NCBI RefSeq assembly: GCF_030269645.1
Contig: NZ_BSTR01000038.1
Span: 1-64,000, forward strand
DNA: 64,000 nucleotides
Source: Actinokineospora sp. NBRC 105648
GTDB taxonomy: Bacteria > Actinomycetota > Actinomycetes > Mycobacteriales > Pseudonocardiaceae
Direction of reading: 5' to 3'
Made by a program: the position numbers and the translations under genes. Every line of letters starts with the position of its first letter. Position 1 is the stretch's first letter. Below the pieces are notes generated by a model. That model had not been told where the DNA came from and searched no databases. It saw nothing but the letters and a program-made list of their open reading frames with translations. Of the stretch, positions 1 to 64,000 are shown piece after piece.

Positions 1-1
1 C

Positions 2-133
2 CACGCCGTGGAATACGGCATCAACCTGCTCAAACAACACCGGGCGGTCGCCACCCGCTACGACAAACTCGCCCTGCACGACCAGGCCACCATCCACATC
101 GCCACGATCAACATCTGGCTACGCCACATCTGA
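2..133 (+). CDS. IS5-family transposase, C-terminal end (partial at window edge)
   Basis: An open frame enters from the left edge and ends at TGA 131-133. It encodes 43 residues that include INLLKQHRAVATRYDKLA, the C-terminal signature of DDE transposases of the IS5 type found in actinomycetes (typically RLKQ-R-ATRYDKLA). The catalytic DDE residues lie outside the window, so I cannot say whether the element is intact. No inverted repeat was recognised after the stop. A second, broken transposase-like fragment lies near 61460, so insertion sequences appear at both ends of the window. Confidence 0.75.
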   Translation, partial: HAVEYGINLLKQHRAVATRYDKLALHDQATIHIATINIWLRHI

Positions 134-199
134 AACACGGCCTAGCCGCCGCGGTGGGGGACCGGCGCTCGGTAAGATCACGCGCGGGAAGGGGACCGC

Positions 200-742
200 T
201 TGCGTGCGCGACTGATCGGTGTGTGCCTGGCGCTCGCGCTCGCCGCGTGTTCGTCGTCGGGCGCCGAGCCGGTTCCCGTCAACGGGGCGGAGATCCCGGT
301 CCGGGACCGGATCGCGATCGAGGGCCTGAGCGGTGAGAGCCTGCTCGAACCCGGTGCCACGGTCTCGCTGTCCGACTTCGCGGGCCAGGTCGTCGTGCTC
401 AACGTCTGGGGCGCCTGGTGCGGACCGTGCCGTGCGGAGACACCGGAGTTGATCGCCGCGCACGACGAGACGGCGGACCTGCCGGTGGGGTTCCTCGGCA
501 TCGATGTGCGCGACAACGACCGGGGCTACGCCGAGGACTTCGCGCGGGACCGGCGGGTGCCGTACCCGTCGATCTACGACCCGCCCGCCCGGACCCTGCT
601 CAAGCTGGGCGAGTACCGGGGCGTGACGGTCCCGGGCACCGTGGTGCTCGACCGGCGGCACCGGGTGGCCGCGGTCTTCCTCGGCGACCTGCTGCGGACC
701 GACCTGGTCCCGGTGGTGCGCCGGGTAGCGGCGGAGACCTGA
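200..742 (+). CDS. TlpA-like thioredoxin-fold lipoprotein
   Basis: 180 residues. The TTG start follows the purine-rich stretch GGGAAGGGGA. A lipoprotein signal ends in LALAAC, so Cys17 is the likely lipidated residue. The thioredoxin fold carries WCGPC (CGPC at about 74-77) and the cis-proline segment VPGT near residue 145. This family (AhpC/TSA/TlpA/ResA) reduces or isomerises disulfides outside the membrane, for example during cytochrome c maturation. No ccsA/ccdA or other cytochrome maturation gene is adjacent in the window, so the physiological partner is unknown. The protein is about as short as other single-domain actinobacterial TlpA proteins and looks complete. Confidence 0.88.
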   Translation: MRARLIGVCLALALAACSSSGAEPVPVNGAEIPVRDRIAIEGLSGESLLEPGATVSLSDFAGQVVVLNVWGAWCGPCRAETPELIAAHDETADLPVGFLGIDVRDNDRGYAEDFARDRRVPYPSIYDPPARTLLKLGEYRGVTVPGTVVLDRRHRVAAVFLGDLLRTDLVPVVRRVAAET

Positions 743-759
743 CCCGGGCCGGACTCACC

Positions 760-902
760 TGGCCGAGCCGGTCGGGCTGGGCGGGGCCGAGTCGGTCGGG
801 CTGGGCCGACTGGCGCGGGCTGATCGGGCCGAGTCGGCTGGTCGATGGGTCGAGTCGATCGGGTCGGGCCGGCTGGGCCGAGTCGGCTGGGCCGGAGTGG
901 TC
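760..902. repeat. Degenerate GC-rich repeats (GGCCGAGTCGG / GTCGGGCTGGGC)
   Basis: The gap between the TlpA-like gene and the Sua5-like gene is filled with imperfect repeats of GGCCGAGTCGG and GTCGGGCTGGGC at irregular spacing of about 20-40 bp. Open frames crossing it give low-complexity peptides and are not credible genes. Confidence 0.6.
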
Positions 903-952
903 GGAGCTGAGCTGATCGGACCACCGGTCGCGGTGGTCCGTAGACTCCGCCC

Positions 953-1573
953 ATGGCCAGGTACTTCGACGTGCACCCGGACAACCCGCAGCGGCGGTCC
1001 ATCGGCCAGGCGGTCGAGCTGGTGCGCGACGGTGGGCTCATCGCCTACCCCACCGACTCCTGCTACGCGCTGGGGTGCGCGCTGGGGAACCGGGACGGCA
1101 TCGACCGGATCCGGGCCATCCGATCACTCGACGACCGGCACCACTTCACCCTGATGTGTCAGGACTTCGCCCAGCTGGGGCAGTTCGTGCACCTCGACAA
1201 CGCGGTGTTCCGGGCGATCAAGGCCGCGACCCCGGGGAGCTACACCTTCATCCTGCCCGCCTCCCGCGAGGTGCCGCGCAGGCTGCTGCACCCCAAGAAG
1301 AAGACCGTGGGGGTGCGCATCCCCGACCACGTGGTGGCCCAGGCCCTGCTGGCGGAGCTGGGGGAGCCGATGCTGTCGAGCACGCTGCTGCTGCCCGGCG
1401 AGGCCGAGCCGATGGTGTCCGGCTGGGAGATCAAAGAGGCGCTCGACCACGTGGTCGACGCGGTCATCGACTCCGGCGAGTGCGGTACGGTACCCACCAC
1501 GGTGATCGACTTCTCGGACGGCGAGCCGGAGATCATCCGGTACGGAGCCGGTGACACCACTCGATTCGAGTGA
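953..1573 (+). CDS. Sua5/YciO/YrdC-family protein (threonylcarbamoyl-AMP synthase-like)
   Basis: 206 residues starting at ATG 953. The YrdC fold is evident from GGLIAYPTDSCYALGCALG near the N-terminus, KKKTVGVRIPDH in the middle and PMLSSTLLLPGE after it. Sua5/TsaC makes threonylcarbamoyl-AMP from threonine, bicarbonate and ATP for the t6A tRNA modification. The YciO branch has the same fold but an uncertain role. The spacing of motifs (YPTDS-Y-LGC, a lysine-rich VGVR segment, no C-terminal Sua5 domain) looks more like YciO than the essential TsaC, so this may be a paralogue. It stands alone, with no other tRNA-modification gene beside it. Confidence 0.85.
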   Translation: MARYFDVHPDNPQRRSIGQAVELVRDGGLIAYPTDSCYALGCALGNRDGIDRIRAIRSLDDRHHFTLMCQDFAQLGQFVHLDNAVFRAIKAATPGSYTFILPASREVPRRLLHPKKKTVGVRIPDHVVAQALLAELGEPMLSSTLLLPGEAEPMVSGWEIKEALDHVVDAVIDSGECGTVPTTVIDFSDGEPEIIRYGAGDTTRFE

Positions 1574-1617
1574 TCGGGCGCGCTCCGGCCGGAGGAACTC
1601 AACCGCCGTTCGGGTTG

Positions 1618-1641
1618 CATCGTGTGTCGATCGACACGATG
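1618..1641. promoter_or_regulatory. Inverted repeat CATCGTGT-N8-ACACGATG in promoter region
   Basis: Perfect 8-bp arms CATCGTGT and ACACGATG flank the self-complementary spacer GTCGATCG. The site lies 37-60 bp upstream of the GTG at 1678. It is followed by TATAAC and then TACTGT, either of which could serve as a -10 box. Because no ribosome-binding site precedes the GTG, a leaderless transcript is possible. This is a candidate operator for a dimeric repressor. Confidence 0.45.
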
Positions 1642-1677
1642 ACTGTATAACGAGCGGATTACGCTACTGTCTGCCGC

Positions 1678-3459
1678 GTGTCGGACACCCAACCTTCACC
1701 CGATCGGCCGTTGCGCGAGACGCCGAAGTTCCCCCCGCGACCGGAGGAGCAGGCAGCGGCGCCCGCCATGATCGTGAGCGCCCTGCCCGACCGGCTGCCC
1801 TGGGCGCCCAAGAGCGCGGCGCCACCGGTACCGGACCAGGTACGAGCCGACCGGGCCGCGCCGCCGGACCACACGCCGCCGCCGCACGCCGGGCAGGCGG
1901 CTCGACCGCGGCAGCCCGAGCAGCTCGGGCACGCGCCGCGGACAACCCGGGCCACCGCACCCCCGCCGCGGGGCGAACAGGTCACCCAGGCGCCGCAGGC
2001 CTTCCAGACCGAGCAGCTCGAACTCCTGCCGCGATCGGTCCACGCCGTCGCGCCGCCGCCCGCGGACGAGCAGGTGGCCGGCCCGCCGGCGACCGACCGC
2101 CCCGGGTCGGTGTCGCAGCCGACCGCGGTGTCGTCGTGGGGCGACCAGGAGGCCGGGCGGCCGTTGGCCGACCCGTTGGGGGCCGTGCCGCAATCGACTG
2201 TGGTGCCGTCGCAGGGTGGGCAGGTGGCCGGACCGGGGCGGTTCGGGGTGAATTCGCAGTCGGTTCAGGCCGCTGTGCTGCCGGACGGTGAGCCGGAGGC
2301 CGGGCCGCGGCCAGCCGATCAGTTCGGGGCGGTGCCGCAGCCGACCGCTGTGCCATCGACTGCTGTGCCATCGACTGTGGTGCCGTCGTGGGGTGGGCAG
2401 GTGGCCGGGTCAGCGCAGGTTCAGCTGTCCGGGGTGGCGCCTGTGGCTGTGCCCCCGCAGCCGGGTCAGTCCACTGTGGTGCCGCGGTCTGCGGCTCAGG
2501 ATTCCGGGATCGCGCCGGGCGGGCTGCCCAAGCGACCGCCGCGTGGGACGGCCGCCGAGTCGGTTGCTGAGCGCGCTGCCGGACGGGCGCCAGGCGCGGG
2601 AGGCGCCGAGATCGGACAGGCGGAGCCGGCCGCGCTCGTCGGCCCGTCAGTGCCGGGCAGTGTGTCCGCGGCCAGGCAGACCGCCGTCGTCGAGGCGGGA
2701 GCCGGTCGGCGCCCGGGGCTGGGGTTCACCCGGTCGCGGCAGACCACCGAGCTGCCCACCGTCGTGGACGCGCCGCCGCCGCTTGCCCGGTCGACCCTCC
2801 AGTCGCTCAGACCGGTGGAGCCGCCACGCGAGCCCCAGCCCGAACCGTCCACCGACCAGCCCGAGGACCCGCCCGCGAAGAAGACCCGGCCGCGCTGGCT
2901 GTTGCCCGCCGCGGCCGTGCTGGTCGCCGCGTTGGTGGCCGCGCTCGTCGCGTGGCTGACCTCCGGTGACGAGCCGCCGCCGGTCCGACCGCGGCCGGAG
3001 GGCGCCTACCTGTTCCAGCGGATGGGCGAGACCGCCGAGCCGTTGCGCGACAGCGATTGCGCCGCGCACGCCTACGGCGAGGTCAAGCAGTTCCTCACCG
3101 ACACCCCGTGCAGGCAGCTCTCCCGCGCGGTCTTCCTCACCGTCACCGACGATGGTCGCACGGTGCACACCGCGATCGCGGTGATCCGCATGCCCGACCG
3201 CTCCAGCGCCGAGCGGCTGGAGCTGCTGGCCCGCCAGGACGCGACCGGCAGCGTCAACGACCTGGTCCGCGAGCGGCGGGTCAGCGTGCCCGGTCTGGAC
3301 CGGCTCAGCCAGGGCGGGTTCGCGGCCACCTCGTTCGACCGGGACGTGGTCATCGCCGAGTCCGACAGCGCCGACCGCAAGCCCGACCTGGCCGCCCACC
3401 GCGCCGAGATGAAGCGGGTCAGCGACGACGCCCTCCGGCTGGGCCGCGAGCTCGGCTGA
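1678..3459 (+). CDS. Proline-rich single-pass membrane protein, unknown function
   Basis: 593 residues from GTG 1678; no Shine-Dalgarno sequence is visible. Residues 1 to about 405 are low-complexity Pro/Ala/Gln/Val sequence with imperfect repeats (QPTAVPST, VVPSWGGQVAG, EAGPRPADQ), presumably disordered and cytoplasmic. One hydrophobic helix follows at about 407-428 (RWLLPAAAVLVAALVAALVAWL). An extracellular domain of about 160 residues comes next, with two cysteines 15 residues apart (SDCAAHAY and TPCRQL) that could form a disulfide. No enzyme motif is visible. The architecture recalls actinobacterial membrane proteins with a disordered cytoplasmic tail and a small extracytoplasmic sensor or adhesion domain, but I do not recognise the family. 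Confidence 0.7.
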   Translation: MSDTQPSPDRPLRETPKFPPRPEEQAAAPAMIVSALPDRLPWAPKSAAPPVPDQVRADRAAPPDHTPPPHAGQAARPRQPEQLGHAPRTTRATAPPPRGEQVTQAPQAFQTEQLELLPRSVHAVAPPPADEQVAGPPATDRPGSVSQPTAVSSWGDQEAGRPLADPLGAVPQSTVVPSQGGQVAGPGRFGVNSQSVQAAVLPDGEPEAGPRPADQFGAVPQPTAVPSTAVPSTVVPSWGGQVAGSAQVQLSGVAPVAVPPQPGQSTVVPRSAAQDSGIAPGGLPKRPPRGTAAESVAERAAGRAPGAGGAEIGQAEPAALVGPSVPGSVSAARQTAVVEAGAGRRPGLGFTRSRQTTELPTVVDAPPPLARSTLQSLRPVEPPREPQPEPSTDQPEDPPAKKTRPRWLLPAAAVLVAALVAALVAWLTSGDEPPPVRPRPEGAYLFQRMGETAEPLRDSDCAAHAYGEVKQFLTDTPCRQLSRAVFLTVTDDGRTVHTAIAVIRMPDRSSAERLELLARQDATGSVNDLVRERRVSVPGLDRLSQGGFAATSFDRDVVIAESDSADRKPDLAAHRAEMKRVSDDALRLGRELG

Positions 3460-3468
3460 GCCCCGGCC

Positions 3469-3486
3469 ACAACCGATCCACAACCG
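3469..3486 (+). promoter_or_regulatory. SARP-type direct repeat ACAACCG-N4-ACAACCG
   Basis: Two identical heptamers ACAACCG (3469-3475 and 3480-3486) start 11 bp apart. Exactly 8 nt downstream lies TACGCA (3495-3500), a plausible -10 box. Heptamers at one-helical-turn spacing, 8 bp before the -10 element, are the known layout of SARP binding sites. The same heptamer pair with the same spacing occurs before the VWA gene at 44766-44783. Confidence 0.6.
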
Positions 3487-3534
3487 GGATGCGCTACGCA
3501 GACCCAGGGGCGGTTGACGAAAGAGGGTTGGTCG

Positions 3535-4290
3535 ATGAGGGCTGTGTTGCTCGCCGCGGCGGTACTGGCCGCCGCGCTGCCGGTGGCGCCCGCGGTCGTG
3601 GGTTCGGCGACGGCCTGCGGGCCCGCCGAGGTCTCGGTCGGGGACTACCGGCAGTACGAGGGCACCGGATCGGGCACGACCGGGTTCGCCTTCACCGTCT
3701 CGGTGGCCGTGGCGACCGGGTGCGCCGCGACCGGGTCGGTGGACTACGTGACCGAGCACGTGACGACGGCGCCCGCCGACCTGGTGCCCGCCACCGGCAC
3801 CCTGCACTGGACCGCGTCCACCGCGGCCCAGCAGGTCGTGGTGGGCGTGGTCCGGGACGCCGCGGCCGAGCCGGAGGAGGCGTTCACGCTGCGGCTGGCC
3901 AACCCGCAGAACCTGGTGATCGCCCGGGAGAAGGGTCGCGGGCAGGTCGTCGACGACGACCTGCCGCCGGTGGAGACCTCGCTGGACGGCGGCAAGATCT
4001 GCTGGCGGTCGCAGGGTGTGGTGGAGCTCGGGGTGCACACCTCGACCCCGGCGCGGGCGCCGATCACGGTGCACTACCGCACGATCCAGCAGGGTCCGAA
4101 CAAGCCGGGCTACTACCCGGTCCGCGACGGGATCATCACCATCCCGACCGGCTCGACCAAGGGCGTGGCCACGGTGCGGCTGATCACCGACCCGACGTTG
4201 CCGGACGAGCAGTTCCTGGTGGAGATCTTCAACCCGTCCGCGGGCACGCTGGGCCTGTCCAAGGTCCCGGTGACGGTCAAGTCCCACTGA
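3535..4290 (+). CDS. Secreted Calx-beta domain protein
   Basis: 251 residues. ATG 3535 is chosen over the upstream TTG 3514 because AAAGAGGG sits 7 nt before it and the protein then opens with a clean signal peptide (MRAVLLAAAVLAAALPVAPA). Residues of about 30-145 form a Calx-beta-like module (VSVGDYRQYEGTGSGTTGFAF, then EPEEAFTLRLANPQN and a VVDDD terminus), a calcium-binding beta-sandwich found in surface and adhesion proteins. The C-terminal half looks like a second, weaker beta-sandwich ending in VPVTVKSH. The protein is exported but has no membrane anchor or sortase motif. A paired-heptamer SARP-type box is 48 bp upstream, so the gene may belong to the regulon of the large SARP protein at 41656. 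Confidence 0.75.
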   Translation: MRAVLLAAAVLAAALPVAPAVVGSATACGPAEVSVGDYRQYEGTGSGTTGFAFTVSVAVATGCAATGSVDYVTEHVTTAPADLVPATGTLHWTASTAAQQVVVGVVRDAAAEPEEAFTLRLANPQNLVIAREKGRGQVVDDDLPPVETSLDGGKICWRSQGVVELGVHTSTPARAPITVHYRTIQQGPNKPGYYPVRDGIITIPTGSTKGVATVRLITDPTLPDEQFLVEIFNPSAGTLGLSKVPVTVKSH

Positions 4291-4296
4291 GGGTTC

Positions 4297-4335
4297 GCGG
4301 GTGGCGCTCGGACCGCCGGTCCGGGCGCCACCCGC
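4297..4335. terminator. Bidirectional hairpin terminator between convergent genes
   Basis: 18-nt arms (4297-4314 and 4318-4335) match with a single mismatch around the 3-nt loop GCC; the stem begins GCGGGTGGCGC. The hairpin fills the gap between the Calx-beta gene and the opposite-strand DUF6191 gene, so it probably terminates both transcripts. Confidence 0.75.
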
Positions 4336-4635
4336 TCAGTCCTCGGTGCGGCGCCGGGGCAGGACGATGCCGCGCTCCAGGTCCTCGCCCAGCCACGGGC
4401 GCTCGCCCTGGGCGTCCTCCTCGCGCATCATCGACGTGGAGTCGCGGTGGTCGAGCTCCGTCCGCTTGGTGCCGTAGAACAGCGCGGTGAACTCGTTGAC
4501 GTAGGTGGAGGTCAACGGGGCCGCCCCCGCCCGGCCGCGGCGCTTGGACCGCGCGAGCTCCACCGTGCCCACCGCCACCATCGCCAGCACGCCGCCCGGG
4601 ATGCTCCAGGTCAGCACCGCCTCCACCGAATCCAT
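4336..4635 (-). CDS. DUF6191 family small membrane protein
   Basis: 99 residues from ATG at 4635. One N-terminal helix (VLTWSIPGGVLAMVAVGTVEL) is followed by a short charged cytoplasmic part with EFTALFYGTKRTELDHRDS and the terminal segment DLERGIVLPRR. That combination of a single helix, an F-ALF-KR-EL motif and a C-terminal D-RG-V-L segment matches the actinobacterial DUF6191 family as I know it. Its function is unknown. The longer open frame extending upstream on the same strand overlaps the LysR gene in another frame and is an artefact. Confidence 0.7.
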   Translation of the reverse strand: MDSVEAVLTWSIPGGVLAMVAVGTVELARSKRRGRAGAAPLTSTYVNEFTALFYGTKRTELDHRDSTSMMREEDAQGERPWLGEDLERGIVLPRRRTED

Positions 4636-4691
4636 ACCCGCGGAACGCCGGTCCGGACCGCCGGGTTCCCGCGAGACCACAGTGGAGTGTG

Positions 4692-5660
4692 CTAGAACGT
4701 CGGCGTGGTGTGCCTGCCCTCGTCGGCCCACCAGCGCTGGAAGTACTCGTTCGCCCCGCGCCGCTGGTAGGTCCGGACGAGCTGGGCGCAGATCTCCTCG
4801 ACGTGCTCGGCGACCACGCTGCGCGGGCAGTAGACCAGCCGCAGGCACTGCCGCAGCGGGTTGCCCGCCAGGCCGCGCAGCCGGAGCCTGCCCGGTCTGT
4901 CCTGCCCGGTGGCCAGCGCGGGCGCCACCGCCACGCCGGTCGAGACCAGTTCCTGCGCGGTGGGGGAGAAGAGCACCTCGTGCTGCTGGTCCATCGACAC
5001 CCCCACCCGGTTGCACACCTGGCTCAGGTAGCTGGGCCACTGGCTCATCCCCGGCGGCTCGTCCACCCACGGGTACTCGGCCAGCGCCTCCAGCCGGATC
5101 TCGCGCTCCTGGGCCAGGGCGTGGTCGGGGGAGAGCATCACCAGCACCGGCTCGGCGGGCACGATCACCACGCTGTGCACCTCGTCGCCGAGCCGGACGC
5201 CGAAGCCGGGCCACTCGTAGACCATCGCCAGGTCCAGGATCCCGTTGGCGACCATGTCGGCGCTGCACTGCGGGTCGGTCTCCTCGGTCAGCCGCACCCC
5301 GGGCGCCCAGTCCCGGCCCGCCAGCCACCGGCTCAGCTCGATGTGCAGGAAACCGCCGTAGCCGCCCAGCCGCAGCGGCGCGGCGCCGGTGAGCCGGGAC
5401 TGGGTCTCGGCCCGCCGCCGGATGCCCTGCAGCCCGCGCAGCACCGCGCGCGCCTCGGTGAGCACGTTGTGCCCGAACGGGGTCGGGCTCGACCCGCGTT
5501 CGGCGCGGAAGAACAGCTGGCCGCCCAGGCTGTTCTCGATGCGCTGGAGCTGCCCGGTCAGCCCCGGTTGGGACAGGCCGAGCACCTTGGCCGCCCGGTT
5601 GAGGCTGCCCGACTCCGCGATGGCCACGATCACGCGCAGGTGGCGGATCTCGACCTCCAT
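4692..5660 (-). CDS. LysR-family transcriptional regulator
   Basis: 322 residues from ATG at 5660, preceded by GGAG at a good distance; the open frame continues further upstream but without family similarity. An N-terminal winged HTH (about residues 3-60: LRVIVAIAESGSLNRAAKVLG, then SQPGLTGQLQRIE) is followed by a LysR effector-binding domain with LTEETDPQCSADMVANGILDLAMV. LysR proteins bind T-N11-A sites and respond to small ligands. The gene is the last on the minus strand below the AKR and SDR genes and near the lipid PKS, so it is a candidate regulator of that cluster. A palindrome at 5832-5844 lies in its upstream gap. Confidence 0.9.
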   Translation of the reverse strand: MEVEIRHLRVIVAIAESGSLNRAAKVLGLSQPGLTGQLQRIENSLGGQLFFRAERGSSPTPFGHNVLTEARAVLRGLQGIRRRAETQSRLTGAAPLRLGGYGGFLHIELSRWLAGRDWAPGVRLTEETDPQCSADMVANGILDLAMVYEWPGFGVRLGDEVHSVVIVPAEPVLVMLSPDHALAQEREIRLEALAEYPWVDEPPGMSQWPSYLSQVCNRVGVSMDQQHEVLFSPTAQELVSTGVAVAPALATGQDRPGRLRLRGLAGNPLRQCLRLVYCPRSVVAEHVEEICAQLVRTYQRRGANEYFQRWWADEGRHTTPTF

Positions 5661-5831
5661 GTGTTGTCTCCGTCCGCAGGGCGGGCGCGAAGCCTGCGTC
5701 GCCAGGTGCCGCGACGCGCCCGGTCGGAACGGCGGACCGCCCGGGGACACCCCGTCCGTGTGTGCGCGCCGGACGGGCGGTAGGCGATTTCGCCGTTCGC
5801 AGCAGGGAAAACGCGGCCGGTCGGACCGCCG

Positions 5832-5844
5832 CACCATTATGGTG
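5832..5844. promoter_or_regulatory. Palindrome CACCATTATGGTG upstream of the LysR gene
   Basis: A perfect 13-bp palindrome (6-bp arms, one central base) lies about 170 bp upstream of the LysR start, in the gap between the LysR and AKR genes. It also fits a T-N-A type LysR half-site arrangement. Possible autoregulatory site; sequence evidence only. Confidence 0.35.
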
Positions 5845-5888
5845 TGGGCCGCGGTGGCTGGCCTATCCCAATGTTGCATAGCGGATGT

Positions 5889-6893
5889 CTATAGTGCCAC
5901 GTGATCCATTGTCCGATATTGCGGTGGGGTGAATGTCAGCCTTGGGTCGGTTTGCACGAAACTTCCCAATAGCTGGTCGACCTGGCTGAGCACGTCGAGG
6001 TCGAGCACGACCCCGGCCGCGCGCGCGTTCTCGCGCACCTGCTCCGGTCGGGAGGCGCCCGCGATCACCGTGCCCACCAACCGGTTCTGCAGCACCCAGG
6101 CCAGCGCCAGCTGGGCCATGGTGAGCCCGCTGTGCTCGGCGACCCCGCGCAGCGGCTCGATCCGGCCCAGCAGCTCGTCGTGCAGCAGCGGCCAGACCAG
6201 CGCGCGGGCCAGTTCCCCGCCCGCGGCCCGGGAGTCGGTCGGCACCCGCCCGTCGCTGTAGCGCCCGGCGAGCAGTCCCTGGGCCATCGACACCGCCGCC
6301 AGCTGCCCGATGCCCAACCGCTCGCAGGCCGGGAGCACCTGCGCTTCCGGTACCCGCCAGAGCATCGAGTACTGCGGCTGGTTGCCCACCAGCGGCACCC
6401 GGTGCCGCTCGGCCAGCCCGGCCGCGTGCTGGATCTGCTCGGCGGTCCACTCCGCGGTGGCGACGTAGTGCACCTTCCCCTGGCGCACCAGGTCGGACAG
6501 GGCCAGGAAGGTCTCCTCCAGCGGGGTCTGGTAGTCGAAACGCAGCAGGTGGTACAGATCCACGTGGTCTGTACCAAGTCGGCGCAGTGAGGCGTGCAGC
6601 GAGGCGAACAGGCTCTTGCGGCTGAGCCTGCCCTGGCTCGGCGCGTCCTCCTCGGGCCAGAACACCCCGGTGCTGAGCACGATCGAGTCCCGCGGTGTGC
6701 CCGCGAGCGCGCGCGCCAGCGCCGTCTCCGCCGCGCCGCGGCCCCACGCCGCGGCGGTGTGGAACAGGGTCACGCCCTCCTCGACCGCGGCCCGCACGCA
6801 CGCCTCGGCACCCGCGGCGTCGTGGGTGAGCCAGTTGCCGTAGCCGATCTCGCTGACCACCAGGCCGCTGCGGCCCAGGTTCCGGTACTGCAC
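5889..6893 (-). CDS. Aldo/keto reductase-fold protein lacking the catalytic tetrad
   Basis: 334 residues, GTG start at 6893, 3 bp after the SDR stop. The sequence aligns throughout with AKRs of the Kv-beta/AKR7-like group (MQYRNLGRSGLVVSEIGYG; SRKSLFASLHASLRRLG; a C-terminal VIAGASRPEQVRENARAAG cofactor loop). The tetrad positions, however, are changed. The usual Asp is His45 (LFHTAAAW), the Tyr is Trp50, the Lys is Gly76 (STGVFW) and the His is Leu117 (DLYHLLRFD). The cofactor-binding C-terminus looks kept. It is therefore unlikely to reduce carbonyls by the normal mechanism. It may bind NADPH as a sensor or subunit, or do altered chemistry. It forms a probable operon with the SDR upstream and LysR downstream. 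Confidence 0.85.
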   Translation of the reverse strand: MQYRNLGRSGLVVSEIGYGNWLTHDAAGAEACVRAAVEEGVTLFHTAAAWGRGAAETALARALAGTPRDSIVLSTGVFWPEEDAPSQGRLSRKSLFASLHASLRRLGTDHVDLYHLLRFDYQTPLEETFLALSDLVRQGKVHYVATAEWTAEQIQHAAGLAERHRVPLVGNQPQYSMLWRVPEAQVLPACERLGIGQLAAVSMAQGLLAGRYSDGRVPTDSRAAGGELARALVWPLLHDELLGRIEPLRGVAEHSGLTMAQLALAWVLQNRLVGTVIAGASRPEQVRENARAAGVVLDLDVLSQVDQLLGSFVQTDPRLTFTPPQYRTMDHVAL

Positions 6894-6896
6894 AGG

Positions 6897-7697
6897 TCAT
6901 CCCTTCCCGTTCGGCAGCGCGGCCAGCGTCTCGCGGATCCACTCGTCCGGGGACGCGGCCTTGCGCGCGTAGGTCTCGCCCGCGCTCGGGTGCGGCAGGA
7001 TCAGCAGCCGCTCCTCGGCCATCGCCGAGACGACCGCCTCGGCCACGTCCTCCGGCTCGATCAGCGGCCCCATGGCCAGTACCGCGGCGGCGGCGGGGTG
7101 GCCCGCGTCGACGCCGTCGAACAGGAACGGGGTGCGCACGCCCAGCGGGCACAGCGCGCTGACCTTGATCCCGCGGGTGTGGTAGGTCAGCGCGAGCCAC
7201 TCGGCCAGCGCCACCGCGGCGTGCTTGGTGACCGAGTAGGGCGCGTCGCCGGGCAGCGTGAGCAGGCCCGCGCTGGAAGCGGTGATCACCAGGTAACCGT
7301 TGCGCGCGCGCAACATCGTGGGCAGCGCGACCTGTGCGGCGTGCACGTGCTGGAGCACGTTGAGCGCGAAGGAGTGCTGCCAGCGCTCGTCTTCGGCGTA
7401 CACCCCGACGCCGTAGGCGATGCCCGCGTTGGAGCAGAACACGTCCAGGCCGCCGTAGCGCTCGACCGCGAGCTCGACCAGCGCCCGCAGGTCGTCCTTG
7501 GCCGCGGCGTCCACCCGCAGGCCCACCGCCCGCCCGCCCGCGTGGTTGATCGACTCGGCCACCTCCTCGGCGGCCGCGCCGTCGAGGTCGGACACGACGA
7601 TCCCGCGCGCCCCGGCGGCGCCGAAGCGCCGGGCCATCGCCGCGCCGATCCCGTGCCCCGCGCCGGTGAGCACCGCCACCCGACCGGTGAGTTCCAT
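6897..7697 (-). CDS. SDR-family NAD(P)-dependent oxidoreductase
   Basis: 266 residues from ATG at 7697, preceded by GGGAG; the extended upstream frame lacks family similarity. Classical SDR motifs are intact: cofactor loop TGAGHGIG (11-18), NAG near 90-92, Asn113, the serine of ITASSAG (141/142), and YSVTK with Tyr154 and Lys158. Ser-Tyr-Lys-Asn catalysis is therefore expected, giving reversible ketone/alcohol conversion with NAD(P)H. It is the first gene of the minus-strand SDR-AKR-LysR unit, divergent from the large lipid PKS. It could modify the PKS product or supply a precursor; the substrate is unknown. Confidence 0.9.
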   Translation of the reverse strand: MELTGRVAVLTGAGHGIGAAMARRFGAAGARGIVVSDLDGAAAEEVAESINHAGGRAVGLRVDAAAKDDLRALVELAVERYGGLDVFCSNAGIAYGVGVYAEDERWQHSFALNVLQHVHAAQVALPTMLRARNGYLVITASSAGLLTLPGDAPYSVTKHAAVALAEWLALTYHTRGIKVSALCPLGVRTPFLFDGVDAGHPAAAAVLAMGPLIEPEDVAEAVVSAMAEERLLILPHPSAGETYARKAASPDEWIRETLAALPNGKG

Positions 7698-7821
7698 GAG
7701 TTCGCTCCCGTTGTCCCGGTGCCGCCGGGTTCGCCGGATCTGTGAAAAATGGCATCGGTGAATTCCCGGCCGACTCGACGCTAACACGGGATCCGGGCCC
7801 GGGTGGGCCGGCTGAAATCTC

Positions 7822-7839
7822 GCTCAAGGGACGCTCAAG
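7822..7839 (+). promoter_or_regulatory. Direct repeat GCTCAAG-N4-GCTCAAG (SARP-like) before the lipid PKS
   Basis: GCTCAAG occurs at 7822-7828 and 7833-7839, an exact 11-bp period typical of SARP operators. It lies in the 289-bp divergent gap, about 150 bp before the PKS start. GAATAT (7850-7855) follows and could be a -10 box, though the spacing (10 nt) is 2 nt longer than the usual 8. Confidence 0.45.
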
Positions 7840-7920
7840 GCCATTTTCGGAATATGGCGGATGGCGCGTTGTCGCAGGCATTGTCGGTACCACCGCCGGT
7901 GCGGGCGTTCACATTGTTCA

Positions 7921-7935
7921 CATTTCCTGGAAATG
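7921..7935. promoter_or_regulatory. Palindrome CATTTCCTGGAAATG before the lipid PKS
   Basis: A perfect 7-bp-arm palindrome lies about 50 bp upstream of the PKS start, in the leader or promoter. ATTGTTCACA lies just before it. Candidate operator for the divergent PKS/SDR promoters. Confidence 0.4.
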
Positions 7936-7986
7936 GCCGTGTGATTACCCGGCCGGACCACAGGCTCACGGAGAACTGGAGGCGCG

Positions 7987-10900
7987 ATGTCCGACGCGCA
8001 GGTCGGCGCCCGGTGGCGCGTGCTCGGGACGAGCCCCTTCGACGTGCCCGACCCGCGGCTGGCCGCGGCGGTGTGCCGGGGCGGCGGGATCGGGGTCCTC
8101 GACCTGGGCGCGGACGCCCGCGCGGTGCTGTCCCGCGCGGCCGGGTTGACCGACCGGATCGGCGCGCGGGTGCGCCCCGGGTGCCCGCTCGACGCCGCGG
8201 ACCTGCCCGCCCACGGGGTGGAGCTGGTCCTGCTCGGGCCGGACGCGCCGTGGTCGGTGTCCGCGACCGCCGCCGTGTCGCCGGTGCTGGTCGAGGTGAC
8301 CGACGTCGCCCAGGCGCGCGCCGCACTCGACGCCGGCGCGCACGGGGTCGTTGCCGTGGGCAGCGAGGCGGCGGGCGCGGTCGGCGAGCTGACCGCCTTC
8401 GTGCTGCTGCAACAGCTCCTGGGGTTGGGCGCGCCGGTCTGGGTGCGCGGCGGGATCGGCCCGCACACCGCGCTCGGCGCGGTCGCCGCGGGCGCGGCCG
8501 GGGTCGTGCTGGACAGCCAGCTCGGGCTCTTCGACGAGAGCGACCTCCCGCCCGCGCTCCGCGCCCGGCTCACCGCGGTGGACGGCCCGGAGACCGAACT
8601 CCGCGCGGGCCACCGGGTGCTGCGCGGCACCGACCTCCCGCTCGGCGAGGACGCGCACCTGGCCGCCGTGCTGGCGAGCCGCCACGACTCCGCCGAGGCG
8701 CTGGTCCGCGGGATCGCGCAAGCCCTCGCCACGGCAGGCGCCGATGTCGACCCGCGCGTCCAGGGCGCGCCGCTGTGCCGCACGCTCGGCGTCGAGCGCG
8801 CGATCGCGCAGGGGCCGATGACCCGGGTCAGCGACCAGCCGGGGTTCGCCCTGGCGGTGGCCGAACAGGGCGCCATGCCCTACGTCGCGGTGGCGCTGGC
8901 CGACGGCCCGCGCACCGAGCGGCTGCTGCGCGAGACCTCCGACCTGCTCGGTGACCGCCCGTGGGGCGCGGGGATCCTCGGGTTCGTCACCGAGGAGCTG
9001 CGCGCCGCGCAGTTGGCCGCCATCCGCGCGGCGCGCCCGCGCAGCGTCCTGGTCGCGGGCGGAACTCCTGGGCAGGCCGCCGCGCTCGAGGCCGACGGCA
9101 TCGCCGCGTACCTGCACGTGCCTTCGCCGACGCTGCTCGGGCAGTACCTCGACCAGGGCGTCCGGCGGTTCGTCTTCGAGGGCGCCGAGTGCGGCGGGCA
9201 CATCGGTCCGCGCACCAGCTTCTCCCTGTGGGAGGCGCAGTTGGCGGTGCTGGCCGACCGCGCGGATGTCTCGGACGTCGAGATCTTGTTCGCCGGCGGA
9301 GTGCACGACGCGGTCTCCGCCGCCGTCGTCGCGGCGATGGCCGCCCCGGTGGCCCGGCGCGGCGCGGGCGTCGGGGTGCTGATGGGCACCGCGTACCTGT
9401 TCACCGACGAGGCCGTCGCGCACGGGGCGATCACCGGCAAGTACCAGCGCGAGGTCATGGCCGCCGAGCGCACGGTCACCGTGCGCACCGCGCCCGGGCA
9501 CCAGACCCGCTGCCTGCCCAGCCCGTTCGTGGACCAGTTCGAGGCCGTCGCCGCCGACCTGGCCGAGCGCCGGGTCTCCGCCAGGGACCGCTGGCTGGCG
9601 CTGGAGGAGCTCAACGTCGGCAGGCTGCGCATCGCCAGCAAGGGACTTCGCCGCGACGGCGCCGAGCTGGTCGCGGTCGACGAGGACGGGCAGCTGGCCG
9701 AGGGCATGTACATGGTCGGCCAGGCGGCTGTGCTGCGCACCGAGCGCACCGACATCGCCGCGCTGCACCGCGCGGTCACCGAGGGCGCGGCGGAGTTGTT
9801 GCGCGCCAAGGGTTCCCCGGCTCACACCGAGGTGCGCGAGCGGGTCGAGGAGCCCGCGGTGCCGGTCGCGATCGTCGGGATGGCGTGCGTGTTCCCCGGC
9901 GCGCCGGACCTCGCGGCGTTCTGGTCGACCGTGCTGCGCGGGCTCGACGAGGTGACCGAGGTCCCGGCGGAGCGCTGGGACCCGGAGGTGTACTTCCGGG
10001 CCAGCGGCGAACCCGGGACCACGCCGTCGAAGTGGGGCGGGTTCCTGCCCCCGGTCCCGTTCGACCCGATGTCCTTCGGCATCCCGCCCGCGTCGATGGG
10101 CAGCATCGACCCGGCCCAGCTGCTCTCGCTGGAGGTGGCCCGCCGCGCGCTGGTCGACGCGGGCTACCTCGACCGCGCCTTCGACCGGGAGCGCGCGGGC
10201 GTGATCTTCGGCGCGGAGGCGGGCGGCGACCTCACCAGCGCCACCGTGGTGCGCGCGCTGCTGCCGTCCTTCCTGGGCGAGGTGCCCGAGGAGCTGCGCG
10301 CGCTGCTGCCGACACCGACCGAGGACACCTTCCCGGGCACCCTCACCAACGTCATCTCCGGCCGGATCGCCAACCGCCTCGACCTCGGCGGCGCCAACTA
10401 CACCGTCGACGCGGCCTGCGGCTCGTCGCTGGCCGCGCTCGACCTGGCCTGCCGGGACCTGGCCCGGGGCAGCAGCGACCTGATGCTGTGCGGGGCGGTC
10501 GACCTGCACAACGGCATCAACGACTACCTGATGTTCGCCTCCGCCCGCGCACTCTCGCCGACCGGCCGGTGCAGGCCGTTCGACCGCGGCGCCGACGGGA
10601 TCGCCCTCGGCGAGGGCGTGGCCTGCGTGGTGCTCAAGCGCCTCGACGACGCCGAGCGCGACGGCGACCGGGTCTACGCGGTGGTCCGCGGCGTGGGCGT
10701 GGCCAGCGACGGCCGCTCGCTGGGGCTGACCGCCCCGCGCCCGGAGGGTCAGCGGCGCGCGATGGAACGGGCCTACGTGGCCGCGGGCGTGTCCCCGGCC
10801 GCGGTCGAACTGGTCGAGGCGCACGGCACCGGCACCGTCGTGGGCGACAGCACGGAGCTGACCTCGCTGACCGACTTCTTCGTCGCCGCGGGCGCCCGGC

Positions 10901-13900
10901 CGGGGACCTGCGCGCTGGGCTCGGTCAAGAGCCAGGTCGGGCACACCAAGTGCGCGGCCGGGCTGGCCGGGCTGATCAAGGCCGCGCTGGCGCTGTGGCA
11001 CGGGGTCGTCCCGCCCACGCTGCACGTGGCCGAGCCGATCGAGGTCTGGGACCGGCGGCGCAGCCCGTTCACCTTCAGCACCGCGGCGCGGCCGTGGCTC
11101 ACCCCGCGCGGCGCGCGCACGGCCGGGGTGAGCGCGTTCGGCTTCGGTGGCACCAACTTCCACGCCGTGCTGACCGCCGGCCCCAGTGGTCCGCTGGAGC
11201 GGCACGCGCTGCGCGACTGGGACGCCGAGCTGTTCCTGCTGCGCTCCGAGGCCGCGGTGCGGGACCTGTTGGCGCTGACCGACGAGCCGCACACGCTGAC
11301 CGACCTGGCCGTCCTGGCGGCGGGCTGGTCGCGCACCGAGCCGGTGCGGCACGCCATCGTGGCCCGCGACCACGCCGAGCTGTCGTCGGCGTTGCGCGCG
11401 GCCCTCGCCGGTGGCCGGGACCGCGCGCTGTTCACCGCCGACCCCGACGCAGACCCCGGCAAGATCGCGTTCCTGTTCCCCGGCCAGGGGAGCCAGCGCA
11501 CCGGCATGCTCGCCGACCTGTTCGTCGCCTTCCCCGACCTGCGGTCCGGCCTCGACGACCCGGCCGCCGCGGTGGCCTTCCCGCCGACCGCGTTCGACCC
11601 CGAGACCACCACCGAGCAGGACGACGCGCTGCGCGACACCCGGGCCGCCCAGCCCGCCCTCGGCCTGGCCGCCACCGCGGTCGCCGAGCTGCTGGACCGG
11701 GTCGGCGTCCGCCCCGACCTGCTCGGCGGGCACAGCTACGGCGAGCTGGTCGCCCTCTCGGTCGGCGGCGCCTTCGACCGCCCCACCCTGCTCCGGCTCA
11801 GCACCCGGCGCGCCGAGGCGATCACCACCGCGGCGGGCGCCGAGCCGGGTGCGATGGCCGCGGTGCGCGCGGCGGCGGACGTGGTGTCCGCGCTGCTGGG
11901 CGACTGGGGGCTCGACGGGGACGTCGTACTGGCCAACCACAACGGCCCTGAGCAGATCGTGCTGTCGGGCCCGACCGAGCGGGTCGCCGACGCCGTGGCC
12001 AGACTGCGCGCGGAAGGCTTGTCCGCCAAGCGGATCCCGGTCGCGTGCGCGTTCCACAGCGCGGTCGTGGCCCCCGCCGCCGGTCTGTTCGCCGCCGTGC
12101 TCGCCGACGAGGACGTGCGCCCGCCCCGGCTCCCGGTGTACGCCAACCGGACCGCGGCCGCCTATTCGTCCACTTCGGACGTCCGGGCCGAGCTCGCGGC
12201 GCAGCTGGCGGCGCCGGTGCGGTTCGTCGAGCAGGTGCGCGCCATGCACGCCGCGGGCGCCAGGACCTTTGTCGAGGTCGGCCCCGGCTCGGTGCTCACC
12301 GGGCTGGTCGGCGCGGTTCTCGGCGCCGACCCGCACACCGCGCTGGCCTGCGACCCCGGGGCCCCCGGGCTGCGCGGGTTCCTGACCGCGCTGGCCCGGC
12401 TGGCGGCGGCCGGGGTGGACCTCGACCCCGACTGGCTGGTCCGCGGCCGGGGCCGGGTGCCGACCGCCCCGGCCCCGTGGACGGTCGACGGCCAGCTGGT
12501 CCGCCGCGCCGACGGCACCATCCCGCCCGGGGCACTGGTCCCCGCCCGACGAATCACGAGGTCCCCGATGTCACCGGACACCCCCACCGAGCGCGACCAC
12601 GTGGTGGCCGCCTTCCTGCGGACCAACCGCGAGATGGTCACCGCGCAGCGCGACGTGCTGCTCGGCTACCTCGGCCACGTGGCCACCGCGGGCCCGCTGC
12701 CCGCCCCCGCGGCGGTGCCCGCCATGATCGCCGCCGCGCCGGTGATCGTCCCCGAGCCCGAGCCGATCGACACGTCCGAGGTGCCCGCCCGCGCGCCCGA
12801 GCCGGTGGTCGTCGAGCCGCCCGCCGACGTGCTGGCCGCGGTGGTCGAGGTGATCAGCGCCCGCACCGGCTACCCGCCGGAGATGATCGACGGCGACCTC
12901 GACCTGGAGGCCGACCTGTCCATCGACTCGATCAAGCGCACCGAGATCGCGGGCACCCTGATGGCCCGGCTGGGCGTCAGCGCGCAGGACACCGTCGACG
13001 ACGAGCTGCACCGCAGGCGCAGCGCCCAGGCCATGGCGGACTGGCTCGAGGTGCGGCTTGGGGTGGCGACCGCGCCACCCGCTCCCGTCCAGGGGCGGCA
13101 GATCGCGGGCGTGCCACCGCGGCGGTTCCTGCCACGGGCGGTGCCCGCGCCCGTCGCGGGTGTGCCCGACCTGATCGGTAGGCGGGTGCGCGTCGTGCAC
13201 GACCCCGCCCGCTCGGAACACGCGGCGGCCGTGCGGTCCATGTTGTCGCTGTACGAGGCGATCCCGGTCGAGGACGGCCCGGACACCGTCATCCTGCTCA
13301 CCCCGCTCACCCCGGCCGACGACCCGTTGGCGCCGCAGGTGTTCGCCACACTGCGCGACGCGGTGACCGCGGGCGCGCGCACGCTGCTGGTAGTGGCACC
13401 GCACGAGTCCGGCTTGGCACCGGTGCACGCCGCGGGACTGCGCGGCTTGGTCCGCGCGGTCAACCACGAGCACCCGGATCTGGTGACCCGCCTGGTCGAG
13501 GTGGCCCCGGACCTCGAGCCCGGCGCGCTGGCCGACGTGCTGGCCGCGGAACTGGCCGACACCGGCGCCCGGCCCGTGGTCCGGTACACCGGCGCCGACC
13601 GGTTCGCCTTCGACGTCGTCGAGGCCGCGCTGCCGGAGACCGCACCCGCCGACGGCCCACTCGGTCTCGACCGCGACTCGGTGGTCCTCGTCCTCGGCGG
13701 CGCCCGCGGCATCACCGCCCGGTTCAGCGCCGCCCTCGCGGGCGCCGTGGGCTGCCACATCGAGCTCGCGGGCCGCACGCCGTGGCCGCCGGAGACCGTG
13801 CTGCCGCCCGAACTGGCCGACGCCGACGAGCACCGGCTGCGCCAAGCGCTGGCCGCCGAGGGCAGGCCGCTGCCCGAGGTCGAGCGCGCGGTGCGCGCCA

Positions 13901-14508
13901 TCCTGGCCCAGCGCGAGGTCGCCGGGACCCTGGCGGCCGTGCGCGCCGCGGGCGGGCAGGTCGACTACCGCTCGCTCGACGTGCGCGACGGGGCCGCCGT
14001 GCGCCAGCTGGTCAAGGACGTCCACACCCGGCACGGCAGGCTCGACGGGGTCGTCTACGCCTCGGGGGTCCTCGACGACCGGTTGATGCTGGAGAAGGGC
14101 GACGAGTCCTTCCGCCGGGTGTTCTCCACCAAGGCCGACGGGGCGCGGGCGCTGCTCGACGGGCTCGACGAGGCGGGCGTGCGGCCCGCGTTCACCACCT
14201 TCTTCGGCAGCGTCTCGGCCGTGTTCGGCAACCGCGGCCAGACCGACTACGCCGCGGGCAACGACGCGCTGGAGACGCTGGGCGCCCGGTTCGCCGAGCG
14301 CACCGGCTGCCGGGTGCTGACCGTCCACTGGGGACCGTGGGCGCCCACCGCCGAGCACGGCGGGATGGTCTCCGCCGAGCTGGCCAGGGACCTCGACCGG
14401 CGCGGCGTCCGGTTGATCGACCCGGCGGCGGGCACCGCGTGCCTGCTGCGCGAGCTGGCCCACGGCGGCCGGGACACCCGCGCGGTCGTCTACACGGCGT
14501 GGGTGTGA
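7987..14508 (+). CDS. PUFA-synthase-like type I PKS: NPD-NPD-KS-AT-ACP-KR
   Basis: 2173 residues; ATG 7987 with GGAG 7 nt before it. Residues 1-250 look like a degenerate NPD/nitronate-monooxygenase barrel (VWVRGGIGPHTALG, AGAAGVVLDSQL). Residues of about 265-600 are a PfaD-like enoyl reductase barrel (IAQGPMTRVSD; ECGGHIGPRTS). The KS (625-1065) has Cys811, His946 and His986. The AT (1150-1450) has GGHSYGE with Ser1250 and CAFH with His1357; that Phe-His motif suggests malonyl-CoA. A single ACP carries Ser1648 in LSIDSIKR, the PUFA-type motif. The KR (1895-2173) has GGARGIT and catalytic Tyr2088 in YAAGN. PUFA synthases normally have several ACPs and a separate PfaD; here ER activity is fused at the front. 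It probably extends an acyl chain iteratively with the next gene. Confidence 0.9.
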   Translation: MSDAQVGARWRVLGTSPFDVPDPRLAAAVCRGGGIGVLDLGADARAVLSRAAGLTDRIGARVRPGCPLDAADLPAHGVELVLLGPDAPWSVSATAAVSPVLVEVTDVAQARAALDAGAHGVVAVGSEAAGAVGELTAFVLLQQLLGLGAPVWVRGGIGPHTALGAVAAGAAGVVLDSQLGLFDESDLPPALRARLTAVDGPETELRAGHRVLRGTDLPLGEDAHLAAVLASRHDSAEALVRGIAQALATAGADVDPRVQGAPLCRTLGVERAIAQGPMTRVSDQPGFALAVAEQGAMPYVAVALADGPRTERLLRETSDLLGDRPWGAGILGFVTEELRAAQLAAIRAARPRSVLVAGGTPGQAAALEADGIAAYLHVPSPTLLGQYLDQGVRRFVFEGAECGGHIGPRTSFSLWEAQLAVLADRADVSDVEILFAGGVHDAVSAAVVAAMAAPVARRGAGVGVLMGTAYLFTDEAVAHGAITGKYQREVMAAERTVTVRTAPGHQTRCLPSPFVDQFEAVAADLAERRVSARDRWLALEELNVGRLRIASKGLRRDGAELVAVDEDGQLAEGMYMVGQAAVLRTERTDIAALHRAVTEGAAELLRAKGSPAHTEVRERVEEPAVPVAIVGMACVFPGAPDLAAFWSTVLRGLDEVTEVPAERWDPEVYFRASGEPGTTPSKWGGFLPPVPFDPMSFGIPPASMGSIDPAQLLSLEVARRALVDAGYLDRAFDRERAGVIFGAEAGGDLTSATVVRALLPSFLGEVPEELRALLPTPTEDTFPGTLTNVISGRIANRLDLGGANYTVDAACGSSLAALDLACRDLARGSSDLMLCGAVDLHNGINDYLMFASARALSPTGRCRPFDRGADGIALGEGVACVVLKRLDDAERDGDRVYAVVRGVGVASDGRSLGLTAPRPEGQRRAMERAYVAAGVSPAAVELVEAHGTGTVVGDSTELTSLTDFFVAAGARPGTCALGSVKSQVGHTKCAAGLAGLIKAALALWHGVVPPTLHVAEPIEVWDRRRSPFTFSTAARPWLTPRGARTAGVSAFGFGGTNFHAVLTAGPSGPLERHALRDWDAELFLLRSEAAVRDLLALTDEPHTLTDLAVLAAGWSRTEPVRHAIVARDHAELSSALRAALAGGRDRALFTADPDADPGKIAFLFPGQGSQRTGMLADLFVAFPDLRSGLDDPAAAVAFPPTAFDPETTTEQDDALRDTRAAQPALGLAATAVAELLDRVGVRPDLLGGHSYGELVALSVGGAFDRPTLLRLSTRRAEAITTAAGAEPGAMAAVRAAADVVSALLGDWGLDGDVVLANHNGPEQIVLSGPTERVADAVARLRAEGLSAKRIPVACAFHSAVVAPAAGLFAAVLADEDVRPPRLPVYANRTAAAYSSTSDVRAELAAQLAAPVRFVEQVRAMHAAGARTFVEVGPGSVLTGLVGAVLGADPHTALACDPGAPGLRGFLTALARLAAAGVDLDPDWLVRGRGRVPTAPAPWTVDGQLVRRADGTIPPGALVPARRITRSPMSPDTPTERDHVVAAFLRTNREMVTAQRDVLLGYLGHVATAGPLPAPAAVPAMIAAAPVIVPEPEPIDTSEVPARAPEPVVVEPPADVLAAVVEVISARTGYPPEMIDGDLDLEADLSIDSIKRTEIAGTLMARLGVSAQDTVDDELHRRRSAQAMADWLEVRLGVATAPPAPVQGRQIAGVPPRRFLPRAVPAPVAGVPDLIGRRVRVVHDPARSEHAAAVRSMLSLYEAIPVEDGPDTVILLTPLTPADDPLAPQVFATLRDAVTAGARTLLVVAPHESGLAPVHAAGLRGLVRAVNHEHPDLVTRLVEVAPDLEPGALADVLAAELADTGARPVVRYTGADRFAFDVVEAALPETAPADGPLGLDRDSVVLVLGGARGITARFSAALAGAVGCHIELAGRTPWPPETVLPPELADADEHRLRQALAAEGRPLPEVERAVRAILAQREVAGTLAAVRAAGGQVDYRSLDVRDGAAVRQLVKDVHTRHGRLDGVVYASGVLDDRLMLEKGDESFRRVFSTKADGARALLDGLDEAGVRPAFTTFFGSVSAVFGNRGQTDYAAGNDALETLGARFAERTGCRVLTVHWGPWAPTAEHGGMVSAELARDLDRRGVRLIDPAAGTACLLRELAHGGRDTRAVVYTAWV

Positions 14509-14510
14509 CG

Positions 14511-17500
14511 ATGCGGCCCTCGCGCGAGCCGGTGGCCGTCGTCGGGATGGCGGTGATGCTGCCCGGCGCCCCCGACCTGGACACCTACTGGCACAACCTG
14601 CGCACCGGGTACGACGCCATCACGGTGATCCCGCCCGAGCGGCGCGACCCGGTCTTCCACGCCGAGGTGGCCGACCCGCACGCCCCGGTGCCGCCCGACC
14701 GCACCTACTGCCACCGCGGCGGTTTCCTCGACCCGTTCACCGTCGACGCCGCCGGGCTGGGCATCATGCCCAACTCGGTCGACAGCATCGAGCCCGACCA
14801 GCTGCTCACGCTGCGGGTAGCCGCCGCCGCGGTCGCCGACGCCGGTGGCCTGCCCGGTCTCGGCGACCGCGCCCGGATCGGGGTGATCCTCGGCCGCGGC
14901 GGCTACGGCGGCCCGCGGATGGTCCGCTTCGACCACCGGGTCCGCGCGATCCGCCAGATCGTGCGGGTGCTGGCCGAGCTGAGCCCGTCGCTCCCGGCGG
15001 CCGAGCTGGCCCGGGTGAGCCGGGCGCTGCTGGACCCGCTAGGACCCGCGCAGCCGGGCTCGGAGATCAACCTGGTGCCGAACCTGGCCGCGTCCCGGGT
15101 CGCCAACCGGCTGGACCTGCGCGGCCCGGCCTACACCGTGGACGCCGCGTGCGCGTCCTCGCTGCTGGCCGTCGACCAAGCGGTCGGTGAACTGGCGGGC
15201 CACCGCTGCGACACGGTGTTGGCGGGCGGGGTCTACCAGGGCCACGACGAGGCGTTCTGGGCGGTGTTCAGCCAGTTGCGCGCGCTCTCGCCCACCGAGC
15301 GCATCGCGCCGCTGTCCCGGGACGCCGACGGGTTGCTGATCGGTGAGGGCGCCGGTTTCGTGGTGCTGCGCAGGCTCGCCGACGCCCACCGCGACGGCGA
15401 CCGCGTGTACGCGGTGATCCGCGGCGTGGGCACCGCCAGCGACGGCCGCACGCAGAGCCTGTTCAACCCCGACGCCAGCGGCCAGGTGGGCGCGCTGCGC
15501 CGGGCCTGGGCGGCGGCTGGCCTGGACCCGACCGCCGCGGACTCGGTCGGCCTGGTCGAGGCGCACAGCACCGGCACCCCGGTCGGCGACGCCGCGGAGC
15601 TGACCGCCCTGGGTGAGGTGTTCGGCGCGCCGCCGGGCGCGTCGGCGGTGATCGGGTCGGTCAAGTCGATGATCGGCCACACGATGCCCGCCGCGGGCAT
15701 CGCCAGCCTGATCAAGGCCGCGCTCGCGGTCCACCACGGCGTCCTGCTGCCCACCCTGCACTGCGCCGACCCGAACCCGCTGCTGGCGGCGACCCGGTTC
15801 CGCACCCTCGACGCGGCCAAGCCGTGGGAGGGTGTCGGACCGCGGCGCGCGGCGGTCAACGCGTTCGGGTTCGGCGGTATCAACGCGCACGTGGTCATCG
15901 AGCAGGACCGCCCCGCACCACCCCGTTCGCCGGTGCGGGTGGCCGAACCCGAGCGGGTCCTGCGGCTGGCCGCGGACGACCCGGCCGAGCTGTCCCGACT
16001 GCTCGTCGAGCAGCCCACCGACCGGCTCATCGGCCGCTACCGGCTGGGCGTCGTGGACCCGACCGAGCGCAGGCTCTCGGTGGCCCGCCGGGTCCTGGCC
16101 AGGGCCGGGCAGCCGGACTGGACCTGGGGCTCGGGTGGCGTGTGGTTCACCGGCGTGCCGCTGCTGCGCGAGCCAGGGGCCAAGACCGCGTTCGTCTTCC
16201 CCGGCCTGGAGGCCGACTTCGCGCCGCGGGTCGACGACGTCGCCGCCCGCCTGGGCGAACCGCCGCCGCCGAGCGACACCGGCACGGTGCCCGGCCGCGC
16301 CGCCGCGGCGGCCGAGGTGGGGCTGCTGCTCGAGCGCGCCCTGGCCCGGCTGGGCGTGCGCCCGGACGGCCTGGCCGGGCACAGCATCGGCGAGTGGACC
16401 GCCGCGCTGGTCGCCGGGATGTACTCCGGTGACCGGCCGCGGATCGGGCTGCACGACTTCCCGCTGCCCGAGGTGGACTACCTGGCCCTGGGCTGCTCGG
16501 TCGACGAGGCCGCCCGCTGGATCGCCGAGGAGCCGGAAGTCGTTGTCTCCCATGACAACGCGCCCCGGCAGACGGTGGTGTGCGGACCGCGCGCGGCGAT
16601 CGGGCGGCTCACCGCGCGGATCCGGTCGGCGGGGGTGTTCGCCCGGCCGCTGCCGTTCTCGACCGGCTTCCACACCCCGATGATGGCCCCGTACCTCGCG
16701 CCCTACCTCACCGCGATGGCGGCGAACGGGGCCCGCCCGCCCACGCTGCCGATGTGGTCGGCCACCACCGCCGCCCGCTACCCGGACGACCCCGCCGAGC
16801 TGGGCGCGCTGGCCGTGGCCCACCTGCTGCGCCCGGTGCGCTTCCGCGAGCTGGTCGAGGCGATGCACGCCGACGGGTACCGGGTTTTCGTCCACATGGG
16901 ACCGGGGCAGCTCGGCTCGTTCGTCGGCGACACCTTGGCCGGGCGCCCGCACCTGGTGCTCAACGCCGCCTCGGCGTCCCAGCCCGGGCTGACCCAGCTG
17001 CGCTGGCTGGCGACCGCGCTGTGGGTGGAGGGTGCCGACCCGGACCTGACCGCGCTCGACCCGGTCGTCCAAGCCCCGCCGAGGAGCAATCAGTCGACAA
17101 AGGACAGTCCGGGGCGGGTTGGGGTTCCGGTGAAGGTGAGCACGCCGGTGCTCGTGGTCGAGGAGTCCGCGCGCGGGATGCTCGATCGGCGGGTGCCGCT
17201 TGGCGCGGGCGCTGTGCCTTCAGGTCTGCCCTCGGGGTTGCCCGCGGAGGTCGCCGCCGAGTTGTCCGCGCTGCTCGCCGAGGCCGACGCCGCTGTGCGG
17301 GTAGTGGCAGCCGCGTCGGTCCGGCGGCCCGCCGCGCCCGCGGTGATCGACTCGCCTGTCGGGCTCACCACACCGATTGGATCCACTGTGGACAACCCAG
17401 TCGCGGTCCGGACGAGTGTGCTCCGGGTGTCCCTCGTGGACATGCCTTACCTGGCGGGGCACCGCTTCTTCCGGCAGCGCGCGGACTGGCCGGACGAACT

Positions 17501-18587
17501 GGACCGCAGACCGGTCGTCCCCGCCACCACACTCGTCGAGTGGGCCCAGCGGGCCGCTGAGGCGGCGTGGCCGGGGGAGGTGGCGGTAGCGGTGCGCGAC
17601 ATCCGGTTCCTGCGCTGGGCGCTCGCCGAACCCGCGCGGCCATTGGAGATCAGGCTCGAACGGCACGCGGCCGGCCCGGTGTCGGTCCAGCTCGGCGAGT
17701 GCGCCGCGATGACCGTCGAGCTGGCGGCGGAATACCCGCCCGCGCCCGATCCCATGTCCGCCCCCGGGCCGGCAGTGGGCCCGGTGGTGACGCCCGTACA
17801 GGTCTACGGCGACCGGTGGATGTTCCACGGCCCGCAGTTCCAGGGCCTCACCCGGGTCACCGCGCACGACGGCGACCTGGTGAGCTGCTCGATCGACGTG
17901 CTGCCCGCGCCCGGTGCCGTGCTGGACAACGTCGGCCAGATGCTCGCCTGCTGGCTGCGGACCCGGACCGAGGACCGGGTGCTGGCCTTCCCGGTGCGGG
18001 TGGACGCGATCACCTTCCACGGCCCGCCACCGCCGGTGGGCGCCCGGGTGGACTGCGTCGCCGCCGCCCGGACCCCCGACCCGACCGCGCTGGAGATGGA
18101 CGCCGAGGTCACCCACGCGGGCCGGGTATGGGCGCGGGTTACCGGCTGGCGCGACATCCGGCTCGACTGCGACCGCGCCGACCAGCGCGTCTACGCCTTC
18201 CCGCTCGACCACTCGCTGTCCCGGCGGCTGCCCGGGGAGTGGTGGCGGGCCGAGGACCGGTGGACGACCGTCGCCTCCCGCGAGGTGTTCGTCGGCGTCT
18301 ACCTCAGCGCGACCGAGCGCGCGGCCTACGCGGTTGTCCCCCCGCGCGAACAGCGGGCGTGGCTGCTCGGCCGGATCGCGGTCAAGGACGCCGTGCGCGG
18401 CTGGCTGGTCGAGCACGGCGACGAGCGGGCGTTCCCCGCCGAGATCCTGGTGACCGGGGACGGTGACCGCCTCTCGGTGCGCGGGCACCACGGCCGGTCA
18501 CTGCCCGGACTGCGCGTCACCCTGGCGCCCGACCGCGGTCCGACCGCGGTGTCCGCCCGAGTGGAGAGGACCTATGGCCATGACTGA
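14511..18587 (+). CDS. PUFA-synthase-like type I PKS: KS-AT-DH-PPTase-like
   Basis: 1358 residues. ATG 14511 begins 2 nt after the previous stop; GTG 14505, overlapping that stop, is an alternative. The KS (about 5-430) keeps the triad: Cys214 in DAACASS, His352 in HSTGT (normally HGTGT) and His390. So it is not a chain-length-factor-type dead KS. The AT (about 560-850) has GHSIGE with Ser625 and GFH with His721. A hotdog DH (about 970-1200) has His984 in LAGHRFF and a second acidic residue near 1139 (LDNVGQ). The last 100 residues resemble the C-terminal half of a phosphopantetheinyl transferase (RAWLLGRIAVKDAVRGWL). The usual upstream Asp-rich motif is not visible, so activity is doubtful. 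It complements the preceding protein by supplying the DH. Confidence 0.88.
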   Translation: MRPSREPVAVVGMAVMLPGAPDLDTYWHNLRTGYDAITVIPPERRDPVFHAEVADPHAPVPPDRTYCHRGGFLDPFTVDAAGLGIMPNSVDSIEPDQLLTLRVAAAAVADAGGLPGLGDRARIGVILGRGGYGGPRMVRFDHRVRAIRQIVRVLAELSPSLPAAELARVSRALLDPLGPAQPGSEINLVPNLAASRVANRLDLRGPAYTVDAACASSLLAVDQAVGELAGHRCDTVLAGGVYQGHDEAFWAVFSQLRALSPTERIAPLSRDADGLLIGEGAGFVVLRRLADAHRDGDRVYAVIRGVGTASDGRTQSLFNPDASGQVGALRRAWAAAGLDPTAADSVGLVEAHSTGTPVGDAAELTALGEVFGAPPGASAVIGSVKSMIGHTMPAAGIASLIKAALAVHHGVLLPTLHCADPNPLLAATRFRTLDAAKPWEGVGPRRAAVNAFGFGGINAHVVIEQDRPAPPRSPVRVAEPERVLRLAADDPAELSRLLVEQPTDRLIGRYRLGVVDPTERRLSVARRVLARAGQPDWTWGSGGVWFTGVPLLREPGAKTAFVFPGLEADFAPRVDDVAARLGEPPPPSDTGTVPGRAAAAAEVGLLLERALARLGVRPDGLAGHSIGEWTAALVAGMYSGDRPRIGLHDFPLPEVDYLALGCSVDEAARWIAEEPEVVVSHDNAPRQTVVCGPRAAIGRLTARIRSAGVFARPLPFSTGFHTPMMAPYLAPYLTAMAANGARPPTLPMWSATTAARYPDDPAELGALAVAHLLRPVRFRELVEAMHADGYRVFVHMGPGQLGSFVGDTLAGRPHLVLNAASASQPGLTQLRWLATALWVEGADPDLTALDPVVQAPPRSNQSTKDSPGRVGVPVKVSTPVLVVEESARGMLDRRVPLGAGAVPSGLPSGLPAEVAAELSALLAEADAAVRVVAAASVRRPAAPAVIDSPVGLTTPIGSTVDNPVAVRTSVLRVSLVDMPYLAGHRFFRQRADWPDELDRRPVVPATTLVEWAQRAAEAAWPGEVAVAVRDIRFLRWALAEPARPLEIRLERHAAGPVSVQLGECAAMTVELAAEYPPAPDPMSAPGPAVGPVVTPVQVYGDRWMFHGPQFQGLTRVTAHDGDLVSCSIDVLPAPGAVLDNVGQMLACWLRTRTEDRVLAFPVRVDAITFHGPPPPVGARVDCVAAARTPDPTALEMDAEVTHAGRVWARVTGWRDIRLDCDRADQRVYAFPLDHSLSRRLPGEWWRAEDRWTTVASREVFVGVYLSATERAAYAVVPPREQRAWLLGRIAVKDAVRGWLVEHGDERAFPAEILVTGDGDRLSVRGHHGRSLPGLRVTLAPDRGPTAVSARVERTYGHD

Positions 18588-18969
18588 GACCGACACAGGG
18601 GCAATTGACACAGCGGCGATCGGCACCGGGCCAATCGACACAGGGGCGATCAACGCGGGGACAGTCGACACAGGGGCGGTCGACACGGTCACGACCAGCG
18701 TGTTCGACGCCGTGGTCGAGCTGATCGGCACCCTGGTCGGCGACGACCTGGAGGTCCTGGGCGTCCAGGTGCGCCACGACACCCCGTTCCACGAGGGGCT
18801 CGGTCTGGAGAGCATCGACCTGGTGACCCTGGCCGGGCTGCTCACCCGGCGGTTCGGCCCGCGGGTGAACCTCGCCGAGCACCTGGCCGAGCTCGACCTC
18901 GACGAGGTGATCGGGCTGACCGTCGGCGAGATCGCCGACTACGTCGCGCTGCGCGTGCGGGAGGGCTGA
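18574..18969 (+). CDS. Free-standing acyl carrier protein with repeat-rich N-terminus
   Basis: 131 residues. ATG 18574 overlaps the PKS end and follows GGAGAGGA; ATG 18580 in the same frame is also possible. Residues 1 to about 40 are short Thr/Asp/Gly/Ala repeats (IDTAAIGTGP, IDTGAINAG). The ACP fold follows, with the phosphopantetheine serine at Ser80 in GLGLESIDLVTLA. Such discrete ACPs can load, shuttle or release acyl chains. Here it could take the finished chain from the iterative PKS pair and pass it to the hydrolase or glycosyltransferase downstream. The gene lies in a tight operon, overlapping the PKS and 1 bp from the hydrolase. Confidence 0.88.
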   Translation: MAMTETDTGAIDTAAIGTGPIDTGAINAGTVDTGAVDTVTTSVFDAVVELIGTLVGDDLEVLGVQVRHDTPFHEGLGLESIDLVTLAGLLTRRFGPRVNLAEHLAELDLDEVIGLTVGEIADYVALRVREG

Positions 18970-18970
18970 G

Positions 18971-19753
18971 GTGCCCGAGTTGAAGGTCAACGGGTTGCGG
19001 GTGAACTACCAGCTGATGCCCGGCGCGGGCGCGCCGTCGGAGTCGGTGGTGTTCATCCACGGGATGGGCACCGACAGCCTGGCCAGCTTCTACCTGACCC
19101 TGGCCGCGCCGGTCGCCGCCGCGGGCATCGACGTGATCAGCTACGACCTGCGCGGGCACGGCAAGTCCGAGCGCCCGGTCAGCGGCTACGCGCTGCGCGA
19201 CTTCGTCGACGACCTCGACGAGCTGCTGCAGGTGCTCGCCCCCGACCGGCCGGTGCACCTGGTGGGCAACAGCTTCGGCGGCACCATCGCCTACGCCTTC
19301 GCCGCCGCGCACCCGGACCGGGTGCGCAGCGTGGTCTCGATCGAGTCGGAGCCGCCCACCGAGGTCTGGGCGGCGAAGATGGCGGGCATCCTGGCCGCGA
19401 CCGTCGAGCTGCTCGGGGTCGAGGAGAACTTCGAGTGGATCGAGGCCACCTTCGGCGCCCACCACCGGCGGCTGGCCCGGCTCGCGGCCGCCCGGATCAG
19501 CTCGACCACGATGGCCGAGGAGGTGCCGACCGGGCCGATGCTCTCGCCCGCCGAGGTGGCCGCGATCGGCTGCCCGGTGCTCTCGATCCTGGGCAGGCAC
19601 GGCTACCAGTCCGACGACCTGGACGCGCTGACCGCGCTGATGCCGCGCGGCGAGCTGTTCGTCTTCGACGGGCAGGGGCACTCGGTGCTGGTCGAGCAGC
19701 ACCGCGCCGTGCGCGGCCTGCTGGTCGACTGGGTGCGCAGGCACGCCGGGTGA
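18971..19753 (+). CDS. Alpha/beta-hydrolase (possible chain-releasing thioesterase)
   Basis: 260 residues; GTG 18971 lies right after the ACP stop. The alpha/beta-hydrolase fold is clear: VVFIHGMGTDS oxyanion loop, ISYDLRGHGKSERP, nucleophile elbow GNSFGG with Ser101, an acidic residue in the C-terminal half, and His237 in DGQGHSV. Small hydrolases of this kind release or edit chains on ACPs, or hydrolyse esters. Because it sits between a free ACP and a glycosyltransferase, release of the PKS product from the ACP is the most natural role. Neither upstream PKS protein has a thioesterase domain. The substrate remains inferred. Confidence 0.88.
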   Translation: MPELKVNGLRVNYQLMPGAGAPSESVVFIHGMGTDSLASFYLTLAAPVAAAGIDVISYDLRGHGKSERPVSGYALRDFVDDLDELLQVLAPDRPVHLVGNSFGGTIAYAFAAAHPDRVRSVVSIESEPPTEVWAAKMAGILAATVELLGVEENFEWIEATFGAHHRRLARLAAARISSTTMAEEVPTGPMLSPAEVAAIGCPVLSILGRHGYQSDDLDALTALMPRGELFVFDGQGHSVLVEQHRAVRGLLVDWVRRHAG

Positions 19754-20892
19754 GCAGGCTGCTGTTCGTCGTCCCACCGCTGGCCGGGCACGTCAACCCG
19801 CTGGTCGGGGTGGCCGCCGCGGCGGTGGCCCGCGGGCACGAGGTCGCCTGGGTGGGTCCGTGCCCGGTGGTGCGCGATCTGGTGGGGGAGCGGGTGTACC
19901 CGGCTGGGTCCACTGTGGAGCGTCGACCCGCGGGCCTGCGGGCCTACGCGGCGCTGCGCTTCCTGTGGACCGGGTTCCTGGTGCCGCTGGCCGACGCGAT
20001 GGTGCCCGGGGTGCTGGCCGCGGTCGAGGACTTCGGCCCGGACCTGCTCGTGGTCGACCAGCAGGCGTTCGCCGGAGCCCTGGTGGCGAGTCGGCTCGGG
20101 CTGCCGTGGGTGACCTCGGCGAGCACCTCGGCCGAGCTGTCCGACCCGCTGGGCGCGCTGCCGCGGATCGCGGACTGGGTGCGCGAGCAGCAGCGCGGCC
20201 TGCGGGCCCGCCACGGTGTCGAGGGTGAGGACGACCTGCGCTTCTCACCGCACTCGGTCGTGGTGTTCAGCACCGCCGAGCTGGCGGGTGAGCCCGCGGT
20301 CCGGGTGGCGGGCCCGCTGTTCGTCGGCCCGTCACTCGCCCCCCGGCGCCCCGTGCTGTTTCCCTGGGCCAGGCTGCGCCCGGGTGGGCGGATCGTGTTG
20401 GTGACGCTGGGGACCACGAACTCCGAGGCTGGTGGCCGGTTCCTGGCTGAGTGCGCCCTTGCGCTGGCTGAGGTGCCTGAGTTGCAGGGTGTGCTGGTTG
20501 ATCCGGGCGGATTCCTTGTCGGGGTGGCGGACACCGTTGTGGTGCCCGCGGTTCCGCAACTGGAGCTGATGACCCGCGCCGCTGCCGTCGTCTGCCATGG
20601 CGGGCACAACACGGTCTGCGAGGCGCTGGCGCACGGCGTGCCGTTGGTGATCGCGCCGATCCGTGACGATCAGCCTGTTCTTGCCGATCAGGTGGTTGGC
20701 GCGGGTGCTGGGGTGCGGCTTCGGTTCGACCATGTTCGGGCGGGCGATATCGCGCGGGCGGTGCGTACGGTGGTTGGTGATCCTGCCTATGCGTTGGCGG
20801 CTGGGCGGGTGCGGGGGTCGTTTGAGCGGGCGGGTGGGGCTGAGGCTGTGGTGTCGCATGTGGAGGATCTGCTGCGGGCCGTGCGCAGGTGA
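19750..20892 (+). CDS. GT1/MGT-family glycosyltransferase
   Basis: 380 residues from GTG 19750, overlapping the hydrolase stop (GTGA), which implies translational coupling. The N-terminus SRLLFVVPPLAGHVNPLVG is the acceptor-domain start of MGT enzymes. The C-terminal donor domain has VCHGGHNTVCEALAHGVPL and IRDDQP (about 280-307), the actinobacterial equivalent of the UDP-sugar-binding signature. It should transfer a sugar from a nucleotide donor to an OH of a natural product, most likely the lipid made by the preceding PKS genes. No deoxysugar biosynthesis genes are in the window, so a common UDP- or dTDP-sugar from primary metabolism is likely. Confidence 0.9.
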   Translation: MSRLLFVVPPLAGHVNPLVGVAAAAVARGHEVAWVGPCPVVRDLVGERVYPAGSTVERRPAGLRAYAALRFLWTGFLVPLADAMVPGVLAAVEDFGPDLLVVDQQAFAGALVASRLGLPWVTSASTSAELSDPLGALPRIADWVREQQRGLRARHGVEGEDDLRFSPHSVVVFSTAELAGEPAVRVAGPLFVGPSLAPRRPVLFPWARLRPGGRIVLVTLGTTNSEAGGRFLAECALALAEVPELQGVLVDPGGFLVGVADTVVVPAVPQLELMTRAAAVVCHGGHNTVCEALAHGVPLVIAPIRDDQPVLADQVVGAGAGVRLRFDHVRAGDIARAVRTVVGDPAYALAAGRVRGSFERAGGAEAVVSHVEDLLRAVRR

Positions 20893-20934
20893 TGTGGGCA
20901 GCGCGTGCACATGGGTTGCCCGAGTAAGAGCGGG

Positions 20935-21074
20935 GCTCGATCTAGTGAACTCGCTTCGTGTGGGGCCCCTAGAGCACCGCGGTGGGAGAAAAGCGTGGGG
21001 TGAAGGGCATCCCCACCACAGGTCAAGTTTAGCGGTGCTCTCCCCCCACACGAAGCGAGTCCACTAGATCGAGC
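20935..21074 (+). repeat. 140-bp palindromic element, copy 1
   Basis: Terminal inverted repeats of 31 bp starting GCTCGATCTAGTGAACTC match with one mismatch. Inside lie perfect AGAGCACCGC / GCGGTGCTCT arms and GTGGGG / CCCCAC arms, so the element folds into one long branched hairpin. It lies between the converging ends of the glycosyltransferase and SARP genes. Conserved flanks (GTTGCCCGA before, CATCCGTAGCGGG after) extend the repeat. Other copies: 41190, 47904, 48127 and 62463. Confidence 0.9.
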
Positions 21075-21089
21075 ATCCGTAGCGGGGCC

Positions 21090-21425
21090 GGCGGTACCAG
21101 CGGGGTCGGGAACCCGCTGAGGTTGCTGGACGTGGTGGCCTGTTGCGTACCAGCGGGGTTGAGACTCTGTTTCGTACCAGTTGGCTCGGGATGCCGCTGC
21201 GATTTGGTGGGGTGGGGATCCTGTTGCGCACCAGTGAAGTCGGGATTCTGTCGCGGTGCTGGCGAGGTCGGGGTCTTGTTGTGTAACTGTGGCGTGGGGA
21301 TCGTGTTGTGTGCTGGTGGGGTCGGGATGCTGTTGGCTACCAGCGGGCTCGGGATTCTGTCGCGGTGCCGGCGAGGTTGAGGTCCTGTTGCCTACCAGCG
21401 GGGTTTGGATTCTGGTGGGGCCGGC
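21090..21425. repeat. 27-bp degenerate tandem array
   Basis: About 12 units of roughly 27 bp with a consensus near TACCAGCGGGGTCGGGATTC followed by TGTTGC. Unit ends are marked by CTGTTGC or CTGTCGC. The array begins next to palindromic element copy 1 and runs into the 3' end of the SARP gene, so it encodes that protein's last 30 or so residues. Related units flank element copies 2 and 5. Confidence 0.75.
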
Positions 21426-23223
21426 CATCGTGCGAGCGTGGGGGTGGTGTCCAGACTGTCGTGTCGTAGCGGGAGGACCTCGCGCACAGCTCGCGGACCG
21501 CGCGCAGGTACAGCGGGTCGATTCGGTACCGCTCGGCCGTGAGGCCCCGGCCCGGTGGTGCTTGATCTGCCAGTCGTACCAGGGAAAGGCGTTCCAGCAG
21601 TGCTGTCGCGGTCGTGCGGGGTAGGGCCAGGGCGCGGGCCGTCCAGTCCGCCGTGACCGTGTCCGGTCGGGGGTCGCGGTGGGCCAGGCGCACCAGGGCT
21701 GCCCACTGTGGGGGTGTCAGCCCGGACGCGCTTCGGGCCACGCTCGCGGCCAGGTCCAGCGGACCCGCGGCCAGCAGGGGGTCCGCCGCCAGTCGTTGGG
21801 CCAGTCGTCCGAGTGACCAGTGTGGACGGTAGCGGGCCAGTTCGGCCAGCACCGCGGCGGCCAGGGGCAGGCCGGAGCAGCGTGACACCAGTGACCAGGC
21901 CGCGGCGGGCTCGCGTTCCACCCTGGCCGGGCCGACCCGAGTGGCGAACAGTGCCAGCAGGTCCTCGGCCGACATCCTGGGCAGCTCCACCGCCGGGATG
22001 CCTGCGGGCAGCCGCGCGGCGCAGCCCAGCAGCAGTGCGCTGTCCGGTGATCCCGGCATCAGCACCGACAGATCGACCCGGTCGTCGACGTTGTCCAGTA
22101 CCACCAGCAGTCGGGAGTCCGCGGTGTGCCTGCGGAACAGCCGCGCCCGCGCGGTCACCCCGTCCGGTACCGGGGCGTCCGGCCGCAGCGCGACCAGGAA
22201 ACCCGCCAGCACCTCGGCTGGGCCGCGGTCGGCGACGTCGGCCGACAGCCTGCCGTCGGGGTAGGAGGCGCGCACCTCGTCGGCGACGCGGGCGCAGAAC
22301 GTCGTGGTGCCCGCGCCTGGGGCGCCGACCACCGCTAGGACCGCGGGTCGGGTGCGCCGGGTCCGGGTGAGCTCGGCCCGCGCGGACTCGACCTGCTTGT
22401 CGCGGCCGACGAGCTCCCCGACCGGCGCGATCTGCTCCGGCCGCGCGCGCAGCGGTCGCACGGTCGCCACCGGGGCCGCGGGCTCGTAGCGCAGCGCTTG
22501 CTCGAAGGCCGACCGCAGGGCCTGGCCGGGTTCCAGCCCGGACTCCCTGGCCAGTCGGGCGCGCACGTCGTGGAACAGGTCGGTCGCCCGGGCGCGCTGC
22601 CCGACCAGGGCGAAGCCCAGCAGCAGCGAGGCGTAGAGCTGCTCGTGCCGGGGGTCCTCGCGCACGATCCGGTCGGCCAGCGCCAGCACCGCGTCCGGGC
22701 GCCCCAGGTCCAGCTGCACCCGCAGGTAGCGCTCCAGCACCCCCACCCGCAGCAGGTCCAGGCGGGCCTTCGCCAGTCGCAGCACCGGGCCCAGTGACAC
22801 GTCCGAGAGCACCTCGCCGCGGCACAGGCCGACCGCGGTGCCCAGGACCTGGGCCGCGGCGACCGGGTCGGCCGCGCGCAGGTGGGCCTCGGCCGTCTCG
22901 CGCAGCCGGGTCAGGCGCTCGGCGTCGAGGTAGTCCGGCGCGCGCAGCTCTAGCCGGTAGCCGACCTTGGGCGTGTGCACGCAGGCCTCGGCCGTGCCGA
23001 ACAGCTTGCGCAGCTGGGAGACGTAGGTCTGGGTGATCCGCGCGAGCTTCACCGACGGCGGGCCGGACCACAGCTCGTCGGTGATCGTCTCGTGCCGGAC
23101 CACCGCGCCGGGGTCGACCGCCAGCAGCGAGAGCAGCTGGCGCAGCTTGGGCTGCGACGGGGTGACCGGCACGCCGTCGACGGTGGCGCGCAGCGGCCCG
23201 ACGATCTCGATCCGAATGCTCAT
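21337..23223 (-). CDS. SARP/BTAD transcriptional regulator with degenerate NB-ARC domain
   Basis: 628 residues from ATG 23223. Residues 1-90 are the OmpR-like DNA-binding domain (LLSLLAVDPGAVVRHETITDELW; TYVSQLRKLFG). Residues of about 95-240 form the BTAD helical domain (LCRGEVLSDV; RARLARESGLEPGQALRSAFEQ). A STAND/NB-ARC-type ATPase domain follows. Its P-loop reads GAPGAGTTTF (300-309), with Thr306 where the Walker A lysine should be, while the Walker B segment LLVVLDNVDD is present. There are no TPRs. The last 30 residues (PNPAGRQQDLNLAG...) are encoded by the 27-bp array and resemble nothing else, so the original stop has probably been replaced. It is the final gene of the PKS1-exporter operon and a likely cluster-situated activator. 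Confidence 0.88.
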   Translation of the reverse strand: MSIRIEIVGPLRATVDGVPVTPSQPKLRQLLSLLAVDPGAVVRHETITDELWSGPPSVKLARITQTYVSQLRKLFGTAEACVHTPKVGYRLELRAPDYLDAERLTRLRETAEAHLRAADPVAAAQVLGTAVGLCRGEVLSDVSLGPVLRLAKARLDLLRVGVLERYLRVQLDLGRPDAVLALADRIVREDPRHEQLYASLLLGFALVGQRARATDLFHDVRARLARESGLEPGQALRSAFEQALRYEPAAPVATVRPLRARPEQIAPVGELVGRDKQVESARAELTRTRRTRPAVLAVVGAPGAGTTTFCARVADEVRASYPDGRLSADVADRGPAEVLAGFLVALRPDAPVPDGVTARARLFRRHTADSRLLVVLDNVDDRVDLSVLMPGSPDSALLLGCAARLPAGIPAVELPRMSAEDLLALFATRVGPARVEREPAAAWSLVSRCSGLPLAAAVLAELARYRPHWSLGRLAQRLAADPLLAAGPLDLAASVARSASGLTPPQWAALVRLAHRDPRPDTVTADWTARALALPRTTATALLERLSLVRLADQAPPGRGLTAERYRIDPLYLRAVRELCARSSRYDTTVWTPPPRSHDGRPHQNPNPAGRQQDLNLAGTATESRARW

Positions 23224-23235
23224 GGCGTCCTCGCC

Positions 23236-24045
23236 TCAGGTCGCCCGGCGGAAGTTCCGGACGGCGACGGCACCCGCGCCGAGCGCCGCGCCCAGCGCCA
23301 GCAGCAGCGCCCACGCGGGCGCGGCGCCCGGGGGTCTGCCCAGCGCGAGGGCGCGGGTGGCGTCGATCGCGTAGGTGATCGGGTTGACGGTGGCGACCGC
23401 GCGCATCCACCCGGGCATGCTGGCCAGCGGCATGTACGCGCTACTGGAGAACATCAGCGGGAACATGGCGACGAACGACACCGCCTGCATCAGCTCGACG
23501 TTGCGCCGCCAGGTCGCGATGGCCACGAAGACCCAGCTCAGGCCCCAGCCCACGACCGTGGCCAGCAGCACCGCCGCGGCCAGGCCGAGCACGCCGCCGC
23601 GGGGCTGGAAGCCCAGGAACAGCACGCCCGCCCCGGTGATCGCGGCCAGCTGCACGGTCAGCCGGGCGCTGTCGGCGAAGGTGCGGGCCAGCAGCACCGA
23701 CACCGGGCGGATCGGCAGGCTGCGCAACCGGTCCACCACCCCGGTGTAGGTCTCGGCCATCAGCCCGGCGCCCGCGCCCATCGCGGTGATCACGGCGATG
23801 TTCACCAGGGTGGCGGGCATCAGGTAGTTGACGTAGCCGGCGTAGGGCGCCACCCCGGGCAGCGCCCCGACACCGGCGAACACCTGGGTGAACAGCAGCA
23901 GCAGCACGACCGGCTGCAGCAGGCCGAAGAACACCAGCCGGTAGTCGCCGAAGGCCGCGCGCAGCGAGCGGGTGGTCAGCACCCACACCTGGGTGGGCAG
24001 CGAGCTCCCGGTCCACTCGGCGCGGTCGGGACCCGGCGCGCTCAC
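23236..24045 (-). CDS. ABC-2 type exporter permease (DrrB-like)
   Basis: 269 residues. GTG at 24045 overlaps the ATPase stop (GTGA coupling). About six transmembrane helices are visible, with the ABC-2 membrane signature GLMAETYTGVVDRLRSLPIRPV. The second half contains WRRNVELMQAVSFVAMFPLMFSSSAY-like sequence and the NPITYAIDATRAL motif typical of DrrB and other drug or lipid exporters. It should form a complex with the adjacent ATPase and move an amphipathic product out of the cell. In this operon the likely cargo is the PKS product or its sulfated form. This would place sulfated carrier on the same side of the membrane as the exported ASST-like enzyme at 30036. Confidence 0.9.
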   Translation of the reverse strand: MSAPGPDRAEWTGSSLPTQVWVLTTRSLRAAFGDYRLVFFGLLQPVVLLLLFTQVFAGVGALPGVAPYAGYVNYLMPATLVNIAVITAMGAGAGLMAETYTGVVDRLRSLPIRPVSVLLARTFADSARLTVQLAAITGAGVLFLGFQPRGGVLGLAAAVLLATVVGWGLSWVFVAIATWRRNVELMQAVSFVAMFPLMFSSSAYMPLASMPGWMRAVATVNPITYAIDATRALALGRPPGAAPAWALLLALGAALGAGAVAVRNFRRAT

Positions 24046-24986
24046 GCGAGGTCCCAGGCGGCGTGGTGCAGGGCGAGGTAGACCTCGTCGAGGGTGGGCT
24101 CGGTGACCGCGAGGTCCACCACGTCGAGGCCGGCCCGCTCGAGCGCGCGCAGCAGCGGCAGCAGCCTGCCCGCCTCGGGCAGCGGCGCGCTCACCCGGTG
24201 CCCGCCCGGGTCGAGCACCGGGGCCAGCCCGCTCTGGCGGAACCGGTCCAGGGCCGAGCGCGCGGACCAGGCGTCCGGGAAGCCGAGCGCGGCGGTGCGC
24301 GCCCCGACCCGCGCCTTGAGCTCGCGGGGCGTGCCGCCCGCCACGACCGCGCCCGCGGCCAGCACCACCAGCCGGTCGGCCAGCTGGTCGGCCTCCTCGA
24401 GGTACTGGGTGGTGAGCACGACCGTGGTGCCCGCGCGCGCCAGCTCCCGGACCAGGTCCCACAACCCGTTGCGGCCCACCGGGTCCAGCCCGGTGGTCGG
24501 TTCGTCGAGGAAGAGCACCTGCGGCGAGCCGACCAGGCAGGCGGCCAGGTCGAGCCTGCGCCGGGTACCGCCGGAGTAGGTGTGCGCGGGCCGCTTCGCC
24601 GCCTCGGTCAGGCCGAACAGCTCGACCAGTTCCGCGGCCCGTTCCCGCGCCGCCCGGGCGGGCGCGCCGAGCAGCCGGGCGAACAGCACGAGGTTCGCCC
24701 TGGCGGACAGCGTCGTGTCGATCGACGGGGTCTGGCCGGTGAGCGCGATCCGCCTGCGCACCTCGTGGCCCGCGCGGCGCACGTCGAACCCGCACACCGT
24801 CGCGGTGCCCGAGGTCGGTGGGACCCGGGTGGCCAGGATGTCGACCAGGGTCGTCTTCCCGGCGCCGTTGTGCCCGAGCACGGCCAGCACGGTGCCCGCC
24901 TCCACCTGTAGGTTCACTCCGGTCAACGCGGTCACCTCGGCGTAGGTCTTGCCCAGGTCGACGGCGTCGATTCGTGGTCGCGGCAT
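24042..24986 (-). CDS. ABC exporter ATP-binding protein (DrrA-like)
   Basis: 314 residues from ATG 24986 with AAGG before it; a longer upstream frame lacks similarity. Walker A is GHNGAGKTT (about 38-46), the signature is YSGGTRRRLDLA, Walker B is VLFLDEPTTGLDP, and the H-loop position reads TTQYLEEAD (Gln-containing, as in the DrrA family). The C-terminal extension (RVSAPLPEAGRLL...LDVVDLAVTEPTLDEVYL) is the DrrA/CcmA-type extension involved in subunit contact. It energises export through the permease encoded immediately downstream. The pair lies between PKS1 and the SARP regulator on the same strand. Confidence 0.92.
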   Translation of the reverse strand: MPRPRIDAVDLGKTYAEVTALTGVNLQVEAGTVLAVLGHNGAGKTTLVDILATRVPPTSGTATVCGFDVRRAGHEVRRRIALTGQTPSIDTTLSARANLVLFARLLGAPARAARERAAELVELFGLTEAAKRPAHTYSGGTRRRLDLAACLVGSPQVLFLDEPTTGLDPVGRNGLWDLVRELARAGTTVVLTTQYLEEADQLADRLVVLAAGAVVAGGTPRELKARVGARTAALGFPDAWSARSALDRFRQSGLAPVLDPGGHRVSAPLPEAGRLLPLLRALERAGLDVVDLAVTEPTLDEVYLALHHAAWDLA

Positions 24987-25119
24987 TGTTGTTGGCCTTG
25001 TCGCCGGGTCCGGAAAAGGGTGGTCCAGTGCGTTTGTCCGATTTCGCGGCACTGGCTCGTCCTTTCCGAACAATCGGGCCGCACGCGGTCGACGATCTAT
25101 TGTGAATACTGGTGGTGAA

Positions 25120-29862
<4,743 letters not shown>

Positions 29863-29885
29863 TGGCCATATCCGGCTGTTCTCCG

Positions 29886-29910
29886 ACGTTATAAGAATTG
29901 GCTATAACGT
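29886..29910. promoter_or_regulatory. Inverted repeat ACGTTATA-N9-TATAACGT in divergent promoter
   Basis: Perfect 8-bp AT-rich arms (29886-29893 and 29903-29910) lie in the 173-bp gap between the divergent PKS1 and sulfation operons. The symmetry and position suit a regulator controlling both directions. Three CCGGRN motifs at 10-11 bp spacing follow (29917, 29928, 29938) and could be a separate direct-repeat operator. Confidence 0.5.
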
Positions 29911-30035
29911 CCGCTCCCGGACCAGTTCCGGGAATTGCCGGATCTTGGCCTGCTCGACCGCTTGTGCCATGCTGGCTGGACTTCCGGATCTCGGCGGTGC
30001 CGATCCGGTATCCCCTCGGCTGTCTGGATGTCGAA

Positions 30036-31553
30036 ATGCCTTTAGCGCCGAAGCTTTTCCTCGACCGTACCCGAGCGTCGTTTCTCGGTGCCATTACCGG
30101 GGTCATTGTCGTGGTTTTCCCCGGTTTCTCGGTGCCGCCCGCGGCGCTGGCGGCGGTGCCGGTCGCCCCGCTCGCGCCGGTCGACGCCGCCGGGCGCTTC
30201 CTGTCCCGGCCCGACCTGTTCCCACCCGCGATCACCGTCGACCGGGCCGTCGCGCCCACCTCGCCGGGCACCATCCTGCTCGCGCCGAAGTCCGCCGCGG
30301 GCACCGCGCAGACCGGCCCGATGCTGGTCGACGACAGCGGCAGCCCGGTGTGGTTCCTGCCCCGCGGCGACAAGCTGCGGCTGGTGATGAACGCCCAGGC
30401 CCAGACCTACCAGGGCAAGCCGGTGCTGATCTGGTGGGAGGGCTCGTTCGTCCCGCTGGGCTGGGGGCAGGGCATGGTGACCATCGTCGACCAGAACTAC
30501 CGCACGGTCGCCCAGGTCGGCCAGGACCGCAGCGTCGACCTGCACGCCATCCGGATCACCCCGCAGAACACGCTGATCACGGTGGGCTACCGGACCACCA
30601 CCACGACCCCGGACGGCGTCTCGCTGCGGCCGATCGTGGAGAACGTCATCCGGGAGATCGACATCGCCTCCGGGCGGGTGCTGATGACCTGGTCGAGCCT
30701 GGACCACATCCCGCTCGCCGAGTCCTACCTGCGCTCCAACGAGCTGATGGGCTACGACTACCTGCACATCAACGCCGTCGACCTCGACGACGCCGGGAAC
30801 CTGGTGGTCAGCGGGCGCAACACGCACACCGTCTACACCCTCGAGCGCGGCACCGGCCGGGTGCTGTCCCGGTTGGGCGGCAAGCACTCCGACTACGCGC
30901 TCCCCCCGGAAGCGGTGTTCGCCTGGCAGCACAACGTCCGCGCGGTGCCCGGCGGTGACATCAGCATGTTCGACAACGAGGCCGCCGCCTCCTTCCCGCC
31001 CACCACGCCGACCCGCCCGTCCTCCCGCGCGATCACGCTGCACCTGGACCCGGTCGCCCGCACGGCCACGCTGGCCCGCTCGCTGAGCACCCCGGACGGC
31101 TTGTCCACCGGCGCCCAGGGCAGCAACCAGACCCTGCCCGACGGGCACGCGCTGGTCAGCTGGGGCGACCGCGGCCGGTTCAGCGAGTTCGACCGGGACG
31201 GCGCGATGATCTACGACGCGCACTTCGCCAACCCCAGCACCGACACCTACGTGGCGAACCGGGTCGACTGGCACGCCACGCCCACCGAGCCCCCCGCCGT
31301 CGCCGCCCTGCGCGCGGCCGACGGCGGCGTCACCGCCTACGCCAGCTGGAACGGCGCGACCGAGGTCCGCCGCTGGCAGCTGCTCACCGGGTCCAACCGC
31401 AACCGCCTCACCGTGGCGGGCGAGGCGTCCCGCAGCGGGTTCGAGACGGTCGTCAGCGCCGCGCGGGGCGACGGTTTCGCCGCTGTGCGGGCGTTGTCGG
31501 CCGACGGCAAGGTGCTGGGCACCTCGCCGGTCGTCGAAGTGCGGTCGACGTGA
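30036..31553 (+). CDS. Exported arylsulfotransferase (ASST family)
   Basis: 505 residues. ATG 30036 is chosen because it directly precedes a hydrophobic export signal (SFLGAITGVIVVVFPGF); the Shine-Dalgarno sequence is weak. The body matches the Arylsulfotran_2-type beta-propeller: MLVDDSGSPVWFLPRGD, DLHAIRITPQNTLITVGY, DYLHINAVDLDDAGNLVVSGRNT and AWQHNVRAVPGGDISMFDNEA. Conserved histidines lie in the positions that carry catalysis in this family. ASST enzymes move sulfate from an aryl sulfate donor to a phenol or other acceptor without PAPS. It opens an operon with APS kinase-CysQ and a PAPS sulfotransferase, so its donor is probably made in the same pathway. The signal sequence suggests action outside the membrane. 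Confidence 0.87.
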   Translation: MPLAPKLFLDRTRASFLGAITGVIVVVFPGFSVPPAALAAVPVAPLAPVDAAGRFLSRPDLFPPAITVDRAVAPTSPGTILLAPKSAAGTAQTGPMLVDDSGSPVWFLPRGDKLRLVMNAQAQTYQGKPVLIWWEGSFVPLGWGQGMVTIVDQNYRTVAQVGQDRSVDLHAIRITPQNTLITVGYRTTTTTPDGVSLRPIVENVIREIDIASGRVLMTWSSLDHIPLAESYLRSNELMGYDYLHINAVDLDDAGNLVVSGRNTHTVYTLERGTGRVLSRLGGKHSDYALPPEAVFAWQHNVRAVPGGDISMFDNEAAASFPPTTPTRPSSRAITLHLDPVARTATLARSLSTPDGLSTGAQGSNQTLPDGHALVSWGDRGRFSEFDRDGAMIYDAHFANPSTDTYVANRVDWHATPTEPPAVAALRAADGGVTAYASWNGATEVRRWQLLTGSNRNRLTVAGEASRSGFETVVSAARGDGFAAVRALSADGKVLGTSPVVEVRST

Positions 31554-32833
31554 GCGCCCCGGGGACCGTCGTCTGGCTGACGGGTCTGTCCGGGGCCGGG
31601 AAGTCGACCATCGCCCGGCTGCTGGCCGCCGAGCTGGACCGCACCGGGGTGCCCACCGAGGTGCTCGACGGCGACGAGGTGCGCGCCGCGCTGTCCACCG
31701 AGCTGGGCTTCAGCAAGCGCGACCGCGACATCCAGGTCAACCGGGTCGGCTACCTCGCGCGCCTGCTCACCCGGCACGGCGTCACCGTCATCGTCGCGCT
31801 CATCTCGCCCTACCGGGAGGCCAGGGACACCGTCCGGGCCAGTCTTCCGTCCTTTGTGGAGGTACACGTCCGGGCGCCGCTCGACGAGCTGGTCCGCCGC
31901 GACACCAAGGGCCTCTACCGCAAGGCGCTGGCGGGGGAGATCTCCGGGTTCACCGGCGTCAGCGACCCGTACGAGACGCCGACCCGGCCCGAGGTGGTCG
32001 TCGACACCGACACCTGCACCGCGACCGAGGCCGTGGCCCGGATCCTCGCGGTGCTCCGGCGCTCGCCCGGCGACACCCGCGACCACGTGCTCGCGGGCAA
32101 CCTCGCGGCCACCGCGGGCAGGCGGCTGCTCGACCTGCGCGACCAGCTCGGCTTCACCGACCCGGAGGCGCTGCGCGCGGCGGGGGACAAGCTCTCGCAC
32201 CGGTTCCTGGCCGACCGGATCGCCGAGCACCGGCGCACCGACCGGCTGCGCTCCGAGGAGGCGCCCGGCGACGGCGCGGGCGACCGGCTCTGGATCGTCG
32301 ACCCGCTCGACGGCACCCGCGAGTTCGGCGAGCCGGACCGCACCGACTGGGCGGTGCACGTCGCGCTCTGGGAACGCGGCGCGCTCGCCGCGGGCGCGGT
32401 GTCGCTGCCCGCCCGGGACCTGGTGCTCACCACCGGGAGCGCCGTCGCCCGGCCGCGCGCGCCGGGCCGGTTCCGGATCGCGGTCAGCCGCAGCAGGCCG
32501 CCCGCGCTGGCCGGGGCGCTGGCCGAGCGGCTGGACGCGGACCTGGTCCCGATGGGCTCGGCCGGGGTCAAGATCGCCTCGGTGCTGCTCGGCGAGACCG
32601 ACCTCTACGTGCACGGCGGCGGGCAGTACGAGTGGGACTCCGCGGCGCCGGTCGCGGTGGCGCTGGCCGCCGGGCTGCACGCCTCGCGCCTGGACGGGTC
32701 CCCGCTGGTCTACGGCCGCCCGGACGCCTGGCTGCCCGACCTGGTGGTCTGCCGGACCGAGGACGCCGAGCGGGTGCTCGCCGCGATCCGCGCGTCCGCC
32801 ACCGAAACCGAACCGCAGGAGGAGCTCGCATGA
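31550..32833 (+). CDS. APS kinase (CysC) fused to PAP phosphatase (CysQ)
   Basis: 427 residues; GTG 31550 overlaps the ASST stop. Residues 1 to about 178 are adenylylsulfate kinase: P-loop [47 protein letters not shown] and [18 protein letters not shown]. Residues of about 180-427 belong to the inositol-phosphatase superfamily of CysQ type: a metal-binding EEA, the DPLDGTREF signature, and [14 protein letters not shown]. CysC phosphorylates APS to PAPS, and CysQ hydrolyses the PAP left by sulfotransferases. The fusion therefore supplies the donor and removes the inhibitor in one polypeptide. No ATP sulfurylase gene is nearby, so APS must come from central metabolism. ATGA overlap with the sulfotransferase links the two. 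Confidence 0.93.
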
Positions 32834-33468
32834 AGGTCATCGGCGCCGGGCTGGGCCGCACCGGCACCGCCTCGGTGAAGGCCGCCCTGGAGCGGCTGGG
32901 CCTGGGCCCGTGCTACCACATGTTCGAGGTCACCGAGCACCCCGGCCACGGCGAGCGCTGGCTCGCCGGGCTGGCTGGGGAACCGGTCGACTGGGCCGCG
33001 CTCTACGACGGGTTCCAGTCCACAATGGACTGGCCGGGCTGCGCGTTCTGGGCCGAGCTGGTGGAGCGCTACCCGGAAGCCAAGGTCGTGCTCACCGAGC
33101 GGGACCCGCAGAGCTGGTACGACAGCCTCGCCCGCACGCTGCTCCCCGTGTGGCGCATCGCCGCCGACCCCGAGCGGGCCGCCCGGGTACCCGGGTACGA
33201 GTGGTACGGGCAGCTGGTCACCGCCATCTCGGCGCGCTCGTTCGGCGGCCGCACCGACGACCGGGAGCACATGGTCGCGGCGTTCACCGCGCACAACGCC
33301 GCCGTCCGGGCGGGCGTGCCCGCCGACCGGCTGCTGGTCTACCAGGTGGGCCAGGGGTGGGCGCCGCTGTGCGAGTTCCTCGGCGCGCCGGTGCCCGACG
33401 AGCCCTTCCCGCACCTCAACGACACCGCGTCGTTCCAGTCCATGGTCGAGCGGCTGCTGACCGCCTGA
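32830..33468 (+). CDS. PAPS-dependent sulfotransferase (Sulfotransfer_4 type)
   Basis: 212 residues; ATG 32830 overlaps the preceding stop. The N-terminus [20 protein letters not shown] is the phosphosulfate-binding loop of this family. Next comes CYHMFEV, then [14 protein letters not shown], the 3'-phosphate-binding region. The protein is cytosolic and slightly shorter than typical members (about 220-260), but it is complete at both ends. It should move sulfate from PAPS to a hydroxyl of a small acceptor. Because an ASST-like enzyme is in the same operon, one reasonable model is that this protein makes the aryl sulfate which the ASST then uses. Confidence 0.9.
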
Positions 33469-33485
33469 GGTCGAAGGACCCCCTG

Positions 33486-36400
33486 ATGGAAGAGCTCCTC
33501 GCCGAGCTGCGGGTGCTGCGCGCCCGGGTGGCCGAGCTGACCGAGCCGATCGCGATCGTCGGCGTCGGCTGCCGGTTCGCCGGTGGTGTCGACTCGATCG
33601 ACGGGCTCTGGGACCTCGTGGCCGAGGGCCGCGAGGTGGTGTCCGCGCCACCGACCGACCGCGGCTGGGACCTGCGCGGGGTGACAGGCGGCGGCGGTTT
33701 CCTCGAGCACGCGCTGGACTTCGACGCCGAGCTGTTCGGCGTGAGCCCGCGCGCGGCGCTGGGCATGGACCCGCAGCAGCGGGTGCTGCTGGAGGTGTGC
33801 TGGTCGGCGTTCGAGGACGCCGGGATCACCCCGGGCGGCGCCGAGCCGGTCGGGGTGTTCGTCGGCGTGGCCCACCACGACCACGGCACCCGGCTGCGCG
33901 CGGTGCCGCCCGAGGCCGCCGGGCACCTGGGCCTGGGCAGCGCCACCAGCGTGGTCTCCGGCCGGGTCGCCTACACCTTCGGGCTCACCGGTCCGGCGCT
34001 GACGGTGGACACCGCCTGCTCGTCGTCGCTGGTGGCGCTGCACCTGGCCGTGCAGTCGCTGCGCCGCGGCGAGTCGGCGCTGGCGTTGGCCGCCGGGGTG
34101 ACGGTCCTGTCCACGCCCAGCACCTTCACCGAGTTCGCCCGCCAAGGGGCGCTGTCCGCCGACGGGCGGTGCCGGGCTTTCGCCGAGGGCGCCGACGGGT
34201 TCGGCCCGTCGGAGGGCGCGGGTGTGCTGGTGCTGGAGCGGCTCTCGCGGGCCCACCGCCTCGGGCACCGGGTGCTGGCGGTCGTGCGCGGCAGCGCGGT
34301 GAACTCCGACGGCGCGTCGAGCTGGCTCACCGCGCCTGACGCCGACGCCCAGGCCCGAGTGATCGCCGCCGCCTTGGCCGACGCCGGGCTGACACCGTCC
34401 GATGTGGACGCGGTGGAGGCGCACGGCACCGGGACGCCGCTGGGCGACCCGATCGAGGCGCGGGCGCTGGTGGCCGCGTACGGGGCCGGGCGGGACCGGC
34501 CGCTGTGGCTGGGGTCGGTGAAGTCCAACATCGGCCACACCCAGGCGGCGGCGGGGATGGCGGGCGTGATCAAGACCGTGGCCGCGCTCCGCCGGGGTGT
34601 GCTGCCCCGGACGCTGCACGTCGAGCACCCGTGCGCGGGTGTGGAGTGGGGGCCGGTCTCGCTGTTGCGCGAATCGGTGCCGTGGCCCGAGACCGGGCGT
34701 CCCCGTCGAGCGGGTGTGTCCGCGTTCGGGATCAGCGGGACCAACGCGCACGTGCTCTTGGAGCAGGCGCCTGAGTCTCCGTCGCGCACGACCGAACCGG
34801 GCGTTGGCCTGGTGGGGGCGACAGTGCCGCTGCTGTTGTCGGCCGCGTCGTCGTCGGCCTTGCGCGCCCAGGCGGCCCGGCTGGCCGATTCCCTGGCTGG
34901 CCGGTCGACCGCCGGCGTGGCGGTCACGTTGTCGGGCAGGCCGCTGCTCGGTCATCGCGCGGTGGTGCTCGCCGCCTCGGTGGAGTCCGCTGTGGACGGT
35001 CTGGGCGAGGTGGCCGCCGGGCTGGTGCCCGGTCCCGGCGATGTCGGCCGTGCGGGTTCCGGTGTGGTGCTGGTCTTCGGCGGCCAGGGCTCGGAGTGGG
35101 TGGGCATGGGGGTCGAGTTGCTCGACACCTGCCCGGCGTTCCGGGACCGGATGGCCGACTGCGCCGCCGAGTTGTCCCGTTGGGTCGACTGGGATGTGCG
35201 CGCGGTGCTCGCCGACCCCGTCGCCCTGCGCCGGGTGGAGGTTGTGCAGCCCGTCTTGTTCGCGGTCATGGTTTCCCTCGCTGCTGTCTGGGCGGCCGCG
35301 GGAGTGCGCGTCGACGCGGTCGCCGGGCAGTCGCAGGGGGAGGTGGCCGCCGCCTGCGTGGCGGGCGCACTGTCCCTTGTGGACGCCGTGCGGGTCGTGG
35401 TGGTCCGATCCCGGTTGGTGGCCGAGCTCGGTGGCGGTGCGATGGCCTGGGTGCAGGCGCCGTGGGAGTGGTTGCACGCGGCGGCACACGACGTCGCGGG
35501 CGTGAACGGCGCGCCGTGTGAACCGGATGGCTGCCCGAGCACCGGGGTGTGGTTGGCGGCGGTGAACGCGCCCGCGTCGATCGTGGTGTCCGGCACGCCC
35601 GAAGTCCTCGAAACCCTGCTGGCGCACTGTGAACTGAACGGCGTTCGCGCGGGCCGTACCCCGATCGGCTACGCCTCGCACAGCCCACACGTGGCCGTGG
35701 TCGAACCCGCCTTGCTGGCGGAACTCGACGGGATCACCCCGTGCGCCCCGACCATCCCGATGATCTCGACCGTAACCGGGACCGAGGTCGAGACCCTCGA
35801 CCCGGCCTACTGGTACCGCAACCTTCGTGCGCCGGTCCGGCTCGACCGCGCCATCGACGCGCTTCTTTTTCTGGGCCACAAAGCTTTCGTCGATTGCAGC
35901 CCGCATCCGATCGTCACCGCGGCGCTGAACCAGAACTTGCACGGCCACGGCGACCACACCGTGATCTCCACCATCCGCCGCGACGACGGCTCCCCGGCTC
36001 GGCTCCTGATGAACCTGGCCGCCGCGCACGTGCACGGCATCGGTGTCGACTGGCGGGCGCTGCTGGCTGATATCCCGGACACCCCGGAACCGGTGCCCGG
36101 CTACCCCTTCCAGCGCACCCGCTACTGGATTCCGGCCGAGCGCCACCTCCTCGGCGCGCTTCTATGTCCTCAGTGGATAGAGGTCGACCCTGTCCCGGCG
36201 GAGGTACGACTCGCCGACGAGGTCGTGGCGGGGGAGACCTTGACGGGGTCGGTTGTCCTCCCGGTCACCGACGAGGACGCGTTGAGCGCGCTCCGCCAGG
36301 TGTCCACACTGCTCGAACGGTGGCGCACCGACCCGGACTGGGCGGACGCCCGACCGGTGGTGGTCACCCGGGTCGGCACACCCGACCACCCCGCGACCGC

Positions 36401-37442
36401 CGCGGTGTGGGGGTATGTGCGCTCGGCCCAGCTCGCCCACCCGGGTCAGGTGGGGCTGATCCACCTGCCCACGGCGGAGCCACTGTCTATTGTGGCCACA
36501 GTAGCCGGCAGCGGTGATCAGTTGCTCGTCCGTGACGGCGCAGTGTTCGAGCCCAGGCTCCTGCCCGCAGGCGGCCACTGCCCGCCACCCGATCTCTCGG
36601 CCGGCACGGTCTTGATCGCGGGCGGATCCGACGACGATCGCGCGTTGTTCGCCCGCGCGATGGCCGACTTGGGTGCGCTCCACCTGCTCCTGCTCGGCAC
36701 CCCATTACCCGGTTTGGCGGAGGAACTGGTCGACACCGCGATCCGCTTCACCGATGACGACATCCCGCACGCGCTCGCCGAAGCGCTCCCCCTCGCCGGT
36801 GTCGTCTACGCGGGCGGGCGCCCGGATGAGGCGCGCGCCCTGCACGAACTCACCGCCGAACACGACCTGGCCGTGTTCGTTCTCTCCGGCTCGGCGACCG
36901 GACTGCTGGGCGGCAAGGGCGCTGTCCCCGCCGCCGCCCTCGACGCCCTCGCGCACCGCCGCGCCGCGCTCGGTCTCCACGCTCTGGCACTGGCTTGGGA
37001 CCCGGGCGAGGTGGACCACCCCGGCGTCACCCCACTGTCTACTGAGGACAAGCGTGCGTTGGTCGTGGCGGCGCTGAGCACCCAGGGGACCGTGTTCGTG
37101 CCGGTCGAGCTGGATCCTGACGCGTTGCGGATATGGCCAACGGTGCCGGTCCCGCTGCGCCACCTGGTGGTCCGCCAGACGCCGGTGGCTGTGTGCGCGG
37201 CCGAGCTGCCAGACCTCTTGGAGCTGGTGCGCGGGCACGTCGCCGCGGTGCTCGGCCACCGTGGCCCGGACGCTGTCGACGCCGCCGTTCCGTTGCGTGA
37301 GCTGGGTTTTGACTCGCTCGCCGCGGTCGAGCTGCGCAACCGGCTCAGTGCGGCCACCGGCCTCGTCTTGGCGCCCACCCTGGTCTTCGACCACCCCACA
37401 CCCGCGGCGGTGGCCGAGTGCCTCCGTACCGGACTCGCATAG
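33486..37442 (+). CDS. Type I PKS module KS-AT-(inactive KR)-ACP
   Basis: 1318 residues; ATG 33486 follows AAGGA. The N-terminus [18 protein letters not shown] is a short coiled coil like those that dock downstream PKS subunits. The KS (about 20-440) has Cys178 in DTACSSS. The AT (about 515-800) has GQSQGE with Ser616 and YASH (729-732), the motif of methylmalonyl-CoA-specific ATs. A KR-derived region (about 890-1190) has lost its NADPH motif ([14 protein letters not shown] instead of TGGTGxLG). It also lacks the Tyr and Asn ([20 protein letters not shown]), so the beta-keto group should stay. The ACP has Ser1277. There is no thioesterase. Its AT may also charge the AT-less PKS at 25120. Confidence 0.92.
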
Positions 37443-37451
37443 GAGAGACCA

Positions 37452-40400
37452 TTGCGTACAAGTAGGAGACGCGCGACGAGGGTGGCCGCCGCCACCGTCG
37501 TCCTCGGCACCGTGCTGAGCGGCGTCCAGCTCGCCCCGGCCCAGGCGGCGCCACCGGCGCCCGAGCCGGTCGTCGGCCGATCGGTCACGCTGCTCACCGG
37601 TGACCGCGTGGTGGTGGACGCGCTCGGGCACCGGTCGATCCGTCCCGGGCCATCGCGGGAGAGGACCGCCTTCTCGCACTACGAACGCGACGGCCACCAG
37701 TTCGTGGTCCCGGTCGACGCGCTGGCCGCGATCACCGACGGCAAGGTCGACGAGCGGCTCTTCGACATCACCACCCTGCTCGACTCCGGCTACGACGACG
37801 CGCACGGCGCGGGCCTGCCGCTGATCGTGACCTACGACCCAGGTCTGGCACCGGTCGCGCTCGCCGGGACGGTGACCACCGCGAACCTGGCTGCTGTCAA
37901 CGGTTCCGCGGTCACCGCCAGCCGAGACGGCTCGGCTTGGCGCGCGGTCGGCACGCCCGGCGTGCACCGGATCTGGCTCGACGGCGCCCGCAAGGCACAG
38001 CTGGACCGCAGCGCCGCCCAGATCGGCGCCCCCGCGGCCTGGCAGGCCGGGTACACCGGCGCGGGCGTCACCGTCGCCGTGCTCGACACCGGCGTCGACG
38101 AGACCCACCCGGACCTGGCCACCCGGGAGGTGGCCGAGCACAATTTCTCCGACGCCCCGGACACGGTCGACCGGGTCGGCCACGGCACCACGGTGGCCTC
38201 CATCCTCGCCGGGACCGGCGCCCGCTACCGCGGCATCGCCTCGGGCGCGCGGCTGCTGGACGGCAAGGTGTTCGACGACAACGGCCTGAGCCGGGACTCG
38301 TGGATCATCGCCGGGATGCAGTGGGCGGTCGAGCAGGACGCCAAGGTCGTCAACCTGAGCCTCGGCGCCGCGGACCTGCCCGGGGCCGACCCGCTGGAGG
38401 AGGCGGTCAACACGCTCTCGGCCCAGCACGGCACGCTGTTCGTGGTCGCCGCGGGCAACACCGGCCCGAACCCGGGCACCATCACCTCACCCGGCAGCGC
38501 CGAGGCCGCGCTCACCGTCGGCGCGGTGGACCGCGCCGACAAGATCGCCTCGTTCTCCGGCAGGGGCCCGCGCATCGGCGACGCCGGCGCCAAACCCGAC
38601 ATCACCGCGCCCGGCGTCGGCATCGTGGCCGCGCGCTCGTCGGCCTCACCCGGCGACGGCCTCTACGCGGCCGACACCGGTACTTCGATGGCCGCCCCGC
38701 ACGTGGCGGGCGCGGCGGCCCTGCTGGCCCAGCAGCACCCGGACTGGACCGGCGAGCAGCTCAAGGCCGTGCTGATGGCCAGCGCCAAACCCGGTGTGTC
38801 GCAGACGATCTACCAGGAGGGCCTCGGGCGCGTCGACCTCGCCACGGCCATCAAGCAGACGCTCGCGACCAGTCCGCCGTCGGTGCACCTGGGCGTGCAA
38901 CAGCTCCCCGACACCAGCGGCCGCACGCACGCCAAGACCGTGACCTACCGCAACACCGGCACCGAGCCGCAGACGTTGGACCTGTCGTCGATCATGTACG
39001 GCCCCGACGGCAAACTCTCCACGCTGGTCACCGTCACCCCGGCCCGACTCGTCGTCCCGGCGGGCGGCACCGCGACCGCGACCTACACCGCCGACGCCGC
39101 GACCGCGACGCTGCAGGGCATCTACGCGGGCGTGGTCATCGCACGCGGCCCGGGCCAGTTCGTCCGCACGCCGGTCGTGTTCCTCCGCTCGGAGCAGACC
39201 TTCGAGATCACCGTCCGCCAGCTCGGCCTGGACGGCCACCCGGCGATCGCCTCGCAGGCCGGGTTCACCTCGACGACCACCGGCAGGCAGTGGGGCGTGC
39301 CCGCGTCCGGCAGGCTCCGGCTGCCGAAGGGGGACTACGCGGTCAGCGCCCTGCTGACCGGTGACAACCTCAGCTGGCTCTACCAGCCCAAGCTCACCGT
39401 CACCGGCGACACGGAGGTGGTCCTGGACTACCGCCTGGCCAAGCCGATCGACATCAAACCCCCGGTCGACGCCCGCGGCTACTTCCTGGATGTCGCCGTC
39501 TCCTACGGCCTGGCGTCTGTCGGCTTCACCATCGCCGACGTCACCCGACTCGCCACCGCGGGCCTCGGCGACCCGGTGCCCGGCAGCGACTTCACGGCCC
39601 GGTTCCACACCCAGTGGCTCACCGACGACGCCACCTTCTACGGCCTCGCCTGGTTCGTCCACGGCGCCATGCCCACCGGTTTCACCAAGCGACCGAGCAA
39701 ACGCGAACTGGCCCACGTCCACGCGGACCTGCGCCCCACCCACCCCGCCCAACCGGCCCTGCGCGGCGAGTTCCCGTACCCGGTGGAGGGCAAGCTCCCG
39801 GACCCCTTCGTCGCCAACGACACCATCACCCTGCCCCGCGTGCGCGAGGAGTACTACACGACCGAGGACCAGGGCACGCTGTGGAACACCCAGTTGGTGC
39901 AGCTGCAGCCGGACGGCCAAACGGTCGAGAGCACCGTGCTGAGCCCGATGCGCCACTACCGCTCAGGCCGCACCTACGAGGAAACCTTCAACCACGGCGT
40001 TTACGGCCCGGTCTTCCCGGCCTTGCCCAAGGAACAATCCTGGGTCAGCCGAATCGGTGATTACGTGCACGCCTACATCCCACTGTTCGGCGACGGCAAC
40101 GGCAACGCGGGCACCTCGGCCATGGCCACCACCGCGACCACCCTGTACCTGGACGACAAGAAGATCGGCGAGTCCACCGCGCCACCCCCCGTCGACTTCG
40201 CGGTCCCCGCCCCAGAAGGCAACTACCGCCTCGTCGCCGACGCGACCCGAGCACCGGGCACGGCCGACGTCTCCACCAGGGTCACCGCGTCATGGAGCTT
40301 CCGCTCAGCACACACCGACACCCTGACACCGCTACCGCTCTCCACGATCCGCATCACCCCGAACCTGGACAAGGCCAACGCGACCCCGAAGGGCCGGTTC

Positions 40401-40640
40401 TTCGCCGTGCCGTTCTCGTTGCAGGCCCAGGGAAGCAGTGACCTACGGCCAGCGAAGACACTGTCGGTCGAGGTCTCCTACGACAGCGGGACAACCTGGC
40501 AGAAGGCCCCGGTATTCGGCGGCACCGCATTCCTGTGCCACCCCAACAAGGCGGGAACGGTCTCACTACGAGCCAAGGCGACTGACCGCACAGGCCAGGC
40601 GTTGGAGCTGACCGTCATCGACGCCTACAAGCTGGTCTGA
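37452..40640 (+). CDS. Secreted subtilisin-family (S8) serine peptidase
   Basis: 1062 residues. TTG 37452 follows AGGAG and lies 9 bp after the PKS stop, so it is co-transcribed with the sulfation/PKS operon. The signal peptide ends near AQAAP. A prodomain precedes the catalytic domain (about 200-480) with Asp212 in VLDTGVDETHPDL, His244 in GHGTTVASILAG and Ser412 in GTSMAAPHVAG. About 580 residues of beta-rich C-terminal sequence follow, with no recognised anchor. Large secreted S8 enzymes of this design are common in actinomycetes, but one at the end of a PKS/sulfation operon is unusual. It could process an extracellular partner, or simply be read through from the operon. Confidence 0.93.
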   Translation: MRTSRRRATRVAAATVVLGTVLSGVQLAPAQAAPPAPEPVVGRSVTLLTGDRVVVDALGHRSIRPGPSRERTAFSHYERDGHQFVVPVDALAAITDGKVDERLFDITTLLDSGYDDAHGAGLPLIVTYDPGLAPVALAGTVTTANLAAVNGSAVTASRDGSAWRAVGTPGVHRIWLDGARKAQLDRSAAQIGAPAAWQAGYTGAGVTVAVLDTGVDETHPDLATREVAEHNFSDAPDTVDRVGHGTTVASILAGTGARYRGIASGARLLDGKVFDDNGLSRDSWIIAGMQWAVEQDAKVVNLSLGAADLPGADPLEEAVNTLSAQHGTLFVVAAGNTGPNPGTITSPGSAEAALTVGAVDRADKIASFSGRGPRIGDAGAKPDITAPGVGIVAARSSASPGDGLYAADTGTSMAAPHVAGAAALLAQQHPDWTGEQLKAVLMASAKPGVSQTIYQEGLGRVDLATAIKQTLATSPPSVHLGVQQLPDTSGRTHAKTVTYRNTGTEPQTLDLSSIMYGPDGKLSTLVTVTPARLVVPAGGTATATYTADAATATLQGIYAGVVIARGPGQFVRTPVVFLRSEQTFEITVRQLGLDGHPAIASQAGFTSTTTGRQWGVPASGRLRLPKGDYAVSALLTGDNLSWLYQPKLTVTGDTEVVLDYRLAKPIDIKPPVDARGYFLDVAVSYGLASVGFTIADVTRLATAGLGDPVPGSDFTARFHTQWLTDDATFYGLAWFVHGAMPTGFTKRPSKRELAHVHADLRPTHPAQPALRGEFPYPVEGKLPDPFVANDTITLPRVREEYYTTEDQGTLWNTQLVQLQPDGQTVESTVLSPMRHYRSGRTYEETFNHGVYGPVFPALPKEQSWVSRIGDYVHAYIPLFGDGNGNAGTSAMATTATTLYLDDKKIGESTAPPPVDFAVPAPEGNYRLVADATRAPGTADVSTRVTASWSFRSAHTDTLTPLPLSTIRITPNLDKANATPKGRFFAVPFSLQAQGSSDLRPAKTLSVEVSYDSGTTWQKAPVFGGTAFLCHPNKAGTVSLRAKATDRTGQALELTVIDAYKLV

Positions 40641-41029
40641 CGAACCTGCGGCCCGGGCTCCCACACCGGATCCCGGCCCGCGCTGGTTCGACCATGCCGC
40701 GCGGCCCGGGCGTGCAGGGCCCGGCCGCGCGGCACTGCCGGTCCAGTCCCGTGCCGAAAAGCCATGAACTCCCTTGGTGCCAACCAGAACCGCATGGCGA
40801 GTCCAGGTCCTAGCCCACCGCCAACCAAACCGCAGTGCCAAACTCCGCCTGCCCTGGCAATAGCACCAACAGGAACGGGACTCACCACTGATCCGTTCCT
40901 GGCTTTCCCCTGGCAAACCCCGCCGCTGCGACCCCGATCGACTACCCCACAGCCCATTCACCCTGCCGCCGCCCCCACCAACGTCCCCACTGACCAGCCC
41001 GCCCCCTGCATTCCATACGCAGCCAAAAC
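40641..41029. other. Non-coding gap after the peptidase gene
   Basis: No credible gene. Open frames here have atypical composition and no recognisable similarity. The gap holds the terminator hairpin at 40696-40733 and leads into the large palindrome at 41030 and repeat copy 2. Confidence 0.5.
40696..40733 (+). terminator. GC hairpin terminator after the peptidase gene
   Basis: Perfect 11-bp arms GCCGCGCGGCC (40696-40706) and GGCCGCGCGGC (40723-40733) lie 55 bp beyond the peptidase stop. There is no T-run, as is common for actinomycete terminators. It probably ends the 30036-40640 operon. Confidence 0.6.
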
Positions 41030-41089
41030 ACGGCCTGTGATTGTTTGTCAAGGTACTCTTTCCCGCCTTGACAAACAATCACAGGCCGT
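41030..41089. terminator. Perfect 24-bp-arm hairpin between convergent genes
   Basis: Arms 41030-41053 and 41066-41089 (starting ACGGCCTGTGATTG) are exact reverse complements around a 12-nt loop, TACTCTTTCCCG. The arms are only about half GC, well below the surroundings. The hairpin lies between the plus-strand peptidase and the minus-strand SARP gene. A bidirectional terminator is the simplest reading; remnant ends of a mobile element are the alternative. Confidence 0.6.
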
Positions 41090-41189
41090 AGTGATAATTG
41101 GCGTAGGGGATTCAGGGGATCACGGGTGGCTTACACTCCACAGGCCTCGGGCGGCACATACACATGGGCTGCCCGAGGAAAAGACGGGG

Positions 41190-41328
41190 GCTCGATCTAG
41201 TGAACTCACTTCGTGCGGGGCCCCTAGAGCACCGCGGTGGAGAGAAAAGGGCAGGGTAAGGGCATCCCCACCCACGGCAAGTTTAGCGGCACTCTCCCCC
41301 CACACGAAGCGAGTCCACTAGATCGAGC
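41190..41328 (+). repeat. 140-bp palindromic element, copy 2
   Basis: 139 bp with the same design as copy 1: outer arms start GCTCGATCTAGTGAAC and end GATCGAGC, with AGAGCACCGC and GCGGCACTCT inside and the conserved AAGTTTAGCGG. The left flank GCTGCCCGAGGAAAAGACGG is shared with copy 5, and the right flank CCGTAACGGGACTTGCGTAC with copy 5. It sits between convergent gene ends. Confidence 0.9.
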
Positions 41329-41340
41329 ATCCGTAACGGG

Positions 41341-41640
41341 ACTTGCGTACCAGCGGGGTCGGCCTATCTGCTGTGATTTCGTGGGGGAGGGGGGCGGCCT
41401 TCGGGTGCGGTTGTATGGGCGTGAGGGTCTGTCCGCGCGGGTGAGCGGGGAGTGAGGGCGATCTTCCGCTGCAGTTGGTTGGTGGGCAGGAGTCGGTTGC
41501 GGCACCGGCGGGGCAGTCATTCCGCTGCAGTGTGGTGGTGGTGCGGCGTTCTGCTGCGTCAGGTCGGCTGAGCACCGTAGTTCCCGCCGGTGCCAGCGAG
41601 ATCAGCACCAGCACGATTCCTTGCCGCGGTCAGAATTCCC
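41341..41640. repeat. Degenerate units related to the 27-bp array; no gene
   Basis: Sequence after copy 2 repeats GTACCAGCGGGGTCGG, GGCACCGGCGGGGCAG and CTGCTGC/CCGCTGC motifs at roughly 27-30 bp intervals, resembling a decayed version of the array at 21090. I see no credible gene between copy 2 and the SARP stop at 41656. Confidence 0.5.
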
Positions 41641-41655
41641 GAGCCGTCATCGATC

Positions 41656-44649
41656 CTAGGTCAGTTGGGTCATCAGCTCAGCTGCCTCGACCATCGCGTT
41701 CGCCTGGTGGTACAGAGCCCTCGCCCGTGCCCAGTGCCGCCCAGCCGACGCTCGATCGCCCACTCGGGCCTCCAGTTCGCCCAGGTCCCGGTGCAGGTGT
41801 GCCAATTCGTAGTCATCCGGCACCGCGGTCCGCACCGCCAGTGCCCGCTCCAAGTGCTCTCGGGCCGCGGTCAGGTCGTCGCCCGCCAGGTAAGCGCGGC
41901 CGAGTTGGTTGAGTGCCGAGGCTTCGCCGTGTCGGTCGCCGACGTCTCGGCTCAGGTCCAGGGCCGATCGGAAAGTGGTCACGGCCGCCCGGACATCGCC
42001 TGCCGCCAGGTAGGCCCGGCCGGTGTCCAAAAGGGACTCCCATTCCAGCCACCGGTCGCCGATGGCCCGGCTCATCGCCACGGCCTCGTCCAGGTGGGCC
42101 AGCGCCGCCTGGTGGTCGCCACGCTGGAGCCAGGCCTCGCCGAGGGTGTCCAGGGTTGCCGCGGTGAGGCGGTCGTTGCCCAAGCCCCGGAACGTCTCCA
42201 GGGCCTCGGTCAGCGGCGGCAGGCTCTCGCTGGCGCGGCCCATCCGCACGAAGGTGTGTCCCAGGTTCCGTTGTGACAAGGCGCGCCCCAGGTCGCTGCC
42301 CGCCTCGGCGCAGCGGGTCACGGCCAACTGGTGTGCGGCGATCGCCTCGTCGAATCGGCGGAGTTCGGCGTAGGCGTTGGCGATGTTGTTGTGCACGTGC
42401 CCCTCGCCCGCCAGGTCGCCCGCCGAGCGAACGGTCCGGAGCGCCCGCTGGTTGGTCTCGAGGGCTTCCCGGAGGCGTCGCGTCATGAAGTACGCGACCC
42501 CGAGGGCCCGCAGCATCTCCGCTTCCGCCACCGGGTCGCCCAGTGCCGTGGCCGCGGCGGCGCCCTGCCTGCACAGCTCCACGCGGTCGTGCCAGTGGCC
42601 GGTGGTGTCGTAGAAGCTGGTCAGCAGGTACGTCAGCTGCCACGCCGAGTCCAGCCTGCCCAGTTCCCTGGCGCACTGCGCCACCGCGCGCAGGTTCGCG
42701 CGTTCGGCGTCGAGGAAGGCCAGTGCGCCGTGCCGGTCGGCGAACGGCACCGACGGCCGCGGGTGCCGCAGCGTCGGGGTCACCAGGTCGCGGTTCGGGT
42801 CGATGACCCGGTTCGCCTCGTCGGCCACCACCAGGTACCAGTCCACCAACCTGGACAGCGCCGCCGCGCGCTCGTCCGCGCTGGCCTTGCCCGCCGCGAA
42901 CTCCCTCACCAGGTCGTGGAAGCGGAAGCGGTCGTGTTCGGTCTCGGTGATCAGGTGCGCGGCCGCCAGCGCCGCCAGCGACTCGCGCGCGCTCTCCTCG
43001 GACACCCCGCTCAGAGTCGCCGCAAGCGCGGTGCTCACCGTGCTGCCGGGACTGACCCCGAGCAGTCGGAACACCAACGCCCGCAACGGTTCCAGTGGCT
43101 CGTACGCGCTGGAGAACACCGCTCGGACCGTCCTGGCGTCGCCCTCGACCGCCAGGGTGTCGAGCCTGCCCGCGCCGACCAGCTCGGCCGCCGACTCGGC
43201 CACCGTGCGGGTGGGGTGCGCGACGAGCCGGGCCGCGGCGATCCGCAGGGCCAGCGGCATCCCACCGCACAGCCTGCCCAGCCGGGCCGCCGCGCCTGCC
43301 TCGCGCTCGATCCGCTCGGTACCGACCACTCGGGCCAGGAGCGCGAGGGATTCCTTGTGCCCCAAGGTATCCAGCGCGACCGAGTGCACCGCGTGCCGCG
43401 TCCCCAGGGCCGCCAACGTCTGCCTGCTGGTCACCACCAGCAGGGTGTGCCCGCTGCCGGGGACCAGCGGGAGCACCTGGTTGACATCGCCCGCGTTGTC
43501 CACCAGCACCAGGCAGCGCCGCTCGTGCAGCAGCGACCGGTACAGCGCCGCCCGCTCGGGCAGCTCGGCGGGCATCCGCTCGTCCGGCACGTCCAGGGCG
43601 CGCAGCACGTGCGCCAGGGCGTCGGCCGCGCTGGCCGAGCGGCGCGCGTCGTGGCCGCCGAGGTCGAGGAACAGCTGACCGTCCGGGAAGCGCGCCGACA
43701 CCCGGTGCGCCCACTGCACGGCCAGCGCGGTCTTGCCCATCCCGGCCGCCGCCGAGATCACCACGACCGGCCGCTCGTCACCCGGGTCGGCCACCACGGC
43801 GTCCAAGGTCGACAGTTCGCGCTCGCGCCCGGTGAAGTGCCCGACCCGGGCGGGCAGCTGGGCGGGCCCGCGCACCGCGGGCCGCGGGTCCAGCGCCGGG
43901 TCGCGGCGCAGGATGGCGGTGTGCAGGGCGACCAGGTCCGGTCCGGGGTCCACGCCGAACTCGTCGGCGAGCCGCTCCCGGACCTCCCGGTAGACCGCGA
44001 GGGCGTCGGTGTGCCTGCCGCGCCGGTGCAGGGCGAGCATGCACAGACCGGCCAGCCGCTCCCGGGTCGGGTGCGCCGCGACCAGCCGGGGCAGCTCGCG
44101 CTCGGCGTCCTCGTGCCGCTGCAGCCGCAGCTCGGCGTCCCACAGGTCCTCGACGGCGGCGATCCGCTGCTCGCGCAGCGAGTCGAGCTCGCCGCGGCCC
44201 CAGCCGTCCAGCACGGCGTCGGCGAACGGGTCGCCCCGCCACAGCGCGAGCGCGGCCCGCAGCAGCGGCGCGGCGTGCTCGGCCTCGCCCGCGGCCAGGT
44301 GCTTGCGCGCCGAGCGGACGTCCCGTTCGAACCGGAGCGCGTCGACCGACTCCGGCTCGACGACCAGCACGTACCCCGGCTCGCGGGTCTGCAGCACGGC
44401 CGGGAAGCCGCACGCGGTGAGCGCCTGGCGCACCCGCGCGACGTGGCTGTGCAGGGTCTTGACCGCGGTGCGCGGCGGGTCCTCGCCCCACAGGACGTCG
44501 ATCAGCCGGGACGCGGGCAGCACCGTGCCCGCGTGCAGGGCCAGCACGCCGAGCACGGCGCGCTGTCGGGTGCCGTGCACCAGCGCGCGCCCGGCCGGGC
44601 CGACGGCCTCGACCGGACCCAGCACGCGCAGTTCGCCGGGTCCGGTCAC
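41656..44649 (-). CDS. AfsR/SARP regulator with NB-ARC and TPR domains
   Basis: 997 residues from GTG 44649, with AGGAG 6 nt before it; the upstream extension of the frame is ignored. The DNA-binding domain (1-95: ELRVLGPVEAVGPAGRALVHG; LHSHVARVRQAL) and BTAD domain (100-245: LWRGDPFADAVLDGWGRGEL; FGVDPGPDLVALH) are followed by NB-ARC. NB-ARC has an intact Walker A, AAAGMGKTAL, and CLVLVDNAGDVNQV for Walker B. At least five TPRs follow (GLAYFMTRR-like, NNIANAYAELRRFDEAIAAH, ALSQRNLGHTFVRMGR and so on). AfsR-type proteins activate secondary metabolism or development. It is divergent from the VWA gene, whose promoter carries an 11-bp-spaced heptamer box, and is the best candidate to bind it. 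Confidence 0.93.
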   Translation of the reverse strand: MTGPGELRVLGPVEAVGPAGRALVHGTRQRAVLGVLALHAGTVLPASRLIDVLWGEDPPRTAVKTLHSHVARVRQALTACGFPAVLQTREPGYVLVVEPESVDALRFERDVRSARKHLAAGEAEHAAPLLRAALALWRGDPFADAVLDGWGRGELDSLREQRIAAVEDLWDAELRLQRHEDAERELPRLVAAHPTRERLAGLCMLALHRRGRHTDALAVYREVRERLADEFGVDPGPDLVALHTAILRRDPALDPRPAVRGPAQLPARVGHFTGRERELSTLDAVVADPGDERPVVVISAAAGMGKTALAVQWAHRVSARFPDGQLFLDLGGHDARRSASAADALAHVLRALDVPDERMPAELPERAALYRSLLHERRCLVLVDNAGDVNQVLPLVPGSGHTLLVVTSRQTLAALGTRHAVHSVALDTLGHKESLALLARVVGTERIEREAGAAARLGRLCGGMPLALRIAAARLVAHPTRTVAESAAELVGAGRLDTLAVEGDARTVRAVFSSAYEPLEPLRALVFRLLGVSPGSTVSTALAATLSGVSEESARESLAALAAAHLITETEHDRFRFHDLVREFAAGKASADERAAALSRLVDWYLVVADEANRVIDPNRDLVTPTLRHPRPSVPFADRHGALAFLDAERANLRAVAQCARELGRLDSAWQLTYLLTSFYDTTGHWHDRVELCRQGAAAATALGDPVAEAEMLRALGVAYFMTRRLREALETNQRALRTVRSAGDLAGEGHVHNNIANAYAELRRFDEAIAAHQLAVTRCAEAGSDLGRALSQRNLGHTFVRMGRASESLPPLTEALETFRGLGNDRLTAATLDTLGEAWLQRGDHQAALAHLDEAVAMSRAIGDRWLEWESLLDTGRAYLAAGDVRAAVTTFRSALDLSRDVGDRHGEASALNQLGRAYLAGDDLTAAREHLERALAVRTAVPDDYELAHLHRDLGELEARVGDRASAGRHWARARALYHQANAMVEAAELMTQLT

Positions 44650-44765
44650 CCCAGCTCCTTCCGCGCACCTTGGTAAAGAAAGCGTAACCAGGCGACTGCG
44701 CCGCGCAAACGGCCAACCGGCTGAGCCGGACGGTCCACGCGGGCCAGCGTCGGTTGCGCTGCGCG

Positions 44766-44783
44766 ACAACCGTGCCACAACCG
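44766..44783 (+). promoter_or_regulatory. SARP-type direct repeat ACAACCG-N4-ACAACCG
   Basis: Heptamers ACAACCG at 44766-44772 and 44777-44783 (11-bp period), then 8 nt, then CAGGCT (44792-44797) as a possible -10 box. The box is 55 bp before the VWA gene and lies in its shared divergent promoter with the SARP regulator. It is the same heptamer pair as at 3469-3486. Confidence 0.6.
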
Positions 44784-44838
44784 GTCGCCAGCAGGCTCGC
44801 GGCACACCCTGTCAGCGTGACCCGCGAGGAGAACCCCG

Positions 44839-46449
44839 ATGTCCCGCAGTCGCCCAGCACTACTGGCCACCGCCGTCGCGGCGGTGGTCGGCGCGCTCGT
44901 CCCCGCGCTGCCCGCCGCCGCGGCCGACGCCGTGGCCCAACCCCTGCTGCCGCCGCCCACCAGCCAGTGCGGCCCGCTCGACGTCACCTTCGTCATCGAC
45001 GACACGTCCAGCATGGGCGGCGCCATCGCCAACATCAAGACCGGCATCAACGCGATCATCTCGGACGTGGCCACCCTCTCCGGCGGGGACTTCAAGCTGG
45101 GCCTGGTCAGTTTCAAGGACAACGTCCGCGTGCTCAACGACCTGGCCGCGGGCAACCAGGCCGCGGTCACCACCGCGGTCAACGGCCTGGTCGCCAGCGG
45201 CGGCGGTGGCACCCCGGAGGCCTCCGACGAGGCGCTGAACACCGCGGTCAACAACCTGCCCGCCGCGGGCCGCCCGCAGACCGGCGACTTCCTGGGCACC
45301 TGGCGCAGCAACGCCACGAAGATGATCGTGCTGGTCACCGACGCGCTGCCCGGCGGCTTCGACGACGTGCACGCCCCGGTCGACGTGACCAACGCGCACA
45401 CCCGCGCGCTGCAGGCGCAGAACAACATCAAGATCAACAGCATCTACGTGCCGACCGGCGGCGTGTCCGCCCCGGTCGTCACGATCATGCAGGACTACGC
45501 CACCACCACCGGCGGCGTCTACACCCAGGCCGCGGCCAACGGCTCGAACGCGGCCACCTCGATCCAGCAGAGCCTGCGCAACTGCCGCCGCACCGACGTG
45601 TTCATCCGCGATCACGGCTCCGACACCGGCGTCGAGCCGCACGGCCTGAACCCGATCTGGACCAGCCCGGACATCACCGTCTGCCCGACCATCGCACCGT
45701 GCGCGGGCACCAACCCGGTCGTCGGCGGCACCAGCTACATCCACGTCAAGCTGAACAACCCGGGCCCCAACGGCTCGGGCAACGGCACCGGCAACCTCAA
45801 GCTCTACTACACCTCGCAGGGCGGCGCGGCCGTCTGGCCGACGCACTGGACCCACATCAACACCGCGGTGAACGTGACCGTGCCCGCGGGCGGCATCAAC
45901 GTGGTCATCCCGTGGAACGGCGTCCCCGGCCCCGGCCACTTCTGCCTGCTGGCCCGCTGGGTCTCGGCGACCGACCCGATGACCTTCGCCGAGGGCCCGA
46001 ACACGCTGACCAACACCCGCAACAACAACAACATCGCCTGGCGCAACGTCGACACCGTGCGCCTGGTGCCCGGCCAGCCGACCACGCACCCGTTCACCCT
46101 GGGCAACCCGAACCCGCGGGCGACCACCAACCTGGTGATCACCGCCGTGGACGAGCCGTTCGTCGGCCGCGGCAAGCTGGTCATCGACCTGGGCCAGGCC
46201 CTGACCGCCCGCTGGAAGGAGTCCGGCGGCCGCGGCACCGGCGTCCGGCAGGTGGGGGAGACCCAGTTCGAGGTCACCGACGGCAAGCTGGCCCGGCTCG
46301 ACGGCCTGGTCATCGACCCGAAGGAGCGGTTCGAGACCAAGCTGACCTTCACCGCGGGCGCGGACGTCAAGTCCACCCTGCGGGTCAACCAGACCGACGA
46401 GAAGGACGAGGACCTCGGCGGCGTCGAGTTCCGCATCACCACCGGCTAG
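44839..46449 (+). CDS. Secreted von Willebrand factor A domain protein
   Basis: 536 residues; ATG 44839 with AGGAG 8 nt before it. The signal peptide (SRPALLATAVAAVVGALV) ends near AAAADA. The VWA domain spans about 45-235, with an MIDAS-like DDTSSMGG (Asp54, Thr56, Ser58), GTPEASDEAL and MIVLVTDALPGG, so divalent-metal-dependent ligand binding is likely. The rest (about 250-536) is beta-rich, without membrane anchor or sortase signal. Proteins of this type bind extracellular ligands or form surface structures. The gene is divergent from the large SARP regulator and carries its likely operator. A strong hairpin terminator follows the stop. Confidence 0.88.
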   Translation: MSRSRPALLATAVAAVVGALVPALPAAAADAVAQPLLPPPTSQCGPLDVTFVIDDTSSMGGAIANIKTGINAIISDVATLSGGDFKLGLVSFKDNVRVLNDLAAGNQAAVTTAVNGLVASGGGGTPEASDEALNTAVNNLPAAGRPQTGDFLGTWRSNATKMIVLVTDALPGGFDDVHAPVDVTNAHTRALQAQNNIKINSIYVPTGGVSAPVVTIMQDYATTTGGVYTQAAANGSNAATSIQQSLRNCRRTDVFIRDHGSDTGVEPHGLNPIWTSPDITVCPTIAPCAGTNPVVGGTSYIHVKLNNPGPNGSGNGTGNLKLYYTSQGGAAVWPTHWTHINTAVNVTVPAGGINVVIPWNGVPGPGHFCLLARWVSATDPMTFAEGPNTLTNTRNNNNIAWRNVDTVRLVPGQPTTHPFTLGNPNPRATTNLVITAVDEPFVGRGKLVIDLGQALTARWKESGGRGTGVRQVGETQFEVTDGKLARLDGLVIDPKERFETKLTFTAGADVKSTLRVNQTDEKDEDLGGVEFRITTG

Positions 46450-46467
46450 GGGCGGGGTAGGGGAGGG

Positions 46468-46501
46468 AACGGTCCGGCCACCGCGCGGTGGCCGGACCGT
46501 T
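46468..46501 (+). terminator. Perfect 34-bp palindromic terminator after the VWA gene
   Basis: 17-bp arms, AACGGTCCGGCCACCGC and its exact complement, begin 18 bp after the VWA stop. This is a strong actinomycete-style hairpin terminator without a long T-run. Confidence 0.8.
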
Positions 46502-46504
46502 CGC

Positions 46505-46632
46505 CTGCCGGGATGCCCGCTGGACATGCCTCCCGGACATGCCTGCCGGGGATGCGTGGTGGACATGCCCGCGGGACATGCGTGCCAGACATGCCCGCGG
46601 GGGATGTCTGTCAGGCATGCCGGACAGACATG
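46505..46632. repeat. 13-bp tandem repeats (GGACATGCCNGCC)
   Basis: About ten units, alternating 11, 13 and 15 bp, each centred on ACATGCC or GATGC (GGACATGCCTCCC, GGACATGCCCGCG, AGACATGCCCGCGGG). They fill the gap between the VWA terminator and the lipoprotein promoter and run into the palindrome at 46620. Confidence 0.7.
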
Positions 46633-46653
46633 TCGTCAACCATGTCTGTCCGG
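46620..46653. promoter_or_regulatory. Inverted repeat CCGGACAGACATG-N8-CATGTCTGTCCGG
   Basis: Perfect 13-bp arms around TCGTCAAC, 27 bp upstream of the lipoprotein ATG. The arms derive from the adjacent 13-bp repeat sequence. The position suits an operator or a leader hairpin that could hide the translation start. Confidence 0.55.
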
Positions 46654-46679
46654 GACGCAGGGGAGCGATACTGTCGCGC

Positions 46680-47762
46680 ATGCGCGCAGCGGTCTGGGCA
46701 GTGGCGGCGGTGGTGGTCCTCGCGGGATGCGCGGCCCCGGACACGGCGGTCCGCTTCGAGCGGGTCGACCTGCCCGCGGAACCGATCACGCTGACCACCG
46801 CGGGCGACGCGCTGGTCATCGGGGTGCGCCGGGGCGAGACCCCGGGCATCCTCCGCCGGGCGGCCGACGGCACGACCACCGAGATCCCGGCCCACGGCAC
46901 CACCCCGTACGGCCTGCTCGCCCGCTGGACCGCCATCGCCGTCGACGGCGACAAGGTCGTGGCCGTCGGCGGCGAACGCGGCGGCGCCCACGGCAACGTC
47001 CGCTGGAGCGTCTGGAGCGGAACCACCGCGGGGATCACCGAACAACGCCAAGCCTTCAGCACCTTCGGCGGCTACGGCGCGGGCGACCTCTTCGACGCCG
47101 AGATCACCACAACCGGCCCAGTGGTCCTGGGCGGCTGGGAAAGCGCCAAGGTCGGCTTCGACGTGGCCACCTGGCTACCGGACGGCGACATCTGGAACAG
47201 GCAGAGTTCGGCCGGAACAGCACTGGAAAGCTCCCAGGCAGAACTACCGTTCCCACTGGCCGCGACAACCACCGGCGACGGAATCCTGATCGCGGGCTGG
47301 GAACTGGCAGGCAGCCGAGAACAAGCAGTCGTCTGGCGATCGACCAGGGGTGTGACCGGCTGGACAAAGCAACCATTACCGGACACCGGCACCGCGGCCC
47401 AGGCAATGGCCATCCGCTGCACCGGACCGAGCTGCCTCATCTCCGGAGCAGTAGACGGAAAACTGGCCATCTGGCGCTTCGCGGACAACACGTGGACCCG
47501 CCTATCGGGCGTACCGGCGATCGCGGTGAACCCCCAAGAGCCCATCGCCGCCCCACTGGAGTCCAACGGCCAGGTACTCCAACTCATCACCGACGGCGAC
47601 CGGGTGAAAGCGATCACCGGCCAACCGGGAAGTTGGCAGACCCACGACACCACAGGCCCCACCGGCAAGATCACCACGGCGATCCAGCTGGCCGACACCA
47701 CCTACGCCATCACAACCCCCGGCACCCTCTGGCGAGTGTCCATAAAGGATCTGAGTGCATAG
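46680..47762 (+). CDS. Lipoprotein, beta-propeller-like, unknown function
   Basis: 360 residues from ATG 46680; GGGGAG lies about 15 nt upstream, so the Shine-Dalgarno fit is loose. The lipoprotein signal MRAAVWAVAAVVVLAGC makes Cys17 the likely lipidated residue. The mature part shows repeated blades of the form DGDKVVAVGGERG, TGPVVLGGWE, GDGILIAGWELAGS and DGKLAIWRFADNTW, suggesting a beta-propeller of the exo-sialidase or YCF48-like kind without visible catalytic residues. Two cysteines (RCTGPSC) are close together. No family was recognised with confidence. The codon usage is typical but becomes more CA-rich in the second half. Confidence 0.7.
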   Translation: MRAAVWAVAAVVVLAGCAAPDTAVRFERVDLPAEPITLTTAGDALVIGVRRGETPGILRRAADGTTTEIPAHGTTPYGLLARWTAIAVDGDKVVAVGGERGGAHGNVRWSVWSGTTAGITEQRQAFSTFGGYGAGDLFDAEITTTGPVVLGGWESAKVGFDVATWLPDGDIWNRQSSAGTALESSQAELPFPLAATTTGDGILIAGWELAGSREQAVVWRSTRGVTGWTKQPLPDTGTAAQAMAIRCTGPSCLISGAVDGKLAIWRFADNTWTRLSGVPAIAVNPQEPIAAPLESNGQVLQLITDGDRVKAITGQPGSWQTHDTTGPTGKITTAIQLADTTYAITTPGTLWRVSIKDLSA

Positions 47763-47903
47763 ATCGCAGTCAGCGGCTCCCACCATTCGGCAATGCCCAA
47801 CTCACACACCGTCATCCACGTCGGTCGGGGGCAGCCGCAAGGCGCCGATTGCTTCCATCTCTCATTCTCAAGCCCTACGGAACGCAACACCCGTTACGGA
47901 TGT

Positions 47904-48044
47904 GCTCGATCTGGCGGACTCCCTTTGTGTGGGGGAGGAGTGCCGCTAACCTTGACCTGGTGGTGGGGATGCCCTTCACCCCACGCTTTTTCCCCACAGC
48001 CGTGCTCTAGGGGCCCCGCGCAAAGGGAGTTCGCCAGATCGAGC
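47904..48044 (-). repeat. 140-bp palindromic element, copy 3 (inverted)
   Basis: 141 bp in opposite orientation to copies 1, 2 and 4. Both outer arms read GCTCGATCTGGCG-ACTCCCTTTG, differing from copy 1 (TCTAGTG, CGCTTCG) at the same positions in both arms, so pairing is kept despite sequence change. It keeps CTAGAGCACGGC and GCCGCTAACCTTGACC inside. Confidence 0.88.
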
Positions 48045-48055
48045 CTGCGTCTTAG

Positions 48056-48115
48056 TCGGGCAACCTGTATGAGCTACGCGTCCTGAACTGGGCGTAGCCC
48101 ATACAGGTTGCCCGA
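48056..48115. repeat. 24-bp inverted repeat joining element copies 3 and 4
   Basis: Arms 48056-48079 and 48092-48115 (TCGGGCAACCTGTATG...) pair with one mismatch around a 12-nt loop. They include the conserved TTGCCCGA flank of the elements. Copies 3 and 4 thus face each other as a composite inverted repeat of about 400 bp. Confidence 0.8.
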
Positions 48116-48126
48116 CTTAAGAGCGG

Positions 48127-48266
48127 GCTCGATTCAGTGAACTCACTTCGTGCGGGGCCCCTAGAGCACCGCGGTGGTGAAAAAAGGGCGGGTGAAGGGC
48201 ATTCCCCACCACCGGCAAGTTTAGCGGTACTCTCCCCCCGCACGAAGTGAGTTCACTGAATCGAGC
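48127..48266 (+). repeat. 140-bp palindromic element, copy 4
   Basis: 140 bp. Both outer arms read GCTCGATTCAGTGAACTC and ACTTCGTGCGGGG, an exact match to each other but different from copies 1 and 3. Internal AGAGCACCGC / GCGGTACTCT and GGTGGTG / CACCACC arms are present. The right flank CATCCGTAGCGGGTGTTGCG is shared with copy 3. Confidence 0.9.
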
Positions 48267-48594
48267 ACATCCGTAGCGGGTGTTGCGTTGGGTGGGGCTT
48301 GAGATTTAGGGATTCGAGGGATTCAAGGTGAGAATATTGCGAGCGAGGGTGTATTGGTGGGTACCCCGTTTCCGGGGCCGTGCCTGGGAAGCGTTTCGGG
48401 GGCAGTGTCTGAGGGAGCGGGCAACGGACAGCGGGGCAGGGGGCAGGGGGCAGCACACCGTCTGCGTGTCCTGGCTGTGCTCTCGAACGCCCTGACCACC
48501 GCCCAACCCAACGTGCGCGCCGCGCGGGCGACCGATTTTCGCGTAACGCGGTGATCACCGGTGTCGACTAACGGTTGTGCCCAGGGGGAGCGCG
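48267..48594. other. Gap after element copy 4; no gene seen
   Basis: The first 45 bp continue the repeat flank shared with copy 3 (GGGCTTGAGA). The remainder shows no credible coding frame, RNA gene or strong hairpin. It presumably holds the promoter of the gene at 48595. Confidence 0.5.
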
Positions 48595-49800
48595 TTGCCG
48601 GACACCGGCGAACCCAGCCTGCGGGTGGTACGCGGGCCACGCCCGTTCTACCTGCGGCGCCGCTTCCTGCGCCCGTTCGCCCCCGCCGCCCTCGTCGCCG
48701 TGGCCGGTCTGCTGGCGCTGACCACCTCGGCGAACCTGCTGCTGCCGCTGCAACCGCTCACCGTGATCAACGGCAGCGTCGGGTCGAAGGCCGACTACTT
48801 CGAGGACGACCAGGTCCGCGACCTGCTGCTCCGCCACCACATCCGGGTGAACATCACCCGGCAGGGATCCCGGGAGGGTGCGGGCAGTGACCTGGACACC
48901 CTCGACTTCGTCTTCCCGTCCGGCCAGCCCGCTGCCCGGCTGGTGGTCGAGAAGCGGATCGCCGAGGGCAAGCGGCAGACGGTGCACCGCCCGTTCGTCA
49001 GCCCGGTAGTGCTGGCGACCTACCGCGAGTACGCCGACACCCTGGTCGCGAACAACCTGGCCACCGCCCAGCCCACCGCCGGTGGCGAGCCGCCGTACTA
49101 CTACAACGTGTCGATGGCCCCGTTCCTGGAGCGGATGCGCGCGGGCGAGACCTGGAACGACCTGCGGCTGGGCGACCGGGGCCTCAGCAACGACAACGTC
49201 GCGCTGGTCAACACCACCGACGTCTGCGTGTCCAACGGCGCCGCCACCTACCTCAGCCTGGTCGCCTACCTCCACCGGCACGGCGTCCCCAAGGATCTCG
49301 CCGACGCCACCGACCTGGGCAACGAGATCAAGCCGCTGCTGCGCGCCCAAGGCCAGCCGATCGTCTCCCCGGAGCTCTACTTCGTCGACGAGGGCCGCAG
49401 GAACGCGCCGATCATCGTGATCTACGAGCACCAGTACCTCGCCCACCAGCTGCGCCACCGGGCCCGGCAGGGGCAGCTCGACCGCGACCGCGTCCTGCTC
49501 TACCCCGACGTCGCGCTGCCCAGCGAGCCGCAGTTCATCGGCCTGACCGAGTCCGGCACCCGGCTCGGCAAGCTGCTCACCACCGACCCCGACCTGCGCA
49601 GGCGGGCGATGGAGCTCGGCTTCCGGGTCTTCGACCCCACCGGCGAGACCGCCAGCCCGCAGCTGTCGAGGTTCCTCGCCGAGAGTCGCGTCCCCGAGCC
49701 CGCCCGCGGCGGCATCGAGACCAAGGTCCTGCTGCCCGACCTGCCGCTGCTGGAGAAGATGATCGAGGTAGTCGGCGACTGCCCGAAACCGGGGAAGTGA
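48595..49800 (+). CDS. Membrane-anchored solute-binding-protein-like protein
   Basis: 401 residues. TTG 48595 is preferred over the GTG 18 bp upstream because GGGGGAG lies just before it. After about 25 basic residues a single helix (FAPAALVAVAGLLALTTSANLLL) anchors it. The rest matches the bacterial extracellular solute-binding fold seen next to VWA proteins in actinomycetes: NGSVGSKADYFEDDQVRDLL, INITRQGSRE-like VNITRQGSRE, LDFVFPSGQPAARL and RPFVSPVVLATYREYADTL. No transporter genes are adjacent, so it may act as a ligand sensor or chaperone. The next gene begins 3 bp after its stop, implying a joint role. Confidence 0.75.
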   Translation: MPDTGEPSLRVVRGPRPFYLRRRFLRPFAPAALVAVAGLLALTTSANLLLPLQPLTVINGSVGSKADYFEDDQVRDLLLRHHIRVNITRQGSREGAGSDLDTLDFVFPSGQPAARLVVEKRIAEGKRQTVHRPFVSPVVLATYREYADTLVANNLATAQPTAGGEPPYYYNVSMAPFLERMRAGETWNDLRLGDRGLSNDNVALVNTTDVCVSNGAATYLSLVAYLHRHGVPKDLADATDLGNEIKPLLRAQGQPIVSPELYFVDEGRRNAPIIVIYEHQYLAHQLRHRARQGQLDRDRVLLYPDVALPSEPQFIGLTESGTRLGKLLTTDPDLRRRAMELGFRVFDPTGETASPQLSRFLAESRVPEPARGGIETKVLLPDLPLLEKMIEVVGDCPKPGK

Positions 49801-49803
49801 GCG

Positions 49804-50571
49804 GTGGCCGTCTTCGACGCGCAGTGGTGGGGTGCCTGGTGGCCGTGGCTGCTGGTCTGGGTGGTGACGGTGGCCGCGCTGGTCATCGCGATCACCATCG
49901 CCGTTCGGCACTGGCGGGAGAACCGCGCGCCGGAGCGCAACCGCCGCCACGGCGTCGGGTTCTACCTCGACGACGAGGGCGTGATGGCGCTCTACCGCCA
50001 GTACGGCGGCAAGTACAAGGCGGCGCTGCGCCAGGAGGTGCAGGAGCGGATCAGCGCCAGCCGCGAGGTCGAGCTGGGCGTCGAGCTGGCCCCGGTGCGC
50101 GCGGCGGCCAAGCGCGGCGTCAACAGCGAGGTCTTCCGCAGCTACATCGAGAACGTCGAGCCGATCACCGCGATCGAGATCATCCTCGACGTGCTGGCGC
50201 GGGCCGGTGACGTGGTCGACGTCGACCTGCGCAGGCAGCAGGTCGTCGGCGGGCCCGCGCTGGACAACACCCTCGACGAGCAGGACCGCCCCCGGGAGGT
50301 GCGGCTGCGCGACCTGGAGACGTTCGTGTCCCTGCGCGGCCTGTTCCACGCGACCACCACCGACGCCGAGACCTCGGTGTTCGAGGCCCCCTACGGCGAC
50401 CCTGCCGACCCGGCGGCCTCGCCGCGGATCCGGTTGTCCTGCCGCACCTCGGGCCTGCGCGCCGGTCCCGTCCCGACCCGCTCGTTCCCGGCGCGCTGCC
50501 TGGGCCGGGTCGAGGACTGGGACCCCGAGACCAAGGTGCTCACCGTGCACCCGATCGCGATCTTCCGCTGA
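49804..50571 (+). CDS. Membrane protein of unknown function, partner of the binding-like protein
   Basis: 255 residues from GTG 49804, 3 bp after the preceding stop. One or two tryptophan-rich helices (WWGAWWPWLLVWVVTVAALVIAI) come first. A soluble domain of about 215 residues follows, beginning GVGFYLDDEGVMALYRQYGGKYKAAL, with a helical part and a beta-rich end (ARCLGRVEDWDPETKVLTVHP). No catalytic motif is visible, and I do not recognise the family. A short hairpin terminator follows. Confidence 0.7.
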   Translation: MAVFDAQWWGAWWPWLLVWVVTVAALVIAITIAVRHWRENRAPERNRRHGVGFYLDDEGVMALYRQYGGKYKAALRQEVQERISASREVELGVELAPVRAAAKRGVNSEVFRSYIENVEPITAIEIILDVLARAGDVVDVDLRRQQVVGGPALDNTLDEQDRPREVRLRDLETFVSLRGLFHATTTDAETSVFEAPYGDPADPAASPRIRLSCRTSGLRAGPVPTRSFPARCLGRVEDWDPETKVLTVHPIAIFR

Positions 50572-50591
50572 CCGCCCGCCGCTCTCGCCCA

Positions 50592-50609
50592 CCGCACTGT
50601 CCAGTGCGG
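50592..50609 (+). terminator. Hairpin CCGCACTG-TC-CAGTGCGG
   Basis: Perfect 8-bp arms with a 2-nt loop, 21 bp after the stop of the membrane protein gene. Likely terminator. Confidence 0.55.
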
Positions 50610-50616
50610 CTGTCCA

Positions 50617-50777
50617 CAGCGGCCACTCACCGCGGCCACTCACCCAGCAGCGATTCACCTGGCAGCGATTCACACAGCAGCGATTCACACAGCAGCGATT
50701 CACACAGCGGCCAAGCACACAGCGGCCAAGCGCCTGCGGCGATTCACACTGCGGCGATTCACTTGGCGGCCAGGCAC
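50617..50777. repeat. 15-bp tandem repeats (AGCGATTCACACAGC)
   Basis: About eleven 15-bp units, three of them identical (AGCGATTCACACAGC), the rest variants such as GGCCAAGCACACAGC and GCGATTCACACTGCG. They fill the gap between a plus-strand stop and a minus-strand stop. There are no spacers, so this is a plain tandem repeat and not CRISPR. Confidence 0.85.
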
Positions 50778-51248
50778 TCAGTCCTCGTCGTCGCGCTCGC
50801 GCAGCGGCACCACGAACCACAGGAACCCGATCAGCAGCGCGCTGGCCCCGGCGATCGCGAACGCCCAGCCGCCGCCGACCACCATCTCCGCCAGCAGCAG
50901 CACCGAGGCGGTCACCGCCAGGGACAGGCAGACCAACCCGGCGATCGTGGTGCGGGTGGCCAGCCGCATGATCTCCGGCCGCTTGCCGCGCCGGAAAAGG
51001 ATCCGGTGCCACGCCGCGGGCGCGGTCAGCAGGCCGACCGACGCCACCGCGAACAGCACGGCCACCAGGTGCGTGGCGCGCTCGAAGGCGTTGGCGTCGC
51101 GGACGTACACCTCGGTGAACGCGATGGAGAGCAGGAATCCGAAGAGGATCTGGACGCCTGCCTGGGCCACCCGCAGCTCTTGCAGCAACTCGTTGAGGTT
51201 GCGGGTGATCCGCTGCTCGGGCGACTCGTCGGCGGTCGGTGTACTCAT
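50778..51248 (-). CDS. DUF6328 family membrane protein
   Basis: 156 residues from ATG 51248 with AGGAG before it. The motif NELLQELRVAQAGVQILFGFLLSIAF, followed by three more hydrophobic helices, is characteristic of DUF6328, a four-helix actinobacterial membrane family of unknown function. A further conserved segment, WHRILFRRGKRPEIMRLA, lies between helices 2 and 3. It lies downstream of the caspase-like gene on the same strand with a 96-bp gap, so co-transcription is possible. Confidence 0.85.
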   Translation of the reverse strand: MSTPTADESPEQRITRNLNELLQELRVAQAGVQILFGFLLSIAFTEVYVRDANAFERATHLVAVLFAVASVGLLTAPAAWHRILFRRGKRPEIMRLATRTTIAGLVCLSLAVTASVLLLAEMVVGGGWAFAIAGASALLIGFLWFVVPLRERDDED

Positions 51249-51344
51249 GTCGGGACTCTCCTCGGTGCGCGGTCTGCACAGGGATGTTCCTCGGACCGCC
51301 CGATCGGAAACCGGACATTCGGCTCAACTGCCCGCCGTGCGCGA

Positions 51345-52646
51345 TCAGCCCTGATAGTCGCTGGTCACGATCACGATCACGCCCGGGTCGGCGAGCCGCA
51401 AGCTCTCGGGGCGCGCCAACGGCTGCAGGTGGAACTGACCCGCCAGGTTGAGCGCGGCGGGCTCCTCCTCGGTGCCCGGCCGGTAGTACACCGTGGAGGT
51501 GGGGAGTCTGCCGCCGGTGTAGTTGCTCACCTCACTGACAGTCCAGCCGCGCTCCCGGAAGTCCGCTTTGGCCTTGTTCCCGAGCCCGGCGATCGTGGAG
51601 TTGTTGTAGACCCGCACTACCGAGGTCCCGGCCACGGCGGCGCTGGAAGTCGTCGTGGCCGTCGCGGTGGTCGAGGTCGTCGTGGTCGCCGATCGCTCCA
51701 CGGTCGTGGTCGTGCCTGCCTGCTGGGCCGACGTCGTGGGTCCCGTGGACGCCACCGTCGGTGCGGGGTTCGCCGTCCCCGCCGGCTCGTCGACCAGCGC
51801 GTTGGTCGCCAGCACGGCGGCGGTCACCCCACCCGCCAGCCCGACCGCGGCGGCGGTGATCCACAGGGCCCGTCGGGGAGCGCGGGCGGGTGGCGTCGTG
51901 GGGATCGCCGTCCGCCCGGTCCAGGCCCCGTTGCGGACGAGCGCGAGCTGGTTCGCCGTCCCGGTGCCCAGCCTGCTCGGCATCGGCCGCCCGGCCGCGC
52001 GGGCCATCCGGCGCAGCTCCGCGTACAGCACCTCCAGGCTCAGCAGCTCCGGCCCGCCCGCCACCCCGTCGCGTAGCAGTCGGATCAGGCCGCCGGTGAA
52101 GGCCGTGTACCTGGCCCCCGGCGGGGCGAGCGCGACGGCGTTGGCCGGTGCCGAGGCGAGCGTGTAGGTGCCCTCCACCTCGACCTGCCCGGACAGCGCG
52201 GCCGCCATGGTCCCGGCGGTGGCCCGGCCGCTGAAGCAGCAGTCGAGCACCAGCACCCGGTTGACCGCCGGGCTGTCGCGCAACACGTCGCGGATCACCT
52301 CGAACGGCAGCGCGCTCACCCGCAGCTCGTCGGGGTGGGTGTCGGGCAGGGTGAGGTAGAGGTCGCCGCGGTCGGGGCTGAGCAGGCCGTGACCCGCGAA
52401 GTAGACGAAGACGGTGTCGTCGGCGTTCCCGGTGTGCTTGCGCAGGGCGCGGTAGACGGCGCGCACCGAGTCCGCGTTGTCCACCACCGTGCAGCGCTCG
52501 GGCAGGAACCCGCCGCGGCGCGGGTCGGTCAGCGCGGACTGGAGTCCATCCAGGTTGTTGACCACACCCGCCAGGTCGGGCAATTCCGGCGCGGTGTGCC
52601 TGCTGGTGCCGATCAGGATCGCCGACGACCGCGCCGGATCGGGCAT
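51345..52646 (-). CDS. Caspase-fold (C14) protease-TM-LytR_C fusion
   Basis: 433 residues from ATG 52646, giving the family-typical start MPDPARSSAILIGTS; a GTG 18 bp upstream is an alternative. Residues 1 to about 230 are a caspase-like domain with the catalytic His86 in YFAGHGLL and Cys137 in LDCCFSG. One helix (WITAAAVGLAGGVTAAVLATNAL) follows, then a Thr/Ser-rich linker. The last 90 residues are a LytR C-terminal domain (VVRVYNNSTIAGLGNKAKADFRERGW), which is extracytoplasmic in cell-wall-related proteins. The protease would be cytosolic and the LytR_C domain outside. It lies directly downstream of the CapA-like gene, so a link to envelope-polymer stress is possible. Confidence 0.85.
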   Translation of the reverse strand: MPDPARSSAILIGTSRHTAPELPDLAGVVNNLDGLQSALTDPRRGGFLPERCTVVDNADSVRAVYRALRKHTGNADDTVFVYFAGHGLLSPDRGDLYLTLPDTHPDELRVSALPFEVIRDVLRDSPAVNRVLVLDCCFSGRATAGTMAAALSGQVEVEGTYTLASAPANAVALAPPGARYTAFTGGLIRLLRDGVAGGPELLSLEVLYAELRRMARAAGRPMPSRLGTGTANQLALVRNGAWTGRTAIPTTPPARAPRRALWITAAAVGLAGGVTAAVLATNALVDEPAGTANPAPTVASTGPTTSAQQAGTTTTVERSATTTTSTTATATTTSSAAVAGTSVVRVYNNSTIAGLGNKAKADFRERGWTVSEVSNYTGGRLPTSTVYYRPGTEEEPAALNLAGQFHLQPLARPESLRLADPGVIVIVTSDYQG

Positions 52647-52705
52647 GCGCACCCGCGTCTGCACCCCCTGGGACGCCGTTCAGAACGAGATCACCCTAGA
52701 CGCCC

Positions 52706-55138
52706 CTACCGCGACGCACGCGGTGATCGCGCCACGTAGGCGAACGGGACCTCCGCCTTCCCGCGGTTGCGGGCCATCGTGTAGTCGCCGAACGCCGTGG
52801 TGCTCCCCGCGAGCGCGCGCCACTCGACCAGGTGCAGGTCGTCGACCTCGGCCCACTCGGTGCGCCCGGGCACGCCGGTGACCTTGACGTACGGGGTGAC
52901 CACGGTGGCCTGCTGCCTGCCCCCGGCCAGGTCGGCCGCGGTCAGGTCCACCACGACCTCGTGCCACCCGCCGTCGTCGGGCACGGTGATCGGCCGGGAC
53001 ACCGTGGTGACCAGCTCCGGCGCCTCGGCCCCCGGGTCGCCGGTGAGCCGGGCGATCTCGAAGCGGGCCTCCGGGGTCGCCCCGGCCGACCGGCGCACCC
53101 GCACGACCAGCGAGTACGACGGGTCCGCGTCGACCGCGACCGCCTTCCCGCGCCGGGTCTCGAACAGCCGGTGCCGGGGGAGCGCGACGGTGGCCACCGG
53201 GCGGGTCTGCGTCGTCCCGCCGTCGGCCTCCAGGCGCAGGCTGCGCAGGCCCTCGGCGGTGTCCCCGGTCTGCAGGCCCTCGCGCTTGCTGTTGACGTTC
53301 CAGTGCACCGCGTCGGTGACCACGCTGTCGGCGACGTCGTCCTCGAAGTCGCCCCAGCCGAACAGGTCCCGGCCGACCTCGACGCCGGTGCCCGAGGTCG
53401 GCCGCACCAGGGTGCCCTCGCCGTCGGGCAGCCGCCGCACCTGGCCCGGGGGCAGGGTGACGGTCCGCGGGGTCTCCGGCGCGGGCTGGTCGGTCACCAG
53501 GATGGTGTGCCGGTCCAGCACGAGGTGCGCGGGTCTGGTGTCGGGGGAGGCCGCGGCGAGCCGCGTCCTGACCACGCCGTCGGTGTCCTCATAGGACTCC
53601 AGGGGGCTGCGCTCGGCCGCGTGCGCGAGCGCTCGGGCGGCGGCCTGGTCAGTGACCACCGCAGGCCGCCCAGCGACGTTCTCCACCGGCAGCACCCGCG
53701 CCTGCAACAGCTTGTCGCCGTCCCAGACCGTGCGCAGGAAACCGCTCTCCAGCGCCTCCACCCGGCTCAGGTCGGACACCAGGTCACCGAGGCCGTAGAC
53801 GACCAGCTTGCCCTTGTACCACTCCATCCCCTGCGGCACCTGGGAATGGTGCGCCACCACCAGGTCGGCGCCCGCGTCGACCGCCTTGCGGGCGATGGCG
53901 CGCACGGTGTCGGCGGGCGCGTCGGCGAACTGGTGGCCGCCGTGCACCTGCACCACGACGACCTTCGAATCCGCCGCCGCCGCGCGGATCTGCTCCGGTG
54001 AGGTGGTGTCGTCCCAGAGGGCGGCGCCACCGTGCCCGCGCCGCGCCACCCAGTCCTGGACCTCCGGGTAGACCGCCGAGAGTGATTGCCACATGGCGGC
54101 GGCGTCGGCTGGGCTCGCCTTGCGCTCGGCGCCGGTGTAGAGCTCCCACGCCGCCCGGATGGGCCGGGCGGCCCGCGGCACGCGCACGGCGCCCGCGGTG
54201 AACCCCCAGTCCCGCGACTGGTACTGCCAGGCCTGGTTCTCCGAGAGGTCGGCCGGCTTGCGGGTCGAGGCGGTGGGCAGCTGTGCGTTCGCCGCCGAGC
54301 CGTCCACGTCGGTGTAGGCGAGCATGCTCGTGGTCGTGCCGTTGGTGGTGGTGCGCAACGGTTTCGCCGCCTCGGCCGGGTCGGCGCCCGCGCCGATCGC
54401 GCCGATGTCGACCGCCGCCAGCGCCGCCCGGGTGTCCGCCAGGCCGGGGTCGAGCAGGTCGCGCGCGTGGTCGTTGGCCAGCCCCGCCACGTCCACCGAC
54501 AGCTTGCGCAACCCGGCGACGGCCGCGGCGGGCGCGTGCCGGACGGGCCGCCTGCCCGGGTACGCCGCCGTCTCGGGCTTGTCGCTGAGCACCGTCTCCA
54601 GGTCGACCGACCCGATGTCGGCCGCGGCGAACGCGGGCGCCAGCGCCTCCACCGCGCGCTCGGCCGCCGGCCCAGCGTCCGCCGCCGCGGCCGGGTCCTG
54701 CTTGCCGAACGACAGGTCACCGCCCAGGTGCAGGACGAACCTGCCCGGGGTGCGGGCCAACAGCGTCACGTCGGTGGTCTTGCCGCCGTCGGCCCAGCCC
54801 AGCGACACCGGCTCGGTCAGGTAGCCGTCGGCGCTCACCACGGCCACCGCGGGCCCGCTGAGCGCGGGTGTGGTGGCCAGGCCGTCGTCGTCGGTGGTCA
54901 GCTCGACCGCGGCGTCGACCGCGGTCACGCCCTGCACGGCCACCCGCGCGTCGGCCAGCGCCTCGCCGGACTCCCCGCGCACCCGGACGGTGGCGGTGAT
55001 GGTGCCGCCGCCGCTGGAGGTCAGGCAGTCGCCGCAGTCCGGGCCGGACACCTCGTGCACGACCACCACCGCCCCGACGACCGCGGCCACCAGGCCGCCC
55101 GCCAGCAGGCTCTTCCGCACCGTGGTCCACGCAGGCAC
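52706..55138 (-). CDS. CapA-like poly-gamma-glutamate biosynthesis protein
   Basis: 810 residues. GTG 55138 is chosen for AAGGAA 10 nt upstream. One N-terminal helix (SLLAGGLVAAVVGAVVVVHEV) is followed by a carboxypeptidase-regulatory-like beta module (about 45-140). The CapA/PGA_cap fold follows (about 145-520): LHLGGDLSFG, VDLETVLS, LANDHARDLLD, VVQVHGGHQF and VVAHHSQVPQG, then YGLGDLVSD. Several family residues differ (HWGxE reads HGGHQ; HHPH reads HHSQ). About 260 C-terminal residues are beta-rich with no assigned domain. CapA/PgsA supports PGA synthesis or export with PgsB and PgsC, which are encoded on the other side of the divergent promoter. Confidence 0.85.
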   Translation of the reverse strand: MPAWTTVRKSLLAGGLVAAVVGAVVVVHEVSGPDCGDCLTSSGGGTITATVRVRGESGEALADARVAVQGVTAVDAAVELTTDDDGLATTPALSGPAVAVVSADGYLTEPVSLGWADGGKTTDVTLLARTPGRFVLHLGGDLSFGKQDPAAAADAGPAAERAVEALAPAFAAADIGSVDLETVLSDKPETAAYPGRRPVRHAPAAAVAGLRKLSVDVAGLANDHARDLLDPGLADTRAALAAVDIGAIGAGADPAEAAKPLRTTTNGTTTSMLAYTDVDGSAANAQLPTASTRKPADLSENQAWQYQSRDWGFTAGAVRVPRAARPIRAAWELYTGAERKASPADAAAMWQSLSAVYPEVQDWVARRGHGGAALWDDTTSPEQIRAAAADSKVVVVQVHGGHQFADAPADTVRAIARKAVDAGADLVVAHHSQVPQGMEWYKGKLVVYGLGDLVSDLSRVEALESGFLRTVWDGDKLLQARVLPVENVAGRPAVVTDQAAARALAHAAERSPLESYEDTDGVVRTRLAAASPDTRPAHLVLDRHTILVTDQPAPETPRTVTLPPGQVRRLPDGEGTLVRPTSGTGVEVGRDLFGWGDFEDDVADSVVTDAVHWNVNSKREGLQTGDTAEGLRSLRLEADGGTTQTRPVATVALPRHRLFETRRGKAVAVDADPSYSLVVRVRRSAGATPEARFEIARLTGDPGAEAPELVTTVSRPITVPDDGGWHEVVVDLTAADLAGGRQQATVVTPYVKVTGVPGRTEWAEVDDLHLVEWRALAGSTTAFGDYTMARNRGKAEVPFAYVARSPRASR

Positions 55139-55182
55139 GCTCGGGTAGTTCCTTTCCAAGAGATCAGTCGGGTCGGGACGCC

Positions 55183-56112
55183 TTACTCGGCGCGGAAGTC
55201 GACCTTCGCCAGCACCTCGACGACCGCGCGCCAGTGGCTCTCCTCGGAGCGCACCGTCCGGTTCATCTCCACGTGGGCGAAGGGCACCCCGTGGGCTGCG
55301 GCCTCGACACCCTGCTCGTTGCGGGTGCCCTCGAGCGCGCCGCACTGGTCGCGCCAGGCGCGGCACACGCGCAGGCCCCGGTCCGCGAGGTCCTCGGCGG
55401 CCTGCCGGAACCCCGGGCCCGCGGCGCCCGCGCCGGGGGAGAGCACGACGTCCTTGCCGGACAGGCTGGCGTTGTCGAAACCGTGCAGCTGCACCTGCGG
55501 CAGCCCGGTGGCGCCGAGCGCGGTGACCACGGCGTGGAACATCGAGTCGGCGCGGTGGGCGACGTCGCCCGCGCCGTCGGCCACCCGCCGGTGCGTGCCC
55601 GAGATCGCCAGCACCGAGCCGGGCGCCTGCTGGAACAGGGCGAGCCCGACCTTCTCGGTGTCCATGTCGGCCACCGGGTGCGGCACCTCCACGACCAGCT
55701 TCGCGGGCGTGGACAGGTCCACCACGTACATGCCCCACGCGCGGTCGGACCCCGGCTGCTGGTCGAGCACCGCGATCGGCCGCCCGGTCCGCTCGTCGGT
55801 GCCGATCCGGTAGGTGTAGCCCAGCTCGGACAGCGACGGACCCGGGTCGGCCACCGGTGCGGCGCCCGCCACCCGGCTGAGCCGGTCGACCACCGCGGTG
55901 AGCCGGTCGCGCTCGTCCTGGTCGGGCGGGCGGTACTGGGCGTCGTCGCGCAGGCCGCCGACGAAGCGCCCGATCTCCTCGGCCAGCCCGATCATCGATG
56001 CCTGTCCCTGTTTCTCGTTGTCGCCACCGGGGATGACCAGCACGACGAGGACGGCCAGCACCGCCAGGACGAGGACCGTGACCAGGGTTCGTGGCCGCGT
56101 GACGTAATGCAC
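55183..56112 (-). CDS. Membrane-anchored protein of the PGA locus, unknown function
   Basis: 309 residues from GTG 56112; the Shine-Dalgarno sequence is weak. One N-terminal helix (TLVTVLVLAVLAVLVVLVIPG) is followed by an extracytoplasmic domain. It contains VVEVPHPVADMDTEKVG, ISGTHRRVADGAGDVAHRADSMFHAVV and LHGFDNASLSGKDVVLSPGAG. The spaced His, Asp and Glu residues could be metal ligands of a hydrolase, and a PGA-trimming or amidohydrolase role would fit the context, but I cannot name the family. It is 44 bp from the CapA-like gene in the same direction. Confidence 0.65.
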   Translation of the reverse strand: MHYVTRPRTLVTVLVLAVLAVLVVLVIPGGDNEKQGQASMIGLAEEIGRFVGGLRDDAQYRPPDQDERDRLTAVVDRLSRVAGAAPVADPGPSLSELGYTYRIGTDERTGRPIAVLDQQPGSDRAWGMYVVDLSTPAKLVVEVPHPVADMDTEKVGLALFQQAPGSVLAISGTHRRVADGAGDVAHRADSMFHAVVTALGATGLPQVQLHGFDNASLSGKDVVLSPGAGAAGPGFRQAAEDLADRGLRVCRAWRDQCGALEGTRNEQGVEAAAHGVPFAHVEMNRTVRSEESHWRAVVEVLAKVDFRAE

Positions 56113-56257
56113 GGTTTAGGAACCCATCCCCCAGTCGTGTCTTTGATCCACCCGGTCGGGTGAAGTCGCGTGAGTCGCTGTAGCAGAATGCCACAGCGGC
56201 AACGGCAGTCGCGGGACGAGGCTGCCGGTTGTGTCATTCATCCGACTGGGGAGACCT

Positions 56258-58513
56258 GTGCGAAGAGAGTCCGTGCGTGCGCGTTCAGGCGGTGCGGCGA
56301 AACTGGCCGAGCAGGTGCCCGAGGGCGGTTTCCTGGGCAGTGTCCGTGCGCCCGCAACCGTTGTGGCCGCACTCTTCCTCATTCTCGCCGCGCTGACCGT
56401 GATCCTGTTGGAACCGCACGGCGAAAGCCGCCTGCCTGCGGCGTTCCGCGATTCGCAGCAGCAGTTCGCGGTCTCGGCCGCCCGCTCGATCGGTGTCTCG
56501 GCGACCAGGGGTCTGGGTGATCTCCGGGTGCTGGCAGCCAATTCCAGCGCGGCCAAACCCGACGAACTGCTCGATCTGGTCATGGACAACCGGAAGTGGC
56601 GCGGCGCGGCGGTCGTCGACCGCTCGACCCGCGCCCTGCTGGCCACCCGGGGTGAGCAGGTGCCCGCCCAGGCGCTGCCCACCGACCTCACCCGCGACGT
56701 GCTGACCAGGATCAGCGAGCCGAACTCCGAGCTCGGCCTGCTGGTCGGCACCCCGCTGCCCGACGGCCGGGTGCTGGTCGCCACCGCCACCCTGCGGCTA
56801 CCCGACCCTGGCCCGGACGGTGGTCTGGACCAGTCGTTGTTCCTCACCACCGCCGCGGGCGAGGTCATCGCCACCGCGCACGCCTCGCCCGACGCGGCCG
56901 CCATGGCGCCCCGGGTCACCCCGCTGGTGGTCGAGGCCGCCCGCGCCGCCCCGGGCGGGGCCGGGCTGCTGCTGGCCCCGGTCGCCGACGACGCCCAGCA
57001 GGTGGTCGCCTACGCCCCCGCCGCCTCGGCCACCGACGGCCCGCAGCTCGACCTCGGCGTGGTCGCGGTCGCCAGCGGCCGGGTCGACGGCCCGACCGCG
57101 GGCCGGTCCGGCTGGCTGCCCGCCGCGGTGCTGGCAGTGCTGGCCGCCCTCGGGCTGCTGGCCACTCGCTGGGCCCTCACCAGCCCGGTCCACGCCCTGC
57201 GCGACGACGCCCTGCGGGTCGCGGGCGGCGAGGTCGAGCACCGCGTCCGCACGCCGCGCACCGCGGAGACCGCCCGCGTCGCGGCGGGCATCGAACACTG
57301 CCGCGCCAAGGTCGCCGGGACCGCCGCCCGGCGGATGCGGCGGGCCCGGGTGTCTGCGCTGGTCGTGGTCCTGCTGACCTGTGTGAGCACCGTGCTGTGG
57401 GCGGTGCTGGTCGTGCTGGCGAGCCGTGGCGACGACACCGTGGTGCCCGAGACGGTCGTGTCGAGCCTGCGCAACCAGACCGGCCGCGCGGCCGACACAC
57501 TGCGCCGCAGCATGAACGACGGCCTGGCCGACCTGGAGACCGTGGCCAGGGCGAGCGGCGCGAACGACAAGGCACTGGCCACCGCGCTCGACCGCATGTC
57601 CCAGGACCAGGTCCGCTACCGCAGCCTCTACGTCGTCGAGCGCGACGGCGAGCCGTCGATGCAGGTCGGCCGCAGCCCGCTGCGGCTGCGCGAGCGGCCG
57701 CCGACCTCGTCCGGGATCCGCCAGCAGAACAGCGCGGGCCGGGTGCCGGTGCTCTTCGCGCACGTCCCGCTGCCCGACGGCAAGCGCACCCTGATCGGCG
57801 AGTTCGACCTCGACCACATCGGCAGGGTGCTCGACCAGGCCCCCGGCCACGTCCGGCTGCTCGACGACGACCTGCGCACCATCGGCGCCAACGAGGGCTA
57901 CCTCGCCTTCGAGCAGGCCACCGAGGACGGCGTGCGCGCGGGCGTCGACACCGCCCGCCGCGGCGACCCCACGGCCGCGGTGACCGGCGCGCCCGGCGGC
58001 CAGTCGCTGGTCGCCTCGGCCGCGGTGACCGGCGGCGAGATCGGTCGGCTGCGCTGGACGGTCGTCTCGCGCAGCCCGGTCGAGGAGATCGCGCTGGCGC
58101 AGAACGAGCACCGCCAGCGCACCCTGCTGGTGGCCCTGCTCGCCCTGCTGATCACCGGCTTCGGCGCGGGCTGGCACTACTTCGGCGTGGTCCGCCCGCT
58201 GCGCAGGCTGGCGGTCAGCGCGGACGCGGTGGTCGAGGGCGACCTCGACTCGGTGATCTACCCGCAGCGCCACGACGCGGTCGGCACCCTGGCGTTCTGC
58301 CTGGAGATCTGCCGGCAGGCCGCCACCCAGGGCGCGGGCAGGCTCGGCGAGGTGCGCAGGCCGCGCGGCTCGGCGATGGACGAGACCCAGTACATCCGGC
58401 CGATCGTCGACCGCGCCCCGGAACCCGCGCCGCGCAAGCCGGGTCCCGGTCGCGCGCGGTCCAAGGGCGCGGGCAAGGACCGGCCCAAGTCCAGGATCGA
58501 GCAGCGCACGTGA
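56258..58513 (+). CDS. Double sensor-type membrane protein with two HAMP-like regions, no output domain
   Basis: 751 residues. GTG 56258 is chosen over GTG 56231 because GGGGAG lies 4 nt before it. The protein is a duplication. TM1 (about 31-50), an extracellular dCache-like domain, TM2 (285-305) and a HAMP-like segment (SPVHALRDDALRVAGGEVEHR) come first. TM3 (363-390), a second extracellular domain, TM4 (621-645) and a second HAMP-like segment (RPLRRLAVSADAVVEGDLDS) follow. After that is only a basic, Pro-rich tail. There is no kinase, cyclase or methyl-accepting region. It overlaps pgsB (GTGA), so it may sense and physically regulate the PGA synthase. Confidence 0.78.
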   Translation: MRRESVRARSGGAAKLAEQVPEGGFLGSVRAPATVVAALFLILAALTVILLEPHGESRLPAAFRDSQQQFAVSAARSIGVSATRGLGDLRVLAANSSAAKPDELLDLVMDNRKWRGAAVVDRSTRALLATRGEQVPAQALPTDLTRDVLTRISEPNSELGLLVGTPLPDGRVLVATATLRLPDPGPDGGLDQSLFLTTAAGEVIATAHASPDAAAMAPRVTPLVVEAARAAPGGAGLLLAPVADDAQQVVAYAPAASATDGPQLDLGVVAVASGRVDGPTAGRSGWLPAAVLAVLAALGLLATRWALTSPVHALRDDALRVAGGEVEHRVRTPRTAETARVAAGIEHCRAKVAGTAARRMRRARVSALVVVLLTCVSTVLWAVLVVLASRGDDTVVPETVVSSLRNQTGRAADTLRRSMNDGLADLETVARASGANDKALATALDRMSQDQVRYRSLYVVERDGEPSMQVGRSPLRLRERPPTSSGIRQQNSAGRVPVLFAHVPLPDGKRTLIGEFDLDHIGRVLDQAPGHVRLLDDDLRTIGANEGYLAFEQATEDGVRAGVDTARRGDPTAAVTGAPGGQSLVASAAVTGGEIGRLRWTVVSRSPVEEIALAQNEHRQRTLLVALLALLITGFGAGWHYFGVVRPLRRLAVSADAVVEGDLDSVIYPQRHDAVGTLAFCLEICRQAATQGAGRLGEVRRPRGSAMDETQYIRPIVDRAPEPAPRKPGPGRARSKGAGKDRPKSRIEQRT

Positions 58514-59826
58514 CCTACCTCTACTGCGTGCTCATGGTCGGCGCTTTGACCATGCTCGGTGCCGGGATCATGGAGCAGCGCACCCACCTGCGCTACCTGT
58601 ACCGGATCGAGCACCGCGTGCTGGTCAACGGCATCCGCGGCAAGAGCTCGATCACCCGGCTGTGCGCGGGCGCGCTGCGCGGCGGCGGCCTGGTCACCGC
58701 GGCCAAGACCACCGGCACCGCCGCCCGGTTCATCCACCCCGACGGCAGCGAGGAACCGGTCTACCGCAAGTTCGGGATCGCCAACATCGTCGAGCAGATC
58801 GGCATCGTGCGGCGCTCGGCGGCCTACCGCCCGGACGCGCTGGTGATCGAGTGCATGGCGGTGATGCCGGACCTGCAGGAGATCAACCAGTCCAAGCTGA
58901 TCAAGTCGACCATCGGCGTGCTGTGCAACGTGCGCGAGGACCACCTCGCCGAGATGGGCCCGACCCTCGACGACGTGGCCAGGTCGCTGTGCCGGTCGAT
59001 GCCGGTCGGCGGGATCTGCGTGACCGCCGAGCGCGACCGGTTGCACATCCTGCAGCAGGAGGCGGACAAGCGGAACTGCGAGCTCATCGCGGTCGACCCG
59101 GAGACGATCACCGACGAGGAGATGGCCCGGTTCGGCTGGGTCACCTTCAAGGAGAACGTGGCCATCGCGCTCGCCGTGGCCGAGCTGCTCGGGGTCAACC
59201 GGGCACTGGCGATGGCGGGCATGTGGGCCGCCCCGCCCGACCCCGGGGTGCTGACCGTGCGCACCTACGCCGCGCCCGGTGACCGGGTCGTCAAGCTGGC
59301 CAACGTCTTCGCCGCCAACGACCCCGAGTCCACCCTGATGAACATCGAGCGCCTGCTCGACCAGGGCGCGATCGCCCGCCCGCTGCAGGTCGTGATCAAC
59401 TGCAGGCCGGACCGGGTGGAGCGCAACCAGCAGATGGGCGCGCTGGTCGAGCGGATCGAGCCGGACCGGGTGTTCCTGATCGGCGAGCCGACCCGCAGCG
59501 CCCAGGCCGCGATCCCCGAGTCCTACCAGGACCGGGTCACCGACCTGGGCGGCACGCTGCCCGGCGACCAGCTGGTGGCCGCGATGCTCGCCGAGGTCAC
59601 CGGCACCGCCGTGCTGGTCGCCATCGGCAACATCCACGGCCAGGGCGAGGTCCTGCTGCACGAGCTGGAGAGCCTGCCCGAGCTGCCCGCCGACCAAGAG
59701 CCACCCCCCGAACCCCAGGAGCCCCGCGTGCTGCCCCCGCGCACCGCCAGTCGCCGCCAGGTCGTCCGCGGCCAGTTGTTCGCCGCCCAGCAGGACGCCC
59801 TCCCGGAGCCGAGGCGGTCGTCGTGA
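58510..59826 (+). CDS. pgsB: Poly-gamma-glutamate synthase ligase subunit PgsB
   Basis: 438 residues; GTG 58510 overlaps the previous stop. A single N-terminal helix precedes the Mur-ligase-like ATPase with P-loop NGIRGKSSITRL. Further motifs are AAKTTGTAARFIHPDG, VIECMAVMPDLQE, CNVREDHLAEMG and INCRPDRVERNQQ. PgsB/CapB activates glutamate chains with ATP and forms the gamma-amide bonds on the membrane with PgsC. The length is a little above Bacillus PgsB (about 390), owing to a Pro-rich C-terminal tail. It overlaps pgsC by GTGA. Confidence 0.93.
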   Translation: MTYLYCVLMVGALTMLGAGIMEQRTHLRYLYRIEHRVLVNGIRGKSSITRLCAGALRGGGLVTAAKTTGTAARFIHPDGSEEPVYRKFGIANIVEQIGIVRRSAAYRPDALVIECMAVMPDLQEINQSKLIKSTIGVLCNVREDHLAEMGPTLDDVARSLCRSMPVGGICVTAERDRLHILQQEADKRNCELIAVDPETITDEEMARFGWVTFKENVAIALAVAELLGVNRALAMAGMWAAPPDPGVLTVRTYAAPGDRVVKLANVFAANDPESTLMNIERLLDQGAIARPLQVVINCRPDRVERNQQMGALVERIEPDRVFLIGEPTRSAQAAIPESYQDRVTDLGGTLPGDQLVAAMLAEVTGTAVLVAIGNIHGQGEVLLHELESLPELPADQEPPPEPQEPRVLPPRTASRRQVVRGQLFAAQQDALPEPRRSS

Positions 59827-60305
59827 CCACCGGCACGCTCGCGCCCGAGATCGCCACCCTCGGGCTGGCCATCGGCCTGATCTTCTCGCTGGTCTGCTAC
59901 CTGACCACCAACCTCTCGCCCGGCGGCATGATCACCCCCGGCTGGCTCGCCCTGACGCTGGTGGAGGACTACCGCCGCGCCGGCATCGCCGTGCTGATGA
60001 GCGTGGTCACCTTCGGCGCGGTCAAGATCCTGCAACGCGTGGTCATCCTCTATGGCAAGCGCCTCTTCGCGGCGGTAGTCCTTACCGGTGTCGTCTTGCA
60101 GTGCACGCTGTTCCTGATCCTGCAGAAGGACTACCCGCTGCTCTTCGCGCACCAGACCCTCGGCTTCGTGGTGCCCGGCCTGATCGCCTACCAGCTGGTC
60201 CGCCAGCGGCCCGCGGCGACGATGCTGGCCACCGGCGCGGTCGTCGCCGCCTCCTTCGGCGTCCTGGCCAGCGGCGTTTTGGCGGGGCTGGTGCCCGCCG
60301 TGTAG
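59823..60305 (+). CDS. pgsC: Poly-gamma-glutamate biosynthesis protein PgsC
   Basis: 160 residues; GTG 59823 overlaps pgsB. Four to five transmembrane helices with the family hallmarks LTTNLSPGGMITPGWLAL, KILQRVVILYGKRLFAA and FAHQTLGFVVPGLIAY. PgsC/CapC forms the membrane core of PGA synthase with PgsB. The length equals that of Bacillus PgsC (about 150). Confidence 0.93.
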   Translation: MTTGTLAPEIATLGLAIGLIFSLVCYLTTNLSPGGMITPGWLALTLVEDYRRAGIAVLMSVVTFGAVKILQRVVILYGKRLFAAVVLTGVVLQCTLFLILQKDYPLLFAHQTLGFVVPGLIAYQLVRQRPAATMLATGAVVAASFGVLASGVLAGLVPAV

Positions 60306-60337
60306 GAAGGTGGGCGACGCGGAACTGGGGGCAGTCG

Positions 60338-61366
60338 ATGGGAATGGGCACGAGAACGATCGCCGTGACGGTGGCCGCGATCCTGGTGGCGGCGGCGCTG
60401 GTGGGCGGGGGGATCTGGTACTTCACCCGCGCCGAGGGCCGGGACACCACCGAGACCGCGGACACCGCGCGCGCCGAGGACCCGGACCAGACCGCGACGA
60501 TCAGCTACCAGCGGCTCACCGGCCCCGACCGCACCATGGCCCGCGACGGACGGGGCGCGGTCCTGGCGGTCTTCACCGACGGCGCCCGCACCGTGCTGGT
60601 CAACGGTCCCAACCGGACCTTCCGCGAACCCAAGGCGACCACCGCGGCCATCAACACCCAGGCCTGGATCCGACTGGCCCCCGAGCCCTGGCACCAGGGC
60701 GACGAACGCGCGATCTGGTTCGCCCCCTGGTTCGACCAGGCCAGAGCCGACCGCACCCCGGACGTCCTGGCCATCGCCACCGACTACCTGATCGACGCCC
60801 CGGCCGAAGAAGACGCGAAAGGTGTCCGCTTCCGCGGCGACGCCTCCTTCGGCCCGGTCAAGTCCAGCGGCGTGGGACGCAAGGAGCAGTCGGACTTCTA
60901 CGACTACCTGGGCGTCCCCTGGACCTTCCCGGGCGCCCCCACCACCCAACCCGCCCCAGACCGCTACGGCGCCGTCGACTGCTCAGGCTTCATCCGACTC
61001 GTCTACGGCTACCGCATGGGCATCCCGCTGCTCGGCACCAACGAACCAGGCCCCGGCCTCCCCCGACGCGCCTACGCGATAGCCGAGTCCGGCCCGGGCG
61101 TGGAACTGGTGCCCAACAAGCGAAAGCGGGCCACCGCCTACGGCACACTGCAGCCCGGTGACCTGGTGTTCTTCGAGATCGAGGACGGCCCAGACCAACT
61201 CGACCACGCGGGCATCTACCTGGGCCTAGACGACGCAGGCCACCACCGCTTCATCTCCAGCCGCGAACGCATCGACGGCCCGACCTTCGGCGACGTAGGC
61301 GGAACCTCACTACTGGACGACGGCGGACACTACTCAACCGCTTGGCGCGCAGCCCGCAGACTCTGA
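60338..61366 (+). CDS. Membrane-anchored NlpC/P60 hydrolase of the PGA operon
   Basis: 342 residues; ATG 60338 with GGGGG 6 nt before it (ATG 60344 also possible). One N-terminal helix (TIAVTVAAILVAAALVGGGIWYF) is followed by an SH3-like or family-specific region. The NlpC/P60 domain (about 200-342) has Cys215 in AVDCSGFIRLVYGYRMGIPL and His290 in LDHAGIYLG after PGDLVFFE. NlpC/P60 enzymes cut gamma-D-glutamyl bonds. In Bacillus the PgdS enzyme of this family depolymerises PGA and is encoded downstream of pgsBCA, so a PGA-trimming or release role is likely; peptidoglycan hydrolysis is the alternative. Confidence 0.88.
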   Translation: MGMGTRTIAVTVAAILVAAALVGGGIWYFTRAEGRDTTETADTARAEDPDQTATISYQRLTGPDRTMARDGRGAVLAVFTDGARTVLVNGPNRTFREPKATTAAINTQAWIRLAPEPWHQGDERAIWFAPWFDQARADRTPDVLAIATDYLIDAPAEEDAKGVRFRGDASFGPVKSSGVGRKEQSDFYDYLGVPWTFPGAPTTQPAPDRYGAVDCSGFIRLVYGYRMGIPLLGTNEPGPGLPRRAYAIAESGPGVELVPNKRKRATAYGTLQPGDLVFFEIEDGPDQLDHAGIYLGLDDAGHHRFISSRERIDGPTFGDVGGTSLLDDGGHYSTAWRAARRL

Positions 61367-61452
61367 CCACACGGATACTGGCTGTCCCAACTGTCGTCAC
61401 CGCCGACCAAATCGCTTCAAATCCCTCAATCTACAATCTCTAAACTCTCACC

Positions 61453-61720
61453 GCAGACGGTGTGCGGGTTGTTCGGCGTTGGCAGCGCGACGGCACGTGG
61501 AAACGGATCCGCGTCGAGCGGCCGACTCTATCGGGCTGATCGCGTTGGAGGTGAACGTGGATCCCATGATCAGCCGGGCCTCTCGGCACGCCGCCACTGC
61601 CCGCGCCCACCTGCGCAGGTGTGAGATCGCGGCCACCAGCGCGCCGACCAGACCCAGCACCAAGAACGAGGGCCGCGTCCCGACCGGGCAGTCGCCACCT
61701 GGCACGTCCTGCGCCGTGAT
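61453..61720 (+). pseudogene. Frameshifted IS5-type transposase fragment
   Basis: In one frame the sequence reads VVRRWQRDGTWKRIRVER; after a frame change it reads ADSIGLIALEVNVDP and ISRASRHAATAR. Together these match the internal part of actinobacterial IS5-family transposases (W-DGTW-RI, then D-VSVDST-RAHQHAA), including the first catalytic Asp. Two frames, no start and no end mean a decayed remnant. An 85-residue frame on the opposite strand is a shadow. Confidence 0.65.
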
Positions 61721-61914
61721 CGTTCCGCAGGTCGAGCCCTCATCGGCGATGCTCCTTTAGTGAATCGTTAGTGCTAGCCGCATCTTCTGTTATTGGCAAG
61801 TCTGATGGCGAGACTGCTTCACGGATGAGCCGGCGAGCTGTTCCTGAGCGCCTTTGAGCGGTGCCGTCAGGTAACGTGGACAAGGTGAGCAAGAGGCGGC
61901 GTGGAACTCCTTTG

Positions 61915-61947
61915 AGGGGCTGTGCAGCTGCTACCTGCCCCTTTTTT
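61915..61947 (+). terminator. Intrinsic terminator-like hairpin with T6 run
   Basis: AGGGGC (61915-61920) pairs with GCCCCT (61937-61942), followed by TTTTTT. This is a classic Rho-independent form, rare in this GC-rich window. It lies 65 bp before the gene at 62012, so it could be a leader attenuator, the end of a small RNA, or the end of the upstream remnant. Confidence 0.5.
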
Positions 61948-62011
61948 GCGTATGGGTTCTTCCGGCGCCTTGCGTTTGACCAAGCCCTTGTCGGGTGCCA
62001 TGATGAGAACT

Positions 62012-62386
62012 ATGGGCGAAAATAACTGGAACACAACGATAGATCGTTGGCTGGACACCGTGCAGCCCAGCGGAAAAAGGGAATTGCTACGGGCGACCGA
62101 TCGACTGACGGCAATTCTTGTCGCATCGACCGGACCCGAGCAGGAAGATCTTCCTGACGAAGTTTTCGCTGCATGGCAACAAGTGCTTGTTCGGCAACGC
62201 CTGACAGTCCTGCAGTCGGAGATCGCTTTTATCGAGGCTGCACGCCATCGAGGTCGGTCCTGGCGCGATATCGCGCAGGCTCTCAACCTGCCGCCGTCTC
62301 ATTCCGCCGAAGAACAGCTTGATATCCTCAAAGCGGAAGCGGCCCGCACGCATCCCGCTAACGAACCGCGGCCGTTTCTGTCTTGA
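62012..62386 (+). CDS. Small HTH-like protein, unknown function, atypical base composition
   Basis: 124 residues from ATG 62012 (ATG 62000 and 62003 in frame are alternatives; all have weak Shine-Dalgarno sequences). The second half reads SEIAFIEAARHRGRSWRDIAQALNLP, a plausible helix-turn-helix, followed by an acidic end. The gene is visibly less GC-rich at third positions than its neighbours (many A/T-ending codons such as AAA, GAA, GTT), which suggests recent transfer. It is flanked by a decayed transposase and palindromic element copy 5. The function is unknown; DNA binding is inferred from the motif only. Confidence 0.6.
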   Translation: MGENNWNTTIDRWLDTVQPSGKRELLRATDRLTAILVASTGPEQEDLPDEVFAAWQQVLVRQRLTVLQSEIAFIEAARHRGRSWRDIAQALNLPPSHSAEEQLDILKAEAARTHPANEPRPFLS

Positions 62387-62462
62387 AAGAATCTTGTCCT
62401 CATGGTTGCTGGTGCGGCAGCGGATAGGTCGACCCCGCTGGAACGTAAGTCCCGTTACGGTT

Positions 62463-62603
62463 GCTCGATCTAGTGGACTCGCTTCGTGTGGGGGAGGAGT
62501 ACCGCTAAACTTGCCGTGTGGTGGGGAATGCCCTTCACCCGCCCTTTTTTCACCACCGCGGTGCTCTAGGGGCCCCACGCGAAGTGAGTTCACTAGATCG
62601 AGC
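62463..62603 (-). repeat. 140-bp palindromic element, copy 5 (inverted)
   Basis: 141 bp in minus orientation, closest to copy 2. It shares both flanks with copy 2 (CCGTCTTTTCCTCGGGC as the reverse of GCCCGAGGAAAAGACGG, and AAGTCCCGTTACGG). The outer arms start GCTCGATCTAGTG; the internal AGTACCGC / GCGGTGCT arms are kept. It lies between convergent gene ends. Confidence 0.9.
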
Positions 62604-62780
62604 CCCCGTCTTTTCCTCGGGCAACCCCTGCGCACGAGCCACCCGTGGCGCCACAACGCGCACCCGGCTCAAGCGCCACGCCACCAAGTCGCCCCTGTCA
62701 CACGGGCAGGAGCGCCAACCGCCCACCGCCCACACGTCCGCCGTTGCCGCAATGTCCTTAGTAGACCATCAAGCGGTCGG

Positions 62781-63197
62781 TCATCGTCCACCCCAGCCGT
62801 AGCTGTGGGTGATCTTCAGTCGGATGACGAGTCGTCGGTCGGTCACCATCGCTGTGCGGAACTCCGCCCAGTCCGGGTGTTCGCCGATGACCGTCCGGTA
62901 GACCTCCACCAGTTCGTCCACAGTGGCATCACCCGGTTCCGCTGCCACCGGGCTCAGTGTCACGTCTCCCTCCGCCACCGTGTACGCGCCCAGGTCCGGC
63001 GTGCTCACGTGCAGGCTCGCGCGCGGGTCGCGGCGGAGGTTCCTGGTCTTTGCGCGTTCGTCGGTGACCGAGACGCGGATCAGGTCTTGTTCGGGGTCGT
63101 AGGCGTAGGCGACGTTGGACAGCTGTGGCCGTCCGTCGCGCTTGATCGTGGTCAGCACGCCGCGGTTGTGGTCAGCGAGCAGCTTGTTCGTCGCCAT
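62781..63197 (-). CDS. PPOX-class F420-dependent oxidoreductase
   Basis: 138 residues from ATG 63197. The split-barrel flavin/F420-binding fold shows as NRGVLTTIKRDGRPQLSNVAYAYD, VTDERAKTRNLRRDPRASLHV and YTVAEGDVTLSP, then a C-terminal RLVIRLKITHSYGWGG. This is the usual layout of short actinobacterial PPOX enzymes that use F420 (or FMN) to reduce small molecules. It stands alone and is divergent from the GNAT gene. Confidence 0.9.
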   Translation of the reverse strand: MATNKLLADHNRGVLTTIKRDGRPQLSNVAYAYDPEQDLIRVSVTDERAKTRNLRRDPRASLHVSTPDLGAYTVAEGDVTLSPVAAEPGDATVDELVEVYRTVIGEHPDWAEFRTAMVTDRRLVIRLKITHSYGWGGR

Positions 63198-63297
63198 GGT
63201 CTCGAAGGTAGGAGCGGCTCGGCGCGGGTGTCAATCACGTCCACACCCTGGTGCTACCGTCGGGTACACCGGAGTCGATCGCAGTGGAGGAAAGCCG

Positions 63298-63600
63298 ATG
63301 TCCGTCGAGGTTGCCGACTCCGTTGACCGGCACCGGTTCGAGGCGACCGTCGACGGTCGGCTCGCCGGGTTCGCCGAGTACGCCCGTTCTGCCGCGCTGG
63401 TGGTCTACACCCACACCGAGGTGGACCCGGCCTTCGAGGGCAAGGGGGTCGGTGGTGCGCTGGCCCGGGCCGCGTTGGACGACGCCCGCGCTCGCGACCT
63501 GCCGGTGCTGGCGACCTGTCCGTTCATCGCCGAGTGGATGCGCCGTCACCCGGAGTACCTCGACCTGGCCTACCAGAACCGCAGTCGGGTGACCGACTGA
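63298..63600 (+). CDS. GNAT-family N-acetyltransferase (short, YjdJ-like)
   Basis: 100 residues; ATG 63298 with GGAGG 8 nt before it. Short single-domain GNAT with the acetyl-CoA-binding segment EVDPAFEGKGVGGALARAALDDARA followed by LPVLATCPFIAEWMRRHPEY. The 90-100 residue length and PFI-WM-HPEY ending match the Acetyltransf_CG (YjdJ-like) subgroup, whose substrates are unknown. Confidence 0.92.
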   Translation: MSVEVADSVDRHRFEATVDGRLAGFAEYARSAALVVYTHTEVDPAFEGKGVGGALARAALDDARARDLPVLATCPFIAEWMRRHPEYLDLAYQNRSRVTD

Positions 63601-63604
63601 GCGG

Positions 63605-64000
63605 TCAGCGCCTCCTGCCCTCGGCCAGTGCGCGCACCAGGTAGTCCGCCAGCGGCAGTGTGCGCCCGCCGTCGAGTTCGACCTCTATCGGTGCCGGGTA
63701 GGGCTCCCAGCCCGAGATCGCCGCCCGCACCACGGTGCCGTCGGGGCGCATGGCGGGGGCGTCGCCCTTGGCGATCGGGACGAACAGGGGGCGGACCACG
63801 ATCTGCGCCATGCTGATCACCACGCCACGGCCCAGGCTCCAGCCGCGGGTGGTGCTGGGTTCGGCGACCACCCGGTGGCGCACCTTGGCGCCCTCGGTGG
63901 TGTCCCGCTGGTCGCCCCGGGACAGCTTCTCCACCCGCTCGACCGGGAGCGGGGCGGGCAGCAGTCCCTCGGCGAAGGCGGCGGCCGGGAACTCGCGGAC
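63605..64000 (-). CDS. Hypothetical protein, 5' part beyond the window
   Basis: The reading frame stays open to the window end, so only the C-terminal 131 or so residues are seen. Recognisable stretches are VRHRVVAEPSTTRGWSLGRG, VVRPLFVPIAKGDAPAM and ISGWEPYPAPIEVELDGGRTLPLADYLVRAL. No family was recognised. The C-terminus converges on the GNAT gene with only 4 bp between the stops. Confidence 0.6.
   Translation of the reverse strand, partial: VREFPAAAFAEGLLPAPLPVERVEKLSRGDQRDTTEGAKVRHRVVAEPSTTRGWSLGRGVVISMAQIVVRPLFVPIAKGDAPAMRPDGTVVRAAISGWEPYPAPIEVELDGGRTLPLADYLVRALAEGRRR

What the first reader, a model, noticed from the sequence alone, without database searches (positions are those of the whole stretch)
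30036..37442. PKS-linked two-step sulfation operon (APS kinase-CysQ, PAPS sulfotransferase, exported ASST)
Seen: four overlapping or tightly spaced genes encode an exported ASST-type enzyme, a CysC-CysQ fusion, a PAPS sulfotransferase and a PKS module. Known: caprazamycin uses a PAPS sulfotransferase (Cpz8) to sulfate a type III PKS product (Cpz6), which the ASST Cpz4 then uses as donor. Inference: here modular PKSs supply a sulfate carrier or final acceptor. The DrrAB-like exporter encoded divergently may bring the sulfated carrier to an ASST that acts outside the membrane. The complete donor supply plus two different sulfotransferase chemistries in one operon suggests an undescribed sulfated metabolite.
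Basis: partly seen in the sequence, partly recalled or inferred. Interest (0 to 1): 0.78.

Follow-up and report, generated by a model that had tools for sequence, protein, structure and literature searches.

The report
Sulfate-relay cassette in a glycolipid cluster
Some Actinokineospora bacteria carry a gene set that looks able to load sulfate onto a small polyketide inside the cell and pass it, outside the cell, to a glycolipid-type product; it resembles the caprazamycin antibiotic sulfate relay, but a pair of modular polyketide synthases stands where that system has a type III enzyme.

Summary
In detail: ASST (30036-31553), CysC-CysQ in one ORF (31550-32833), PAPS sulfotransferase (32830-33468) and a PKS module (33486-37442), overlapping or within 17 nt; an S8 protease (37452-40640) follows. 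The whole block, LysR to S8 (4692-40640), is kept in order in 7 of 16 Actinokineospora genomes; the other nine have no match to the ASST (E<=1e-60). The ASST's nearest solved structure is Cpz4 itself (47% identity). The sulfotransferase's nearest is 9kf1 (59%), of the same deposition series. The fusion holds the only APS kinase in the window's genome, whose CysH is of APS-reductase type, so PAPS looks dedicated to this cluster. The rest is a PUFA-synthase-like lipid synthase, hydrolase, glycosyltransferase and DrrAB. In 11 of 11 relatives read (four other genera, 8 of the 11 from one), this lipid/sugar half stands without ASST, CysCQ, sulfotransferase, protease or PKS pair. So the PKS pair seems to travel with the sulfation genes and, I infer, makes the sulfate carrier; the glycolipid is the likely acceptor. 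PKS2 (methylmalonyl-type AT, dead KR) fits the last unit of the caprazamycin pyrone carrier, but PKS1 still looks reducing in 5 of 7 strains. Product untested. New variant of Cpz two-step sulfation.

The parts
4692..5879 (-). LysR-type regulator, left edge of conserved block
   Evidence: Pfam PF00126/PF03466; conserved 6 of 6 congeners
5889..6893 (-). aldo-keto reductase
   Evidence: PF00248; 6 of 6 congeners
6897..7787 (-). short-chain dehydrogenase
   Evidence: PF00106; 6 of 6 congeners
7987..14508 (+). fused PfaD-PfaA-like lipid synthase: ER-KS-AT-ACP-KR
   Evidence: Pfam; TIGR02813 847 bits, below its cut-off 1010; ACP motif
14511..18587 (+). PfaBC-like lipid synthase: KS-AT-DH
   Evidence: Pfam on the containing frame; start 14511
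18568..18969 (+). free-standing acyl carrier protein (start codon not settled)
   Evidence: PF00550 E 1.6e-6
18971..19753 (+). alpha/beta hydrolase, thioesterase-like
   Evidence: PF00561; PF00975 6e-8
19750..20892 (+). GT1-type glycosyltransferase
   Evidence: PF06722/PF00201; tblastn in 6 of 6 congeners, in two pieces about 450 nt apart in G244
21337..23223 (-). SARP/AfsR-type regulator
   Evidence: PF03704 BTAD, NB-ARC
23236..24045 (-). DrrB-like ABC-2 permease
   Evidence: PF01061
24042..25073 (-). DrrA-like ABC ATPase
   Evidence: PF00005; TIGR01188 308.8 bits, just under its cut-off 312.45
25120..29862 (-). PKS1: KS-DH-ER-KR-ACP, no acyltransferase
   Evidence: Pfam; KS runs into DH without AT in 7 of 7 orthologues
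29885..29911 (.). palindrome GACGTTATA-N9-TATAACGTC in the divergent promoter, putative operator or back-to-back -10 boxes
   Evidence: none in 100 shuffles with up to 3 mismatches; perfect in 4 of 7 strains, core TATAAGAA..ATAAC in 7 of 7
30036..31553 (+). exported ASST-type sulfotransferase, Cpz4-like
   Evidence: PF14269; 46.6% to Cpz4; signal-peptide-like N-terminus in 7 of 7; model pLDDT 82
31550..32833 (+). CysC-CysQ in one ORF: APS kinase plus PAP phosphatase
   Evidence: TIGR00455 197.9 bits over cut-off 138.7; PDB 5djf (PAP phosphatase) E 3e-61
32830..33468 (+). PAPS sulfotransferase, Sulfotransfer_4 family
   Evidence: PF17784; 58.6% to PDB 9kf1
33486..37442 (+). PKS2: KS-AT-(degenerate KR)-ACP, YASH-type AT
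   Evidence: Pfam; YASH and missing KR Tyr in 7 of 7
37452..40640 (+). secreted-type S8 subtilase, last gene of the run
   Evidence: PF00082; 9 nt after PKS2; 6 of 6 congeners

Best explanation
A Cpz-type two-step sulfate relay added to a glycolipid cluster. (1) CysD/CysN encoded elsewhere give APS; the fused CysC-CysQ turns it into PAPS and removes the PAP left over. (2) The PKS1/PKS2 pair makes a small enolic or pyrone-like polyketide; the Sulfotransfer_4 enzyme sulfates it with PAPS inside the cell. (3) The sulfated carrier, or the product, or both, cross the membrane, probably through DrrAB. (4) Outside, the ASST takes the sulfate on a histidine and passes it to a hydroxyl, most likely on the sugar, of the glycolipid made by the PfaDA/PfaBC-like synthase, hydrolase and GT1 glycosyltransferase. 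Shown by sequence: the genes, their linkage, the homology to Cpz4, the sole APS kinase of this genome, and the lipid/sugar half standing alone in relatives. Inferred: steps 2 to 4, the carrier's structure, the acceptor, and the direction of transport.
For: ASST homologous to Cpz4: 208 of 446 aligned residues identical, fold E 1.3e-52 to 9kf6 'reaction intermediate ... Cpz4', on one side of a branch with it at 97/96 among 17 rows of an unrooted tree; H170, H224, H244, R261, H299 invariant in 16 homologues and in 9kf4. The fusion is the only APS kinase match in G000; G000's CysH has CC...CAPC beside ORFs that I read as sulfite reductase, CysD and CysN, so cysteine synthesis need not use PAPS. 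One Sulfotransfer_4 and one Arylsulfotran_2 match in the whole genome, both here. Block intact in 7 of 16 congeners, no ASST match in 9. In 11 of 11 non-genus relatives read, PfaDA-PfaBC-ACP-hydrolase-GT1 stand without ASST, CysCQ, ST4, S8 or a PKS1/PKS2 orthologue. PKS2: YASH AT and dead KR in 7 of 7; [quoted passage not shown] PKS1's KR has lost its Tyr in 2 of 7 strains.
Against: PKS1 looks fully reducing (DH, ER, KR motifs intact) in 5 of 7 strains, this window included; a reduced first unit gives no 4-hydroxypyrone, so the carrier would have to be another enol, or the reductive domains are skipped. No type III PKS among the block's scanned proteins. 9kf1 is not named Cpz8 in any output, and the ST4 tree does not join it to the Actinokineospora clade. 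Only 11 of 71 non-genus genomes with a PfaBC-like match were read, and 8 of the 11 are one genus. Two other carriers (G201, G152) have further strong APS-kinase matches, so sole PAPS supply is not general. The glycolipid is inferred from gene content; the S8 protease has no place in the model.
Confidence: 0.47

Rival explanations
1. The PKS pair builds or extends the acceptor: PKS1 and PKS2 elongate the acyl chain from the lipid synthase, and the product is sulfated once by ST4 and again by the ASST, whose donor comes from elsewhere or is the same product passing its sulfate on.
For: PKS1 retains a full reductive loop in 5 of 7 strains, as for lipid elongation; neither PKS has its own loading module or thioesterase, so a starter from the lipid synthase is plausible; PKS1 lies 46 nt from DrrA in the exporter run.
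Against: 11 of 11 relatives read keep the lipid/sugar half without the PKS pair (8 of one genus); the PKS pair was seen only with the sulfation genes (7 of 7). An ASST needs an aryl- or enol-sulfate donor (recalled), and I see no other maker of one in the block.
Confidence: 0.28
2. Activating sulfation: ST4 sulfates a hydroxyl that is then eliminated, as the title of a paper on SgdX2 suggests and as known for CurM-type chain release (recalled), and the ASST does something unrelated.
For: ST4's second-nearest solved relative is SgdX2, called an 'activating sulfotransferase' of sungeidine synthesis in a paper title (seen only in a reference list). In G641 an ST4 homologue lies 104 nt from a PKS with no ASST or CysC match in 40 kb.
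Against: The PKS2 next to ST4 cannot make a beta-hydroxyl (KR dead in 7 of 7); it leaves the co-conserved Cpz4-like ASST and the PAPS supply without a job.
Confidence: 0.1
3. Direct double sulfation: ST4 sulfates one site inside, ASST moves sulfate from an unrelated environmental aryl sulfate to another; no relay.
For: ASST homologues at 33-42% stand away from any ST4 or APS-kinase match (9 of 9 genomes read, some on stretches of only 9.5-20 kb; 2 of 2 plasmid loci read out of 5 found).
Against: This ASST is nearer to Cpz4 than to those and is co-conserved with ST4 and CysCQ in 7 of 7.
Confidence: 0.08

Closest known systems
Caprazamycin two-step sulfation (Cpz6/Cpz8/Cpz4; also LpmB of liposidomycin)
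   Same: Cpz4-type ASST plus a PAPS sulfotransferase plus a polyketide synthase in one cluster; a sugar-bearing lipidic product
   Different: Modular type I PKS pair in place of the type III PKS Cpz6; fused CysC-CysQ; no nucleoside-antibiotic genes recognised. The 2013 paper itself was not held; its content comes from passages of PMC4924298, PMC6731281 and PMC4257720
Sulfated adipostatin (adp) cluster of Streptomyces davaonensis, AdpST (PMC12135136, abstract and passages)
   Same: PKS product sulfated by a PAPS sulfotransferase with a dedicated PAPS cassette in the operon
   Different: Type III PKS, separate kinase and two adenylyltransferase genes, no ASST among its five genes; the end product is the sulfated resorcinol
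aba/teg glycopeptide clusters (PMC11727664, passages)
   Same: ASST (Aba19, 39% to LpmB and Cpz4 in that paper) beside PAPS sulfotransferases
   Different: Glycopeptide product, Sulfotransfer_1 enzymes; no APS kinase mentioned in the passages read
Secondary lipid synthases with fused pfaDA and pfaBC genes (PMC13291983, passages), likened there to Renibacterium's, which PMC3098273 lists under Type M with Actinosynnema (passages)
   Same: Fused PfaD-PfaA and PfaBC-like genes, also in Actinobacteria
   Different: No 'sulf' word in the main text of PMC13291983; here a GT1 and a sulfation cassette are attached

Membership tests
Caprazamycin-type two-step sulfation | ASST of the Cpz4 kind | tested here: met
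   46.6% identity, tree branch 97/96, fold match
Caprazamycin-type two-step sulfation | PAPS sulfotransferase of the Cpz8 kind | tested here: inconclusive
   58.6% to 9kf1; 9kf1 not named Cpz8 in any output; tree unresolved
Caprazamycin-type two-step sulfation | type III PKS making the carrier | tested here: not met
   no such domain among the block's proteins scanned with Pfam; rest of genome not searched for it
Caprazamycin-type two-step sulfation | sulfate passes from PAPS to polyketide to product | not testable with these tools
   needs enzymology
ASST (arylsulfate sulfotransferase) fold | ASST beta-propeller fold with conserved His/Arg set, exported | tested here: met
   model pLDDT 82.4; hits 9kf4/9kf6 and bacterial ASST 3ett/3ets/3elq (E 3e-11 to 3e-10); invariant residues; signal-like N-terminus. 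Which His is the nucleophile was not tested
APS kinase (CysC) | apsK equivalog score | tested here: met
   TIGR00455 197.9 over 138.7
CysQ PAP phosphatase | CysQ equivalog score | tested here: not met
   TIGR01331 74 bits under 228.8, but PDB 5djf, a PAP phosphatase, E 3e-61: works like a CysQ, not filed under that model
trans-AT PKS | AT-less modules | tested here: met
   PKS1, 7 of 7
trans-AT PKS | free-standing AT in the cluster | tested here: not met
   AT domains found only inside PKS2, PfaDA and PfaBC; so not filed as trans-AT
PUFA synthase (PfaA) | TIGR02813 score | tested here: not met
   847 bits under 1010; PfaA-like, not PfaA

The most novel reading that the evidence does not exclude
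A modular type I PKS pair with one AT makes a presulficidin-like 3-methyl-4-hydroxypyrone (or its enol equivalent) whose only job is to carry sulfate across the membrane, so that an exported Cpz4-like enzyme can sulfate the sugar of a PUFA-synthase-derived glycolipid outside the cell; the relay is a movable cassette dropped into an older glycolipid cluster, and its carrier-making enzyme can be of a quite different PKS class from that in caprazamycin.
Probability: 0.32. Interest if true: 0.78.

Novelty: new variant of a known kind. Interest (0 to 1): 0.6.

Why it matters
In the papers I could read passages of, the two-step sulfate relay is described for caprazamycin-like nucleoside antibiotics with a type III PKS. 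A second product class using the same relay with a modular PKS would show that it is a portable way to put sulfate on a molecule after export, would give a rule for finding such clusters (Cpz4-like ASST + Sulfotransfer_4 + APS kinase + PKS), and would make the natural donor of an ASST predictable.

Tried and rejected
ASST model from 7 orthologues alone was poor (pLDDT 45); 14 rows gave 82. A residue-level match to E. coli AssT was not obtained. Relay in other taxa: ASST (E<=1e-60) in 10 of 394 and ST4 (E<=1e-30) in 55 of 394 class genomes share only the window's own genome (these searches scored only the first 3 or 7 candidates per genome, so weak copies can be missed). Fattiviracin/cycloviracin as product: a listing of five papers only, none opened. 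The one paper found for the 9KF entries was unrelated.

I first thought G641's PKS mirrored PKS1/PKS2; it is KSQ-type loading plus one full module, so I dropped that parallel.
Full report
Observation. Across a 173-nt divergent promoter lie PKS1 (25120-29862), DrrA, DrrB and a SARP regulator. The promoter holds a palindrome (29885-29911) not met in 100 shuffles, perfect in 4 of 7 strains with its core in 7 of 7.

Where it is. Locus L046, Actinokineospora terrae DSM 44260, comes from a contig of the same length (50,960) as G211:C12, a genome of the window's genus, so I take the genus to be Actinokineospora. The ASST (E<=1e-60) occurs in 7 of 16 genomes of the genus. In the other six carriers, LysR, AKR, SDR, PfaDA, PfaBC, ACP, hydrolase, GT1, SARP, DrrB, DrrA, PKS1, ASST, CysCQ, ST4, PKS2 and S8 stand in the same order and orientation, with some irregular copies: GT1 in two pieces and PfaBC matched over 932 of 1358 residues in G244, PKS1 over 1030 of 1580 in G100. 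The AfsR-type gene downstream of the window's S8 was not matched there. The block is therefore about 36 kb, 4692-40640.

PAPS supply. The fusion is the only APS kinase match in the window's genome. CysH of that genome carries CC...CAPC, the signature I recall for APS reductases, and sits with ORFs that I read as sulfite reductase, CysD and CysN. Cysteine synthesis thus need not pass through PAPS, and PAPS looks made for this cluster alone. Four of the other six carriers have further APS-kinase matches (G201 and G152 strong, G244 and G211 marginal at E 7e-4 to 9e-4), so this exclusivity is a statement about the window's genome. The full-length single-ORF fusion was seen in 7 of 297 family genomes, all of this genus (five candidates scored per genome).

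The two sulfotransferases. The ASST's best solved relatives are 9kf4 and 9kf6, which the structure search names as Cpz4 of caprazamycin synthesis and its reaction intermediate; identity 208 of 446. An unrooted tree of 17 rows separates Cpz4 and the seven Actinokineospora proteins from nine others at 97/96. Five residues, H170, H224, H244, R261 and H299, are invariant in 16 homologues and kept in 9kf4; that some form the sulfate-transfer site is recalled from the E. coli enzyme. The N-terminus reads as a cleavable signal without a lipobox in 7 of 7. ST4's best solved relative is 9kf1 (119 of 203), whose accession is of the same series; I take it to be Cpz8, but no output says so and the tree of 38 rows leaves its place open.

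The PKS pair. PKS1 is KS-DH-ER-KR-ACP without an AT in 7 of 7. PKS2 is KS-AT-ACP with a KR remnant lacking its nucleotide motif and its Tyr in 7 of 7; its AT has the YASH motif, recalled as methylmalonyl type, in 7 of 7. One AT thus serves two modules, or another AT loads PKS1. [quoted passage not shown] PKS2 fits the last of those units. PKS1 does not fit the first unless its reduction is off: its KR has lost the Tyr in G201 and is partly deleted, with the ER, in G100, but looks intact in the other 5 of 7, this window included.

What the rest is. PfaDA (ER-KS-AT-ACP-KR) and PfaBC-like (KS-AT-DH) proteins resemble secondary lipid synthases with fused pfaDA and pfaBC genes (PMC13291983 and PMC3098273, passages), but fall below the PfaA cut-off. 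With hydrolase and GT1 they suggest a glycolipid. A match to the C-terminal part of PfaBC (E<=1e-30) occurs in 80 of 200 family genomes, 9 of them of the window's genus. I read 11 of the 71 others, eleven of the twelve best-scoring (four genera, 8 of the 11 from one; three on stretches of 27-33 kb, the rest 40 kb): 11 of 11 have PfaDA, PfaBC, ACP, hydrolase and GT1, 10 SDR, 9 AKR, 8 both DrrA and DrrB, 1 SARP. None has a tblastn match (E<=1e-8) to ASST, CysCQ, ST4 or S8, and PKS1/PKS2 match only the KS or KS-AT of PfaDA at 31-39%. So exporter and lipid/sugar genes look like the old part, and the PKS pair seems to have arrived with the sulfation genes.

Mechanism. The parsimonious reading is a relay: PAPS to PKS product by ST4, export, ASST to the glycolipid, probably to a sugar hydroxyl as Cpz4 does with an aminoribose (PMC6731281, passages). 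Confidence 0.47 for the whole; higher (about 0.7, inference) for 'Cpz-type two-enzyme sulfation', lower for the pyrone. Distant ASSTs (33-42%) in 9 of 9 genomes read, several on short stretches, and in 2 of the 5 plasmid records found stand without an ST4 or APS-kinase match or annotation, so an ASST domain alone does not imply such a relay.

Novelty. A new variant: known relay enzymes, a different PKS class, a fused CysC-CysQ, and a different product type. Among the 15 of 57 papers listed none concerned a sulfated Actinokineospora product by its title or abstract start; nothing wider is claimed.

Noticed in passing
window 37452-40640: S8 subtilase is the last gene of the sulfation run, 9 nt after PKS2, kept in 7 of 7 strains; no role in the model.
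   Followed up: partly
L040:13175-17485 and L033:2403-7244: In G100 PKS1 has in-frame deletions in ER and KR, and in G201 the KR Tyr is Asp; if real, these strains make an unreduced unit.
   Followed up: partly
window 25120-25170: PKS1 ends after a variable tail with a conserved SGWDYP motif in 7 of 7; possibly a docking motif for PKS2's N-terminal coil.
   Followed up: no
L189-L190 (G641): A Sulfotransfer_4 gene lies 104 nt upstream of a PKS (KSQ-type loading plus one reducing module) and near a SARP, without an ASST or APS-kinase match in 40 kb.
   Followed up: partly
L151 (Rubrobacter tropicus plasmid): An ASST gene (41%) overlaps a sulfatase gene and follows a second sulfatase-like gene, hinting at an ASST-sulfatase unit.
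   Followed up: no
L205-L226: A conserved PfaDA-PfaBC-ACP-hydrolase-GT1 cluster (often with DrrAB, SDR, AKR) in four other genera of the family, product unknown to me.
   Followed up: partly
G000:C22:17994-19352: The window's own genome has a second, distant PfaBC-like gene (36%).
   Followed up: no
window 51345-52664: ORF that reads like a caspase-type peptidase with a C-terminal tail; outside the conserved block, not scanned.
   Followed up: no
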